Below, in pieces: positions 1 to 64,000 of a stretch of DNA of 64,000 nt; within the stretch, counting starts at the first letter, position 1, and every line of letters begins with the position of its first letter. The stretch covers positions 248,001 to 312,000 of the forward strand of contig JAANBB010000014.1 of NCBI GenBank assembly GCA_014621425.1. The letters are read 5' to 3'. Origin of the DNA: Cylindrodendrum hubeiense (lineage: Eukaryota > Ascomycota > Sordariomycetes > Hypocreales > Nectriaceae). Under the pieces are notes generated by a model. That model made no database searches, was not told where the DNA came from, and worked only from the letters and a program-made list of their open reading frames with translations. Made by a program: the position numbers and the translations under genes.

Positions 1-1
1 C

Positions 2-295
2 CTCACACACACTGATGTCGCCGATTGCGCAGTCATCCAAGTCCCAGACGCACGCGCTGGGGAGGTTCCCAAGGCCTATGTTGTGAAGTCAAACACTGCA
101 GTGAACAAGCCAGATGAGCAGGTCATCAGCAATCTGCAGAAACACGTGGAAGAACACAAGGCAAGGTACAAATGGCTGAAAGGTGGGATCGAATTCATCG
201 ATGTGATACCCAAGAGTCCAACGGGAAAGATTTTGAGAAGGAAATTACGAGACAAGGAAAAGGCAACGAGAAAGACTGAGAAAGCGAAGCTGTGA
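2..295 (+). CDS. Acyl-CoA synthetase (4-coumarate-CoA ligase-like), C-terminal fragment
   Basis: This is the 3' end of a gene that begins outside the window; frame 2 is open from base 2 to the TGA at 293-295. The visible part is the C-terminal lid domain of an ANL-superfamily AMP-forming enzyme, which activates a carboxylic acid as an acyl-adenylate and passes it to CoA. Diagnostic features are AVIQVPDARAGEVPKAYVV, the YKWLKGG segment, and the closing motif PKSPTGKILRRKLR, whose lysine (PTGK) is the conserved catalytic lysine of the adenylation step. A very basic tail ending KAKL follows. A C-terminal xKL tripeptide is close to a peroxisomal PTS1 signal, but alanine-lysine-leucine is a weak form, so peroxisomal location is only possible. 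The substrate cannot be inferred from this fragment. Confidence 0.88.
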   Translation, partial: LTHTDVADCAVIQVPDARAGEVPKAYVVKSNTAVNKPDEQVISNLQKHVEEHKARYKWLKGGIEFIDVIPKSPTGKILRRKLRDKEKATRKTEKAKL

Positions 296-416
296 GGCAA
301 CAAATGATGAAATGGTACAGATTTTTAGCTGTGAAGTGCTGCATTTATATTCAAACTATATGCTATGATGTCTAATCATTCAATACTCTTAATACTCGTA
401 ACTCATGATGTTCTAA

Positions 417-3400
417 CTAAAGGAAAAAGACCATAACAGCGAAGGCTGCAGTCATCATTCCAAGGCCACCAGTGGTACGACCAGCGGCACCGGTGACCGG
501 AACGGGGTTGGATGTGGTGGATGCGGCAGCGTCCTCAACTCCAGAAGTAGTTGGGTGAACAGCGGCGGCGTTGACAATATTATCCGCAATGGGGGCAAGG
601 TAGGCGGGCTTGGTGGTAGTCTCCTGCGAGACCTTGGTGGAAGTGGGTACTTCATAGGCAAGTGTGGTGGGGACCTCGTAAACATGCTTGCTAGTAGACT
701 CCTCGGGAACCGACTCGGATGTGCTAGTCTCCTCGGCAACTGAAATCGTGGTGGCAGATCCAGTGACGGTGGGGATGGCCTCAGTGGTGGTGTCTCGGAC
801 CACAGAGCTCCACTGAGAAAGGGAAGACACGGCAGTGGGGTAGACAGTGGTAGTAACCTGTCCAACAGAGCAACCATACTTCTGAGGAGAGCAGCTAGTG
901 ACGGTGTAGGACTGAGTGGTGTAGTGAGTGGCGGTCGAGTTGCCAGGCTTGGTGGAAGCCGTCTCGGTGACCGGGCAGTAGGTTGTCGAGATTCCAATGG
1001 TCTCAGTGGTCACGTAAGGACCGTTGGGGCAGGGAACATTAGCGCCGCAGTAAGTGACAGTGCGGGTCTGCGTAGTGTAGATGGTAGAGGCAGTCCACTT
1101 GGTGGTCGATAGGGTATTAGCGGCCCGGGTAGTGTTGGCGTAAGGTGGGACGTAGATGGTGTTGGTAGTGTGGGGGATAACAGGGGGCTTGGTAGTAGGG
1201 AACTTGGTAGTAGGGGCCTCGGTAGTGACGGGGCAGACGGTGGTTGAGACAGCAATGGTCTCAGTGGTAACGTGAGGCGTTCCAGGGCAGTTGGTAACCT
1301 CGGGAGCACAAGATGTGACAGTGCGGACCTTGGTGGTGTAGACAGTCGAAGTTGTCCATCCAGTAGTGCCGGCCTGGTGCTTGGTAGTCTCGGCAACCTC
1401 AGTAACGGGGCAAACAGTAGTCGAAACTGGGACGGTAACCGTGACCACCTTAGTGCCGTTGGGGCAATCCTTGACATCGGAAGCGCACGAGGTGATGGTG
1501 TGAGCGTAGGTAGTGTACACGGTTGAAGTAGTCCATCCAGTGGTCAGATGGTGAGGGGGCTTAGTGGTCTCAGCTTGCTCGCTAATCGTCTTGGTGGTCT
1601 TGATCTCGTGGCCCTCGGAGGTAGACTTGATAATGGTGGTCAGGTATCCGGTCTTGGTAGTCTCGTGGACCTCAGCGGTGGTCTCAGGAGTCTCAGTGAC
1701 TGGGCACACGGTGGTGGAAACAGCAATGGTCTCAGTGGTAACGTGAGGCTTGTTGGGGCAGTTTGTGACCTCAGGGGCACACGAAGTGACAGTGCGGATC
1801 TGGGTGGTGTAGATGGTCGACGTAGTCCAGGCGCTAGTAGAGACGATCTGGGACTTGCTCTCCGAGGAGGGTCCAGCAGTCTGAACGGTGGTGAGAGTGG
1901 TCTTGGCTGTGTGCGGGACAGGGACGGTGGTCTTAGCGGTCTCCGTCACGGGGCAGACTGTGGTTGAGATGGCAATGGTCTCAGTGGTAACATGGGGCTT
2001 GTTGGGGCAGTTTGTGACCTCAGGAGCGCAAGAGGTAACAGTGCGGATCGTGGTGGTGTAGATGGTCGAGGTGGTCCACGAGCTGGTATAAGCAGAGTGA
2101 GACTCGCTCTCGGTTGAGATCTCAGTGACTTCAGTGGCAGTCTTAGAGGTGGTGACCGGGGCAGTCTGGGATGTGACCTCGGAAGCAGTCTGAGAGGTGA
2201 CCTCTGAGGCACTCTCGGTGGTGTGGGGAACAGTGAGAGCCGTCTCGGATGTATGGGTAACAGTAGCGGTGGTCTTGGGGGTCTCAGTGACTGGGCACAC
2301 GGTGGTTGAGATGGCAATGGTCTCAGTGGTAACATGAGGCTTGTTGGGGCAGTTGGTGACCTCAGGAGCGCAAGAGGTAACAGTGCGGATCGTGGTAGTG
2401 TAGATAGTCGAGGTGGTCCACGAGCTAGTAGAAACAACCTGAGATTCGCTTTCCGTTGAGACCTTGGAGGTGACCTCTGAGGCAGTCTGGGAAGTGACCT
2501 CTGAAGCAGTCTGGGAGGTGAGCTCTGAAGCGGTCTCGGTGGTGTGAGGAACAGAGGCCGTGGTACCGGGGGTCTCGGTCACAGGGCAGACAGTGGTTGA
2601 GATAGCGATGGTCTCAGTGGTGACGTGAGGCTTGTTGGGGCAGTTGGTAACCTCAGGGGCGCAAGAAGTAACGGTGCGCACCGTGGTGGTGTAGACAGTT
2701 GAGGTGGTGAACTTCTCAGTGGTGGAGGTAGTCTTTGGGCCCTCAGTCTCAGTGGTCTTCTGGGTCTCAGTCTTGGCAGTAACAGTCGTTTCCGAGGTTC
2801 CCTTGGGAGTCTCGTAGGTTACGACAGGTGTGGTGGTCTCAGACGCACTAGGAGTTCCATAGGTTGTCTTGAGAGTCGTCTGCGAGGTGCCCTTGGGAGT
2901 CTCGTAGGTCACCACAGGCGTGGTGCTCTCAGAGGCACTAGGAGTTCCATAGTTTGTCTTCACAGTGGTCTGAGTTGACATTTCAGTCTCAGTGGTCTGG
3001 GTAGACACCTCAGTCTCAGTGGTCTGAGTAGAAACCTCAGTCTCAGCGGTATGAGTAGAAACCTCAGTCTCGGCCGTCTCAGTGACGGGGCAGACGGTAG
3101 TCGAGATGGCAATGGTCTCAGTGGTAACGTGAGGCTTGTTGGGGCAGTTGGTAACCTCGGGAGCGCAAGAAGTAACAGTGCGGACCGTGGTAGTGTAGAC
3201 AGTTGAGGTGGTGAACTTCTCAGTGGTGGCTGTCGAGTAGATAGACTCAGAAGACAGGATGGTCTCGGAGTGGACTGGTGTACCGGTAGTCTCGGTCAAC
3301 TGAGTCTTGGGGGTCTCGGTGGGGTAGGTCTTGGGAGTCTCTGTCACTGCGGTCACAGAGGTGGTTCCCTGAGCCTCAGTGGTGCCATGGCCCTCAGTGG

Positions 3401-4214
3401 TCTCGTGAATCTCAGTGGTGGTGCCATGAGCCTCAGTGGTCTCGTGGACCTCAGTTACAGGGCAGACTGTGGTCGAGATAGCGATGGTCTCGGTGACAAC
3501 AGTAGGCCTTTGCGGGCAGTTTGTGACGGTGGGAGCACAGTGAGTGACGGTGCGGATTTGGGTGGTGTAAATGGTGGAAGTGGTGAGCTCCTGGGTCGTT
3601 CCGCTGGAAACCGCAGAGACGGAAGAAACAGTAGCCAGGGTTGAAGGTGTGTTCTGAGGAGTCTCGTACACGTTCGATGTAGTAGCCAGGGTTGTGGGAG
3701 TATTAACGGGAGTCTCGTACACTTGCGATGTAGAGTCCTCGGCTTCAGGGACAGAAGAAACAGTAGCGAGGGTGGTGGGTGTGTAGTCAGGAGTCTCGTA
3801 CACGTGCGATGTAGAGACCTCTGAAGATGTTTCAGCAGCTTCGGAGATGGTTGTAGGGGCTTCGGGGATGGTTGTAGGGGCCTCGCCAGTAGACTGGACT
3901 TCGGTAACGGGACAGACGGTGGTGTAAAGAGCGATGGTCTCGGTGACAACAGTAGGCCTTTGCGGGCAGTTGGTCACGGTGGGAGCACAGTGAGTGACAG
4001 TCCGGAGTGTGGTGGTGTAAACAGTGGAAGTCGTGAGCTCTTGAGTAGAAGCCTCTTGGGTAGAGGTCTCGAGAGTAGCGATAGACGTGACATCAGTCGA
4101 AGAGACTCCGATGTCTGGGTATGCAGGCCCAGAATCAGTAGTCGTAGTGTTGTAGTGCACTGTGGCCTCGGCCACGCCCGCAGCCAGGGCGTAAAAGACC
4201 AAAAGGCCCTTCAT
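417..4214 (-). CDS. Large Thr/Ser-rich GPI-anchored cell-wall repeat protein
   Basis: Single-exon protein of 1265 aa. It starts with a signal peptide (about residues 1-17, MKGLLVFYALAAGVAEA) and ends with a GPI-type tail: small residues (GAAGR), a spacer, then a hydrophobic terminus (MMTAAFAVMVFFL). The middle carries ten copies of a module of about 45 aa that starts (W/F/L)TTSTxYTT, contains a four-cysteine pattern (xVTSCAPEVTNCPNKP, then TTVCPVTE), and ends in Thr/Glu-rich linkers. An eleventh, degenerate copy lies near residue 1090. Linker lengths vary widely, and short Thr-rich subrepeats such as TETEVSTQT occur between modules. This is the build of a heavily O-glycosylated wall adhesin or mucin-like protein; the ligand is unknown. 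The long antisense ORFs over it are by-products of the repeat composition. Confidence 0.85.
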   Translation of the reverse strand: MKGLLVFYALAAGVAEATVHYNTTTTDSGPAYPDIGVSSTDVTSIATLETSTQEASTQELTTSTVYTTTLRTVTHCAPTVTNCPQRPTVVTETIALYTTVCPVTEVQSTGEAPTTIPEAPTTISEAAETSSEVSTSHVYETPDYTPTTLATVSSVPEAEDSTSQVYETPVNTPTTLATTSNVYETPQNTPSTLATVSSVSAVSSGTTQELTTSTIYTTQIRTVTHCAPTVTNCPQRPTVVTETIAISTTVCPVTEVHETTEAHGTTTEIHETTEGHGTTEAQGTTSVTAVTETPKTYPTETPKTQLTETTGTPVHSETILSSESIYSTATTEKFTTSTVYTTTVRTVTSCAPEVTNCPNKPHVTTETIAISTTVCPVTETAETEVSTHTAETEVSTQTTETEVSTQTTETEMSTQTTVKTNYGTPSASESTTPVVTYETPKGTSQTTLKTTYGTPSASETTTPVVTYETPKGTSETTVTAKTETQKTTETEGPKTTSTTEKFTTSTVYTTTVRTVTSCAPEVTNCPNKPHVTTETIAISTTVCPVTETPGTTASVPHTTETASELTSQTASEVTSQTASEVTSKVSTESESQVVSTSSWTTSTIYTTTIRTVTSCAPEVTNCPNKPHVTTETIAISTTVCPVTETPKTTATVTHTSETALTVPHTTESASEVTSQTASEVTSQTAPVTTSKTATEVTEISTESESHSAYTSSWTTSTIYTTTIRTVTSCAPEVTNCPNKPHVTTETIAISTTVCPVTETAKTTVPVPHTAKTTLTTVQTAGPSSESKSQIVSTSAWTTSTIYTTQIRTVTSCAPEVTNCPNKPHVTTETIAVSTTVCPVTETPETTAEVHETTKTGYLTTIIKSTSEGHEIKTTKTISEQAETTKPPHHLTTGWTTSTVYTTYAHTITSCASDVKDCPNGTKVVTVTVPVSTTVCPVTEVAETTKHQAGTTGWTTSTVYTTKVRTVTSCAPEVTNCPGTPHVTTETIAVSTTVCPVTTEAPTTKFPTTKPPVIPHTTNTIYVPPYANTTRAANTLSTTKWTASTIYTTQTRTVTYCGANVPCPNGPYVTTETIGISTTYCPVTETASTKPGNSTATHYTTQSYTVTSCSPQKYGCSVGQVTTTVYPTAVSSLSQWSSVVRDTTTEAIPTVTGSATTISVAEETSTSESVPEESTSKHVYEVPTTLAYEVPTSTKVSQETTTKPAYLAPIADNIVNAAAVHPTTSGVEDAAASTTSNPVPVTGAAGRTTGGLGMMTAAFAVMVFFL
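960..4075 (-). repeat. Tandem coding repeats (10 modules plus one degenerate)
   Basis: The DNA encoding the TTSTxYTT...TTVCPVTE modules repeats along almost the whole wall-protein gene. Modules 3 to 7 (from the N-terminus) are nearly identical in protein and very similar in DNA. The outer ones (1, 2, 8, 10 and the degenerate 11) have diverged, which fits expansion from the middle by unequal exchange. The array is a likely site of length variation between strains. Confidence 0.85.
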
Positions 4215-4390
4215 TGTAATTAATTATTGGTCGTTGTGAGCGAGTGTGGGGGGAAGGGTGGTGGTGGGGGTATTAGCCTGTGTAAGAGGAGTGTTGGTGA
4301 GTGATGAAACGTTTGGAAGTGCACGCAGCGGCCATGTTTATAATGACGGGAAGCAAAGGCATCTTGATCTGGCTAACGGTTGTTGACCGT
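4215..4390. promoter_or_regulatory. Upstream region of the wall-protein gene
   Basis: On the gene's (minus) strand this is a C/A-rich and CT-rich leader, seen on the plus strand as a G-rich run around 4248-4275, directly 5' of the ATG at 4214. CT-rich leaders are common before highly expressed fungal genes. No clear TATA box was found. Confidence 0.4.
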
Positions 4391-6250
4391 CATCAACCGT
4401 GTAGCCGATCAGGACTTGGGCCAAAATACGAGTGTCTGCAAATAGCGATCTGGTGTTGGTGACGCGCTGTCAAGCGCTGGCGGGCAATACGAGCGGTGGG
4501 TCCAAGAGGGGCGGCCATGCAGGTCTCATCGGCAACCAACCAATGCGTGCGACTGGGATATGGCCGTGGCCGGGTTTCAGCCTGTGCCCAGCGGTGGCCT
4601 TCGTATCTCTGGCAGCGTCTGCACACGACGGGCGCTACAGAGCTGCGAGCGGCCCCACTGAGACGGAAGTACAGACGAGATGGTAGACGAGATGGTATTT
4701 ACAGACCCCAACCCCACGCGCTTGCTTAAGTGCTGCTCGTACATGTATGCTGGAGGCAGGGAAGAACCTGTTACGGCCACGCTATGGGCCCAGTCGTATC
4801 GGTTGGCGTGGGAAAGGAGGGCTTGCTCGTATGAAGACTGGTCGGGAAACCTGTGTTGGCGGGTGCAGAACAGCTCACACGATGATTTCTTGACCGGACT
4901 GATTCACGTCGCTGAACACATCACCGGCCTCGAAAGTCAGCGGCCTGGCAATCAGCGGCCTGGCAATCAGAGCCTGGCAAGCAGCGGCCCGCCCAACGGC
5001 CATGGCTACGCGCCCAGGAACCCGGTGCCAAAAGAGCCGCCGCAAATCCACCAACGGCGAGAGATGGCTCCGCATTTGGCATATCCGGAGCAACCGACGG
5101 CGCGAACGCACAAATCACCGGATATCCGGGAGCGGCACCCCACCCAGCCTCCTAGCCTCATTGTCTGCTAGCCTCGCAAACTCCAAAATTAGACCTGGAG
5201 ATCTCGGGCCCGTCAAGAGACGATCGCCATCTCGCCATCCTGCCATCGCAGCATCCTGCCCGCGACAGAGCCTGAACTCGCCAGAGCACTGCATCAGTCG
5301 GTGAGGGATATTCACGGTGACGGGGTCACCATGGGCATCCAGCCGCCCGGTTGGCTGATCCATCACGCAACTGGTCCTAAAATTAGGCCTACCCCCCTGC
5401 ACGGCGATCCACTCCCAGCTGGTAGCTCGCTGCATGTCGTATTGCAGAACCGCCCAGCCGAGTTCCGAGAGCCCATCCTGGCCTATGATCTCAACTGCTG
5501 TGGCCAGTGGCCTGAGCTGCCGCTGAGTCAACCACTTTCGGATCATTCGAAGGCGAAGACGCTGCATTCTGACCATTTTGGCTGGGCACCTTCAGCTGCC
5601 ATGGACTCTGATAGGGTCTCGTGTATGCAACGTCTTTGCTGCTTGTGCCCAGTCCGGCCTAATCGTGCAGCGCTCGCACCGGGATCATCCCATCTCGTTT
5701 CAAGCATGTACGGAAATGGAACATTCTGAAGATATCAAGATCCCGTATTTGCCACGCGGGCCTAGGCGCAGCCGAGGTGCGCACCACGCTCGACTGAGCC
5801 GGCCTCACACCTCCAGCGACTTTTACGGCCAGGCGAATAACGCGGTGCACTCACGCCGCCTCTGGAACCACAAATCTGCGGTGCTGACATGCAGCTCGTT
5901 TTGCACTCGGTATCCACGTAGATTGAAGGATTTCCCTTGATGACGACGATGACGGGCCATTGCGGGGAAGGCCCTGCGAGACGCGGCCTGGCTTCCGCGT
6001 GCTTTATCTACTCGCCTGTGGCCCCGTCTTTCTAGCGAGGCATCTTCCGGCTTCCCTCTTCGCTCTCCACGACGACAATTTTTCGCGATCGACACTCACA
6101 AAGACATTTTGTGCTCACAACACCTGGTCGATGCGCTGCGGCACCACCCGTTCCGCCTACGCGCGCGGCTTGACGATCCTCAAACGATGGTGGGTCCTGA
6201 TGAAATTGCCGCCCGCCAGCATCCACATTCGCTAGCTCCCCCTGATTCAC
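4391..6250. other. GC-rich block, open in many frames, no recognisable gene
   Basis: About 1.9 kb with higher GC than its flanks. Overlapping open frames of 60-163 codons occur on both strands (for example 4680-5171 plus, 5115-5576 minus, 5301-5729 plus). None has recognisable motifs, a signal peptide, or convincing splice sites linking it to another. The open frames are best explained by low stop-codon frequency in GC-rich sequence. It could be an old insertion or relic, but no terminal repeats or target duplication were seen. Confidence 0.5.
4938..4981 (+). repeat. 15-bp minisatellite, about three units
   Basis: Two exact copies of CAGCGGCCTGGCAAT (4938-4952 and 4953-4967) are followed by a diverged third copy (4968-4981) and a trace of a fourth. 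It lies inside the GC-rich, gene-free block. Confidence 0.8.
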
Positions 6251-9200
6251 GTCAGCACACTGGTCCAGCGCCTATTTCGAATGTCTAGCCGCAATTTCCT
6301 TTCCGGGGCTGTCAGCTCGATCAGCTCGATCAGCTCGACAGTTTCAAAAGGCGGAGGCTGGGGCGGCTATGGAGCAAGGCGATTAAAATCTGTACCAACT
6401 GTAAACATCCTAGTGAAACGGAAGCGCTTGTGTGATTACTCCAATTGACTTGAAGAAGAGACAAGTCTATTCCTAGAGTTCATGAAGACCCAGTCAATAG
6501 TGAGACATCTGCTTCCAAATACCTGACCTATGAAGGCGCGTAACGACTAAACAAGTATGTTCTCATGGCGATCCATTTACTCACTACCACAACCAGAGTA
6601 ATTCAGTGTAGGGTAATTTGAAAAGTGAGTGCCACTAAATGCTGTTTTGCACAGATGCTCGTAGTACATGCTTTAGACCCTTCCAGATAGTTTATTTTCT
6701 TTCAACGTAGAGTATGCTGGATAGGAGTTCCGCAACAAAACCGTTGTGGGCAACTCTACTTCATCTCAAAAAGGTATTCCGATGATCAAAATAAACTACA
6801 AACAATCAAACGATCTTACTCTCCATAATTTGATCTCAAGACAGCAAATGTCATTTGATGAACAAACAGCTCGGGTCAGAATATCCTTACCCTATACCAA
6901 TCGATGACGTCACGCCTGGCTGATTTCCGAGACATTATATTGACATATATAGCGACTTGGAGACCTAATTCAATCCATCTCATAAAACCTATTGTACGGT
7001 GAATATACCAGGCACGCTACTGCCGGCAAATGCAATGGTTGCAATCCGCTGTCGCTTTTTGAATTTTGTCTCTGTGGGATTCTGCGACGACCTCAAGCGA
7101 CTTCTTAGTCATCACTGGGGGCCGTTTTTTGTGGTTTCCTAGCTTCACGGGTCATTCTCGGCCCAGTGGTGCACACTGGTCAACTCCTTCCTCACATCCA
7201 GAAGCAGCTGAAATAGGGATAGAAAGATCATTGTACAAGTAGAGGCCCAGATACAGGCCAATATCAATGGCAAGGGCAAGCTGAAATATGAGACCCCCAC
7301 GAGGTATGAGATCACACATAAACTACGAAGAGGATATTGGATCAAGCCAAGCCACCTGAAAAATTGGTGTAGGAGGACGAAAGCAAAAAAAAACGCGTAC
7401 TTGGAGTGATTCTGGAAGCTACTCGGATAAATCCCTGAAATATGAGAGGCAATGTGATGATACTTGTCAAGAAGATTGAGACTCGACGATAATGATCATC
7501 AGGCTGCGCTTTCTGTCACTCATTTGTGCGGACAAGCCTTTGCGTACTTCCTCAAGCTTGTTCACACGCCACATTGCGCAGCCATTTCTTCACATTATGA
7601 CCAGTAAAAGAAAATAGTATTATGTGTTACGTAAGTGGCATTGGTTAAACACGTCATGCATCCATCATGTCGTTCTAAGAGTCGCGCGAGCGTGCGAGCC
7701 ATTGAAGGTTTGACAATGTGTAGCCAAAGATTCAGTTCAGCCGCTTCATTGATCGTATAGACAAAGTCTAATAATTTCATAAGTTACATATGTCACCAGG
7801 TCGATGGACATGTCTATAATATATAAGCATGATAATATCACGACAAGTGGAGGAATACGAGCAAAACAATAACTTGTTTCGTTTCCGGGTTTAGACAAAC
7901 CGATCTGATGCGTAGTGAATGATTTTTATCCGTGGTTGGAAATCTCGCCGTGCTTTCAGTGATGGGTTCTCGTTATGGTTTTGACTACTGCGATGATTGT
8001 GGTGGTGGGAGTTGCCGTGTTTACCGTGGGTGGTCGATGAGCCACCACTCCTGCATGAAATTGCTCATACCCTCGTCATTTTCAGCTGGGGATGCCTTCT
8101 GAAGTATAATAATGTGAGTTTCACCTCTGGTACATGAGAAGAGGGGAGATGAAAATGGGAAGCAAGCCCGTTTTGATATCTGACGAATAGATCAATGCCA
8201 CTGCTCAGCTGATCCTCCTAAATATCGTATGAAGCACACCGAGCGGGGTTGTGTGAAACCTACGGAGACGTAATCACACCACCTCATGCAGACCAGGCTG
8301 TGAATACTTCATAGCCGTAGCTGAACGGAGGCTTTTAAGGAAATCTCATGACGATGCCGACTACAATGGCATGTGTGACAGTATTCAGTAGCACTGGAGT
8401 CCTCCACCAGTTGATCACAGTATCAGAACAAGTGTCAGTAATAAGCTTAGGAATGTTTTTCAGGAACACTCGCCGACTTAGCTGAGGGCGCAGACGTCCA
8501 TTAAAGGGAGCGCTGCTGTGGTGAAGGTAATCCTGGATTCGGGCGCCATATCACGATTTGGAGCAACAATGGACGGACGCCAGTCAATGCACCGTCGATC
8601 TTAGTTGCACACAATTACGGGGCGAGCAACGCTAATGCGCGCAACAACTTTTACGGGATATGCCGTGGTAAAGTTAGTTGAGATGAAGCCGACGTCACAG
8701 GTGCGAAAAAAGACGGATAGGCGCCATCGTCATCCAATGGATATGTTGAGTAGGGGCGGAAGTTGCCAGCCTCAAGCGATGTTCCGCGGGGCTTGGCTTA
8801 AATTCGGGTCATTCCGAGCCCGATGGCCCGTGAGTGAGTTGAAATCAATTGGGTGTTAGTACAGCTGACGATGCGGTAGTACATGGCTTGCATGGCGGAG
8901 GTTGTGTGCCGCTAAATTTGAGCCCCATAGAGGTGACGAGTCCGTGGAGAAGAGGAGAGTGTGTTGGCTGCGTTTGTATATCAGATGACAGACGCCACAG
9001 TTGCCTGACAATTGAATGAGCAAATATTAAAATGCTGCACATCTTGAGATGTTTTGGCTGAATGCTCATGTTTTGACACGTGAATGAATATAAGCTTTGG
9101 CAGACGCTCGTATCCGGAGGGTTGTGCCTGTTAAGCAGCTATCGAGGTGGCCTGGGTAGTATCCAATGAAGCGGAATGAGGAGGTCATTAAGCTCTCCAT

Positions 9201-9660
9201 AGAGGGGAAATGTTGGGTAGCACACTGGAATATGTTGTGGCGTGACAGGCTGCAGACCAGCTGAAGGATCGAGGCGGATCAATTCCGCAGGTAAATATAA
9301 ACAGTATGGATGAAGAATTAGTGCTGACTGATGGGAATGATTTCAAGTTTCCGGATTCGTTGAATTTCAAGCCCTCCCTTGCCCAGACATCTCAGCTTTG
9401 TCGTAATGATGACTGGCTCTGGTGGCGACGCCATGGCGAGAATTATTGCAGATTCCTGGACCATCTCGATCTAGAAGCAATAGCGTGAAGCATCTGCCGA
9501 ATAATCGCCAGTAGCTGAATCCACTAGCCTATCCGTTCCCGTAAACAATAGAGAGTCACTATTAATAGCTTGTGATGAATTAGAGTGGAAAGGGAGGCTG
9601 AAAGCTGACGGAAGGACGACTAAAAAAGAATACCGACGAGGACGCGGGCAGGATATGAGC
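6251..9660. other. Gene-free stretch
   Basis: About 3.4 kb of ordinary base composition with only short ORFs (under 85 codons) and no recognisable domain. A hydrophobic 66-codon ORF on the minus strand at 7145-7345 is the only one with any protein-like character, and it has no supporting context. A 9-bp direct repeat, TCAGCTCGA three times, sits at 6312-6338. No tRNA gene or transposon ends were recognised. Confidence 0.5.
6312..6338 (+). repeat. 9-bp tandem repeat x3
   Basis: TCAGCTCGA occurs three times in a row. With the flanking CTG and CAG, the tract is close to palindromic. No function is inferred. Confidence 0.85.
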
Positions 9661-9668
9661 TATAAATG
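9661..9668 (+). promoter_or_regulatory. Probable TATA box of the small secreted protein gene
   Basis: TATAAATG lies 126 bp before the ATG at 9787. It is followed by an A/C-rich leader (CACACTACAACAAG and similar) of the kind seen in fungal 5' UTRs. Confidence 0.55.
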
Positions 9669-9786
9669 CTGGGACATCCCCCAACAAGACCTCAAAAGAT
9701 TCGCTTGGCTCATCGTCAACAGCACAGAAAAACACACTACAACAAGAACAGCACACCCAACCACGCTCTGAAACCCCTAAAGCAAA

Positions 9787-10161
9787 ATGCACTTCTCCTC
9801 TATTCTCCCCGTCATCGCCGTTGTCCTTGGAGCAGCCAACGGTGCCGCCATCGACGACAGTCTGGTCGAGCCACGTGCGCCGAGCTGCCCCGTGGGAATT
9901 GAGCTGCTCCGGCTCACAGGATTCCCCAAGAACCCGGACGGCGTCTTCACCGGCATCGGCATCCCCGGCAAATGCCAGAACCTCCCGAGCAACATCAACA
10001 CGTTTGACAAGGCCGAGGCGTTGAACGGCTTCCAGTGCATCATTTACACGCAGAAAGACTGCCAGGGATCTACCTTCACCGTTGGCGGCGGCGGCAACAA
10101 GGCCTTCAAGGGCCAAGTTCCGAAGTGGAGAAGCTTCAGGTGCGCTTGTCGCAAGTGCTAA
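9787..10161 (+). CDS. Small secreted cysteine-rich protein (candidate effector)
   Basis: Protein of 124 aa from a single exon, with an N-terminal signal peptide (about residues 1-19, hydrophobic core SSILPVIAVVLGAA). The mature part has seven cysteines: SCPVG, GKCQN, FQCIIY, KDCQG and a terminal RCACRKC cluster. The YTQKDCQGSTFTVGGGG...WRSFRC stretch resembles the short beta-strand, Cys-linked pattern of small fungal secreted proteins with a crystallin-like fold, but this is a loose visual match. The odd cysteine number leaves one free or dimer-forming residue. Size, secretion signal and cysteine content fit a candidate effector or surface protein; no activity can be stated. A TATA box and A/C-rich leader support this start. 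Confidence 0.75.
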   Translation: MHFSSILPVIAVVLGAANGAAIDDSLVEPRAPSCPVGIELLRLTGFPKNPDGVFTGIGIPGKCQNLPSNINTFDKAEALNGFQCIIYTQKDCQGSTFTVGGGGNKAFKGQVPKWRSFRCACRKC

Positions 10162-11115
10162 AGGTTGAGAACGAGTGGGGGGTGGTATTTGGGGTGGGGG
10201 TGAGAATCAAGGATGGAGGAAAGCTGGATGATGGGAAGAAACACTCCTTGGGAATCTGCAACTTCTTTCTTATCTTACCAACTCTTGTTATGCTGTATCA
10301 CTCGTTTTAATACAGATTAAGATACTTTGTTGAGCAAATATTTGCCTTGGGGCACTATATCAGACCCTTGATGGATCAGTTGTCTCAAAGCTCCTATGTA
10401 CCCTGTGAGCAACGAACCCTTTCGTCTTTTTCTGGCTGGCCCTAGAGATGATGAAAGCTCTCTGTAGGTTATTTGTTTACCAGTCAGGCGAAGGAGTGTC
10501 AAACTTCGCCTCCCCAACTTGTCCTGTGCCGTCAAGCTGTGCCAGAGGCTGGAGGCGAGCCGCATCCCGATGACAACTGACAATTGTAAACAAGAAAAAA
10601 AGAAGATGGCACTAAACCTTGGCAACAGCTTAGCAAATAGGCATCCAGCTATCCAGTCACTTAATTGGGTATGTATCTTGTTATTGCATTGCTATTGAGA
10701 CCTAAAGTTTTTGTGCATCTGAATGCCTAGTGATTGTTGTGTATGGCGCTCAGGGAGATTGATGAGGGGAAGCCAAATAGGGTATCGTACTTGATGACAA
10801 TACCAGAGTTGCAGATGCTATTCCCAGCTGCTTGTATCGCCTTCACTGCGTTGATTATGATTGCCCTGTCGGGGCCTCGCGAGTGCAATACCCGATCCCT
10901 GTAATCCTCGGTCTTGGACCCGGACAGACCCATCTGAACAGCACGTCGGGCGGTCTGGAGTGGCAAAACAGCCTGATGGCGGACCACGGCGGCTGTAGCC
11001 TAAATTGGACCCAACAGGAATATAACCTGATGATACGAGGCTGGCGTCTCTTTTGCTCAAGTTGGTAACAATAACCTCAATCTTTACAAATTTCAAAATT
11101 ATACATTCCACGAAA
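10162..11115. other. Intergenic region before the HET gene
   Basis: About 950 bp between the secreted-protein stop and the HET-domain ATG. Short ORFs on both strands lack recognisable features. The frame of the HET gene extends back to an ATG at 11053, but the sequence between (21 codons) is AT-rich and looks like a leader. Confidence 0.5.
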
Positions 11116-13167
11116 ATGAGCTTCTCATACAACACCCTAGACCGGAGACGCTCTGAGGTCCGGCTGGTTCGTTTTACGGACTACGACGATACAGCAACGT
11201 CCCCGATTCAACTTGAGATGCGTCACGCGTCTCTGGACGACGAAATTCAGTACACGGCTCTGTCGTACGCTTGGGGAGAACAGAACAAGCTCACATCTGC
11301 TCCGGTTTACATAGGGGGCAAGCCTTTTGTCATCGGCCATAACCTCCATGCCGGGTTAATGCAGTTACGCGAGAACCGGGTTCAGTCGTGGCTCTGGGTT
11401 GACGCTATTTGCATCGCACAGTCTGATAATGAGGAAAAGACCTGGCAGGTTGCACTGATGCGCGACATATACAGTCGCGCCAATCTAGTCTATCTCTGGC
11501 TGGGTCCGGGCTCTGAAGAGACAGACAGGGCCATGGACCTGCTATGCCACTTTGGTCCTCAAGCATTAGCCGAGTGTCCTAAAGAGTTCCCAATGGACAG
11601 GGATATATGGAACCGGGTCAAAGAAGATGTCATGAGAATAGATTCTCTGCCCACTTCAGACAGCAGTGGTGATGGCGATGCAACGACCCTTGCGAAGCCT
11701 GGACTGTCTAAGCTGATAATCGATATGTTGACGGAACCGAGTTTACCAGGAAAAGCATCAACCAAGGTTGGAGAAAAGAGTGTGATGGATGGTATCAATG
11801 ATATCCTTGAGCGGGACTATTGGCACCGCATCTGGATTATTCAAGAAGTCACACTGGCCAAAGATGCCGTGATATTATGCGGTGGCAAAAGTGTACCAAT
11901 TGACGTCTTCCACTCGGTCTTGAGGGTGCTAAAACTGGCTGCTGTTATGAGCCAGTTCACATCACACCTTCGACATTTTAGAAGTCCCTTTGGCCCTAAC
12001 TTTTACAGCAGCTTGGCTATGGAAACTCGGCAGAAACATCTTCGTGGAAAGGAACCAATAACTTTATTCAGCATCATACATCCCTCTGGTCGTCCTCCAA
12101 ATCGTCCGTTCTACTCGGCGTCAGACCCTCGAGATATTTTATTTGGGGTCCTTGGCCTCATCAACAAGGATGAAGCTCTCGGATTGGAGGTCGATTATAC
12201 AAAATCACCGGCCCGAGTTTTCACTGCCTTGACAAGGGCTATGATTGACAATACCCAATACAATATCTTGCCAAAGGACCGCTTCTTTACGGGAATTAAC
12301 TTGGGTCGTTGTTCACCAAGAGCAGATACAAGTAAATGCGATTTGGCATTACCTTCCTGGGTTCCTGACTGGCGAGAAATTGGAAAATATGGCCTTTTTG
12401 ACGTTACCTATCTTCATGGCAGAGCCACACGCGGCATGTCGCCACCACCACAAGCGGAAACACAGTCGGTCGAGGAAGATAATAGACTTGGACGCCTCTC
12501 AAGGCCCGGATGTGTTGTAGACTTGGTTACTGAGGTCATGCAGCCGCCAAAATGGGAGCGGGCAAGCGAATGGGACCTTCCCACCTCGCTTGCGGATCCT
12601 GAGGCTCATGTCGCCTCAATCCTCGCGTTTGCAAACTTAGGGCCTGACCCGACCCCGGGGGAGGATCACGTGTGGCGTACAATTACTGCGGACTGTTTCA
12701 AACATCACATGGATTTATCAGAAGTTGATATTTCTGTCAGTGAGGAGATTGCGTCACTCGCGCGGATGCTGTTGCGAGGAAGTCCGATTGACGCTAAAGG
12801 CCTCACATCGGAGCAGAGAGATTATATCAACAAGGACGCAGAACGGTGGAAAATTGATGAATGTAACTTTGAGCAAAAGGTCAAAAGGGTCACGCAATCA
12901 TTTCGTGGAAAAAAGGCACATTCTAGCAGCCGTGGGAGGACACTATTCAAAACGCTCAAGGGTATGTTTGGCCTCGGCCATGTATTCGTCCGCCCAGGCG
13001 ATGTTGTCACGTTGCTCTGGGGAATAGATACGCCTATTATTTTACGGCCACGCGACGAGCATAGGGGAGGCGGGTTTACCTATGTTGGTAATGCTTATGT
13101 TGATGGGATCATGGAGGGAGAGTTTCTTGAGACACGACCGGCACATCAAACGTTTGATATTTATTAA
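11116..13167 (+). CDS. HET-domain protein (heterokaryon-incompatibility type)
   Basis: Single-exon protein of 683 aa. The HET domain (PF06985) is clear in the N-terminal half: YTALSYAWGEQ near residue 46, LWVDAICIAQSDNEEK at 93-108, and MRDIYSRANLVYLWLG shortly after. A later DPRDILFGVLGL segment is also typical of the family. HET domains act in non-self recognition and trigger death of fused cells; they probably belong to the TIR-like fold group. I chose the ATG at 11116 (A at -3, directly before the first family-like sequence) over the in-frame ATG at 11053. No STAND or repeat domain is attached, so this is a stand-alone HET gene. The residues after about 450 are family-specific and unassigned. 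Confidence 0.9.
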   Translation: MSFSYNTLDRRRSEVRLVRFTDYDDTATSPIQLEMRHASLDDEIQYTALSYAWGEQNKLTSAPVYIGGKPFVIGHNLHAGLMQLRENRVQSWLWVDAICIAQSDNEEKTWQVALMRDIYSRANLVYLWLGPGSEETDRAMDLLCHFGPQALAECPKEFPMDRDIWNRVKEDVMRIDSLPTSDSSGDGDATTLAKPGLSKLIIDMLTEPSLPGKASTKVGEKSVMDGINDILERDYWHRIWIIQEVTLAKDAVILCGGKSVPIDVFHSVLRVLKLAAVMSQFTSHLRHFRSPFGPNFYSSLAMETRQKHLRGKEPITLFSIIHPSGRPPNRPFYSASDPRDILFGVLGLINKDEALGLEVDYTKSPARVFTALTRAMIDNTQYNILPKDRFFTGINLGRCSPRADTSKCDLALPSWVPDWREIGKYGLFDVTYLHGRATRGMSPPPQAETQSVEEDNRLGRLSRPGCVVDLVTEVMQPPKWERASEWDLPTSLADPEAHVASILAFANLGPDPTPGEDHVWRTITADCFKHHMDLSEVDISVSEEIASLARMLLRGSPIDAKGLTSEQRDYINKDAERWKIDECNFEQKVKRVTQSFRGKKAHSSSRGRTLFKTLKGMFGLGHVFVRPGDVVTLLWGIDTPIILRPRDEHRGGGFTYVGNAYVDGIMEGEFLETRPAHQTFDIY

Positions 13168-13520
13168 CTTGACTGTTGTGGGGGGATGAATTGGCGTTGT
13201 TTATCTTAGCAGAAGTAATCAACTTACATACCTCTTGTACCAATGTATCAAATGCCTCAGTATTACTCCCAAAGACTAATCTAGATGCCTACTCCTATTT
13301 GGCTATTGTGTTCTAGCTGGTCAAGTTACTCTTCTCTGCAATCTTATAGTCTAGTAGCTGAAGAGAAGATTGCAGAATCTCAAATACTAGAGTAGTGGCC
13401 TTGACCTTACATTCTAGTTCTAGTCTTAATGGTTCATTCTGTAAATATATTCATCTAAATTCAAGAAGCGAGATTTCATTCAATCGTAATGCTAACTAAG
13501 AAGCTACTCTATTTTTATGC
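13168..13520. other. Convergent 3' intergenic region with inverted repeat
   Basis: The HET gene (plus) and the GPI-protein gene (minus) converge here. An imperfect inverted repeat with arms near 13329-13345 (CTTCTCTGCAATCTT) and 13362-13377 (AAGATTGCAGAA) could form a hairpin. Otherwise it is AT-rich 3'-UTR-like sequence. Confidence 0.5.
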
Positions 13521-14652
13521 TCACAAGAGAAGAATAATTCCCAGTATACTAGCCATAGTCATCTTAACACCAACACCAGCAACCAAGGCCGTCGCATCAT
13601 TGCCAGGAACCTCGTCCTCGTCTTCACCGCCATTGCTCTTCGTAAGATTGTTTGCAGAACTGTCACCCATACTCTTCATGCACGTCATCTGGCTCTCCAC
13701 TTTGGTGATCAAAGTACCGTTGCCGGGAAAGAAAACAGTGAGGACAGGCGTAATGTCATACAATTGATCGACAATGCTTCTGGCCGAAGTGTTTCCCTGG
13801 AACAGTCGAGGTTATTATGCATTCTTTCGAAGTAAAAAAACATCTAAACAACACGAATTGACTTACAAACGTCGCAAAAGTCGCAACTATGTTTAGGTTA
13901 TCGGACTTGGGGAGGATTGGCCAGCAGGTAGTAGACCCGTTCGTCTTTTCCGTAATTGGATTTTCAGATGGGCCAGACAGCGCTGGTGATGTCAGCTCAA
14001 TGAACCAATCTATTTGTGATATGTTCAAAATCAACGGAGTGGTTGTCTTACCCTTGACAGTGACGTCTTCCCATTTACTTGAACTTGCGAATGACTTGCA
14101 CTCAGAATCCAAGTTATCATCAAACTCCTCCTTCAGCTTGGTGCACGCCTCGTCGATGGTGAGCCCGTCGTAGTCAATACTCTCAGCGCGCTCGTTCATG
14201 GCCGCCACACAACTCTCCGACATGGCTTCTTGGCAAGTGCCCTGGGTCTCACCCGCGTTGGTGCCATTAAACTCCACCATCGAGGTAGTGTTCGTGAAGA
14301 ACAAAGCACAAGCACCCACGTCACCAATGACCAGGTCAACTGGCGTGCCGAGGTAGAAGGTCTTGTTGTAGTCAAGCCGGCTTGTGAGCTCTGGTATTCC
14401 CACACCTTGTACCCATGATAGGCCTGAGAGCGGAGAGGATGAGTTTAATGGAATTCTAGCCACCCCGACCACTGTGTAGGTTTCGTTCACCACTTTGCAT
14501 TTATTTGAAGTGCTGTCATCAAAGGTAGGGCAACCGACAGTCGAACAGCCGACGATAGTTTCATTGAATGATTGAGCAACGGAAACCCCGTTGAGGGTAC
14601 TCAAGGCGAGGAAAGAGGCAACAGCTCCCCGAAGTGATTTCCTGGGAACCAT
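13521..14652 (-). CDS. Secreted GPI-anchored protein of unknown function
   Basis: Two exons: 14652-13867 and 13796-13521, joined in phase 0 across a 70-bp intron (GTAAGT...CCAG); 353 aa. Translation across the junction reads ATFATF then GNTSARSIV, continuing the same compositional style. Residues 1-26 form a signal peptide. The luminal part has many N-glycosylation sequons (FNET, VNET, YNKT, TNTT, FNGT, LNIS and others) and about nine cysteines, several spaced regularly (GCSTVGCPTF, CQEAMSESC). The C-terminus has a Glu/Asp-rich spacer and a hydrophobic end (MTMASILGIILLL) as in GPI-anchored proteins. No domain is recognised. It is probably a plasma-membrane or wall glycoprotein. Confidence 0.72.
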
Positions 14653-16165
14653 GGTGATTTGGTAGAGTTGAGAGGTGTATGGGTGGTATAATTGTAAGTA
14701 AATAAATTAAATACAAAATAAATTGTAAATGAATGAGCCGTGGATTTATGCAGGGCTGATGACTTTGATGAAACGCTGATGGCGAAGAATTAACGCCTAA
14801 AGAATAACCAAATGAAGGAGACCAAGGTGACGTGTTTGGAAGGATTGTGGCGCTGCCTGATGTCAGGACATGTTTGAAACATTTTGAGACATCAGTCTTA
14901 GTTCTTAATGGTAACATTATTTTTATGGGTAATGGCCTTTTTTCATGCGTTGTGTTATGCTTGATGTTGTTTGAGGTCCGTTCACAGCCTCACAGGGATC
15001 CCTGCACGGGCCGATCTAGGCTAATATCCCTGCTCCCGAGAACACCACGCAGCTTAATTTTGCTCAAGTGCCTGTACTACGTAGTTCATAATCAGCTTTT
15101 TGTTAGTGTGATAGGTGAGAGGGTTTGTGATGTAGGGCACTCGGCTGATTAGATATAACAACAATGGCGTGGATAAACATGGGCTGTGCGCTTTGTCCAG
15201 TGCTGTGCTGTGGATGTGGATGGACAGGGATGAAACCAAACAGCTCGTATCAGCTAATTGACGCCAAGCAAACGAAACTGCAGCCTGAGTTTGGGACGAT
15301 CATGAAAGGCAGATTCGGGACGAGATGGCCCGGGTGGTGGGGTGAGTTGTGATGAGCGACAACCGAGATGGGGCTCTTGGGTCTTTGCTTAATGCCGCTC
15401 CAGCTGTATTTTTGTTTCATCGCAGCGGCCCGACATTCCTTCCGATATGCTATTGTGGATCCCAGTGACATTCTTCCCCAGATCCCCGTCTCCTTAGTGG
15501 CAGGCCCCTGCGTGAGGTCGCGTGCATACCAAACAAGCTCCGACTTTTTAGCTCAACAGGAGACGTGAGGCGTCTCGAAAGTGTATCAAGCAGCCAGCCT
15601 CGTCCATGTGAAAATCGAAACCCGTTTCTCAGTGGAAGGGTTCTGGCACCACTCTCAAAGTGACGTTAACTTCGTTGAGTCTATCCACCAGTAAGGCTCC
15701 CAGAGCTGAGTCTGAGCAAACCTTGATTTGATTGGGTCGATCGACTATTTTTCCGTAGACGATGAAACTTCCCGTCTTCCCGTGTGGTGAGACCCGCGTC
15801 GTGCGACGCAGGCTACAGTTACATCAAACGAGGGGCTGTGACAACAGCGCGCGCAAACTGGAAACATTCGCTGACAGCGACGCAACATCATGCGCCTGGT
15901 TTATCCCCTGGTTCATCCCTATCTTGCTGCCTTCCTCATCTCAATGGAACCTGAATGCAAGCTGAACTCCTAGCGTAGGATTAATTCCTTGTGAACGAAA
16001 CTCAACTATCTCATAATGGGACTTCCGGAGGTGGATCTCTTCACCTGAGGGTAAATTGAAGGGACGAAGTCTGACAGAATGAGGCAATCGTGGATTCATC
16101 GTGGGTTCCAGAGTCTTGTGGCTGAGTATGGTGAGCTCACTGGGGTGATTTCGATCAGATCTCTG
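14653..16165. other. Intergenic region
   Basis: About 1.5 kb with several short ORFs of no recognisable character. It holds the upstream regions of two divergent genes: the GPI-anchored protein (minus, ATG at 14652) and the 348-aa orphan (plus). Confidence 0.5.
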
Positions 16166-16172
16166 TATAAAG
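16166..16172 (+). promoter_or_regulatory. Probable TATA box of the 348-aa protein gene
   Basis: TATAAAG lies 214 bp before the ATG at 16380. A long CA/CT-rich leader (CAACACCCAGTTCCAACAAC, then CCTTCATTCTTTTCTACC) follows. Such pyrimidine-rich leaders often mark strongly expressed fungal genes. Confidence 0.55.
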
Positions 16173-16379
16173 ATGAGATACCGTTCGCACTACAGAAAAG
16201 TTTGAATTATCACCATCAACACCCAGTTCCAACAACACACTCTCATCCCTCTCCACCTTCATTCTTTTCTACCTTCAACGCACCCACTTCCAGTCTTTAC
16301 AACATCGACATTGATCTGTCCATTCTTTTCTCTTCTTCATTATTTAAACACATTCACTTCTCTCCAAACAACCCTCAAG

Positions 16380-17426
16380 ATGGCTGCTGCTATTGAAGTC
16401 ATCGGAGTCATCTCCGGACTGCTGGGCATCGTCTCCTTTGCCCAGGACAACTTTGGAGAGGCTGATACTACAACGTCGAGCGTCAAAATTACCGTGGGCC
16501 TGGATGTCTCGGGTGGCCTCGACAACGCTGGCGGAAGCCTCCCCGACGTCCGTCTCTTCAACGAGGCCGGCGACTTTATTGGCATCAGCAACTCGGCTGA
16601 CGCAATCACCGACGGCAGCACTGGTGAAGTCAAAATCACGCACGAGGACAGCAGCAATGGCCAACAGGCTACATATGCCCTGCTTTCAGCCAACAACGAT
16701 GCAATCTGCATTGCCTACATGACCATGACTTGGGCCAACGGCGACCAGTATGGATGGGTTGGCGACTGGGGCTCTGAGTGCGGTGCGACTTGGTACTACT
16801 CCAACGTCTACGTGCAGGGAACCAGCTACAAGCCCAACTGCATGTGGATCGACGCCAACGGCGACCAGCCCCAGACTGGATTCCAGGTTCACTGGCCCGA
16901 GTTCGTCTTGGAGGACGGCGATGCGGTCGACCCCGAGGGCACTAAGCGTGACTACCTCTGCAACAGCGGAGCTCCTTTCACGACTTACACTACCCCGGAC
17001 CCTGATACCATCACCTTCTGGACTATCAACAACAAGCGAGACGAGACAGCGAAGTCAACTGCGAAGTCCCGTCGACAGAGCTCCTGGATCCCTCGTGGAC
17101 GCGGAAGCCACGGTGTGGTTGCCCGCAATGAAAGCTCCAGCGACCCTTCTTCCAGCGACCGATTCGCTAACCACTTGGTGCTGGACGACGACCCCGAGCA
17201 CACCACTGCCACCCTCTGCGAGAGCAGAAGCTCTGTGGGCCCTGACTTTGTGAACCAGGCTGAGGGCCAGTTCTGTCGCATGTCGGATAAGACTGTGTGG
17301 CCAATCTGCTCCACCGACATCCAGGACGATTGCTTCAACACCGACTCTCAGCAGCTGATCCAGGGCGGTCTAGCGACGCGCGATTCTCCTTACACTGTTG
17401 TTACTGACTGGACTGCCAGCAGCTAA
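16380..17426 (+). CDS. Orphan fungal protein with dibasic sites, possibly secreted
   Basis: Single-exon protein of 348 aa; the ATG at 16380 (context CAAGATGG) follows the CT-rich leader. The N-terminus (AAIEVIGVISGLLGIVSFA) is one hydrophobic helix that could be a signal peptide, but it also resembles short N-terminal helices of fungal cell-death proteins. A beta-rich core (about 35-200) contains LPDVRLFNEAGDFIGIS, YGWVGDWGSECGATWYYSN and MWIDANGDQPQTGFQVHWPEF, a pattern I associate with an uncharacterised ascomycete family. Possible Kex2-type dibasic sites follow (KRD near 194 and 220, RRQ near 232). A C-terminal part with four cysteines comes next. Synonymous codon choice is strongly C-ending, suggesting high expression. 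The function is unknown. Confidence 0.72.
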   Translation: MAAAIEVIGVISGLLGIVSFAQDNFGEADTTTSSVKITVGLDVSGGLDNAGGSLPDVRLFNEAGDFIGISNSADAITDGSTGEVKITHEDSSNGQQATYALLSANNDAICIAYMTMTWANGDQYGWVGDWGSECGATWYYSNVYVQGTSYKPNCMWIDANGDQPQTGFQVHWPEFVLEDGDAVDPEGTKRDYLCNSGAPFTTYTTPDPDTITFWTINNKRDETAKSTAKSRRQSSWIPRGRGSHGVVARNESSSDPSSSDRFANHLVLDDDPEHTTATLCESRSSVGPDFVNQAEGQFCRMSDKTVWPICSTDIQDDCFNTDSQQLIQGGLATRDSPYTVVTDWTASS

Positions 17427-18777
17427 AACCTTTCATGTATATACTACAACTTGTTTATTTCCTTCCGTGGAGGATGGAATTGGATAGAACTGGGAGATGA
17501 TGGGGGACTGTAACAGAAATCATGTAAAATAGCTCTGAGTAGTGAATATCACGTTTACTAAACGTAATCATTGATAATTATCACTGTGCTGTAACTGAAC
17601 ATCGATATTAACGCAAATAACAGTTGAAGCCAATGGGCTTTTTGCTGTGAGAAGTAAGTACCAAAACTTCCCGGAGGTGTGGGCAATCCTTTACGATCCA
17701 AGGATTGTAGCTTTATGGAGCTGGAATAGTTGGGGAAAGGCGACCGCTACGTTATGAAGATGGCTGTAGTAAGTAAATTGTAGATAACTGAAGATGTTCA
17801 ATCATAGATTGCAGATACGGTGAAAGCATTTGCTATCACATCATGAGGGTGGCTTTTTGTGAATGGACTGATATTAAAAGACTACTAGCTGGCGTTGCAT
17901 GCTAATGTTGTGAACATGACTATGGGTAAAAGTGATTAAAATATTATCAGTACTCTGCACCTAAAATACTCATCGCAGCTAAAGTTTATACGTTAACTAA
18001 ACACGACCATATGGGTTGTTTCTATTGACAGTCGAGTCGCAAGCTAGATGAGCAGGTCTAGGGTAGGTTCGCCGTGAGGGATTTATGTTCGCAGCCAGCT
18101 TGACGCATTCTTTATATGAATGGTTCGATCTGGAGTGGTAGGGTGGGCTGGAGGAACCTATGGCCCGTCGTCCAGACGAGATGCATGTTCATACAATCCA
18201 TCATGACGATCTCCGACTGAGGACGAGCTGCAAGCGGAGCAGTCGCGGCGGCTTGGGCCGCCGTATCCTTATCGACACAGGGTGATTGGCTGGGGAGCTT
18301 TTAGCCGATAGCCAGATCGAAAGGGGAAAAAAATGGTTGGTTGGAGGAAGCGGTTGAAACGAGGAGGGGCTCTTCGGCCTCGCCTGATCTCGCTCCAGTG
18401 ATCAACACACCATCACTTTCAATGCCTATTCCAAGCAAAGCTTCAGCTGCACTCCACGCCAGACCATCTGAGGTTTTGTTATTCAAGGGCCATCCTATGC
18501 TACTGAAATATCCCCAACTCTAGTCCTTGTGGCGGAGAATCAACCAGCCAGGGACCTCCGAATCGCCACGCCAAGTGTTCCAAGCCTTCTCCCCTTAATA
18601 CGCTTTTTAACCCCTCAAGACTCGCAGCTAAGACGTACGATACCTCCCCACCCCTCACAGACACACACACACACGAATGAGTAGTTGCACAATAACTTAC
18701 GAAGATCGCAGGCAACCGAATCCTGTCCCGAACCCCTTCTTTCAGGACTTGCACGAAGCCGTAACCTGAAGATCGAA
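17427..18777. other. Intergenic region
   Basis: About 1.35 kb, AT-rich at first (3' UTR and spacer), then a C/A-rich leader with a short CA tract near 18658-18675 before the SesA-like gene. No gene was recognised. Confidence 0.5.
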
Positions 18778-19416
18778 ATGGATCCTCTCAGCATCCTTGC
18801 GTCCACAATCACACTTGTTGATGCCATCTCATCGATATATAAGGTGATCAGGGACGTCAGGGGCCTCCCAAATGAGTTCAAAGAAGTGAACCGGAATCTC
18901 CCTCTCGCACAAAATACTCTGAGTCTAGCTCGAGATCATCTCCAAGACGTAGCTTTGGATGAATCTTCTAAACAGGCAATCCAACCTGTGGTCAGTTGCT
19001 GCGAAGAGAAAGCCAAAATGCTGCAAGAGATTTTTAAAAATGTGGAAAAACGGATGAAGAATACGAAAGAAGGATCAGTGCTTGAATTCTATCGCAGCTC
19101 GCTGCTGCATTTCGGTAAAGCACACCGGGTGGAAACCCTGATGAAGGGTATCCTCAGAGACTTAAATGCATTGACTACAAATCAGTCGTTCAGGGTGGCA
19201 ACGCAGAGCCAGATGATTGAGCTGAAGGAGGCGATTGACCAGCTGTCGAATGTGAAGACATCCGTACCAGACTCGGATCTCGAGGGATTTGTGACCCAAA
19301 ATATCGCCACCGGGGGAACAGGCCACCAGTCTATCATCAGTGGTCATGAGCACAATATAAACTCTGGCAGTGGAAAACAGTTTAATGCGCAAACTATGAG
19401 CTTCGGTAGTGCATGA
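18778..19416 (+). CDS. SesA-like (NACHT_N) protein with possible sigma-type amyloid tail
   Basis: Single-exon protein of 212 aa starting at MDPLSILAS; the frame is open further 5', but family members begin exactly in this style. Residues 1-155 are an all-helical domain resembling the SesA/NACHT_N domain (PF17107): hydrophobic first helix LSILASTITLVDAISSIYKV, then VRGLPNEFKEVNRNLPLAQNTL. Residues 175-212 are a Gly/Asn/Ser-rich tail including NINSGSGKQFNAQTMSFG, similar to the sigma amyloid motif (NACHT_sigma type). Known logic: a STAND receptor with a matching N-terminal motif templates amyloid folding of the effector's tail and releases its helical killer domain. The only STAND gene in the window (50405) starts with a different domain, so its partner is not here. 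The tail assignment is by eye. Confidence 0.65.
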   Translation: MDPLSILASTITLVDAISSIYKVIRDVRGLPNEFKEVNRNLPLAQNTLSLARDHLQDVALDESSKQAIQPVVSCCEEKAKMLQEIFKNVEKRMKNTKEGSVLEFYRSSLLHFGKAHRVETLMKGILRDLNALTTNQSFRVATQSQMIELKEAIDQLSNVKTSVPDSDLEGFVTQNIATGGTGHQSIISGHEHNINSGSGKQFNAQTMSFGSA

Positions 19417-20669
19417 CAGCCTTATCAGCTAGATTCAATACCAATACACTGACGTATTTGGCGTAAGGTCCAATCCCATGACCACTGCACGAATCCGAGT
19501 GATATCCTCCAGACCCTCGATACCTTCCCATACTTAGGTAAAAAAACCCAATCCTGATCGGGTTTCAGGGGTGAGTGAGTAGTTCGTGTGTCGCAATCAA
19601 TTTGAGTAATGGCGAGAAAGCAAATCGTGAAATATACGCTGCGTGTCTGAAGATCTCGGATGCGGAAAATCCATCTCAGTAAAATACCTCATGGTCTCTG
19701 AGCTGAAGACTACATAATCCCGAGCAACCTGCTCTGTATTCTTTGAGGATGACTTCGAGGATCAGAGGAGTGCGACAAGTGCTAGGCTGCACACAACTAG
19801 TTACATAATTTATGCAAATATCTTTCAAATAGTAGAATATGATACGTACATATATGTAGTATTAAGTCTAAACGTTATTCTTATGTTAAAACAAACGATT
19901 ACCAGTTTAATATAACCAAAAAGTGAAGCTTGTGTGCTAATAGATATTGGAAATGATCACTAACACTTCCCCGAGATTTAGATACACTGGCATTTACAAC
20001 CCAAGGGCTGTTATAGCGTTGTGAAGCTGAGACAATTCAGAGAGAGTAACCTGTGCACTGTTGAGGCGGACATTGTGACAAATGGTAGTAGCATGACTCT
20101 CCCTAAGAATTCACGCATATAATCCATGGAGCGGCGGGCCCTAAACAGTGGAGTCCAAACGCACATTGAGTCACACGGCGGACATCGCACTGATCCGACA
20201 ACAGTGGAGTTACATCTAATACCCGGAAGTCTGCGCCGGGAATTGCAACCGGGGTGAGACTGCGGATATACACTCGGCGCGCAATCGTAAAGTGGGTCAT
20301 CGTGCAAAACCACTTCTGAACAGTGGATAAGTAAGGATCAACAAGGAGATGACTACAGTTAAGAAAGGTAACTAAGAATTAATCAGGATCTACCCCCTTG
20401 TTTAAAGGTGGGCTTTACACGATGACTGACTTAACGCGTGAACGCCGAGGTATATCGCGGTGCGATTGAGACATCCTACGGTCCGCAAAAGTGGAGTTGC
20501 ATCGTACTACAGGATGCTACGCGAGAAGTTGTCAAGTTGCGCGCCCCGGTTCCCTGCTGTTTCAAATTACCCCTCACCGCGAGTCCTAAATGCTCACCTG
20601 ATTATATATGGAGTGTCAAGCAAGTTGTTCGGTCATCATCTACTCATCTTCATTCATGCGTTTTTCATC
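19417..20669. other. Intergenic region
   Basis: About 1.25 kb. It contains scattered near-repeats of a CAGTGGAGTT-like word (near 20146, 20201, 20319 and 20487) but no gene. A TATATA sequence at 20604-20609 lies 61-66 bp before the tannase ATG and may serve as its TATA box. Confidence 0.45.
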
Positions 20670-22325
20670 ATGGTTTCGAACACTTCATCATTTGTCTTAC
20701 TTCGTCATCTCGGATTACTCTCCGCTGCGGTAGCTCTAGTTACTGCCGCAACCGATCCATGCGTTCCAGGAACATTCTCATTCCCGAGTCTCTCAGGGGC
20801 AGAAGGGAGAACAATCACAGCATCCTCCTTCAAAGCATACAAAGGCAACTCGGGATGGAGACCTGAAGCGGTTCACATTGGCGCTGAGGGTGTCAGTGTC
20901 TGTAACGTCACTGTGTCATATACGCACCCCGGTGAAAATGACTTGGTCAACGTCCACATTTGGCTCCCACTGGAAAACTACAAGTCACGTTTCGTTGGAG
21001 TTGGTGGTGGTGGCTGGAAAGCTGGGGAGATTGGCGACGATATGATGTCCATGCTTGCATACCAGGGCTACGCCGCCGCTGCCACTGATGCTGGCTACAA
21101 CCATATTCCTACCTCACTGCCAGACTCTTGGCTCTTGGAGAGCCCGGGAAAGTTAGCCATCCCCCTTCTCACAAATTTTGCGCACCGAGCGGCCCATGAT
21201 ATGACCGTCATAAGCAAGCATATTGTGGAAAAATACTACAACGAGGAACCAAAGTTCTCATACTGGAATGGGTGCTCGACTGGTGGAAGGCAGGGCCTCG
21301 ATCTGGCTCAGCGATATCCTGAGGACTACGACGGTATCTGGGCGGCCTGTCCTGCCGTCAGCTTTCCCGCCCTCCTCATGTCGTTGTTCTGGCCCCAAGT
21401 CGTCATGAATATAGCGCGTGTCTATCCATCAGCATGTCAATTCGAAGCCGTGAGAATGGCCGCCATTGAAGCATGTGATGAGCTTGACCACGTCAAGGAT
21501 GGAGTTATCTCTCGAGACGATCTTTGTGAATTTGACCCAGAAACTGTTATAGGCAAGGAGTTTGACTGCCAAGGAACCAAGATCAAGATCTCCAAAGAGG
21601 TGGCGGAAATTGTGAAGGCAATGCTTCAGGGTCCAGTGGATACTGAAGGCAAACAACTTTTTCCCGGAACATCACACGGTACTGCAGCTACCGGCTTTTT
21701 ATCAACAGCAAACACAATTTGCACGGGCGAAAGCTGTACAGCCGGTAGGCCTTTCCCAATTGCAGCTGATTGGATCCGATTGCCCCTAAAGAAGGATGCG
21801 TCATTCGATGTCACCAAAATATCGCGCGAAGAGTTTGTGCAACTCTTTCATCAAAGCGTACGAGAATACAACGATTTAATAGGGAGCAACAACCCGGATC
21901 TGCGAGGATTTCGAGAAGCAGGCAAAAAGATGATTACCTGGCACGCGACCAATGACGAAGCTATCAGCTTCAAATTTATGCGACAATACTACGACAGCGT
22001 GTCAGAGCTCGATGAGAAGAACAACGTGGACACCAAGAGCTATTACCGATATTTCGAGATTCCAGGATTAACGCATTGCTCTGCACCTGCAGGTGTGCAT
22101 TACCCCCTGTATGGGTTTGATGCACTGCGACGGTGGGTTGAGGATGGTGTGATACCGACTGTGTTGGATACAGTTCTTGTAGGGGAGCGGGAAACCGATG
22201 AAGAGGGGGTGAGCCAGGCTGTTTATCCCTACCCGTCAGTCTCTATCAGATCCGGTGATAGTTTCATTAAATACGATACCAAAAAGGCTCTAGACAAACA
22301 AGAGGGCGGAAAGGACGAGCTATAA
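20670..22325 (+). CDS. Tannase/feruloyl esterase family secreted hydrolase
   Basis: Single-exon protein of 551 aa of the tannase family (PF07519), which cleaves ester bonds of plant phenolics such as gallic or ferulic esters. I start at the ATG at 20670, because residues 1-27 then form a signal peptide (core LLRHLGLLSAAVALVTA); the open frame extends 70 codons further upstream without family similarity. The CS-D-HC catalytic signature is present: GCSTGG (Cys202-Ser203), Asp429 in HATNDEAI, and His469-Cys470 in GLTHCSAPAG. The neighbouring cysteines that form the family's characteristic disulfide are therefore kept. The YWNGCSTGGRQGL and PEDYDGIWAACPA segments are typical. The enzyme should act outside the cell. 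Exact substrate is not predictable. Confidence 0.9.
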   Translation: MVSNTSSFVLLRHLGLLSAAVALVTAATDPCVPGTFSFPSLSGAEGRTITASSFKAYKGNSGWRPEAVHIGAEGVSVCNVTVSYTHPGENDLVNVHIWLPLENYKSRFVGVGGGGWKAGEIGDDMMSMLAYQGYAAAATDAGYNHIPTSLPDSWLLESPGKLAIPLLTNFAHRAAHDMTVISKHIVEKYYNEEPKFSYWNGCSTGGRQGLDLAQRYPEDYDGIWAACPAVSFPALLMSLFWPQVVMNIARVYPSACQFEAVRMAAIEACDELDHVKDGVISRDDLCEFDPETVIGKEFDCQGTKIKISKEVAEIVKAMLQGPVDTEGKQLFPGTSHGTAATGFLSTANTICTGESCTAGRPFPIAADWIRLPLKKDASFDVTKISREEFVQLFHQSVREYNDLIGSNNPDLRGFREAGKKMITWHATNDEAISFKFMRQYYDSVSELDEKNNVDTKSYYRYFEIPGLTHCSAPAGVHYPLYGFDALRRWVEDGVIPTVLDTVLVGERETDEEGVSQAVYPYPSVSIRSGDSFIKYDTKKALDKQEGGKDEL

Positions 22326-22502
22326 GATATTTGGAGAGATTTCTTGGCTCAAAGATAGCTGTTCAAGACAAAGAGACACACAGCGCCTTGTTCAGCGAAA
22401 TGAACACTTTCCAGAAGAGTCTTTTATTTATCGACTATGTAGAGCAGTGCGAAACAACATCTCCCCTACAGTCGCGCTAAGATGAAATGTTACATTATCA
22501 AA

Positions 22503-25500
22503 TCAAGGCCCATAGTGAACATACGGGACCCAATGGGGTCGACTCGGCTCCGTTTCTTCCATTAGTTGTACAGCATGTCTCATGTGCTGCGAGTCGTGGA
22601 TATCACCTTCAACCCAGTCGTCTCGAAGCTGTCTCATGGCATGGTGGAGCCCGTCACTTATAGACTTGTCGTTTATCCCATTGTCTCGCAGAGACTCGTA
22701 CGTCAACCTCGCCATGAGTACACAGAGCTCATCACTGACCTCCCAAAGCGTACCTACTACATGTCGGAACCCTGCCAGCTGGAACGCACTCGTGAGGTGC
22801 ATGCTTTCATCAATTGACTCCCCACCTCGGATTTGGGCAGTTCCGCAGGCTGAAAGATAAGCAAGAAATTGCGAACGACGATTGAGATTTATGTTCAGCA
22901 TGGTTGCTACTGTTAATGGATCCTGCTTCCAATCCTCGAGGACCAAAATATTCTGCAGCGGGTTTTCCTCATTTGAGCGACTCGGTCCAGCAAAGTGGAA
23001 GACTGTACAGGCTTCTAAAGCTGTCAAGACTTCTTTCTTTCGGGGTGAAGGCCTGATACACGGTAGTGCCATTGATTGGCAAATAGCTTCCACCACGTCT
23101 GTCTCATCGCTCACATGTCGAAGCGAAGCATGTTCTGGACTGTCTGGCATGGAGACAAGGACGAAATTTTCGGAGGAGTCGAGTACCGTTTCTTGACCCC
23201 CACGTTGGCGACTGTGTATGATTCTCTTGATGGACAAACTATAGGACGAAATGACCCTGTCGAGAGCTGTGTTAGAGCTGCGCTCTAAATGGTGTCCAGC
23301 TGCGTGGAGAGGAAACCTAGCGAGTAGCCCCGTTGGAATCCACCAAATATGTGGCCAAGGCTCGCCGGATAGAGGCTCATGGAAGCCTAATGAATCAATC
23401 AAAGGACCGACGATGGTATCCCAAAGCCAATCAAGCGTCTCGAGAGATTCGAGCTCTTGGGCTCGGTTGTGGATATCTTTTTGAGAGAGATGAGGCAACT
23501 CCATCACTCGGATTTCAGATTGCTCGACGATTAACGCATCACATCGGTGCGAGCTCACGTTCAGTATAACGATCGGACCTTGTACTGCCGCTTCTCGCAT
23601 CTCGGCTTCTGATATAGACAGAAGAAATTGTTGGAACCCAGACTTGCGGCGGATTTCCTCGAGGAGGAGGGACATCCGGCTGCCAGCTTCGCGGCGCCGA
23701 CTAGGTTGTGCTTGAGGGGATATGGGAGTGCTCCTGGATGAGAAAAGAGCACCCTGCGACGTTCGGCCGTTAAGCTGGCCTCGAAGTTTGACAAATGAGT
23801 CCGCCAGCTCCGGATAATGTCTCTGTAAGGTGGAAAGATCGGTGCGTAGATCTTGAAGCGAACTCGCAAGAAGACCACGGCCGGTCTCGAGTAGTTCGAT
23901 CGCAGACACTGGGCCTTTACCAACCTTTAACGCGATGGCTGCCGCATCCGAGGCGAATCCAGCGGTTGGCGAGAGAATATTTTGCGTTTCTCTGTAATGC
24001 AGAGAAGACGGATCGCACAAAGGAACCAGTTCGACAGTTGTTTTCGCAACGGCAAATGCTTGATGATTATCCTCAAGAAAGGCCAAGGATGATAGAAATT
24101 CACGGCCAGCGGTAATGCGGATACTGATTGGAGACTCCTGGTGATCCAAGGCGACCATAAAGAGGCGTCTAGCGTCCTCGAGGTCCGCAATCGTCTCACT
24201 GTGTAAGAATCTATCGCGCAGTTGAACTCCAAGGTAGCATGACCATTTAGCCCAGTCCGGATGGTCTTCCGGAGTAGCTGAGATAGCTACCCGAGCTATG
24301 TCAATAGCCTTTTCAAGGTCTGCTATCGCCCCAGTGTGTGAGTACCTATCAGTTAGTAGAGTCCCAAGGGTATTCGCATATCTATTCCAGCCCGGATAAT
24401 TTTTTGGCGTAGTATCAACGGCCTCCTGGGCGATGTGGATTGCCTGATCAAGGTCCGCCATCGCCCCACCGCGGGAGTATTTATCGCCAAGTCGAACTGC
24501 AAGGTTACTAGACTCTTCCGCCTGGTCTGTGTGGTGATGTAGTGCAGCTGAGACAGCCTCCTGAGCCATGCGAATAGCCTCTTCGAGGTCCGCCATCTCC
24601 AAAGTGTGCGAGAATTTATCGCCCAGTCGAACTGAAATATTGTTTAGCCATTTAGCCCAGTCTGGATGGTCTTCCGATGTGAGTGAGACAGCCGCCTGAG
24701 TCATCCGAATAGCCTCTTCAAGGTCTGCTATTGACCCAGTGTGTAAGTATCTCTCATCGAGTAGAATCCCAAGGGTATTCGCATATTCAGCCCAGTCTGG
24801 ATAATCTTTTGGTGTACTATGAACAGCCTCTTGGGTTATGCCAATGGCCTCCTCAAGGTCCGCTATAGTTCCAGTGCGTGAGTATCTAGCACTAAGTCCA
24901 GCTGCAAGGTTACTCAAAAGTTTAGCCCGGTCTGGATAATTTTCAGGTGCGACTGAGACGGCCTCTCGGGCCGCGCCAATGGCCTCTTCGAGGACCCTGA
25001 GGCTTTCTGCCTGTGTTCTCATATATCTATCACCAAGTAGATCTCCAAGACTGGCTATTAAGACTCCCCTCAGGGTATCGTCTTTTGCAACGATCTCAAC
25101 AGCCTCCTGAGTGACATGAATAGCTTCGTCCAGGTCAACCTTATTCTCAGTCGCAGCGTATCGGTCTGCAAGCCGCGCTCCAAGGTCCTTCAGCAGAACC
25201 ACTCTGTTTGGATGGTCTTCAACAGTAGTCTTGAGAGAATCCCTCAGGCACAAAATTGATTCATCTAAGTCGGAGAGACTTTTCGTTCTGATATAACGCT
25301 CCCCTAGCCAAACTCCAAGGTCTGGTAATAGGAAGAGCCTGTCTGGGCTATCATCTGGAGTCATCTGGATCGCCTCTCGTACGACCTCGACTGCTTCTTC
25401 TAGGTACCTCTTCTCTTTTGCGATTAGATATCGGCCCCAAAGTCGATCTCCAAGGTCTTTTAATAGACGCGGCCTGTCCGGGTGGGAGTTTGCAATGGAC

Positions 25501-27428
25501 TGGATCGCCTGTCGCGCCTCCTCTATCCCTTCCTCTAGGTCCAGGGCGGCTGGGGCCTTTTTTTCTTCCGGTTCATCTGTCCAATCCTGGTAGGCGGAAC
25601 GATTTCCTTCCGATGTGGTAGGATTGGCGGAAAAGACGGCAGAAACACTATTTTGATCGTCGTCTTCTAGGTCATGGGGCAGGGAAATTAGTCGGACTAT
25701 CAGAAAAGTGAAAGTTCGCATGTGAGAGGCAACGTGCTTGGCCATGTATGTGGACTCTGATAAATCCACAGGGGGTATGTTTGCAGGGTTTCCATCTGAA
25801 CCTGGGGCCTCTTCAGGGATGTCGTTCAAAATACCAGCATAGTTCCCTGCAGGGTGAGGGATGCCAATAGAGATCTCGTTCGTCTTTTTGTCTGACATGA
25901 AATGCCCCTCTGCCTTGTCCGAACTAGGTTTTGTTTCCTCGCCGTTGTTGTCATCTCCGATCGCGAAACAGCAGAATGGACAAATATCCGCAGCTCGTTT
26001 GAGCAAGACGGTGCTTTGTTGGCTCATTGTCTGTACCTGGCGTGGTGTGAAATCTCTATGCGACTTTTGGAGGTGCTTAACGAATTTGCATTCAGTTGGG
26101 AAGCGAAGCGTTTCTGAATGGTCCGTTTCAATCTCAGGATCTATGTCACATATCCATGTTGGTTGTTTGTATATGATCTGAGACCACTCTGCCGAGTGAG
26201 CTTTCTTCATGTGTTTGAGCCACTCGGCAGATCCAGCAAAGCTAGGAACTTGGTCCAAGCTTGCACAGTCTTCAGAGATACAGACATATGGCTTCCAGTC
26301 TCTTTTTATGTGCTCTCTGAGGATCGTTAGAAAAGTTTCTAGTGTCCATGCAAGTTTGCGTTTCAAATAAACATACCTCCATTTTGATGGCGTGTTGAAC
26401 ATCTCGGCCGGGCGATTCTCAAGACACCAATCACAATTTGCATGTTTGTCACCCTCTGGAATAATCTGAGGGGGGAGGTAACTGGCAAGGCCAGTCTGAA
26501 TAGACGTGGTCAATCGGGAATAGTCTTCCAGAGCTGGAACCGCCAGATGCTGGTTTTTGTTGAACTCGGTCTCATCGAATGCTGATGACCTCACGGACGG
26601 TTGGATATAATTATTCGCATGGATTGGAGGTCGGTGACTTCCCGGGCGCCTCAAAGGAATTGCATCGATTCTGGGATCACCCGTCGCTGGTGTTGGCCGT
26701 CGTTTAGGATTGAATGACGGCCGATATTGCTTGCCGCGTTCTTTGCGGTACACAAATTCCTTATACTTGCTGGCCAATGACCTCGTCACATGTTCAAGAA
26801 GTTGGGAGTTGGCATTGGGGTACATGCTCTCCAAGACGGAATACGCAAGGATTTCAAAGGAGCTAACCCGGTCGTCATTGGCGAAGGCTTTGGTTCGGGA
26901 TATGAGCTGACCAGCTGACGCTTGGCGTATTGCGACTCCTAGCCGGTGAAGTCGATCAAGTGCATCCTCAACTCCGGTGAAGGCGGCCTTCAGGGCCGGT
27001 GAAAGACTAGCTTTGTTTTTCTCCTCACTTAAATGAATCAATGCACCACCATCCAAGGTCTGCTTCTCAATAACTTTGATAGCTTTGTTTGCCAGGCTGT
27101 CAGTTAGAGCCGAGTTTCGAACAGTTAAGTTGGAAAATATACCTGCATTTAAGTTTTTCCGGGTGACATGAAGTTGCTGCAACACCAGGCTTTTCACCTC
27201 GGGACTATTCCTCAGCCTGTGGTCAAGGCTGAGGATGTCGTCAGCACCCACGCCAATAAAGCCGATCCAAGCCTCGTATCTTTGCCAGTACTCATTCACT
27301 AGCCGCTGGGTGAGCGGAAAACCGCCATGAAGATGATCAAGCAGGTTGGAAAAGCTTTCCCAGCAATACTCTGCCGAGGTAGCGATACTAGGTTGATTCC
27401 GGTTCAAATCTTGCGTGTCTCGAGACAT
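22503..27428 (-). CDS. TPR-CHAT protein: zinc-finger, TPR array and caspase-like CHAT protease
   Basis: Single-exon protein of 1641 aa. N-terminal helical region (about 1-250); then zinc-finger-like motifs (CDWCLENRP; a Cys/His segment ending KHLQKSHRDFTPRQVQ; CPFCC with HVASHMRTFTFLIVRLISLP), as in fungal STAND-associated proteins. About 11 TPR-like units of roughly 43 aa follow (residues about 630-1100), each with a (D/Y)LEEAIxxxQEAV helix. The C-terminal CHAT domain has the caspase-type dyad: His1478 in FHFAGPS and Cys1528 in LSACGT, followed by the family pattern FQLAGFRHVVGTLW. CHAT proteases are relatives of separase and caspases; bacterial TPR-CHAT proteases cut gasdermins. It diverges from the DUF7580-S8 gene across a 461-bp shared promoter, with a gasdermin-like gene beyond. 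Both catalytic residues are present, so it looks active. The trigger is unknown. Confidence 0.88.
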   Translation of the reverse strand: MSRDTQDLNRNQPSIATSAEYCWESFSNLLDHLHGGFPLTQRLVNEYWQRYEAWIGFIGVGADDILSLDHRLRNSPEVKSLVLQQLHVTRKNLNAGIFSNLTVRNSALTDSLANKAIKVIEKQTLDGGALIHLSEEKNKASLSPALKAAFTGVEDALDRLHRLGVAIRQASAGQLISRTKAFANDDRVSSFEILAYSVLESMYPNANSQLLEHVTRSLASKYKEFVYRKERGKQYRPSFNPKRRPTPATGDPRIDAIPLRRPGSHRPPIHANNYIQPSVRSSAFDETEFNKNQHLAVPALEDYSRLTTSIQTGLASYLPPQIIPEGDKHANCDWCLENRPAEMFNTPSKWRYVYLKRKLAWTLETFLTILREHIKRDWKPYVCISEDCASLDQVPSFAGSAEWLKHMKKAHSAEWSQIIYKQPTWICDIDPEIETDHSETLRFPTECKFVKHLQKSHRDFTPRQVQTMSQQSTVLLKRAADICPFCCFAIGDDNNGEETKPSSDKAEGHFMSDKKTNEISIGIPHPAGNYAGILNDIPEEAPGSDGNPANIPPVDLSESTYMAKHVASHMRTFTFLIVRLISLPHDLEDDDQNSVSAVFSANPTTSEGNRSAYQDWTDEPEEKKAPAALDLEEGIEEARQAIQSIANSHPDRPRLLKDLGDRLWGRYLIAKEKRYLEEAVEVVREAIQMTPDDSPDRLFLLPDLGVWLGERYIRTKSLSDLDESILCLRDSLKTTVEDHPNRVVLLKDLGARLADRYAATENKVDLDEAIHVTQEAVEIVAKDDTLRGVLIASLGDLLGDRYMRTQAESLRVLEEAIGAAREAVSVAPENYPDRAKLLSNLAAGLSARYSRTGTIADLEEAIGITQEAVHSTPKDYPDWAEYANTLGILLDERYLHTGSIADLEEAIRMTQAAVSLTSEDHPDWAKWLNNISVRLGDKFSHTLEMADLEEAIRMAQEAVSAALHHHTDQAEESSNLAVRLGDKYSRGGAMADLDQAIHIAQEAVDTTPKNYPGWNRYANTLGTLLTDRYSHTGAIADLEKAIDIARVAISATPEDHPDWAKWSCYLGVQLRDRFLHSETIADLEDARRLFMVALDHQESPISIRITAGREFLSSLAFLEDNHQAFAVAKTTVELVPLCDPSSLHYRETQNILSPTAGFASDAAAIALKVGKGPVSAIELLETGRGLLASSLQDLRTDLSTLQRHYPELADSFVKLRGQLNGRTSQGALFSSRSTPISPQAQPSRRREAGSRMSLLLEEIRRKSGFQQFLLSISEAEMREAAVQGPIVILNVSSHRCDALIVEQSEIRVMELPHLSQKDIHNRAQELESLETLDWLWDTIVGPLIDSLGFHEPLSGEPWPHIWWIPTGLLARFPLHAAGHHLERSSNTALDRVISSYSLSIKRIIHSRQRGGQETVLDSSENFVLVSMPDSPEHASLRHVSDETDVVEAICQSMALPCIRPSPRKKEVLTALEACTVFHFAGPSRSNEENPLQNILVLEDWKQDPLTVATMLNINLNRRSQFLAYLSACGTAQIRGGESIDESMHLTSAFQLAGFRHVVGTLWEVSDELCVLMARLTYESLRDNGINDKSISDGLHHAMRQLRDDWVEGDIHDSQHMRHAVQLMEETEPSRPHWVPYVHYGP
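24150..25550 (-). repeat. TPR-encoding repeats (about 11 units of roughly 129 bp)
   Basis: Within the TPR-CHAT gene the words for DLEEAI...QEAV, and for the following DYPDWA...LGxxLxDRYxHTG helix, recur about every 43 codons. Similarity is visible in the DNA too (repeated CTTCRAGGTCYGC-like words on the plus strand). Units 6-10 are the most alike and mark recent expansion. Confidence 0.75.
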
Positions 27429-27889
27429 TTTGCCTTAGCCGCTAGGAATTGGCAGCGATCCCCGAAATTGGGATTCTTGCCCCGTAAAAGATATTTCTCG
27501 CAGAGTGTGTATTAAGAGTTAAAGAGTAGCTACTGAGAGGTAGTAAACTGTCATTTCAAGCTTGAATACCCCTTCAGAGTTCTTAAGTTTGGTGACTGAG
27601 TTCCCCTCACCCGGTGCCAAACGCCAGCCTCTCATGTGACCCTGGATAATCTACTCGTCTTACCTAATCAGCAGCATTTGACGTGTCATAAAATGGTTGG
27701 CGGGGTCTGGTCTGGTCTCCACATAGCGCAGCCTCGCATCACCATGATCGAGTCAACTTGGTGGTGAATGCAGCGCAGTCTCGGAGATAGCGTTGACCCC
27801 GTTATTGCTTTTCGCTCGCCCATCACAAACTGAAGCGCCAAAGACATCATCGAGCCCTGCTTCTTCCTCTCATATGGCATAGGTTCAAC
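27429..27889. promoter_or_regulatory. Shared divergent promoter of the TPR-CHAT and DUF7580-S8 genes
   Basis: 461 bp separate the two start codons, which point away from each other. No TATA box or repeated operator-like word stands out. The shared upstream region suggests co-expression of the two proteases. Confidence 0.5.
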
Positions 27890-30800
27890 ATGTCCTTGAA
27901 CGATATTTTAGAATGGCGCATAATCAGTGCGCTTCGTTCCTACCTAATATTGCCGCTAACTGTGACGGAAGAGGGGTTTGAAGATCTCGACGCGGATACC
28001 ATCTCACTTGAGAACGCGAGAGATGTCTTCCAGTACGAATTAACAAAAATCTTCATTTGGCCCGAGACGTCTCTTGATATCGGTATGCTTTCCATGTTTC
28101 AAGAACAATTAGTCAAAGTCGTCTCTTTGCTCGAAAATCTGGTAAACACGGACCATGAAAAGCTTTTGCTGCCAGAAAGAGAATTGAAGTTTCATCATAT
28201 CTTCAACAACAACACCACGTATAAAAAGCTTTGGGCACTGCTTGAATACCTAAACAGCTCTGGGGTGCGCTTTCACTTGATAAAAGGGCCTTCGGGTCCT
28301 GCTTTCAACTTGCCATCCGATGCGTCAGTCGCAGAGAACCTAGAAACTGTCCTGGATTTCAACCGCGTGGTAGATTCAGCGCCAGTCTCCCAGGAAAATA
28401 ATCCAAATCTGATCGTTGATCCAAAACCGACTACGTCTGTCGAATCCGAAGATGATTACATACGAAACTATGCGACTTCGGCCTTTGACACCGTCTTTAG
28501 CTACCTCGAGCAGTGCCAAACAGCACACAAGCTCATGCTATACCTTCCAAGGCAACATGGTGATACCGGCAGTCCTACATCCAAGGCCTTACTAGATTTG
28601 TTCATCTCTGTATGCGATGATGATCTTGCCTGGCAAGGGACCCAGTGTGGCGAATGCGAGTAAGTTGTATCTTGCCAAGGCCTGTTAACATACAGTTCTC
28701 ATTGTGACTGAACAACCTAGAAATCTTGAAGTGGGCCCTAGACTCATAAGAAATCGTGACCTCTGTAGCGTCATTACAGAGTCATATGCGGACAGAGAGG
28801 GTTTGCATATACACGTGATTGGGAATCAAATACAGAACCTCTCCCAGGCAACGCAGAAGATGCGGCATGGAGATAAATTCCCTCACACTTCTATCCACTC
28901 CTTACTGAATAGTGGAACCTTTGAACGTTTAAGGCGGGATAATATGGGATCTAATCGGTTCGACACTGGCGAAAAAAGGAATATTGTGACAAATATTGCA
29001 AACTCTTTCTCCCGTCTCCTGGGTTCCAGCTGGGTTGGTAAGGGATGGAGCGCCAAGGACATGTTCTTCATGGGTGACACAGAGGAAAAGAATAGATCTA
29101 ACAGACCATTTGGTCCGTTCATATCGTGTTCCGCAGATGGGCCCCCTCTTGAAGACCTGGCTAGATGGAAATCAAAGCTCAGAGCAAAACCTCCAACACT
29201 CCTCTTTCTCGGAAAGCTACTCCTGGAAATTGATCTCGGCTGGAGTTTGGATGATGATGTTGATAAAATACGCGAGGATCCACGGGAGAACATGTGGACG
29301 CTCCTGTCAAGCACCTTCGAAATGAACAAGGGCGATCTTCACTACGGTAATGCTATCGCAGCATGCCTCAAATTTCACAAGGAGCGGAAGATAAGATTTG
29401 AGATGGGAGAGATCACGGGGAACTTGGACGAGTGGTCTGAATGGGACAGAAGCTACGTTCGCGATCTCGTCAAAAGGCTCGAGGTTCCTGCGTACTCGCC
29501 GCAAAGCAAGCCCGAGGCTCTAAAGAAGTCTGCGAATGCTGGTTCGACCAAGGTTCTGCGACCATCACGATCCCCCTTTTCACGCAGATCTGGGAACCCT
29601 GCAGGCTTTTCCAATTGCCAAGCCACTGGGTCTCGACACACGGCTTCCGCCTTACCGACCGCCCTCGCGTCCCCGGCCCCTTTCAGCTCTAGCTGTACTA
29701 CAACAGTCAAATCAGGCTCTATTTCGTCGACACTTACGGCCACAACGACTGTAAAGCCAAAGAAAAGCCTGCCGGTACAAAAGCAAGAGGCTACTTCAGT
29801 GCCAATTAGCAGGAGATTGTCAATAATCTCAAATCTGCAGGTGTCGTCCTGGCTTGAAAGTACAGATACTTCAGTCCAGAAGCCAGCTGAGACAGACTCC
29901 AAGCCCTTGGATCCACGGCCAGAGGATCAAAATGAAAAAGAGGACCAAGAAGAAGTACACCGAGAGGAAGAGGACCAAGAGGAAGAAGATGTCGGAATGT
30001 TCTTTGACGAGGATGAGATGGAACATAGCCAACTGAGCGGGGAAGATGAGAAGTAAGAGTCTCAAGATACTGATCTTCATGCTTTTAATATACTAATCCC
30101 GTTACAGGCGAGCTCTGTGGGCTGAAACCTATTTTGAGGCGATGAAAAAGTTCTACAAGAAACATCCATTGCTTAGGTCTCTGACAGGGAGCCTCGAAAC
30201 TAGCACGCAGTCGGAGAGGAACCGGAACATAAAGATTGCTGTAATTGACACCGGAGTCGATGTTTCCGATTCTGATCCTCTCATATATGCCGAATCGGAA
30301 AAGGGAAGAATCACAGGCCGGGGTTGGGCTAACCCTGACGACCCCAGTGACTTTCACGACACCTGCGGCCACGGTACGCATCTTGTGCGGCTGATCCTCA
30401 AGGTCAACAAGACAGCCGATATCATAATGGCAAAAGTTTCAGAGGACAAGAGATTAACCCAAAAAAGTGCGGAGTACATAGCTGAGGTAAGATTCCTACT
30501 AGAAACAGCCCGTTCTTACCCAGCTTACCGATGTGATTCCAGGCCATTCGATGGGCAGTCGAGCAGAACGCAGACGTCATTTCTCTATCTTTGGGGTTCA
30601 AGAAACGAATAGGCATTATTGATAGTGCCCTTGAGACAGCCCTCAGCCCCCGTAAGGGTCGCCCTAGGCTTGTCTTCGCCGCGGCAGCCAATTGGGGCCT
30701 TAACTATGCCCTTGCATTCCCAGCCTCCAGGGAGGGTGTATTTTGTGTCCACGCCGTGAACGGGAAAGGCTTTGATGCAAAACTGTCTCCTAAACCAGAT

Positions 30801-31142
30801 TCCGACAGCAGAAGCCATGCAATAGGGACATTGGGAGTCGCCATCGAATCACAATGGGGCGGAAAGAGGCTGTGGCTAACAGGAACATCGTATGCCACGC
30901 CGATTGCTGCGGCCATGACTGCTAATATGCTGGTGTACGCACGACAGAACATGCAACAAGATGAGGACAGGTGGAGGTCGTTATCTTCATTCCCGATTAT
31001 GAAAGCAGCTATTGGTCTAATGTGCAGTAAAGGAGACAGTGACTCGTTCACTTATCTGGCACCTTGGCATATGGAAATGAACGCTCGTCTCGTCAACAAG
31101 ACGATCCTCGATGCTATCAGAGCCAGGATTGACTTCGGTTGA
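27890..31142 (+). CDS. DUF7580-type helical domain fused to subtilisin-like (S8) protease
   Basis: Four exons (27890-28659, 28721-30052, 30108-30486, 30543-31142), GT-AG introns of 55-61 bp, 1026 aa. Residues 1 to about 520 look like the fungal DUF7580 class: helical start, LFISVCDD, RLIRNRDLCS, PTLLFLGKLLLEIDLG, YGNAIAACLKF. A low-complexity Ser/Thr/Pro linker follows (about 545-660), then a Glu/Asp-rich run (about 675-710). The S8 domain has an intact triad: Asp748 in AVIDTGVD, His789 in CGHGTH, Ser943 in GTSYATP. No signal peptide or I9 propeptide is visible, so it is probably cytoplasmic, like other death-linked fungal S8 proteases. The gasdermin-like gene starts 468 bp downstream on the same strand. 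By analogy with HET-Q2/HET-Q1, its likely substrate is that protein (inference). Confidence 0.85.
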
Positions 31143-31610
31143 ACCGCAAAACAATACATTTGTGTATATTTGCTTTGTCAATACTAGCATATAACTTAGA
31201 GCTGGGCGCGTCTTGTAGCAGTGACATAATAGCTACCAGTATATACGGCTACAGACTGTGTTGACTTTGAAGGATCGGCAGTAGACCGGCACACTAACTG
31301 TACCTCGTTCTTTGCAAATTCAGTCTATCTCTCCGCTTGGATAAGCTTGATATCCTGCGTGGAGGGAGGCTTAGCTAATGAATAACAACAACACGCGGAG
31401 CCACCCACGTGCAGTATTCAGCTCACCCAATGCAAGTTGCTAAAACAATTTCCGTTCCAGCTAGCTCAACCAATAAAACGCTGCCACATATTGCCTCACT
31501 TGGGATACCCAAACAAGAATGCTTACTATGGCGCCCACCATCCAGGCTCTAGACATTCTGAGAGATTCACAATCGACAACTAGATTCTTTGGAAGAAATA
31601 GGCCGTTAGA
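31143..31610. other. Spacer between the S8 and gasdermin-like genes
   Basis: 468 bp with no ORF of note; it must hold the S8 terminator and the gasdermin-like promoter. An ACCAAT word at 31469-31474 (CCAAT type) lies about 137 bp before the ATG. Confidence 0.45.
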
Positions 31611-32435
31611 ATGTCTTCCAACAAAGCAACACATTCCTTCTTCATCATCCCAGATGTGAAGAAAAGCTACGACACGACAGTGAAACTCGGAAATGTAATC
31701 TATAGCGTCAAACGGCCTGACATGGTGCTCTTCCGGCCCGACAAGTCTACCCCGCTGCTACCACTTGGGGAACTACCGGCCCCGAGGACGATAAAGAATT
31801 ACAACATTGAGAAAGGTACTGTCAAGTCCTCCAAGTATGGCTTTTTTGCGAAAGTTCTCGAATTCTTCGGCATCGGCGCCAACTTTTCTCGCTCGGCCGG
31901 CACCGATGTCTCGGAACGCTACGAAATCAAAAGCGTGGCCTTCCACGCCTTCGAGCCGAGCTCCGAGTTTCTCGCCGGGCTACAAGCCCAGAAATCCATC
32001 ATGGACATACTCAAGGACGGCTCGGACCCGGTGGCATTCCTCATCGTGGGCATCGCTGTGGCGACTGGCGTCGTCTTTAAGTCCAGCGACATCAAAGACG
32101 GAGAGAACGAGGCCAGCCTTGGTATCAATGCCAGCGGGGTCTCGATCGGGCCCATGGGCAAGCGATCCAAGAATATGACGCTCAAGATTGACTGGGAAAT
32201 TGAGGACCCGACCGTGCTTGCCTTCAAGGTGCAGAAGCTACAGCTGAAAGACGATAAACTGGTGGCCACGGATGAGGAAGACGGCGCCTACTTCAGCGAC
32301 GACGATGAGCCAGTAAATTACGAAGTGGATTTTGATGCAGAGCTGAATGATAACGACCTGAGTGGACTGGAAGCTGAGAAGATCCAAGATGACTTCACTG
32401 GGGAGGAGTACAATCTCTACCTGCCAGCCGAGTAA
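31611..32435 (+). CDS. Gasdermin-like protein A (putative pore-forming cell-death effector)
   Basis: Single-exon protein of 274 aa without signal peptide. Features: FFIIP at 10-14, then LGNVIYSVKRPD (26-37); a FFAKVLEFFGIGANFSR segment (78-94); a hydrophobic stretch VAFLIVGIAVATGVVF (141-156) that could form a membrane-inserting hairpin; VLAFKVQKLQL (202-212); and a strongly acidic tail (about 220-266). It aligns by eye over its whole length with the protein at 55705, including LGN(I/V), the VGI/TGIxVA strand, and (F)AF(K/R)xxxx(L/I)x(L/I) before the acidic tail. Size, lack of secretion signal, C-terminal tail and position beside S8 and CHAT proteases match fungal gasdermins, which are released by proteolytic removal of a short C-terminal part. 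No cleavage site was identified. Family is not confirmed by search. Confidence 0.65.
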   Translation: MSSNKATHSFFIIPDVKKSYDTTVKLGNVIYSVKRPDMVLFRPDKSTPLLPLGELPAPRTIKNYNIEKGTVKSSKYGFFAKVLEFFGIGANFSRSAGTDVSERYEIKSVAFHAFEPSSEFLAGLQAQKSIMDILKDGSDPVAFLIVGIAVATGVVFKSSDIKDGENEASLGINASGVSIGPMGKRSKNMTLKIDWEIEDPTVLAFKVQKLQLKDDKLVATDEEDGAYFSDDDEPVNYEVDFDAELNDNDLSGLEAEKIQDDFTGEEYNLYLPAE

Positions 32436-32751
32436 TTGATATAAATATAGGCTCCTACACTGTCAGATTTAACGGGTTTCTGCTATATATTGCAATCCCT
32501 GTTAAAAGACAAAGCTGCTGTAATTAACAGACAGAACTAAGGCGTGGAAAATACGGACGTGATTTTACGACATGAAACGCCTTGCTGCTCTCTACTGAGC
32601 TATTTCAGATTTGTAGCCATTCATCCGTACAACATGTTACAAATGATTAGACTTGAGATACCACGAGCAAAGTGATTACTATCCCGCAAATATACAATTA
32701 ATTGATTGGTTGTTACTAAAATGAAAAGATACAGGTATAGGGTAGTGTGTC
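32436..32751. other. 3' spacer up to the Copia insertion
   Basis: About 316 bp, AT-rich, with no gene. It ends at the target-site duplication of the retrotransposon. Confidence 0.6.
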
Positions 32752-32756
32752 ATGAA
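32752..32756. repeat. Target-site duplication, left copy (ATGAA)
   Basis: The five bases directly before the left LTR equal the five directly after the right LTR (38041-38045). A 5-bp duplication is usual for Copia integrase. Confidence 0.9.
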
Positions 32757-32946
32757 TGTTGCGGGCCACAAGGTCACGTGGGGGACCCACGAAGCATCAA
32801 GCCCGATGCCGGACTATCAGATGGGGCCGGTTAGGGCTGATGGGAATGCCACCACTGTATTTAGCTGTGCGGATACTGCTAGTAGCTTGAATTGACCACC
32901 GATGCATCTCTCTGAGTCCAGACCTATTGTGACGACCCCCGTAACA
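32757..32946 (+). repeat. 5' LTR (190 bp)
   Basis: Starts TGTTGCGGG and ends CCCCGTAACA, an inverted terminal TGTTRCGGG. It differs from the 3' LTR at 17 of 190 positions, all transitions. Confidence 0.95.
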
Positions 32947-32960
32947 GGTTATGAGCCCGG
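32947..32960 (+). other. Primer-binding site complementary to the tRNA-Met anticodon arm
   Basis: GGTTATGAGCCCGG starts at the first base after the LTR. Its complement, CCGGGCTCATAACC, is an anticodon stem-loop with CAU anticodon. This points to priming by an internal half-tRNA-Met fragment, as in Drosophila copia, and not by the tRNA 3' end. Confidence 0.75.
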
Positions 32961-35900
32961 ACTTTGCAAGCAATTGCAGGTAGCTACGACGTATAGCAGC
33001 TGCCCCACTGAGATCTTAGGTCCCTTATCGCAGCAGCGCACCGACTGCGATTGAGGCCGTATTTGAAGACCCTACGCGCTGTAATGAAGCTCGGTACAGC
33101 TAGGTCCCGCAAGTCACGATGTCTGACCCTGCGGATAAGGGTGGCCTTGATCCTGTTAAGAGAAGCCTCCCGCCCTAAGACGAAGCCGCTTATAGTGATA
33201 ACGAGCCCTCCAAGCCGAGCCTGGAGGACTATGATGATGAGGTGCCTGAGGACCTGATCTAATAGACTGTGAGGGCAGCGATGGAGGCGTGGAAGGCCCA
33301 GTAAAGGAAGAAACCTGTGGCCCAGCCTCCAGTCTCTCTAAGGTAGTTATTCTCATATACCCTAGCTGGGCTCTTTATGAAGCTGCCCACGGGGCACATG
33401 ATGTACGCCCAAGCTGGCCTGCCCACAAGGTAGCCTGATTATCACATATAAAGATCCCTTAAGACCCCGAGCCCTAGATTAATACCATCTGTAGCCACGG
33501 TAATTAAGATAAGGGAAACCCTGTGTTTCTTACGGTAATAAGACATAATAATGGCCTCGATCTTCGAGAGCCTGCTATAATAGGGCTTGATGGACCTGAC
33601 CCCCATAGAGATCAAGGAAGCCCGGGATCTACACTTCTTCAAATTACGGATACCCGAGACTATGAAGCTTAAAGGACCAGAATAGTGGTGAAGCTGGAAG
33701 CAGATCCTTAATAGTGCCCTAGCCATCGCCGGCGTATACAATCAGATCTAACTATCTAGAAAGGGTGAGGGAAAGCTATTAACAGAGATCACTGCTAATA
33801 CTACTAGAGATACTTTTAAAGTTATCACTGGACTATTCCAAGGTATAAGGGCTTACATAACGCTGATCTAGTGATATGAGGTCTTGATAGGCTTTACAGA
33901 GAATACCCTATAGATTAAGCTCATGACACTAAGGCTTAAGGACTTAAAGAGTATACTAATCTATATTAATAAGTTCAGAAAGCTAGCCTGGCTATATTAT
34001 AGTGCAGGTAGTAATATTATAATAAGAACTGAATTTAATATCTTTATAATTAATATAGGTATTATAGTGGAAGATTAAACTAATTGAATATTCATAAAGA
34101 TAAGAGATAGTTATCTCAATAACCTGACCTTAATAGAGATTTAAAATAATCTTAGTACTTATATAGAGAGATATATACACAAAATCGAGATTATCTAGGA
34201 TAGTAACTATAATAGTAATTAAGATAGTGATCGTGAAAGATCTAGTATAATAATAATAGTATAGTTATAGTGGTTAAAAGACCTATTATATATTACCTAT
34301 TATAATTATAGTAAGAAGGGCTATATCTTAAGGGAATATTAATCTAAGAAGAAGATCTAGCTTAAAGATAAGGGTACTATTAACCTTAAGATAAGGGAGT
34401 CCATATAGGCATATACTGTCTTAAAGGAAGCCCCTGAGGTCATAGATACCCTAGGAAGTAATAGCTTTACCTGTTAAGCTAGTGAGGCCAGCCTCACTAA
34501 GATAAGAGGGATCTACAAATAATTCCTAGCTAGTAAGAAAGGCCCCGAGGCCCTTACAGTTACTAACTATAGCAAGCCTAATAAGGGTATTTAGGTTAAA
34601 TATAGAGAGCCTAGTAAGGTCCTAGTAGGTTATACCTTTATTTTATAATTATATATAATAAAGACTATAATCCCTAGTAAAAGAGATTAATAGCTATAGG
34701 ACTTTAAAAATAATCTTTATATTATTAATAATACTAAATAGTTTTATAATAATAACTAGATAGAGATAAAGGAATTAATTATAATTATAATAGGTGCCGG
34801 GCCTATATATTTAATAGCTATTAGGACAGCTCTTATAATACTATATAGAAAGGGAAAAGAGATTATTATAATATCCCTCTAAGATATAGTCTATATACCC
34901 TTATTCCTACTAAATATCTTTTCTAGTAAAAAGATATATCTCTCCAATAGCTATCTTAGCCAGAATTATATTATAAATAAAGAAGACCTTATTATCAGTA
35001 TAATTAATATCTATAAGTATAGCTTCCTCCTATAGGTTATAGGAGGTATTATTAAATAATAAGGCCTATAGAAATAGGTAATATTCATATACCAAAAAGT
35101 GTGAAATACAATATTATAGCACTAATAACTAGATTATAACAGTCTTAAGAACATTAATAAGATTCTTAAAGTAATTCACAGAGAAATAAAGCTAATAATA
35201 GTTATTAGGAATAACTGTGATATTTATAAGCTTATAAAGACTATTAGATATAGCTTAAAGGCCCTGACCTTATAGGCATAATAAGTCCTAGACCTTTTCT
35301 ATATTAACTTCTATAAGATTAAGCTTATTATATATAATAAAAAGAAATATATACTATTAATAATAAATAATAAAAACCACTTTTATATTATCTACTTACT
35401 CAGAACTAAAGGTAAGGCCTATATAATACTTATTATAATGTATAACTAGTTCAAGACCTAATATAGTAAGTTAAAGGATATCTAGATTAATAGAGATAAG
35501 GAACTTTAGAATATAGCTCTCAGAGCTTATATAAGACTATAAGGTATAATAATTGTAATTATATTACTCTATAGGTATAAGTAAAATAGTACTATTAAAC
35601 ACACCTACTATATTATCCTTGATAAAGCTTATATAATAATAATAGCCCAGGATATCCCTCTTAAACTATGGGGGGAGATTATAACTATTATAGTTAATAT
35701 TATAAATCTAATAGCCGTAAAAGGCTTAGGTTAGAAGACTCTATTAGAGGTCTTTAATAATAATATTAAAGGAATAGCTAAAGATAATAATAGTTACCTA
35801 AACTAGCTAAGTATTAAATACCTATAAGTCCTAGGATATAAGATAGTTATTATAATTAAACTAGAAAAATAGATAAAGATAATAAAATTATAGTCCTATA

Positions 35901-37841
35901 GATTTAAGGGTATCCTTATTAATTTTAAAGGAAGATATCTATATTATATTTAGGACCTGAATATAAGGCAGGTCTATATTACCTTATATACTATATTCTT
36001 TGAGAACCTACTAATATCACTTAGCCATAAAATAGTAAGATTAAGGCCCCCTAGAATAATTAGGTAAATCTAAGTAATAGAATTTGAAATAAAGTTAGTG
36101 AGAGTAATAGATCGGGCTATAAGTATAGTTATAACCTTATATTAAGATCTTAACCTGAAAATTATATATAAAACCCTCGAGCTCCCTAATAAAACAACCT
36201 AGAGAGAATTAACCTATCTAGAGATAAAGGTATTATTAGATAAGAGTATTATTAACTTTCTACCTTATATTATAATACTAACAGGAAGGTATCTCTTAAT
36301 AATAAAATAAGTATTAAAATATAAGTATAATAAGTATAATAAGATAATAAGATATAAATTAAAACTTATAATTTAAGATTTCTAGTAATATAAAGATATT
36401 AATTATAATAAGACTTTCTTATCTATAATAAGACTAGCCTCTTAGTATATTATTCTAGCCTATATAGTTTAATATAGCTATAAACTTATACAGATAGATA
36501 TTATAGCTACCTATCTTAATAAAGATCTTAAAGAAGATATTTATATAGAGCTATTCCCACTACTTAATAATTTCCTCTATAACTCTTAATATAAGTACTA
36601 TATTAAGGAATAAGATTATAGAGATAACTGTATTATCTAGCTTGGCCAGGCCCTTTATAATCTCAAATAAAGTAGCTAATAATGGTAGAAGAAGCTTAAA
36701 GACAAGCTCACTAAATTAGGCTTTAAACAGCTAAAGTTAGATACTATAATCTACCTAGATCCAGAATAAGGGATTATTATAACTTCCTATATAAATAACC
36801 TAATTATAATTATAGTAGATAAAGGTATAGAAGAATATTATTATAAGCAGCTAGACTCTAACCTTAATATTAAAAGACTAGGCTTTTCGCGCTTCTTCCT
36901 AGGTATTATAATTATAATTACTAACAACAGTAATATTACCCTCACATAGACTAACTATATAAGGGATATCCTCAAGATATTCTAGATAACTAATTATAAG
37001 ATAGCTTTAATCTTAATAGACCTAAGTACTTACCCAGAGATAAAAAAGAATATTAAGTTAAGTTTATAAGGATTAAAAGAGATATATATAACTTTTATAA
37101 AAAAGCTTAATTATCTAGTTATATAGATAAGACTAGATATTATCTTCCTAATAGGACTATAGGTATACTTTATAATTAAGCTTAGTGAAATCCACTATAA
37201 GTTAGTAAGGTATATCCTACATTATCTTAAAGAGAACTTGTCCTAAGGTATTTACTATTATAAGTAATTATAAGAGACCTACAATAACCTCTACAAGCTC
37301 CACAAATATAGTGATTCTGACTATATTACTGATCTTAATATCTCATAATCTATAGTTAGATATATCTTTATAATAAATAGGGCCCTGATCTTATGGGCTA
37401 ATAAGAGATAACTAATAGTTATGAAATTAATCACAAAGGCTAAATATTATAGGATATCAGTTACAATATCAGAGACAGTGTAGATCAGGAGCTTCATGGC
37501 CAAGCTAGATATCCTATTAACCTTACTATTAATAATCTTCGCAGATAACCAGAGTTCTATCAAGCTAGCTTATAACCCTAAGTACTACACTTATATGAAG
37601 TATATTATTATATATTACCATTATATATAAGAGGTTATTATTAACAGAGATATTAAGATATAATATATTAATACCGACAAAATAACTACTAATAGGCTTA
37701 TAAAGCCACTAGTTAAGAAAAAATACAAGGAATTTATTAGCCTTATAGGTATAACTTCCTAGGAGGCCAGAAATACTAGAGATAGAGAGATTGAGACTGA
37801 ATTAACTGTAATCAGAATACCCTATCAGGTATACTAGACTT

Positions 37842-37850
37842 AGGGGGGAG
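37842..37850 (+). other. Polypurine tract
   Basis: AGGGGGGAG lies directly before the 3' LTR, the expected site of plus-strand priming. It confirms the element's orientation. Confidence 0.85.
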
Positions 37851-38040
37851 TATTACGGGCTATAAGGTCATGTAGGGGACCCATGAAGTATCAAGTCCGA
37901 TGCCGGACTATCAGATGGGGCCAGTTAGGGCTGATAAGAATGCTACCACTGTATTTAGCTGTGCGGATACTGCTAGCAGCTTGAATTAACCACTGATACA
38001 TCTCTCTGAGTCCAGACCTATTGTGACGACCCCCGTAACA
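37851..38040 (+). repeat. 3' LTR (190 bp)
   Basis: Starts TATTACGGG (TG now TA) and ends CCCCGTAACA. Relative to the 5' LTR, 16 of 17 differences are C-to-T or G-to-A in this copy and one goes the other way. Confidence 0.95.
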
Positions 38041-38045
38041 ATGAA
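38041..38045. repeat. Target-site duplication, right copy (ATGAA)
   Basis: Identical to 32752-32756. Confidence 0.9.
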
Positions 38046-38486
38046 TAGCTGCATTTGAATGCAGTACCAAGAAAAGTGAAGGAATATCGATTTTTGTATA
38101 TTGAACTCAATAACCTCCTGATCAATTGAGCCTCATATAGCCAATTTCGGCACTATATTACAAGGCTTAGCCGAATGCCAAGTATTCTTCAGAAACACAC
38201 TCATGTACGATGATTTATCCCTCAGAATTCGGAGGCTAATTATGACTTCGTACTAGTGGATTCCTCGGCCGGATTGCTATCATCTCTGTCGTCTTATCTG
38301 CTTCTAGTCGATTCAGGTTGCTCCGGCTTGTTGCCGGTCACCCCGCACGCTGGCAAATTCGGCAGTTTAGCGAATTGCCCTCACACATCGTGTCCTTTGT
38401 TCTCCATTCGAGTGCCTCCTCTTCACATCGTTCTCTGACTCAACACGAAGCCTTCAGATATCGTTCCGCTACCCTCAATCGCCAAA
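38046..38486. other. Upstream region of the FAD oxidoreductase gene
   Basis: 441 bp between the Copia element and the ATG. The last ~150 bp are pyrimidine-rich, like a fungal 5' UTR. Overlapping short ORFs here have no features. Confidence 0.5.
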
Positions 38487-40167
38487 ATGAGCTCCCATCA
38501 GCCAGCCCCACTACCCATCGCTAACCCCACTTCGTCATACTGGATGCATCAACCTCACCCAGTGCTGGAAAACTTCTGCTCGTGAGTCGCGCACGTTCCT
38601 TTTCGTTTGGTTTCTATTGTTGAAGCATGTAATCTGACACCGGAGCAGAAGTGAGGAGCTCCCATCGCATGTGGAAACCGTCATCATTGGATCCGGCATC
38701 TCCGGAGCTCTGATTGCCCACGACCTGATCTCCAGATGCCCCAATGTGGCAGATAAGCGCGTCGTGATGCTAGAAGCTAGAAGTGTTGCCAGCGGGGCGA
38801 CTGGTCGTAATGGTACGTGAGTACGTACGATGGTCATTGACCACTTAACGCGTGGTCGTGCACCGTTGCTAAAACAGCGTGGGAGCTAATGTTGGATGTG
38901 AAATTTAGGCGGTCACATCAAGCCGGATTGCTATAAGAACTTTGCTTCCTTTCAAGAGCGCCATGGTTCTGAAACTGCCAAGACCCTGTGTCGTTATGAG
39001 CTCGAAAATATGAAGGCATCGGCCCAATTCATCATTGATGAAGGGCTCGACAAGGCTGTTGATCTTGTCAAGACTAATGCGGTTGATCTGTTTCTGGATG
39101 AGAAAGCGTGGGAAGATGCAAAAGCCGCCTTAAAATTGCAACTCGAAGCCGGAGGAGACCTAAGCGATATAACTGTACACGATAAGGCGCAGTCGGAGGA
39201 GGTGAGAATTGACAAAAGAACACCAGATGAGGCTGACCTGACTGACATCTTTCAGAAATACCGTTTCAACGATGTCCTCGGCGCAGTCTCCTATCCAGCG
39301 TGTAGCCTCTGGCCCTATAAACTGGCCGTTGGTCTTATCGAAAAGGCCATGTCCAATGGGCTTCAGCTTTTTACTAACACACCAGCACTCGCCGTCTCCC
39401 TAGCAGCAAATGGGAAATGGCAGATCGAAACCAGCAAAGGCCGTATAACATGCGCAAGGGTGTTCCATGCGACAAATGCATACATTTCTAACCTAGTCCC
39501 AGACTTTGTGGGCAAAATTGTGCCAGTCAAGGGCAACGTCGTCGCTATCGAGCCCAGCCTTGACTTCGCATCTCGGCCACTCGATCATACATGCAGCCTT
39601 CAGTGGGGCAGCGACTTTGACTATATGATCCAGCGGCCCACAGATGGAAACCCGCTCATCTTTGGCGGCTGTGATCTCGCTCACCCAAGAAAACTTACAG
39701 GACCCATTGGTGATGCAGATGATTCGACCACGACTCCAGAAATCGTCGATGCTCTCTTGCAGTTTCCCGTCAAGTACATGAGAGGATGGGGCAATGAGGC
39801 ATCCGCCCGTATTTCCTGGTCTGGAATCATGGGATTCACGGCGGATGAGCTGCCCTTCGTTGGCGAGCTACCAGGACGGACCGGTCAATTTGTTGCAGCT
39901 GGCTATACTGGCCACGGTGAGTTTCTTAATCCCACCAAGACGAGTGGAGGGCAATTCTAACATATCGCAGGCATGGCACGAGTATTTCTTGCCATAAAGG
40001 CTCTAATGCAGTTAGCTCACAATGAGGCTATTGATCCAAGGGTCCCTCGGGTTTACTTTGATATCGAGAGGCGATTGAAACAGAAGGATGATGAGTGGGA
40101 AACGATGTTGGAGGAAGCGTATAGTGGCCAGAAGGAATCGCGAAGTGTGCCGCTAGAAAGGCTTTAG
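38487..40167 (+). CDS. FAD-dependent amine/amino-acid oxidoreductase (DAO family)
   Basis: Four exons (38487-38581, 38649-38812, 38909-39916, 39971-40167), introns of 54-96 bp, 487 aa. The N-terminal dinucleotide-binding motif VIIGSGISGALIA (about 42-54) and the second FAD-contact motif GATGRNGGHIKP (about 80-91) are characteristic of the DAO fold (PF01266). The SYPACSLWPYKLAVGLI and FVAAGYTGHGMAR segments, the latter recreated exactly by splicing the last intron, match fungal members resembling gamma-glutamylputrescine or sarcosine oxidases. The reaction is oxidative deamination of a secondary amine or amino acid, giving H2O2. No peroxisomal signal is seen (C-terminus ERL). It lies upstream of, and convergent with, the OPT transporter gene; a link in nitrogen use is possible but unproven. 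Confidence 0.88.
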
Positions 40168-40478
40168 ATTCCCGCCCAAGCTTCGTTGCAGAAGCGTAGC
40201 AAGACAAATGAGTACTTGTGTATTTGTTTTTACTTTCAAATGTAGATTTAGTCCAAAACTGAAAGATACAATCGGATAAACTTCAATGACATCATGCTAA
40301 TATCAAGAGTTTCTTCTTCATATGTGATATTCTTTCCTGATTCTCTATCGCGACAATTCGATAGCATGCGATAAATTACTGCCTAACGAAGGATAATTCC
40401 ACAGCGGCTCTCTTCTGTACCCTGACTGGAGCGTATTTTATTACATGAGCTTGTCCAGCAGACGCTTATAAACCACTC
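40168..40478. other. Convergent 3' intergenic region
   Basis: 311 bp between the oxidoreductase and transporter stop codons. AT-rich, no gene seen. Confidence 0.6.
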
Positions 40479-42822
40479 TTAACAGGACTCAGCGACGCAT
40501 CCAAGAGGTGTCCCATAATTCATAGGGCCGCTAACTTGGGCGATCTGAAGCACACATAAAATGACATATCCGATGCCTTCCCCGGCAATCCCGCCAGCTG
40601 CTGTGGGATATAGATATTTCGCATGAGATCCCGGCGACAATCGCTTCCAGAAGTGGGCAAAAACGGTGCCTATGGCCACTGTTACCGATGTGGTGGATCC
40701 GGGAATTGTCATTGCGAGTCCAACTAGAGCCATGTTGGGAACAAACCTCGCCCACTCACTAAGACTAGGGTGACGGATAAGCCAGCGCTTCAAAACGACA
40801 CTCGCAATGCCGATCATAGAAAATACCACGGAAAATATCCAACTGGACCGGGAGATCGGGAAGGTTTCCGACAGAATGGCCATTGTTACAATCCGCCAAG
40901 AAGTAACTGACGGCGTAGTAAACTGACAAGTCGTGGCGGTCGCATCAATGATACAAGGATATGCGTTGACGAAGAGTATGAATAGAGCCGGGGAGACAAA
41001 CACGGCGACAAGCGTGCCAATCACCTGTGCGTACCATTGCTGTCGAGCCGGAGTTCCGAGGAGAAAGCCGGTACGGAAATCCTGAACTAATTCCGCTGCT
41101 TGCTGACTGGCTGCAGAGGAAAGAGTTGCCCCCAGAAGGTTCGCCCGTGCAGCTTGGTTATACCCCGTTGTGGGAATTTGATCACGCAGGATTGCACCTG
41201 TGATGAACTGGGATCCCTTTGAAACGGCCGTGATCGGGGTTGTTCCGGAAGCTCCGTACACCTGGATGACGACAAAAGACCAGAGGAAGCCGAGAACGAG
41301 ACTCAGGACGTTCATGCCTGGTGCGAAGCTGAACAAGTACTTGAATGCGACCAAAGAGATGATAAAGGAGCATCCAGCCATAGAAGACCACTCCCACCAC
41401 CGGACCTGTTGATCCTTGGGAACTGGATCTGGAATAGCAGCGAATGCATCTGTATGTGTTCCAGTTTCGGGATGAGAGCTGGTCGGAAGGCCGGTTGTCT
41501 CTGAGTCAGGACCTTTGTCCTTGGTCCTCATGATACTCTGCTTGACATGATGGCCTCCGTACCGAACAAGCCGTGCCAGGTTCTTACCTTCCAGCACAAT
41601 TCCTGTCAGAGACACAACAAGCATCATGAAGACTGCGGGCCAAAGGACCCAATACCGAGGTGAAGGCAAGTCAACGAAATGAGTTGGGTCAAATGCATTG
41701 TATGTCACCAGGTCGGGGTATTTTTCGCTGTAGGCCAATCCACCCGCGGCTCCTGTGGCGACTAAGATCGGACCAATGAAGCCCCAAGCCAAAACGGTAC
41801 CAAATAAGTATGACAAGGCGGCGTTGAGGTCAATCAACATGCCCATTCCGATAATCGACGGGGACCAAGACCAAGAAAGCCATCCCCAGTTGACGGCTGC
41901 GATGATGGAATGCCCGCCCCATTTGTAGATCCACCAAAACGGATTCCACGAGTAGAGGATGCCAGGCGCGTAGGATGTTGCCACAGACCAAACCAAAGAA
42001 GAGCAGAAGGAGATAGTTATGCCCCTTACATTGTCTTTGGCTTCAGTTGACCCATCGGCTGCCGAATGCAGTGCTCGAATGGTGATGGCGGACGCCGATC
42101 CCATCGGGAAATAGAGACTGAGCTGTCGAGCAAGCCGCAGAACGAACACTTTCCGGAAGGGGACGGTAAAGCCGAGACCCCAGAGCCCGGAAACGACTGA
42201 GAAACATACAAGTTTCCCGTAATCAGACTTTGGATCAGAGCCCAGCAGGTTTAGCTGGTACATAGCTGGAATACCACTGATGAACATGAAACCGATGCCA
42301 ATGGTTCCCAAGGCTGTGGCCTGGATGATGTTGTTTTCGTGCGGTCCAAAGTGTCCAGAGACAAAAGGAATCTGATAGCGTGTGAATTTAGAGAGAGCTA
42401 CGTGTAGCACGAGAGAAATGGGCTTACGTTTGTCTTTTCCAAGAACTTCAACGCGGCAAATCCAAAAATGGCAGAGAACAGGGTTGCGTCGGCACCCATT
42501 CCGGTTTTCAAACCTGGGTTACCATCACGCGTTAGCTTACAAGCGCTTTGAAGGGCAAGGCTGTGTTCGGTTTACCGAGGTACATGTTTGAGCAGGCGAT
42601 CATGGTGCCGAGCACAGCGCCAGTAAAGACTGCTCGAACAGTGAGGATTCGTCGGCCATCGTAGGGAACCACACCAGAGAGTGGCCGGAATGGGTCCTCG
42701 ATCTCAATCTCCCCAATAGCAATGCTCTTGCTGTCTGATATAGCTGTTTCTTCACGTTGGAGAGGTGAAACTGAATTCTTGATGTCCTTTTCGGCGGCGT
42801 CTGCACGGCTTTGGAGCTCCAT
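40479..42822 (-). CDS. OPT-family oligopeptide transporter
   Basis: Three exons (42822-42576, 42513-42428, 42371-40479), introns of 56-61 bp, 741 aa. After an acidic cytoplasmic start (about 1-60) come many membrane segments, as expected for the OPT family (PF03169) of proton-coupled transporters of small peptides, glutathione or metal chelates. Splicing restores the family sequence MYLGLKTGMGADATLFSAIFGFAALKF, with the intron between the two halves. Further family-like segments are SPSIIGMGMLIDLNAALSYLFG and QYFIPTTGYNQ-like QIPTTGYNQ. The two short introns near the 5' end also occur in related fungal genes. Substrate is not predictable. It lies beside two secreted carboxypeptidase genes, and peptide uptake would complement external peptide trimming. 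Confidence 0.9.
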
Positions 42823-43269
42823 GGTTTGCGAATGATCAATGAGGCGCAGAGTGGTAAAAAATAGTGTTCTTACCACACGCTGAAGGCACCCAGTGGCTTG
42901 CAATGAAGTCCTAGCTGAGGGTAATCGCTCCGCCTTCGTGGTTTACTTATAATCCGGGACGTCGGTGAATGTCCCTGGCGAACCCCTCCAGCTCTTATCA
43001 GCGGCTAGTGTCAGCAGACGCCAATGCTTCTATCAGCGACCATCCAGGGGCCCCTGCGCCCACTATCCGCTAATCCCCCGCCCATATCACTGCCGCTAGA
43101 ACGCGGGGTTAGGGAGCGCTTGCGTGGATGAATGATTTCTTATCAGGTATTAATGTTGCCCGAACAGGCAATAACTTGGCACCATTGATATCTGACCTCT
43201 TTGGCGTTCTGTGGCTGGCATTCGGGTACTATCGCAACTGACCCTTCAAAATCGTATCATTCCAGTGCT
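42823..43269. other. Intergenic region
   Basis: 447 bp, the upstream region of the OPT gene and 3' side of the first carboxypeptidase gene. It is GC-rich with several GATA/TATC words (for example 43143, 43189), possible sites for nitrogen-regulatory GATA factors. No gene. Confidence 0.4.
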
Positions 43270-44830
43270 CTAAGTTGACCTGAGCCGATCTTGTATCCAA
43301 GACTCGACCAAAAACAGTGCCTCTTGCGGCTTATCTGCAGGAACCATGTGCCCGGCGTCATAGATCTCCACAAAGCTCAGCCCTTCAACCTGTTTGAAAA
43401 TGCCTATCTCCTGCATATCCATTGTGAAAGGTTGGGAGTCCCGAGCTTGGAACGCCGATTGATGCTTCCAGCGCAGGTTGTGCACGAGGTTCTTCTCTCC
43501 CGCAGCGTTACAATACCAGTCCTTGTTCCCTACGTACACGAGAATCCTGTAATCCTAAAAATTATTAGTTTAACTCGGTTCTTTAAATGATGCGAATTCT
43601 AACTCACTTGGTTAAGTAGCTCTTCGGCCCAGGCAATGGAATCGGCATCCATGTCCCCAGAGTCAAGGAAATTCTGGAGCAATTCTGCATCGACGATGTT
43701 GAACTTGATATCATCAGATATTCCAAGCTGCTCCCTTGTACTCGAAGAGTTGAGGTACTCTTCAGTCCACTCGACCGATTGATAACACAATCCACCGTCC
43801 TCACAGGTCTGACGGAAGTCGTAGGGGCTAAGATGCTCAGCCTGGATGAAGGAAACGCTCTTGTCTCGGCAGTAATTGAGCACATTATTGCATACATCCT
43901 TTTTGGTCTGTAATTCTGCACATACTCGTAGCATGTTTTCACATTGTGGCATGTGGGATTGGATGATATCACACGTCGTCTTGTTGAAGATGGGCTGGTC
44001 GCCAAGACAACCAGTGGGGAAGAAGCCTGGCCACTGTAGATGCTGAGACAGCTGAGCATTTCCCAAGCCAATTCCCTTGAGGTTTATCTGTGCCTTTGAA
44101 ACACTCGAAGTTGATGAAATAAGCCGTGCCATGGGTGATGACTGTCGTTGATGGATCCTCCTGGCGAGTGCGGGAACCCACGACCCACCGTACGACTCAC
44201 CCATGATGTAGAAGTCTTGATGCGCATATTTTGGAAAGTTCTCCATAAAAGAAGTCAAGAACGCATACATATCTGTCATAGCGTCTTCAAGATTCTTGAC
44301 AGGGTCATCCGAGTAAGAGAAGCCAACATTGACTGGTTGGCTAAAGATGGGTCAGCTCAAGTCGGCTGCGTAAACCAGGAACAACGATAACTACAAAAGA
44401 TGATAAAGAATAAAAGGAATGTCGGTAGACTCACTCCACAAAGATCAGGTTTGCGTGGTTATTCCAAGCAAATGGATTCGGCTTTGTCGCGTTGGGCCCA
44501 TCGATAAGACAAGGGCCAAGTTCTCCAAACAGGCCGAAAGCTACCGATGAGGCACCTGGACCACCGTTCATCCAAAGGATAACAGGGTCGGTGGACGGAT
44601 TGTCACGACTTTCAGCAAGCCAGAAAAAGAGATGTTTGGAGTTGTTATCTAGCCACCATTAGCTAGACCCTGATGTGAAGACTGTGTCTCATCGTACCGA
44701 AGTCGAAATAGCCAACCTTGTCGCTACCTGTGGATGCACAGATAGTCTTGGGTACATCTTGGAGTCGGAATGTGCCATTTGCAGAGACAGCAGCGGCGCC
44801 TGCAATCAGACACTGCCAAAGACGCACCAT
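43270..44830 (-). CDS. Secreted serine carboxypeptidase (S10), copy 1
   Basis: Four exons (44830-44698, 44648-44435, 44340-43608, 43554-43270), introns of 49-94 bp, 454 aa. Signal peptide at about 1-19 (core LWQCLIAGAAAVSA). The S10 family signatures are complete: LWMNGGPGASS, FVDQPVNVGFSYSDD (restored by splicing), catalytic Ser165 in GESYGG, Asp372 in GNKDWYCN, and His429 in AGHMVPADKP. The enzyme removes C-terminal residues from peptides at acidic pH, in the vacuole or outside the cell. It is most like carboxypeptidase Y relatives. A second, clearly different S10 gene lies 2.5 kb away on the same strand, separated by an inverted-repeat element. Confidence 0.92.
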
Positions 44831-45947
44831 TGCGGCAAAAGATAGCTAAAAGATTTGGAAGAAATGTCGAGTGACCTTGTAGCGGTTCAACACTTCCAAA
44901 AGTGTCAATATTCCGGTCAGATTTAACTGCATCTACTGGTGACGGTTGGCACATCATGTGGATGCAGCACTTGGGAGCCCGCGATTCGAGACCGGGATGG
45001 CATCCGATTACCTGATTAGGAAAGAATTGAGCACGACCCGCTGCTCCACCCAGATGATGGCACATTTGGACGCTAATTCTCTCCGGCCCAGTCGTTATCT
45101 CATTGAGACATTCAGACACTAAGAGGCATCTCCAAAGGCAGCAGTGGTGCCAGCAAGCAAACAATGGCTTCTTTGGCTTACGTGTCTGGTTTGCCGCATC
45201 GGGCAGGAAGGACCAGAGATGTGGGGCCGCTCGGAAGGGCGGATAAAAGGGAAGGTCTCCGACCGGAGACCTTGAGGATCATCAAGCATCAACACACCAG
45301 AGATACCTTCTGAAAGGATAGCTTGGTGAAGGAACGAGACCTTCCCTAGCCCTCCTAGTAGAGCCTGTTTTTAATTTCTGTATTATCTGTATTAATTCGC
45401 ATTTTCCCCCGATTCTTCTCTGCTGTTAGTCGCGCCCGAGTCTTTGAGGCCGGGATTTACATCACTTCATTCACGGTTTTCAACGTCTTGCCAACGCGAA
45501 GACTTTCTTTCTTTCAGCCCAAGCACCTAATTAGATGCTCTCCTTCCTTTCGAACCTAGAGTCAAGAAGTTACAGCCAATAGCTCCAGCTGTGGCCTACG
45601 CATATACCGACCCAGGGAGACTTGCTGCTGACACTTGACTGGGGATTTCCGTGGGAGGGCACTTATCTTGTTGTTGGGCTACGATCCTTTTTCCGCCGCT
45701 TTAGCACGCATCCACAGCATGCGCAATTCTTGCGTTGAGACATCTCTGCCCAGATCGAACCATGCAGTGAAGAAATCCTCACGGTGACGCGGATGGAACA
45801 TATAAATTCATATTTCTCTACATTCCGGACTCACGTTGTATAAAATTCTCCATCGCTAGGCTGTTATTCCAAGTTAGTCGCGGCATACATTGCCTGCAAA
45901 TGCGACCCCTGGTGTACGTAATGCAGTCCGCACTGCGCTTGGTGAAT
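44831..45947. other. Intergenic region upstream of carboxypeptidase 1
   Basis: About 1.1 kb. A short pair of inverted words at 45256-45271 (GGTCTCCGACCGGAGACC) forms a perfect 18-bp palindrome. Otherwise it holds only short ORFs without recognisable features. Confidence 0.5.
45256..45273. repeat. 18-bp perfect palindrome
   Basis: GGTCTCCGACCGGAGACC, within the sequence around 45254-45273, reads as AAGGTCTCCGACCGGAGACCTT when two flanking bases per side are included. It could be a dimeric regulator site for the carboxypeptidase gene or simply a hairpin. Coordinates are accurate to about two bases. Confidence 0.6.
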
Positions 45948-47054
45948 TTACATAAACTGAGGGTAGGTCAACTGGCTTTCCTGTTGGTTGGTAAAAAAGG
46001 GCGACTGTGCAAAGATGTTAACCTGTGGGTGGATCTCGATTTCTGCTGGAACTAATCAATGCACGATCATACCACAGGTTAAGAAGCTCTAGACCCACCA
46101 ACCCACGGGTGGACTGGCGAAACTGTGGGTTGGTCGCTCATGGATTAGTTGCATCGTGAATCGCATGACCTACCCATCCCACAGCTTAACTATCCATCCC
46201 ACAGGTTAAACTCTTCACGGTGCATTCCTCCTCCACTCCTGCTGCCACCGCCGCCTCCGCCAAATAGGCGACCAAACCTCCGCTCTTGTCCGGTTCGAGT
46301 GTGATGCACAACGCGGCCCAGTCAAAACATGTTAATCTGTGGTATGCTCTGCTTTACCTTTGATTTGACCAATCAGATATGTCATGACCATCCCACTAGT
46401 AAACCCTTCCGACATGGTGGTAAAAGGCGCCAGCAGGACAACCCACGAGTTAACTAGTCCATCAACCCACAGGTAGATTGGCTAAACCGTGGGACGATTG
46501 CTCATTGATTAGCTACATGGTGAAACGCGTGACGCAGCCGTCCCACAGATTAACTACTTTGCAATGCATTCCTCTCTTCATCCACTGCCGCCGCCACCCC
46601 CCACCACCGATGCGTTCAAGCCTCTTCCCTTGTCAGGTTCAACTTCATGATGAATGAGGCCGCCCAGTTAAGAAATTTTAGCCTGCCGCTTGCTTTAATT
46701 GAAGTCTGATCAAATATATCATGACCATCCCATGGGTTAGCATTCAAGCATGGTAGTGAACCGAGTTGTAGACTCACCAACCTGACCTGCAACATACTAG
46801 TCGACCAACCCTCAGTTTATGTGCACTCACCCACTAGCTTTGTGGTTGATGTACATAAGCTGAGGGTTGTTCGACTAGCTTAGCCGAGATTGGTGGGTCT
46901 ACAACTTCTTAGCCTGTGGAATGGCCATGCCTTGATTAGTTCCAGCAGGGGTCTCGTGATCTACCCACGGGTTAACCTCTTGACAATGGACCCCCCACTG
47001 GGTTTTGTAACCAGCCCACATGGAAGCTAGCTGACCAACCCTCAGTATAGATAA
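45948..47054. repeat. Inverted-repeat (foldback/MITE-like) element, possibly two nested elements
   Basis: A terminal sequence of the form ACATAARCTGAGGGT...GTC.ACT.G occurs four times in alternating orientation: about 45950 (plus), 46792-46823 (minus), 46852-46882 (plus) and 47022-47054 (minus). The outer copies extend inward as diverged inverted repeats of about 150 bp that share GGTGGGTCTA..CTTCTTARCCTGTGG and TTGATTAGTTCCAGCAG. A palindrome with arms of roughly 45-50 bp sits at 46770-46905. There is no ORF, so it is non-autonomous. No target duplication could be fixed. Its interior holds two diverged tandem copies (46101-46431, 46465-46760). Confidence 0.75.
46101..46760 (+). repeat. Two diverged tandem copies of a ~300-330-bp unit
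   Basis: Copy 1 (46101-46431) and copy 2 (46465-46760) align from ACCCACRGGT through TGATTAGYTRCAT, GTCCCACAG.TTAACT, GCATTCCTC, CACTGCCGCCGCC, CTTGTC.GGTTC, CGCCCAGT, TCATGACCATCCCA, and GCATGGTRGT. Both hold multiple CCCACRGRTTAA-like words. Confidence 0.75.
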
Positions 47055-47378
47055 ATCCAATATTACCAACGGCGGACTAGATCTGTAGTGTAGTGGAAAT
47101 ACGCTGGGTTGGAACGTGACGCGTCAAAACTCAACCTAAACGTGAGGAAAAGGCGGGCCTCACTGGCGCAAATGGTTGAAGCTTGCTTGCATGTACCGCG
47201 TTCAACGCGACTGCAGAGACACGGCTAGTAGAGTGAAAAATATTCACTTGCTCCCCTGAAGAAGGGTGATGATGTGCTATTTAAGATAAATAATGTACAA
47301 CTCATTGATGCTATGGTATCAAGCACTGCAAGTAGTCCAAGATTTCATCAGCATGATAAAGCAACGGTTTCCAGTCAC
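47055..47378. other. Intergenic region
   Basis: 324 bp between the inverted-repeat element and the stop of carboxypeptidase 2. No gene seen. Confidence 0.6.
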
Positions 47379-49100
47379 TTAATGATCAGCATTGTCCATC
47401 CAGTTTCGAACAACTTCGGCCACCGCCTTTGGTTGGTCTCGAGGACTCATATGACCAGCCTCATCAACGGTAACTATCGTCAGGTTGCCGTTAGCCTTGA
47501 AGCTGCCTCCGCGAACATTTTCACCACTGGTATCCTGGAAATACCACGGCTTAAACTCCTCGGCTTGGAACCCAGTATGTCCAGTCCACAACATTGCATC
47601 GTAAGTCTTGAGGACTCCTTCCGTGTTTCTACAAGTTATTAGCAAATTTACAGTCCAGCATTTTGGATTGATGTTGACTCAGGACTTACACAATAATATC
47701 ATTATTTCCGTTCACCACCAGCACTCTTGTGTGCTTGGAGTCCAGAAGCTCTGCAATCTCTCGGGTGCTAGGCACCCAAACATCTGGCTGTGTAGACCAC
47801 TTTGCGTTGAGCTCCATGTTTACGGGTCGGAAATCGAACGTTTCCTTGAACCCCAAGGTGTTTTGCACCGCGCCTTTGTTGAGATACTTACTAACCGGTT
47901 CCATTCCTAGGTTTTAAGTTAGCGAGGTGCTACCGAAACGCAATACCCTAAGGGTTCTCACCAAGTTTTCCGCACATGGGAGGTTCATCGCACGTTAGTC
48001 TGTCATCGTAGGGGTGGCGTCCTCCGGGAGCCACTTCAACGAAAAATAGTTCGTACAAAGGCATGCACTTCTCGAACGCCGTGAAGCAAATATCTGAATC
48101 GTAAGTCGAGTCGCAAATGCGGCTGAACTTATCGCACTGCGAGTAACCTTCTGCCATGAGGGTACATGAACTAGCGTTGAAGCGGCGTGGTGAGGCCTCT
48201 TCGTTCGCCGTGGGAAACGGAACGCAAAAATGGTCATAAAGGCCGAGTACAGTTTGGGGCATGTTGACAAGTGCATTCACAAGTATGACGGAGTCGACTT
48301 TATGCCTTGTCATGGATGTGTATACCGGGACATATTTTCCGCCGAATGACTCGCCAGCAATATGAATTGGGCGGTCTCGAAGTGTCGGAAATAGATCATC
48401 CAAGAAAGTGTCAAGAAACTTGTCGAAATCAATGCCCGCCTCGACCAAATTCGCAGCCCAGAGGCTGGGGTCAGTGGTTTCTGAAAAGCCTGCGCCGATG
48501 GGTTGACTGGAGTACAGCGGCATGTTAGCCGCCATTTTACATGACAAAATGGGGGTATGCGTACTCGATGAACAGCATATTTGCAAAGTTAGTCCAGCTC
48601 AGATCGTTTCGTCGCGTACGTTCGCCATCTTCTGTCACAGCACAAGGCCCGATCTCAAAGAATGCGCCGAGCATGGAGCTCGCTCCAGGTCCGCTATTAG
48701 TCCGCTGTGAGCATGCTAAAATGAATGGTGGATTCGGGAAACGCAGCATACCCATTAAGCCATATTATCAATGGTGCATTCACTGGATCATGGCGACTCT
48801 CGAAATACCCTGCGTCGAGTAAGCACATCGCATTATAAGTGTTTCTGCCATTCACGCACAGAAGAACATGGACCTGTTTTCGCCAAGCGGAACCGTCCCA
48901 GACCACTGCGATGAGCCTGCATCGCAGACACTATCATTTTGGCTGATGACTTTGGCAAACGACTGCGGTGGGGATGCAATGCGACTCTCGTCGCCAGTCA
49001 GTCGCCATTGGGCAGGATACTCTGGGAGCGCAGTCGTGACCACCGAGAGAGCTGCGCCAAGAACGACGAGATATGGACGCATTTGGCCAAGATTGAGCAT
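47379..49100 (-). CDS. Secreted serine carboxypeptidase (S10), copy 2
   Basis: Six exons (49100-48860, 48809-48752, 48693-48565, 48506-47962, 47906-47690, 47628-47379), introns of 50-61 bp, 479 aa. All five junctions restore family sequence: SMFFWYFESR, WLNGGPGASS, FIDQPIGAGFSE, CGKLGMEPVSKYLN and NNDIIVNTEGV. The catalytic residues are Ser196 in GESFGG, Asp394 in GNNDII and His456 in AGHMSPRDQP. The first ATG taken here is at 49100; the ATG at 49082 (MRPYLVVLGAALSVVTTA) gives an equally good signal peptide, and the frame is also open upstream to 49193. The protein resembles the fungal carboxypeptidase group with NGGPGASS and GAGFS, distinct from copy 1 in intron positions and sequence, so the pair is not a recent duplication. 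Confidence 0.9.
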
Positions 49101-50404
49101 TGTTGAATAACTGGGTCTAACGTGAAGTAAATGACCTGCGGTGTTTGGAAGAGCGGAGAGCGACAGAACTGCTTGAGCCAACGATCTCTTCAAGGCCGCA
49201 CGTCACAAGATGCCTTAAAACGATGCAGCTGCTCTTACGAGAAACAAGGTCCGGTTCGTATGAACTGATCGGCCGTGATTAGTACACGCCAATCACGCTA
49301 GTGGGTCTCTTGGTCAAAAACGCGTGCTCGTATCAGTTCGCCCGATTAGGAAGAGGAGAGCGCCGGGACAAATCTCGCCACATTGCACCCACATCCAGTG
49401 ACCGCAGGCGACTACCTAGTGGTACAGAAACGCGCAGTCTTAGAGAAGATACGAGTCCGCCCCAATGACTACACTATTGAGCGCTCTGCCTACTTCCGCC
49501 GGCCATTTGGCGGGATCATCGCCGCAGATCCCCGACTCACTCTATATCAATCTTTTGCCGTTCTGTTTCGTTTTCCCGGCAAATGCCAAAGAAGCAGAGG
49601 TGATTTTTGGCGTTTTTGGGTCGGTGAGCTACGGTCCAACGTAGAACCAACCGCCAGTGCTAAAGTTACAGTCGGCCCCAGGTGTTAATGTCTGCTCTTG
49701 CGCCATGCCGGAGGAGTAGTTGCACCAATTGTCGTGAGCCGAGTATATTGAGGTAGCTTGAGGTAGAAGATGGGTTACATACATTCCTAGGTGTGACGAC
49801 TGACGTTGTTGATAGTAGGTCACAATAGTCCTTTGCGATCGGACGTGCTCCGGCTCAGCCGTAACGAACGATAAACATGTCGGCTCCAGAGAAAACGCGG
49901 TAGGGAGCGATTAAAAAACAGGGGTATTCAGAATTGTAGCCTGTTGGATGTTGGCGGTTGGTTGCAGGTAGCACTGGCCGTTCTGACTCATTTGAAGGAT
50001 TCTGTGTTAATCACGGTGAATGAGTCAAACGCCCGGCAGCCCGAAGAGTACACGCCGAGGTGGAATGGCCATATTGTTGTTTATCTAATTAAATTAACTG
50101 TGGGGCAGATACCCGCCAATTGCCTCAGCTGGGTTCATCCTAGTGAGAACTCTGGCGAAACGATGCCGCACAAGTCACTTGGTGATCCCGGGAGCTCTAG
50201 TGCTTATGAGGGCCGCATAATTTAAAACAGTGGCTTTCAAATGTCGTGGCTGGCCGTTTGACTACGGAGCTGCTGCGCCTGTGACACTCATATATAGTTT
50301 AGCTCAAGCCAACAACACACTTTTTCTGTGTCTCAATAACGTAGAGCTGCCACAAGACCAATCAATGGGCCAGCTTCTCTAGGCATACATTTCACTCGAC
50401 AAAG
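49101..50404. other. Intergenic region
   Basis: About 1.3 kb, the divergent upstream region of carboxypeptidase 2 (minus) and the NACHT-ankyrin gene (plus). Short ORFs only. No recognisable element. Confidence 0.5.
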
Positions 50405-53400
50405 ATGGCCTTCGAATTCGACGGCACGGAGTTTCTCGGCGTGGCAAAACTTGCCCAGGGGCTCCAATATGAGTTCAGAGGAGCTCCAAGTCACCTCAAG
50501 AAGCTTTCCGACGAGTAAGTTACAGAAAGCACCAACTACAGTATGCTCAGCTCTAACTGCGTTTCGTACAGAGTGGGCCTACTCGACCACGCATTGCAGG
50601 GTGTCGAAGCTACTTTTCGCCAGTTTGAGCTAAATGAAAAGCAGAGATATGACTTCCAAAACGCCGTGCGTAGTTGCCACAAAGACCTTCAAGGTGTTGA
50701 GTTAGTCTTGGAAGACTACACACCATTAACCCCACATCATGGAAATCATAGATTGTGGAATTCGACATGGGGGTGGCCCAAACTTAGTCGAGAGGATGTG
50801 CACGAGCTAGTGGACCAGGTCGCTGCCAGTACCGTGATGCTCAACACACTCATCACGGAGGTTTCCAGGTTAGTTGATCGCTGCTTTTTATTTTGCATCA
50901 CATATAGCATCATAGATATGGTACGAGATAGGAAGAGGTTTGCTTTCTTGACAGACTCTAATTAAGATGCAGTAGCAGTCCAGCCCTGGACCTCACACCT
51001 GACCAGTATGACCCGTCGCGCCGTCAACCCAGTCAAGATCGACACACAATTATGGACTGGATAAGCCCGCTTGACTACGTATCCGAACACAGTGATAAAG
51101 CCAGAAGAATCTATCATGGTACCGGTCATGAACTTCTGGATTCGGAGAAATTCGCAACGTGGACGGCGGACGAGGGCCGAACACTCTTCTGCCCGGGCAT
51201 CCCTGGCGCCGGAAAGACAATGGTTTCCGCCATCGTAATCGAAGAACTGAAGAATCGCTTCCGGAACGACCCCAGCGTCTCCATTGCGCATATTTACTGC
51301 AATTATAAGCGCGAAGACTCTCAAACTATCCAGCACCTCCTTGAGAGCTTACTCCGGCAACTTGTCAGCAACCTTGCAACAATCCCCGAAAACATTCGGT
51401 CTATGTACAACACGAACTTCCATGGGAAAATTCGACCACGATTCGATGAGCTCATCCAAAGTCTCCACGAGGCGGCGGCAATGTACTCAAGAGTATTTAT
51501 CATCATTGACGCGTTGGACGAATGTCCAAATAACCCCGGAAACGAGTGTAAAGAGCACGCTGGAGACCGGACAAGATTACTGGCGGAGATATTCCAACTC
51601 CAATCTGATTGCTTAGTGAATTTCTTCGCAACCTCGAGACCCATGCCGGATATTATGGATAAATTCGTACAATATCCATCATTGGAGATCCGGGCCAATG
51701 AGCAAGACGTGCGGATATACCTGGACGCTCACATGGCAGAACTGCCTGATTTTGTTACTCAGAGTCCAGACCTACAAGACCAAATAAAGAACAATATATT
51801 ATTGGCTACGGACGGCAGGTAGGTCGGCCTAAAACAATCACGAATTCTTTAGCTAACATGTCCAGATTTCTTCTTGCTGAATTTCACCTCAAATCTCTCG
51901 CGAACGAGCAAAGTCCCGAGTCTCTTCTCCAAGCTCTCGAAAATCTTCCAACAAATTTCGGAACATATAATAGTGTGTACGAAGATTTGATGAGAAACGT
52001 AGAAGCACAGAGCATGGATCGATCAAACCTCGCTATTAATGCTTTACATTGGACGGCCTACGCACAACGGCCATTAACGATAACAGAACTTCAGCATGCT
52101 CTGGCTGTTGAAGTCGGTATGTCTGAAATCGACCAAAACAGCCTGACAGCAGTGAAAGATATTGTTTCGGTATGTTGCGGGCTTGTCATGGTAGATGAGA
52201 AGAGCGGAATTATTCGCCTAGTCAGCCATACAACGCAGGAATATTTTGATCAGCTTCCGTGGTTCAGATTTCGAGACGCTCATATCTACATCGCCAGAGT
52301 CTGCGCAATTTATCTCTCATTCAAAGTGTTTCAAGGTGGCAAGTGCTATCCGAGCCAGCTTCAGGAAAGGTTCCAGACCAATCCCCTGTTTGAGTATTCA
52401 TCGAATTACTGGGTGGAGCATGCGCGTCGGGGTGATCACATGAGTGAAGACAAGGTCATCAAAAGCTTCATGCAATCTGCCAAAGCCATGGAAGCTTCGT
52501 GTCAAGGATTTTCTGCATCCCTCCATAATCAATCTCGCTTCATGTTTCGGTTTCCCGAAAACCTCACGCCGCTCCACGCAGCCGCATGTTCATGTCTGTC
52601 CTCCGACTCTTACTTCCGCACGACCCGGATGGAAGTAAATGTCCGGGACGCACTCAACAGGACACCATTGTTTTATGCTGCCCTTGGCGGGAATAATACT
52701 TGTCTTGAGCATCTTCTCAGGACGCAAGGAGATACTGAAATCGTGGATAAAGCGGGTCAAACGCCGATGCATGTTGCTATCAACCATGGCTCTTTGAGTA
52801 CTTTGGAGATGCTACTCGACCATGGCTATGGACATATCAACCGCAAAGATAATATAGGATCAACACCTTTGACCTTAGCTGCCATTCAAGGCCATGAACG
52901 GGCAATTAGACTACTCCTTGGAATCCAGGCAGAAACGTGGGACTCACCATGCCTATTAGAGCCCTCAAGCTTGGCATGGGCTGGCAAAAACGGCCATGAC
53001 GAAGTTGTCAAGCTGGTCCTTGAGGCCTCAAAGGTGCATGCCAACTCCAAGGATGGCTCTGGGACAACGCCCCTAGCAGTCGCTGCGAGATTTGGGCATG
53101 TAGAGGTCGTCGAGTTCTTTATCCAGGCTAACCGAGTGGATGCCAACTCGAAAGACAACTGCGTGTCAAATTGCTTGGCTCTGGCGGCCAGGCACGGCCA
53201 TGATCAGGTCGTCAAACTACTTCTTGGTCTTCCTGGAGTGCGTTCCAACTCCAAAGACCGCCATGGAAGCACACCACTATCTCTAGCTGCAAAAGGCGGC
53301 CATGAAAAAGTTGTCAAGTTGCTCCTGGAGTCGAATAGCCGTCATGTTAACTCGAGAGATAAACATGGCATGTCGTCTTTGTCTCTCGCTGCTATGGGTG

Positions 53401-54365
53401 GTCATGAAGAAGTCGTCAAGTTGCTTCTCCAAGCTCCAAGAATAGATGCAGATTCCAAGTGCATATCAAATATGACGCCCTTGATCTTGGCCGCGAGAAA
53501 CGGCCATGAAGACGTCTTCAAGCTGCTTCTTGACACCGGTGCTGTTCAGGTAGACTGCGAAGGTTACCCCGCAATGTCGGCCGCAAGTTGGGCAGCTAGC
53601 AGAGGGGACGAAAGAATTTTGAAGTTCCTGTTTGAAACTTCTGACGTCGATCCCAATTTTAGAGATTCTCGCTCCAAGACTCTACTTTCCCATGCTGCTG
53701 AACACGGGCAAAAGGGAATTGTACAGCTGCTACTTGAGAAATAACACGTTGACGCTGAAACATACGATCTAGAAAAACGGACACCTTTATCATATGCTGC
53801 TGAAAACGGTCATACAGAAATTGTACAGCTGTTGTTGGACCAATGTCAGGTCGAGGCTGACTCCAAGGATATGGGCGATTTTTTCGCCGGTCGGACGCCC
53901 TTGTCATTTGCTGCTGAGAGAGGCCATACTAAAATAGTGCGGCTACTACTGGACACGGGTAGAGTCAACCCTGACTCGAAAGTTACAGGACTCATTCAAC
54001 CTGGGCGAACACCTTTATCATTTGCTGCCGGATGCGGAAACAAGGATATACTGCGACTACTCCTAGATACAGGGAAGGTTGATATCGAATCAGGGCCAAT
54101 TGTCGATGAATCTGTTTGTCAAACGCCGTTATACTTTGCGACGATGTTACGGATGAGCACCAATCTACGACGAGCATTGACTGATGACAAGTTTTTAACA
54201 TCATTCCAACAGCCAAGAGTCGCCGTTCAAAAGAACGTGGATTGTGTGGAGCTTCTCCTCGATTACGGCGCAAAAGCCCACAGTATCGACAGTTGGGAGG
54301 ATATTCCGGTGGACGATGCCAAAATGAGAGCGATTATTGCGGAAATCCGGTCAAAGTTATCATGA
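50405..54365 (+). pseudogene. NACHT-ankyrin STAND (NLR-like) gene with an in-frame stop
   Basis: Exons 50405-50514, 50572-50868, 50973-51818 and 51866 onward; introns 47-104 bp. Read to the first stop (TAA, 53742-53744) it gives 1043 aa. Residues 1 to about 140 resemble the helical N-terminal domain of fungal STAND proteins (GVAKLAQGLQYEFRGAP...LSDEVGLLDHALQGVE). The NACHT domain has Walker A GIPGAGKT (211-218), Walker B FIIIDALDE (about 311-319, Asp315) and the FFATSRP sensor. About 12 ankyrin repeats follow from near residue 650. After the stop the same frame stays open 206 codons and encodes about four more ankyrin repeats, with no shift. So one nonsense change interrupts the array. It may be a working, shorter receptor or a young pseudogene. 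The CAA-to-TAA type change fits a CpA target. It lies 1.3 kb upstream of gasdermin-like gene B. Confidence 0.8.
53742..53744 (+). other. In-frame TAA within the ankyrin repeats
   Basis: It falls in the inter-repeat loop after IVQLLLEK. Reading continues in the same frame into further good ankyrin repeats (RTPLSYAAENGHTEIVQLLL). No intron with standard signals was seen that would remove it. Confidence 0.85.
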
Positions 54366-55704
54366 CTTGTTTTTAGGAGAAGGTTATTTGTACGGTTTAG
54401 CTTTGAAGAGATAGAATCGCATGAGCATCATTGCAGTTTGACTGTATTAAGAATACTGAGCACCGTTAATTTTAATGGCAGTGGACGCCGAAATAAATGC
54501 CATAATATATCTGAAGATATGTGAGGATATGGTCGCATCCGATATGGGTACATGTGTAGATGCAATGTCAACTTTGTCAACGCGGCAAATAATACATATT
54601 TAAAACGCACATATTATTCATTTAATTCACTATTGATACAGACTTTAGTGCACAGCAGACCAGAATACCCACACCACCACCGCAACAGCAGCCGTAGAGC
54701 TAGTGATGTTCAAGTTGTTACAAATTCAAGTATTGGAGACACAGCCACACAGCAACCACGGAGGAAAATGACAACCAGATCACCGGGTGCGTCCGACTAT
54801 ATAAAAAGTAAGTAATTTTCCAAAGAATGGAGCGACATGTTAAGTATCAAAAACTATACCGGCAGTTTTTAATACTTAAGTTAACAAAGAAACGATTGGG
54901 TTTTACGTAGCGACTGTACGAAATTTAAATAAAATAAAAATAAAAAGCATAAACATACACCCTATAAAATCAAACGATTGGCTTTATATTTATATTCATG
55001 GTAGCTCGCGTAGCTCACTTGTCATTTCTGCCCAACCTGCCAAATCTACCCGACACACTAGTATTTCTAGACCAGGATCGTGCTCCAGGTCATGAGCGAA
55101 GCATACTGAACCTTCAATGCGTTTATTTTCTGCTAAGGGCATCAAAACTATCTATTGAAGCACTCTGGCCAAGCCTATCGAGTTGTCATAGAGTAGATAG
55201 CGTCTGCGGCGAAGATCTGGTTAACGCAGGCGTTGAGTCCAGGGCTTAGCAATGAGACTAATTCTACTGATCATAGCTCATGTCAACGAATACAATGATA
55301 GTACATCGCCAAGTTGAAACTATATATAAATACTGATTCTTTACCCTGAGCCATCATAGTTGGAAGAGGCTGAAGTAAGCATTCTGTACGATGGGACGCT
55401 CCGCAGCATAGAAGATATTTATGGTTACTGATGTATGTGGTAACTCACTGAGGATCGCCCGACAGGTGCAGTATAATCCTTAAGCTAGGTCATCATAGAA
55501 CAGGCAAATCTATATTCTATTTTAGTTTACCAGTGTTTTACTTTTCTGAATTGATGCCTGATGACTTTTTGCAAGCTCACGTGGTGGAGCTCGGCTCGGA
55601 TTACTACCCCGCACACGTCAGCCATGGCAAAGTTGTGAGACCATGGAGAACTACTTTCGCCGAGACGCCAAACCCACGTCGATAACGGGTAGTTAGAGGA
55701 CGGA
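54366..55704. other. Intergenic region upstream of gasdermin-like gene B
   Basis: About 1.3 kb, AT-rich (especially 54840-55000) with short ORFs and no recognised gene or repeat. Confidence 0.5.
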
Positions 55705-56571
55705 ATGAGTTCTCGAGTAAAACATTATTTTCTAGCGCCGATTGGAAATCCTGCCGAAGGGCCAATCCGACTCGGTAACATCGTCTCGGCCCCACGACTC
55801 GCAGATGACCCTCTCAACGAGGATCATGTCCCATTGAGCTCTGTGTCTATGGACGTTGTTGATCACACCGAGCACAGCTACGACTTCGGGATAAATATCA
55901 ACAATGGCAGCCGCGTCGGTGTATGGGCATCATTCTTGCAGACTTTGGGCCTGGGCGGGGACGTCACCGTCGAAGGTTCCAACGAGAACAGCGAGCAATG
56001 GGCGTGTGAGAGCATGCGGACAATCTCATTCACACCAAAGCTGGACTACATAACTAAATGCTTGGAGGATGAAGGTGTGCAGAACTACATGCGAGTCAAC
56101 AAGCCCTGGTTTGGCACCTCGAGGTTATACATGGTCACTGGCATCAAAGTCGCATACGGAGCTTCCTCTACAGTCCGCTACGCCCAGAGTAGAGGGTTTC
56201 ACCTCCGATTTGGCGTCGACCTTACTGGCCTAGGGATCCCGCTAACTATTGGGCCCGAATTTGGCCGCACCAACACGCTTTCTGTCCGGCAGTCGCAAGA
56301 AGGTGCCGAGCCATTTGTGTTCGCTTTTCGCTTGCGCCGCATCAAGATAACTGGGAAGGGGAATATTCACCATGAACAATACGACAAAGGAACAGTCCTC
56401 GGTATTAAGGAAGATGAAGTTGACGAATCGGATGTCAAGTTCGAGGTTATCGTTGAAGGAGTTGAGGACGATGACGCGGATGGATCCGAATTCCAACTGG
56501 ACAGTAATGATGCTGTGGATGAGGCATCACCAGTTGGTATCGAATGCACGTGCGCTGCCTCGGAAGATTAA
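55705..56571 (+). CDS. Gasdermin-like protein B (putative pore-forming cell-death effector)
   Basis: Single-exon protein of 288 aa, no signal peptide. It matches protein A (31611) along its length: YFLAPIG then IRLGNIVSAP (21-30); a glycine-rich segment with VWASFLQTLGLGGDV (73-87); MRTISFTP (104-111); LYMVTGIKVAYGA (141-153); FHLRFGVDLTGLGIPLTIGP (165-184); FVFAFRLRRIKI (204-215); and an acidic tail (about 235-274). The last 15 residues contain two cysteines (ECTC). An alternation of polar and hydrophobic residues in 165-215 suits long amphipathic beta strands, as used in gasdermin pores. An S8 protease gene lies 3.6 kb downstream in the same direction, with an AAA ATPase gene convergent in between. 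The gasdermin assignment is inference from this similarity and context. Confidence 0.62.
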   Translation: MSSRVKHYFLAPIGNPAEGPIRLGNIVSAPRLADDPLNEDHVPLSSVSMDVVDHTEHSYDFGININNGSRVGVWASFLQTLGLGGDVTVEGSNENSEQWACESMRTISFTPKLDYITKCLEDEGVQNYMRVNKPWFGTSRLYMVTGIKVAYGASSTVRYAQSRGFHLRFGVDLTGLGIPLTIGPEFGRTNTLSVRQSQEGAEPFVFAFRLRRIKITGKGNIHHEQYDKGTVLGIKEDEVDESDVKFEVIVEGVEDDDADGSEFQLDSNDAVDEASPVGIECTCAASED

Positions 56572-56815
56572 GTGGTAAAGTCTGCTTCACGCGGTATTTT
56601 GAAAGATCAGGTTGGCATTGAGAAAGACAATGATTCGGTGGCTAAAATACTGTCTCACGTCGGCGAGATGAGGTACTAAGCGGCTATAGGAAACACCTCA
56701 GCAGGAACACGGAATCACGATTGGTAGTAAAATGGTATAAATAAATGAATAATTACTTTACGTGGGAAGCTTGGTCTATGGTCAGTTATTTATGAACAGC
56801 GCAAATCCAGGAGAA
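56572..56815. other. Convergent spacer between gasdermin-like B and AAA ATPase
   Basis: 244 bp, AT-rich end near 56720-56760, no gene. Confidence 0.6.
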
Positions 56816-59800
56816 TTATCGCTCTCTCTTGTCCCTTTGAATCTCATCCGACGAGTACCATTTATGCAGCTCCAGCAAGTACTCGTCAAACTTCTTTGCC
56901 TCGTTGATCACTACCTCAAAGTGCCGGTATGCCAACGGCTCCTTACGATACCTGGCCAACTGGCGGGCGGTCGAGATGGCGTTTCGAATCTGACGCCCGT
57001 TCAGATCCACATCAGCAAGCTCTTCAACCTTTTCTTTGATCTCATCCGCTTTGATTCCATAATCCAACTCTCTCGTGTCGTTGCCACCGCTAGCAAGCCT
57101 CTCTTTCTCCAGCCGCCTCAGGCGCAGCAGAAAGTTGTTCCAAATCTGTAGCCGCTGGGCTCTGTCGAGATTATTGTACCGCAGGTTGAGCTGGATGCGG
57201 GACTTAAAAGCCTCGTCAAAGATGCCGACACGGTTACTTGTCAAGATGAGGATGCCTAATCCAAGTGTTAGCAAATAACTTCCTTCTAAATCTGTGGAGC
57301 GCTCATTGCCTTCGTAATATTCTAGAACCCGGAGAAATACGGACACTAAAGCGTTTCGCTCGAGGTTAACCAGGGAGCGCTGCTCCAAAAAGACATCCGC
57401 TTCGTCCAGTAGGACAACTGGATCAAATCAGCGAATTTCTAAATTCTAGTACGTCATAGACTTACCGCAACCCCAAGTCTTTCCAAGATGCATGACAACT
57501 TGAAGGTACTGTGCATCGTTAACAGATCGCTCAGTACAGACTGTATCAGCATAAGCACGTACCTCTTCGACTTCTTCAGCCTTGGTCCCGATATCTCCAC
57601 AGCTTACCCGATAGAGAGGTCTCTTCGCAATTTCAGCCACACTACACTGTTGTTAGATTTCACTCTTTCTTACGTTATTAAAAAAACGTACCTCTCAGCC
57701 GTCAGGGTCTTGCCTGTGCCAGGTCCTCTGTACAAATCGTTAGGTTCAATTCAAAAATACTTTTTTCCAAGTTTGTTTACCCGTGAAGAAGAATAAACAA
57801 CCCATTTCCTTTGCCCTTGATTAGATCGGCGTTCTCATTGGCATGAAGTTGGTTCGTAACCACGGCTTGAACGAGCTCCTTGGTTTGTTCGTCGATGACC
57901 AGAAAGTCAAAGGCCTCGGTGTTCCAGATAACGTCTTCAATGTAGTGGACATCAAGATTCACTTTGAAACAGCAAATGTTAGTTTTGGGCTGACAGTAGC
58001 CGGCCACGCAGAAATTTATCTTACCCCATTCCTTTTTGTCCATATTGAAGCCAGGTATTGACGTAGGGAGGCACATTAGAAACCCATCCCCGAGCTTCGG
58101 ATTATCTTGTGACATTTCTTCTACGCCAACTTCCTCCAATATCGGCAAAGGCCGTTCTGGTTTAGCATAGGTATCTGGATGCATCTGCTTGTGCGTGAAA
58201 ATGTCTATCATGAATCGAGAGGCCATCTGGGTAGATAGTTTAGTAAAACAAAATATCTGGTTAAGTAGGGTTGACTCACAGTTTTGTGAATCTCGTCAGT
58301 CCCTGTCGGGTCATATGAAACATAGTTCCGTGAGCGGCATTTCCAAAACATATCTCCACGCTTGCGAAGAGCTTGAACAACATCCTCACTGGCGTATTCC
58401 ACTGGATAAACAGATAACTCAACGATGCCAAACTCCTCGGTTTTTGACAGTAGCGGGTATATGGTTAACTTCTCGGCTGTCTTCTGAAATTTTCCATCAA
58501 AGCTCCATGATGATCCTTTGATCCAACTGAAAAGTCCGGTCCTAGTAGTTTCCGTTTGGAGCCAGTCTTGTGCGACAAAGCCTCGCAGAGACTGGAGGGC
58601 ACTTCCCGTTCGTGTTGATATCATGACGCCATCCGGAACCTATTGATGATGAGAGCCTGCGAAAAAGAAACCCGAAAAAAAAAACCGAAAAAAAGAAGTG
58701 CTTAACGGTCTTCACAAATAAGTACTCCAGATATTGAGCAGACATCTTCTTTCTTTGCAGCAAATCATCCACAACTCCCCACTCATCCATCATACGGTCG
58801 AGAACGTAACCACGGAATAAGTGGACATATGGCAGTATTGCTGGGTGAAGCGTGTTTATAGCCTTCTCAATCTGCTGGCGCCGGTGAAACCACCAGATAA
58901 ATGGATGCGGAATCTCCCTGTCCTTTTCAAAGTCCGGATGAGGTATTCCCTGAAGGGCAGCCCTGGCTAGTTCTGCTAGTCCTGATTTCAGGTCTGGGAG
59001 GAGGACAGCAACTTGCTCTCTCTCCCATAGAGATGAACTTTCAATTTCCATCTCTTTCTCGATCTGGGTCCCATAAGGAGACTTGGGAGGTTTCCCACAA
59101 CACTCATAGTCCCTATACACGATAAACACAACTTCTTTGTTTCTTTCAAGGTAGAGTTCAAAGTTATTGATAGGCTGGCTCCCCTTCAGATGCGCATTAA
59201 ACCGACCCGTCTCCACAACCCAAGGCTGATCAAGATACATCTTATTCTCAGCTCTCGATTCCATGCAGCGAACTGAGTGGATGACTTGAAATCTAGGCGG
59301 GCCCTGGCGCATCTTCGCCTTGGATCGAAGTAGCTCAACCTCTTTGAGCGTCTTGGATGCTACATCGATGGCTTCAAACAGATCATTGTTGGAGATATCA
59401 GGTGGGGTTTGAAGAAGCCGACATATCTCGCTGCGCCAATCTATTGTAAAGATGGGACGATATTTTGAATCAGGTTGTGACTCTGACTCAGGTGGTGACT
59501 CTAGCCGTGGCTTTTGCTTCTGCCGCGGCTTTTGCTTTCGCCGCGGCTCTCGATGCGGCTTTCGCTCTTGCTCTACCTCTGAAGAAACGGAGTCTGATTC
59601 TCGCAAATCTAGGCAATATCAGCTGTGATACAATCAAGCAGCCGAAAGTGAAACTAACCAACATTCGACCCTGAGTCCCTCGCCTCGCTGCCAGACGCAT
59701 ATCTGGCCTTTGGTGCCCGATGGGAAGAGTCGCGTCGGAGATGCGATCGATCTCTCGCTCCGTCGTCACGCGACCGCGAGGGCAAGGGTCCCTGTTGCCA

Positions 59801-59839
59801 CGGTCGGCCAAATCTTGAGGCTCGATTGCCGGCATCCAT
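56816..59839 (-). CDS. AAA ATPase (fungal DUF7025-AAA type)
   Basis: Nine exons (59839-59659, 59608-58716, 58639-58280, 58226-57781, 57727-57692, 57641-57563, 57508-57466, 57417-57310, 57255-56816), 861 aa. Basic/Ser-rich start (1-110), then a region with LYLERNKEVVFIVYRDYE and ILPYVHLFRGYVLDRM, as in DUF7025, and the AAA core. Walker A GGPGTGKT (627-634), LYRVSCGDIGTKAEEVE, YLQVVMHLGKTWGC, Walker B VVLLDEAD (Asp684-Glu685), then ILILTSNRVG and KSRIQLNL with the sensor and arginine finger. Each junction from exon 4 on rebuilds continuous family sequence; the small exons are 36-108 nt. The last intron uses a GC donor. Such ATPases are common in fungal genomes and of unknown role. It diverges from the S8 gene 286 bp away, so co-regulation is plausible. 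Confidence 0.87.
57256..57309 (-). other. Probable GC-AG intron (54 bp)
   Basis: Donor AG|GCAATG, acceptor ATTAG, with the branch-site sequence GCTAACAC near the acceptor. Its length is a multiple of three and it has no stop, so unspliced RNA would add 18 residues between YYEG and ILILTSN, where the family has no insertion. Confidence 0.7.
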
Positions 59840-60125
59840 AAGTTCTGTAGTTGCTGAAGCTCACGTCGTGACGCTTCATGTCGTGTGGTAAGAAAAGAGA
59901 AGTCAGGCTTGATAGTGGATATCCTGTTCCTGGATGATTGGGGGCCAAAATTTCAGCCTCGTTCGCAGCCGTCGCGTAATCGGCGTATCACCAATCAGCA
60001 TTGCATTAGCAGGCGAACCCTGGTTAATGCCTCAGGTTTGAGAGGGGCCAGGCAAATCTCATCAAGAAGTACAAAACATTACAGTCGCGATTGTCCTCGT
60101 GACGACTGCACAACCAAGCTCGGAT
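59840..60125. promoter_or_regulatory. Shared divergent promoter of the AAA ATPase and S8 genes
   Basis: 286 bp between the two start codons. No TATA box was identified. The divergent layout copies that of the TPR-CHAT/DUF7580-S8 pair in the first module. Confidence 0.45.
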
Positions 60126-62627
60126 ATGCGCTCCGAAGACAATCATGATCGAGCCATGGACCATTCACATCAGCTCCTACTAGATGAAATTGAACGACAA
60201 TTATGCGACCAGGGAACTTCGAAACCCCAAGCCAAAAACCACCCCACTGTCCAAACTCACAAGGACATCAACAATCAGAATTATCGGGACAAGCTTCGCT
60301 GCCTTCGTTCCAGTATCAACAGTAGGTAAACCTGTTGGCAAAGGACAGTTAGGACAGGTCAAATTGGAGATCTGACGACACATTTAGGTTGTTTCGGGTC
60401 GGGAGGGGCGCAAAATGGACGTCTTGACCTGCTTGATGAGCCTCTGATGTGGCAGCTCCCAGCGCTTTGTGGTAATGGCGCAGTTGTTGACCAAATCCTT
60501 TCGAAAACTCGCAACAAAGCGCTTCAGGAACAGCGTGCTAGAACTCAAAGTAATACGGAGGACATTTGGAGCAGGGAGGAATTAGCAGAATGGCTGTCAA
60601 ACCCCGAATCATCCGTATTGACAGTCCAGGGCACGTCCCAGACCTTGGAGCGATTGGAGAAGTTCAGCGTCCAGCTGGTTGATCATATCTCAAAGACTCA
60701 TCCTGTTGTTTACCTTCTAAATCCCCTGCCCATCACTATTTATGAGTCATCGCCTTGCAGAGGAGACTACTTCTTGCGTCAGCTGGCTGTCCAGTGCCTA
60801 CAGATCTTACCCACAGGAAACGTCCCGAACTTGTTGGACTTCCTCGCCGATATGACCAGTCAGTTTCAACCTGAATCATGCAATGACTGGTTTTCAACAA
60901 TGGAAGCAATACTGTCGCATCAGAGCGATGTCTTCATAGTTGTCAACGCGGAAATCCTCCGTCGTCATATCGAAGACGCTTGTCTCTGGCGAGCCGGTTT
61001 CATGAGGCTGGCACAGCGATTGGGGGAGGGCACCCTACTAAAAGTCATGATCCTTACAGGTCGCCAAATCAACGAAAAGCTCGGTACTACAACAAGTGCA
61101 ATGGTCATTGATAGGAATCCGATAGCTTTATCGCATTTACATGCTCCACCTCTACAACGGGTCTATCCAGCTAGATCTTCTCGAAAGTTCTTGGACTCTA
61201 ACGAGAGTGGTGAAGACAAAGGGTACGTAGTGGAATTTTTATCGTCGCTGCGAGAATGCGCCATGACTGAGGGTGCCCCCGAAATCAGAATGCTGTCAGA
61301 CCGCAGTGACTGTCCTAGTGACGTGAAGCCTTTGCAACAACAAGTGCTAGACGCAGGCGGATTTTCAACTTTCCATCAAGGCATAACAATCGATAGCGAT
61401 AGATCCGAACATGCGGAGAGTGATGACAACAAAGCCATGCGGCCTCCGAAATGTGGAATTGAAACTTCAGTGGAGGAGAGACAAGACAAAGACCTGGGGT
61501 CATTTCAGTCAGCGAGTTTGAGATCATCGTACGTAACCCAATCCGAGGCCGCTTTTATGATTATCTTCCCATTTCTAAGAATATATAGAGAAGAATCCGC
61601 CACCCTCTGGTTCAAAAACTTGGCATCCATGACGCATGAGGTCATGTATAACTATGAAGGATATAATCCGAGTTCACATAAGCCGGTCAAAGTTGCCGTG
61701 CTTGATACCGGGTTCTCGTATACCGACGCTAAGGATAAGAAGTCCTTGAAACCATACGCCCAACGTATTAAGAAATTTGCAAACTTTATTGAGGGTGAGA
61801 GCGACGCCGAGGCCTACACAGACCCTTCTGGTCATGGCACAGCGGTAGTCGTGCAGATACTTAAAGTCAGCCTTAGCGTGGTGCTATACGTTTGCCGAGT
61901 CGTACGACCAGGCGCAAATGACTTAATCCCTGATAAGTCGGCTGTGGAAAGGGCTATCAGAAAGGCCGCGGAGAAACCGAACAAGCTAAAGCCTGATGGC
62001 GGTGGCTGGGGCGTTGACATCATCAATATGTCGTTTGGATGGCCGTATGACGACCATGATGGTGTTCGAGACGCCATTCAGTTTGCACGCGTTAACGGAG
62101 TGCATATGTTTGCATCGACTTCCAACCACGGCCTACTTGGTCCTCCGAACGATATCCTGTATCCTTCTCGTTCAGGGGACGTCATTGCAGTGGACGCAGC
62201 TGACGGCCTCGGCGAACACGCAAAGACCACAGCATCGTTGCTGTCCCCTCACGGCAGAGAAAGAAGATTCAGTGCACCGGGTTTGAGACTAGTAGCCCCG
62301 AACTCGACAGCCACATGGTCGGGTTCGTCGTTTGCGTGTCCGATTGCTGCGGGAATTGGCGCATTAATTCTCGAGTTTGCAAGGCAGCCTCCTCTGGACA
62401 AAAGCCCAACTGTGCAAAAGCACCTTGAGAAGATGGCCGCAATGATTGCTATACTACGGCGAATGAGTGAAAAGAAGGGACCTGAGCAGTCGAAATTTCT
62501 TATGCCCTGGAAACTCATTGGTAGTATGTATGAGCGACGAGGGAGAGCGAGAGAGTTTACCTCCCTTAGCATCATACAAGAGTTAGCAAAGGAATATGGG
62601 CCGACAGTCGGCGCGGAGGTTTTCTGA
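60126..62627 (+). CDS. Subtilisin-like (S8) protease with a degenerate P-loop NTPase-like N-terminal part
   Basis: Two exons (60126-60321, 60388-62627), 811 aa. The 66-bp intron (donor GTAGGT, acceptor TTTAG) removes an in-frame TAA; a start at 60184 using the GTAAAC donor four bases on is an alternative. Residues about 130-330 resemble a decayed NACHT/AAA unit: SVLTVQGTSQTLERL in the Walker A place without GK, DVFIVVNAEIL in the Walker B place, and LKVMILTGRQI like the sensor strand. The S8 domain (about 500-745) has an intact triad: Asp505 in AVLDTGFS, His548 in SGHGTA, Ser713 in SGSSFACP. No signal or propeptide is visible, so it is probably cytoplasmic. Closest genes are the AAA ATPase and gasdermin-like B, its possible substrate (inference from HET-Q2/HET-Q1). 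Confidence 0.82.
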
Positions 62628-63305
62628 TTTAGAAGAGATTTTAGCAAGTATTTCAACCAGGAGGGCGTTCAAACAACCATGCTTTTGCATGGTTTATTTA
62701 TGCAGTGCAGTTTCTTTTAAAAGGGGTATAAAGATGTGGAAGGACGCTCCCACAGTCAACATCTGAGTATTTTTAGCCGGCTTCAGGATTCCGACTCCAG
62801 TGAGTGAACCTCAGTTTCTATGTAATATCTAGAATTCAACATTTCGGCCCCGTCGACCTTGACATATGTGATGCTTCGGCTTTAAGATTCAAAACTCGGA
62901 GGGGCAAGGGCTGTTGTTCCTTTTATTATTCCCGTGCTTCAGAACCAACCGAGCCTAGATAAGGTCTGTTACTGTCTTGTTCAGAGGCATAGGCTCCGTG
63001 CATCTTATTGACAAAGTAAATTTTGTCTTTGAGAGGATTTGGGGTGTACAAGTCACACCAGACTTACCTCGTATCAAGATGCGGTTTCGCGGTTTTATTG
63101 TCCAAAGTTGATCCGGCCAAGTGATAGAATAGACCAGAGCTATAAGCCCCTTCATTGGAATCTTCCGGGTCCATTCCACCGTTGACGATGAAGAACCTCG
63201 ACAAGCCGCAGTCCTAGGAGTTACGCTTTGTGAGATATCTCCGTTGACGGGGTCCTCCAGAACTCCATTTGAAGGCTTCTCGTTTGCTTTCTCCCAGTCA
63301 AAGGA
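62628..63305. other. Convergent intergenic region
   Basis: About 680 bp between the S8 stop and the stop of the last, partial gene. Short ORFs only; a 74-codon minus-strand ORF at 62955-63179 shows nothing recognisable. Confidence 0.5.
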
Positions 63306-64000
63306 TCATCGTCGGATTCTGGTAGAGGAGCGACGAACATCATCGTCGGAGGAGAAGGGGAAAAACGTGGCAGCCCGAGCCAAAACGGGGATACGGGCCT
63401 TGGAGAGCTTCTTCTCTTCTATATACGACATGGCGGCATCGAAGCCCGAGGAACTAGCCCAAGGTTGACCCGGCATGGAATTGTGCGCTGCTGCGCTCAT
63501 CCTAGGCATGGCCACTTTCTCCACCCGGCGACGAGCTTCAACTGTCATCTGGCTCTCGCGCCGCTCTAGTATACTGTGTCATTGCACACGCTCACGCTCA
63601 CGCGGTATGACGGTTTCTTTATCCTAACATCCGTGGCTCTGTATTGTACAGGGCACGGCGGGTTCGATGCCTCCCTTGGATACTCGCCTCCGCCGGTGTC
63701 TTCCGACATGACGGAGCGTTTCAGGGGCAGACATGGCGACTTGGCCATCTTCTTCCCAGCACGCGCCAGAAGGTCGGCCATTCGCGCCTCATCGCCCACT
63801 GTGTTGTCTCTCGATATTGTATCTTTGTTGGGCAAGTCGGCTAGTGCTCGCGTGCTCAGCAGCCGTACGGCCCGACCGCCATTTGCCTGTCGCCAGTTAT
63901 GCTTGGGTGGTAGCAACCTCCTCGAACCGCCGGTATTCAACTCGGCATAAACACTGTCATCAGAATGATCGTCCACACCCCTTTCCTCTTCGTCATAATA
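63306..64000 (-). CDS. Hypothetical protein, C-terminal part (gene runs off the window)
   Basis: The frame is open from the window edge, starting YYDEEERGVDD, so the start lies outside. A probable 53-bp intron (63601-63549, GTGAGC...GCCAG, phase 0) joins it to a last exon at 63548-63306, giving about 213 visible residues. The first part is acidic, then Arg/Lys-rich. The end contains GQPWASSSGFDAAMSYIEEK and a Ser/Asp/Arg-rich terminus. No domain is recognised. The opposite strand is also open over 63576-63950, so strand choice rests on the open edge frame and the plausible intron; confidence is low. Confidence 0.4.

What the first reader, a model, noticed from the sequence alone, without database searches (positions are those of the whole stretch)
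22503..32435. Gasdermin-like gene clustered with both a CHAT protease and an S8 protease
Three genes in 10 kb: a TPR-CHAT protein with its His/Cys dyad, a DUF7580-S8 protein with an intact Asp/His/Ser triad, and a 274-aa gasdermin-like protein with a hydrophobic hairpin and acidic tail. Established: fungal gasdermins are activated by cleavage (HET-Q1 by the subtilisin HET-Q2), and fungal gasdermin genes are often next to S8 or CHAT protease genes. Both protease classes at one locus suggests two inputs to one pore, or a cascade in which one protease activates the other. The cascade is inference.
Basis: partly seen in the sequence, partly recalled or inferred. Interest (0 to 1): 0.93.

Follow-up and report, generated by a model that had tools for sequence, protein, structure and literature searches.

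The report
Fungal gasdermin–subtilase pair beside inactive-looking CHAT
[quoted passage not shown] the second cutting enzyme beside it, which made the locus look unusual, has lost a key active-site residue and is probably just a neighbour.

Summary
The three genes are real, but one key detail is wrong. The 274-aa protein (31611-32435) is a fungal gasdermin: its family profile finds HET-Q1 in the PDB at E 4.3e-5. It lies 468 bp from a DUF7580-S8 gene with Asp, His and Ser in place. In this genome 8 of 9 gasdermin loci have an S8 hit within 5.2 kb. This is the known S8-gasdermin cell-death module.

The CHAT claim fails. The His of the HFAGHG motif, present in 119 of 119 aligned homologs, is Pro1482 here; the Cys is kept. 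The protein looks like a pseudoprotease.

The CHAT neighbour is unsupported. Only 1 of 9 gasdermin loci has a CHAT within 10 kb, and chance gives that in 9-21% of trials. The apparent synteny in Cylindrodendrum hubeiense is this same assembly.

The likely S8 cut is after F228, by analogy with HET-Q1 F238. A second, RCD-1-like gasdermin with its own S8 lies about 24 kb away.

The parts
31611..32435 (+). Gasdermin, HET-Q1-like, 274 aa, single exon; hydrophobic stretch about 140-157; acidic C-terminal tail 229-274
   Evidence: Profile vs PDB: HET-Q1 9uv9 E 4.3e-5, RCD-1-2 E 0.065; Foldseek ranks 1-14 all gasdermins, best E 1.2e-3, on a low-confidence model, pLDDT 51.8; 18 homologs, 46-73% identity
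32292..32294 (+). Codon of F228, predicted S8 cut site (P1), in a stretch with consensus GAYFGDDDEP; inference
   Evidence: F228 invariant in A1; leaves a 46-aa, 5.26-kDa acidic fragment; HET-Q1 is cut at F238 of 278 aa (passages of PMC10989679)
27890..31142 (+). DUF7580-S8 subtilase gene, 1026 aa; exons 27890-28659, 28721-30052, 30108-30486, 30543-31142
   Evidence: GT-AG splice search; Pfam DUF7580 and Peptidase_S8 on the pieces; Asp748, His789, Asn877, Ser943 aligned in 9 of 9 rows, one being the window's own model
22503..27428 (-). TPR-CHAT gene, 1641 aa, single exon; probable pseudoprotease
   Evidence: Pfam CHAT E 4.1e-29; caspase-like fold in the model, Csx29/Craspase top; catalytic His missing
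22983..22985 (-). Codon 1482 (CCG, Pro) where the CHAT catalytic His is expected
   Evidence: His in 119 of 119 aligned homologs; the homolog P0035 His at this column aligns to Csx29 H615
22845..22847 (-). Codon 1528, the retained CHAT Cys
   Evidence: Cys in 119 of 119 aligned homologs
27429..27889 (.). 461-bp divergent intergenic region between the CHAT and S8 start codons
   Evidence: Coordinates
55714..56571 (+). Second, RCD-1-like gasdermin in the same window, 285 aa
   Evidence: RCD-1-2 8jyz_B E 2e-12; hhalign with the first gasdermin's family: probability 97.6
60330..62627 (+). Second S8 subtilase ORF (765 aa stop to stop), 3.8 kb from the second gasdermin
   Evidence: Peptidase_S8 E 3.5e-18; Asp, His and Ser motifs seen by eye in the sequence

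Best explanation
The working unit is a two-gene, pyroptosis-like cell-death module: gasdermin 31611-32435 and its DUF7580-S8 sensor-protease 27890-31142. Inferred mechanism: the DUF7580 part senses or relays a non-self or damage cue and frees the S8 domain. S8 cuts the gasdermin after F228 and removes the acidic 46-residue inhibitory tail. The rest oligomerises into a plasma-membrane pore and kills the cell or heterokaryon. The divergent TPR-CHAT gene does not work as a second protease by the usual dyad; it is most likely a chance, lineage-specific neighbour on a CHAT-rich contig. Shown by computation: homology, gene order, S8 catalytic residues present, CHAT His missing. Inferred: cleavage, the cut site, the pore, sensing and the biological role.
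For: HET-Q1 is the best PDB sequence match; gasdermins lead the fold searches. The S8 residues are conserved in the aligned homologs. Seven contigs, recognised by identical length, carry both a gasdermin and an S8 homolog, with adjacent or two-apart locus tags in four. In this genome 8 of 9 gasdermin loci have an S8 hit within 5.2 kb, and beside 7 of these 8 S8 hits lies a DUF7580 hit on the same strand. F228 is invariant and gives a 5.26-kDa fragment, like HET-Q1 F238 and about 5 kDa (passages). CHAT: Pro1482 against His in 119 of 119; a chance neighbour is not unlikely.
Against: No experiment was run. The gasdermin model is weak (pLDDT 51.8), and no Foldseek match reached E 0.001. The cut site is an analogy. 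The CHAT ORF is still open over 1641 codons and keeps its Cys and overall fold, and its start codon is only 461 bp from that of the S8 gene, so some non-proteolytic role remains possible. The CHAT synteny test is weak: only the best 120 of 871 CHAT homologs were listed, and one of them, P0094 (RB599_003723), is from another strain of Gaeumannomyces hyphopodioides with a locus number near that species' gasdermin-S8 pair (RB595_003680/003681); whether they are neighbours could not be checked. Two of the 9 S8-list rows that are not the window's own share no contig with a listed gasdermin (P0026, P0028).
Confidence: 0.75

Rival explanations
1. The CHAT protein is a maintained pseudoprotease that takes part in the module: its TPR array senses a cue, and its dead CHAT domain binds and holds the gasdermin or the S8 protein (decoy, scaffold or brake).
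For: Open 1641-codon frame, retained Cys and caspase-like fold without the catalytic His; divergent start codons 461 bp apart. Of 22 invariant CHAT columns only the His differs.
Against: No contig with a listed gasdermin homolog appears in the CHAT list (list cut at 120 of 871). The domain departs at 6 of 66 strongly conserved columns, more than 118 of 119 homologs do, which suggests relaxed constraint (the columns were chosen on the homologs, which leans against the window). Chance proximity 9-21%.
Confidence: 0.14
2. One reading: an active CHAT and an active S8 give two inputs to one gasdermin, or a cascade.
For: A TPR-CHAT from Podospora anserina activates its neighbouring gasdermin (review passage, PMC12881547); about 17-19% of fungal gasdermins are near CHAT genes (review passages).
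Against: Catalytic His replaced by Pro; only 1 of 9 gasdermin loci in the genome has a CHAT within 10 kb.
Confidence: 0.05
3. The CHAT gene is a recently inactivated former activator of this gasdermin, lost after the S8 took over, or half of a switched allorecognition locus.
For: Three of the six departures from strongly conserved columns fall in or just after the His motif (P1482, S1483, N1493); a broken CHAT copy elsewhere also lacks this His (L040). A review describes pseudogenisation at such loci (passages of PMC10197012).
Against: S8-gasdermin pairing is shared with other orders whose contigs do not show in the CHAT list, so S8 is probably the older partner.
Confidence: 0.06

Closest known systems
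het-Q1/het-Q2 of Podospora anserina
   Same: Gasdermin of 274 vs 278 aa; S8 partner; Phe at the start of an about 5-kDa C-terminal tail (passages).
   Different: HET-Q2 is a 388-aa S8 protein and het-Q1/het-Q2 are idiomorphs (passages); here a 1026-aa DUF7580-S8 gene and the gasdermin lie side by side in one genome.
Q2-like S8/fungal gasdermin two-gene clusters (Clave et al. 2022, known here only through reviews)
   Same: Gasdermin next to a multidomain S8 gene; about 63% of fungal gasdermins are said to be so placed (passages of PMC10197012).
   Different: N-terminal module is DUF7580; no paper in the library uses that name. Whether the 2022 survey already counts such proteins was not seen.
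TPR-CHAT/gasdermin two-gene clusters (P. anserina; CHAT with gasdermins also in bacteria; review passages)
   Same: TPR-CHAT gene near a gasdermin.
   Different: CHAT catalytic His replaced by Pro, and an S8 gene lies between CHAT and gasdermin.
RCD-1 of Neurospora crassa
   Same: Gasdermin fold; closest solved relative of the second gasdermin in the window.
   Different: RCD-1 works by two allelic variants, not cleavage (review passage).

Membership tests
Fungal gasdermin (HET-Q1/RCD-1 family) | Sequence homology to HET-Q1/RCD-1 over the pore-forming part | tested here: met
   Profile A1 vs PDB: 9uv9 E 4.3e-5; hhalign to an RCD-1-like gasdermin: probability 97.6
Fungal gasdermin (HET-Q1/RCD-1 family) | Gasdermin N-terminal fold | tested here: met
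Fungal gasdermin (HET-Q1/RCD-1 family) | Membrane targeting, oligomerisation, killing | not testable with these tools
   Needs expression assays
Protease-controlled (Q2-like) gasdermin cluster | Gasdermin gene next to an S8 gene with catalytic residues present | tested here: met
   468 bp apart; residues aligned; 7 shared contigs elsewhere
Protease-controlled (Q2-like) gasdermin cluster | Cleavage removes a short C-terminal tail | not testable with these tools
   Only the site analogy F228/F238
Active CHAT protease | CHAT domain and caspase-like fold | tested here: met
   Pfam E 4.1e-29; Foldseek top Csx29 E 7.8e-7, model pLDDT 68 with the Cys region below 50
Active CHAT protease | Catalytic His of the HG motif | tested here: not met
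   Pro1482; His in 119 of 119. Homolog P0035 aligns this His to Csx29 H615 and, by range, to Craspase 585; dyad H585/C627 from passages of PMC9729208. The window's own alignment to Csx29 agrees but is not significant (6.4 bits)
Active CHAT protease | Catalytic Cys | tested here: met
   Cys1528
Dual-protease (CHAT + S8) gasdermin locus | Conserved three-gene order in independent genomes | tested here: inconclusive
   0 of 18 gasdermin rows has a contig length that appears in the CHAT list, but only 120 of 871 were shown; P0094 from another Gaeumannomyces strain is unresolved; the C. hubeiense hit is this same assembly

The most novel reading that the evidence does not exclude
A fungal gasdermin module with a built-in pseudocaspase: a TPR-CHAT protein that has lost its catalytic His but kept fold and Cys regulates the S8-gasdermin pair without cutting, as decoy, scaffold or brake. 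This would parallel inactive caspase relatives that regulate active caspases in animals (that parallel is recalled, not from a call).
Probability: 0.12. Interest if true: 0.65.

Novelty: new member of a known kind. Interest (0 to 1): 0.36.

Why it matters
It adds a well-supported example of the S8-gasdermin cell-death module with a DUF7580 sensor, and shows that in this genome DUF7580-S8 is the usual gasdermin partner (7 of 9 loci). It also warns that genomic nearness of a CHAT gene does not prove a second activator: catalytic residues should be checked before CHAT and S8 are counted as partners. If the inactive CHAT proved to have a role, it would be a pseudoprotease regulator in fungal immunity.

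Tried and rejected
Rejected: CHAT with an intact dyad. Rejected: C. hubeiense as independent proof of CHAT-S8 synteny. Its genes G7Z17_g1657/g1658 lie on a 352006-base contig, exactly the length of the window's contig C46, and another of its CHAT proteins has a contig length (72775) equal to contig C97; the window is that assembly. Rejected: a gene fusion of S8 and gasdermin as annotated in g1658 (P0019); the DNA has a stop at 31140-31142 and a separate ATG at 31611, and relatives list two proteins. Considered: a base error behind Pro1482; at least three changes are needed.

Full report
What is there. On the minus strand, 27428-22503 is one open frame of 1641 codons with TPR repeats and a C-terminal CHAT domain. 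On the plus strand, 27890-31142 is a four-exon gene (GT-AG introns 28660-28720, 30053-30107, 30487-30542) for a 1026-aa protein with DUF7580 and Peptidase_S8 domains. At 31611-32435 is an intronless 274-codon gene. The window lies on contig C46 of a 47.5-Mb assembly. C46 is 352006 bases long, the same as the contig that carries the Cylindrodendrum hubeiense proteins G7Z17_g1657 and g1658. Those proteins, compared by eye, match the window nearly letter for letter apart from splice differences, so this is C. hubeiense (Nectriaceae). In that public annotation S8 and gasdermin are fused into one model and the CHAT domain is missing from the other.

The S8 partner. Asp748, His789, Asn877 and Ser943 stand where the homologs have them (9 of 9 aligned rows, one of them the window's own model). 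Comparing the two protein lists, 7 contigs recognised by identical length carry both a gasdermin homolog and an S8 homolog: 6887148, 124427, 143313, 24258, 353181, 122886 and 198947 bases. Locus tags are consecutive in Gaeumannomyces (RB595_003680/003681) and Chaetomidium (32425/32424), and two apart in Conoideocrella and Xylaria arbuscula; in X. flabelliformis and X. digitata the tag numbers are far apart, and X. curta's S8 row shows none, so only the shared contig is known. That is 7 of the 9 gasdermin homologs with a species name; P0010 and P0014 found no S8 mate in the list. Of the 9 S8 rows that are not the window's own, 7 are matched; P0026 and P0028 are not. In this genome, 9 gasdermin loci match at E 1e-6 or better with one or other of the two window gasdermins (the window's two included); 8 of 9 have an S8 hit within 5.2 kb, and 7 of these S8 hits have a DUF7580 hit beside them on the same strand. 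The exception is C379. Two weaker matches (C268, E 0.02; C223, with stops) were left out. Random placement gave at most 3 of 9 in 20,000 trials.

Probable cut site. In all 19 aligned sequences a Phe (F228) sits just before the acidic tail, in a stretch with consensus GAYFGDDDEP. The piece after it has 46 residues, 5.26 kDa and net charge -16. Review passages state that HET-Q1 (278 aa) is cut by the S8 protease HET-Q2 at F238, losing 40 residues or about 5 kDa. The match is an analogy, not a test.

The CHAT protein. The protein has HFAGPS at 1478-1483 and SAC at 1526-1528. Among the 120 best homologs (of 871), 119 aligned over the domain. At column 1482 all 119 have His, at 1483 116 have Gly, at 1528 all have Cys; the window has Pro, Ser and Cys. 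H1478 is conserved too (119 of 119), but in the alignment of homolog P0035 with Csx29 that His stands against Leu, whereas the His of column 1482 stands against Csx29 H615. By the reported alignment range, P0035 His853 also falls on Craspase residue 585, and the paper's passages name H585/C627 as the dyad. The window's own alignment to Csx29 puts Pro1482 on H615, but at 6.4 bits it is not significant. The model of the domain (pLDDT 68, Cys region below 50) has Csx29 and Craspase as best matches. So the fold and Cys are kept and the His is gone. The domain departs at 6 of 66 strongly conserved columns; only 1 of 119 homologs departs at as many or more. Of the other CHAT genes, 15 of 16 with a located motif keep the His (20 of 24 fetched, 4 not located); the exception is a copy with stop codons.

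Is the CHAT neighbour meaningful? The genome has 25 CHAT hits, four on C46. Only the focal one is within 10 kb of a detected gasdermin. Chance gives at least one such case among 9 gasdermins in 8.6% of trials, and 21% for this gasdermin given four CHATs on C46. None of the 18 gasdermin rows has a contig length that appears in the CHAT list, though that list was cut at 120 of 871. One case is open: the CHAT protein RB599_003723 (P0094) is from another strain of Gaeumannomyces hyphopodioides and has a number close to that species' gasdermin-S8 pair, but numbers of two strains cannot be equated. Reviews describe S8 and CHAT as alternative partners (about 60-63% and 17-19%, passages); in the passages I saw, no locus with both is described. 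Library searches.

Verdict. An ordinary and well-supported S8-gasdermin module, a new member of a known kind, next to a TPR-CHAT gene that is probably not an active protease and may be a bystander. The two-input or cascade idea is unlikely (about 0.05). A regulatory role of a dead CHAT is the boldest reading left (about 0.12-0.14).

Noticed in passing
window 55714-56571, 60330-62627, 50962-54365: A second, RCD-1-like gasdermin lies about 24 kb from the first, with its own S8 ORF 3.8 kb downstream and NACHT/NPHP3_N-ankyrin (NLR-like) ORFs upstream.
   Followed up: partly
contig C46 of the window's assembly (352006 bases): Four of 25 genome CHAT hits and two of 9 gasdermins sit on this one contig; Poisson P for at least 4 CHATs is 4e-5, post hoc.
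   Followed up: partly
window 27890-32435: The public model G7Z17_g1658 fuses the S8 gene and the gasdermin into one 1044-aa protein, and g1657 lacks the CHAT domain, so annotation-based surveys could miss both.
   Followed up: yes
contigs C390, C52, C319, C534, C791, C157 of the assembly: Six further neighbourhoods with DUF7580, S8 and gasdermin hits; another DUF7580-S8 pair on C601 has no detected gasdermin.
   Followed up: partly
window about 34000-38000: AT-rich block (26-28% GC against about 48-50% on either side), possibly a decayed repeat.
   Followed up: no
contig C379:161764-162291 of the assembly: A gasdermin match with no S8 or CHAT hit within 10 kb.
   Followed up: no
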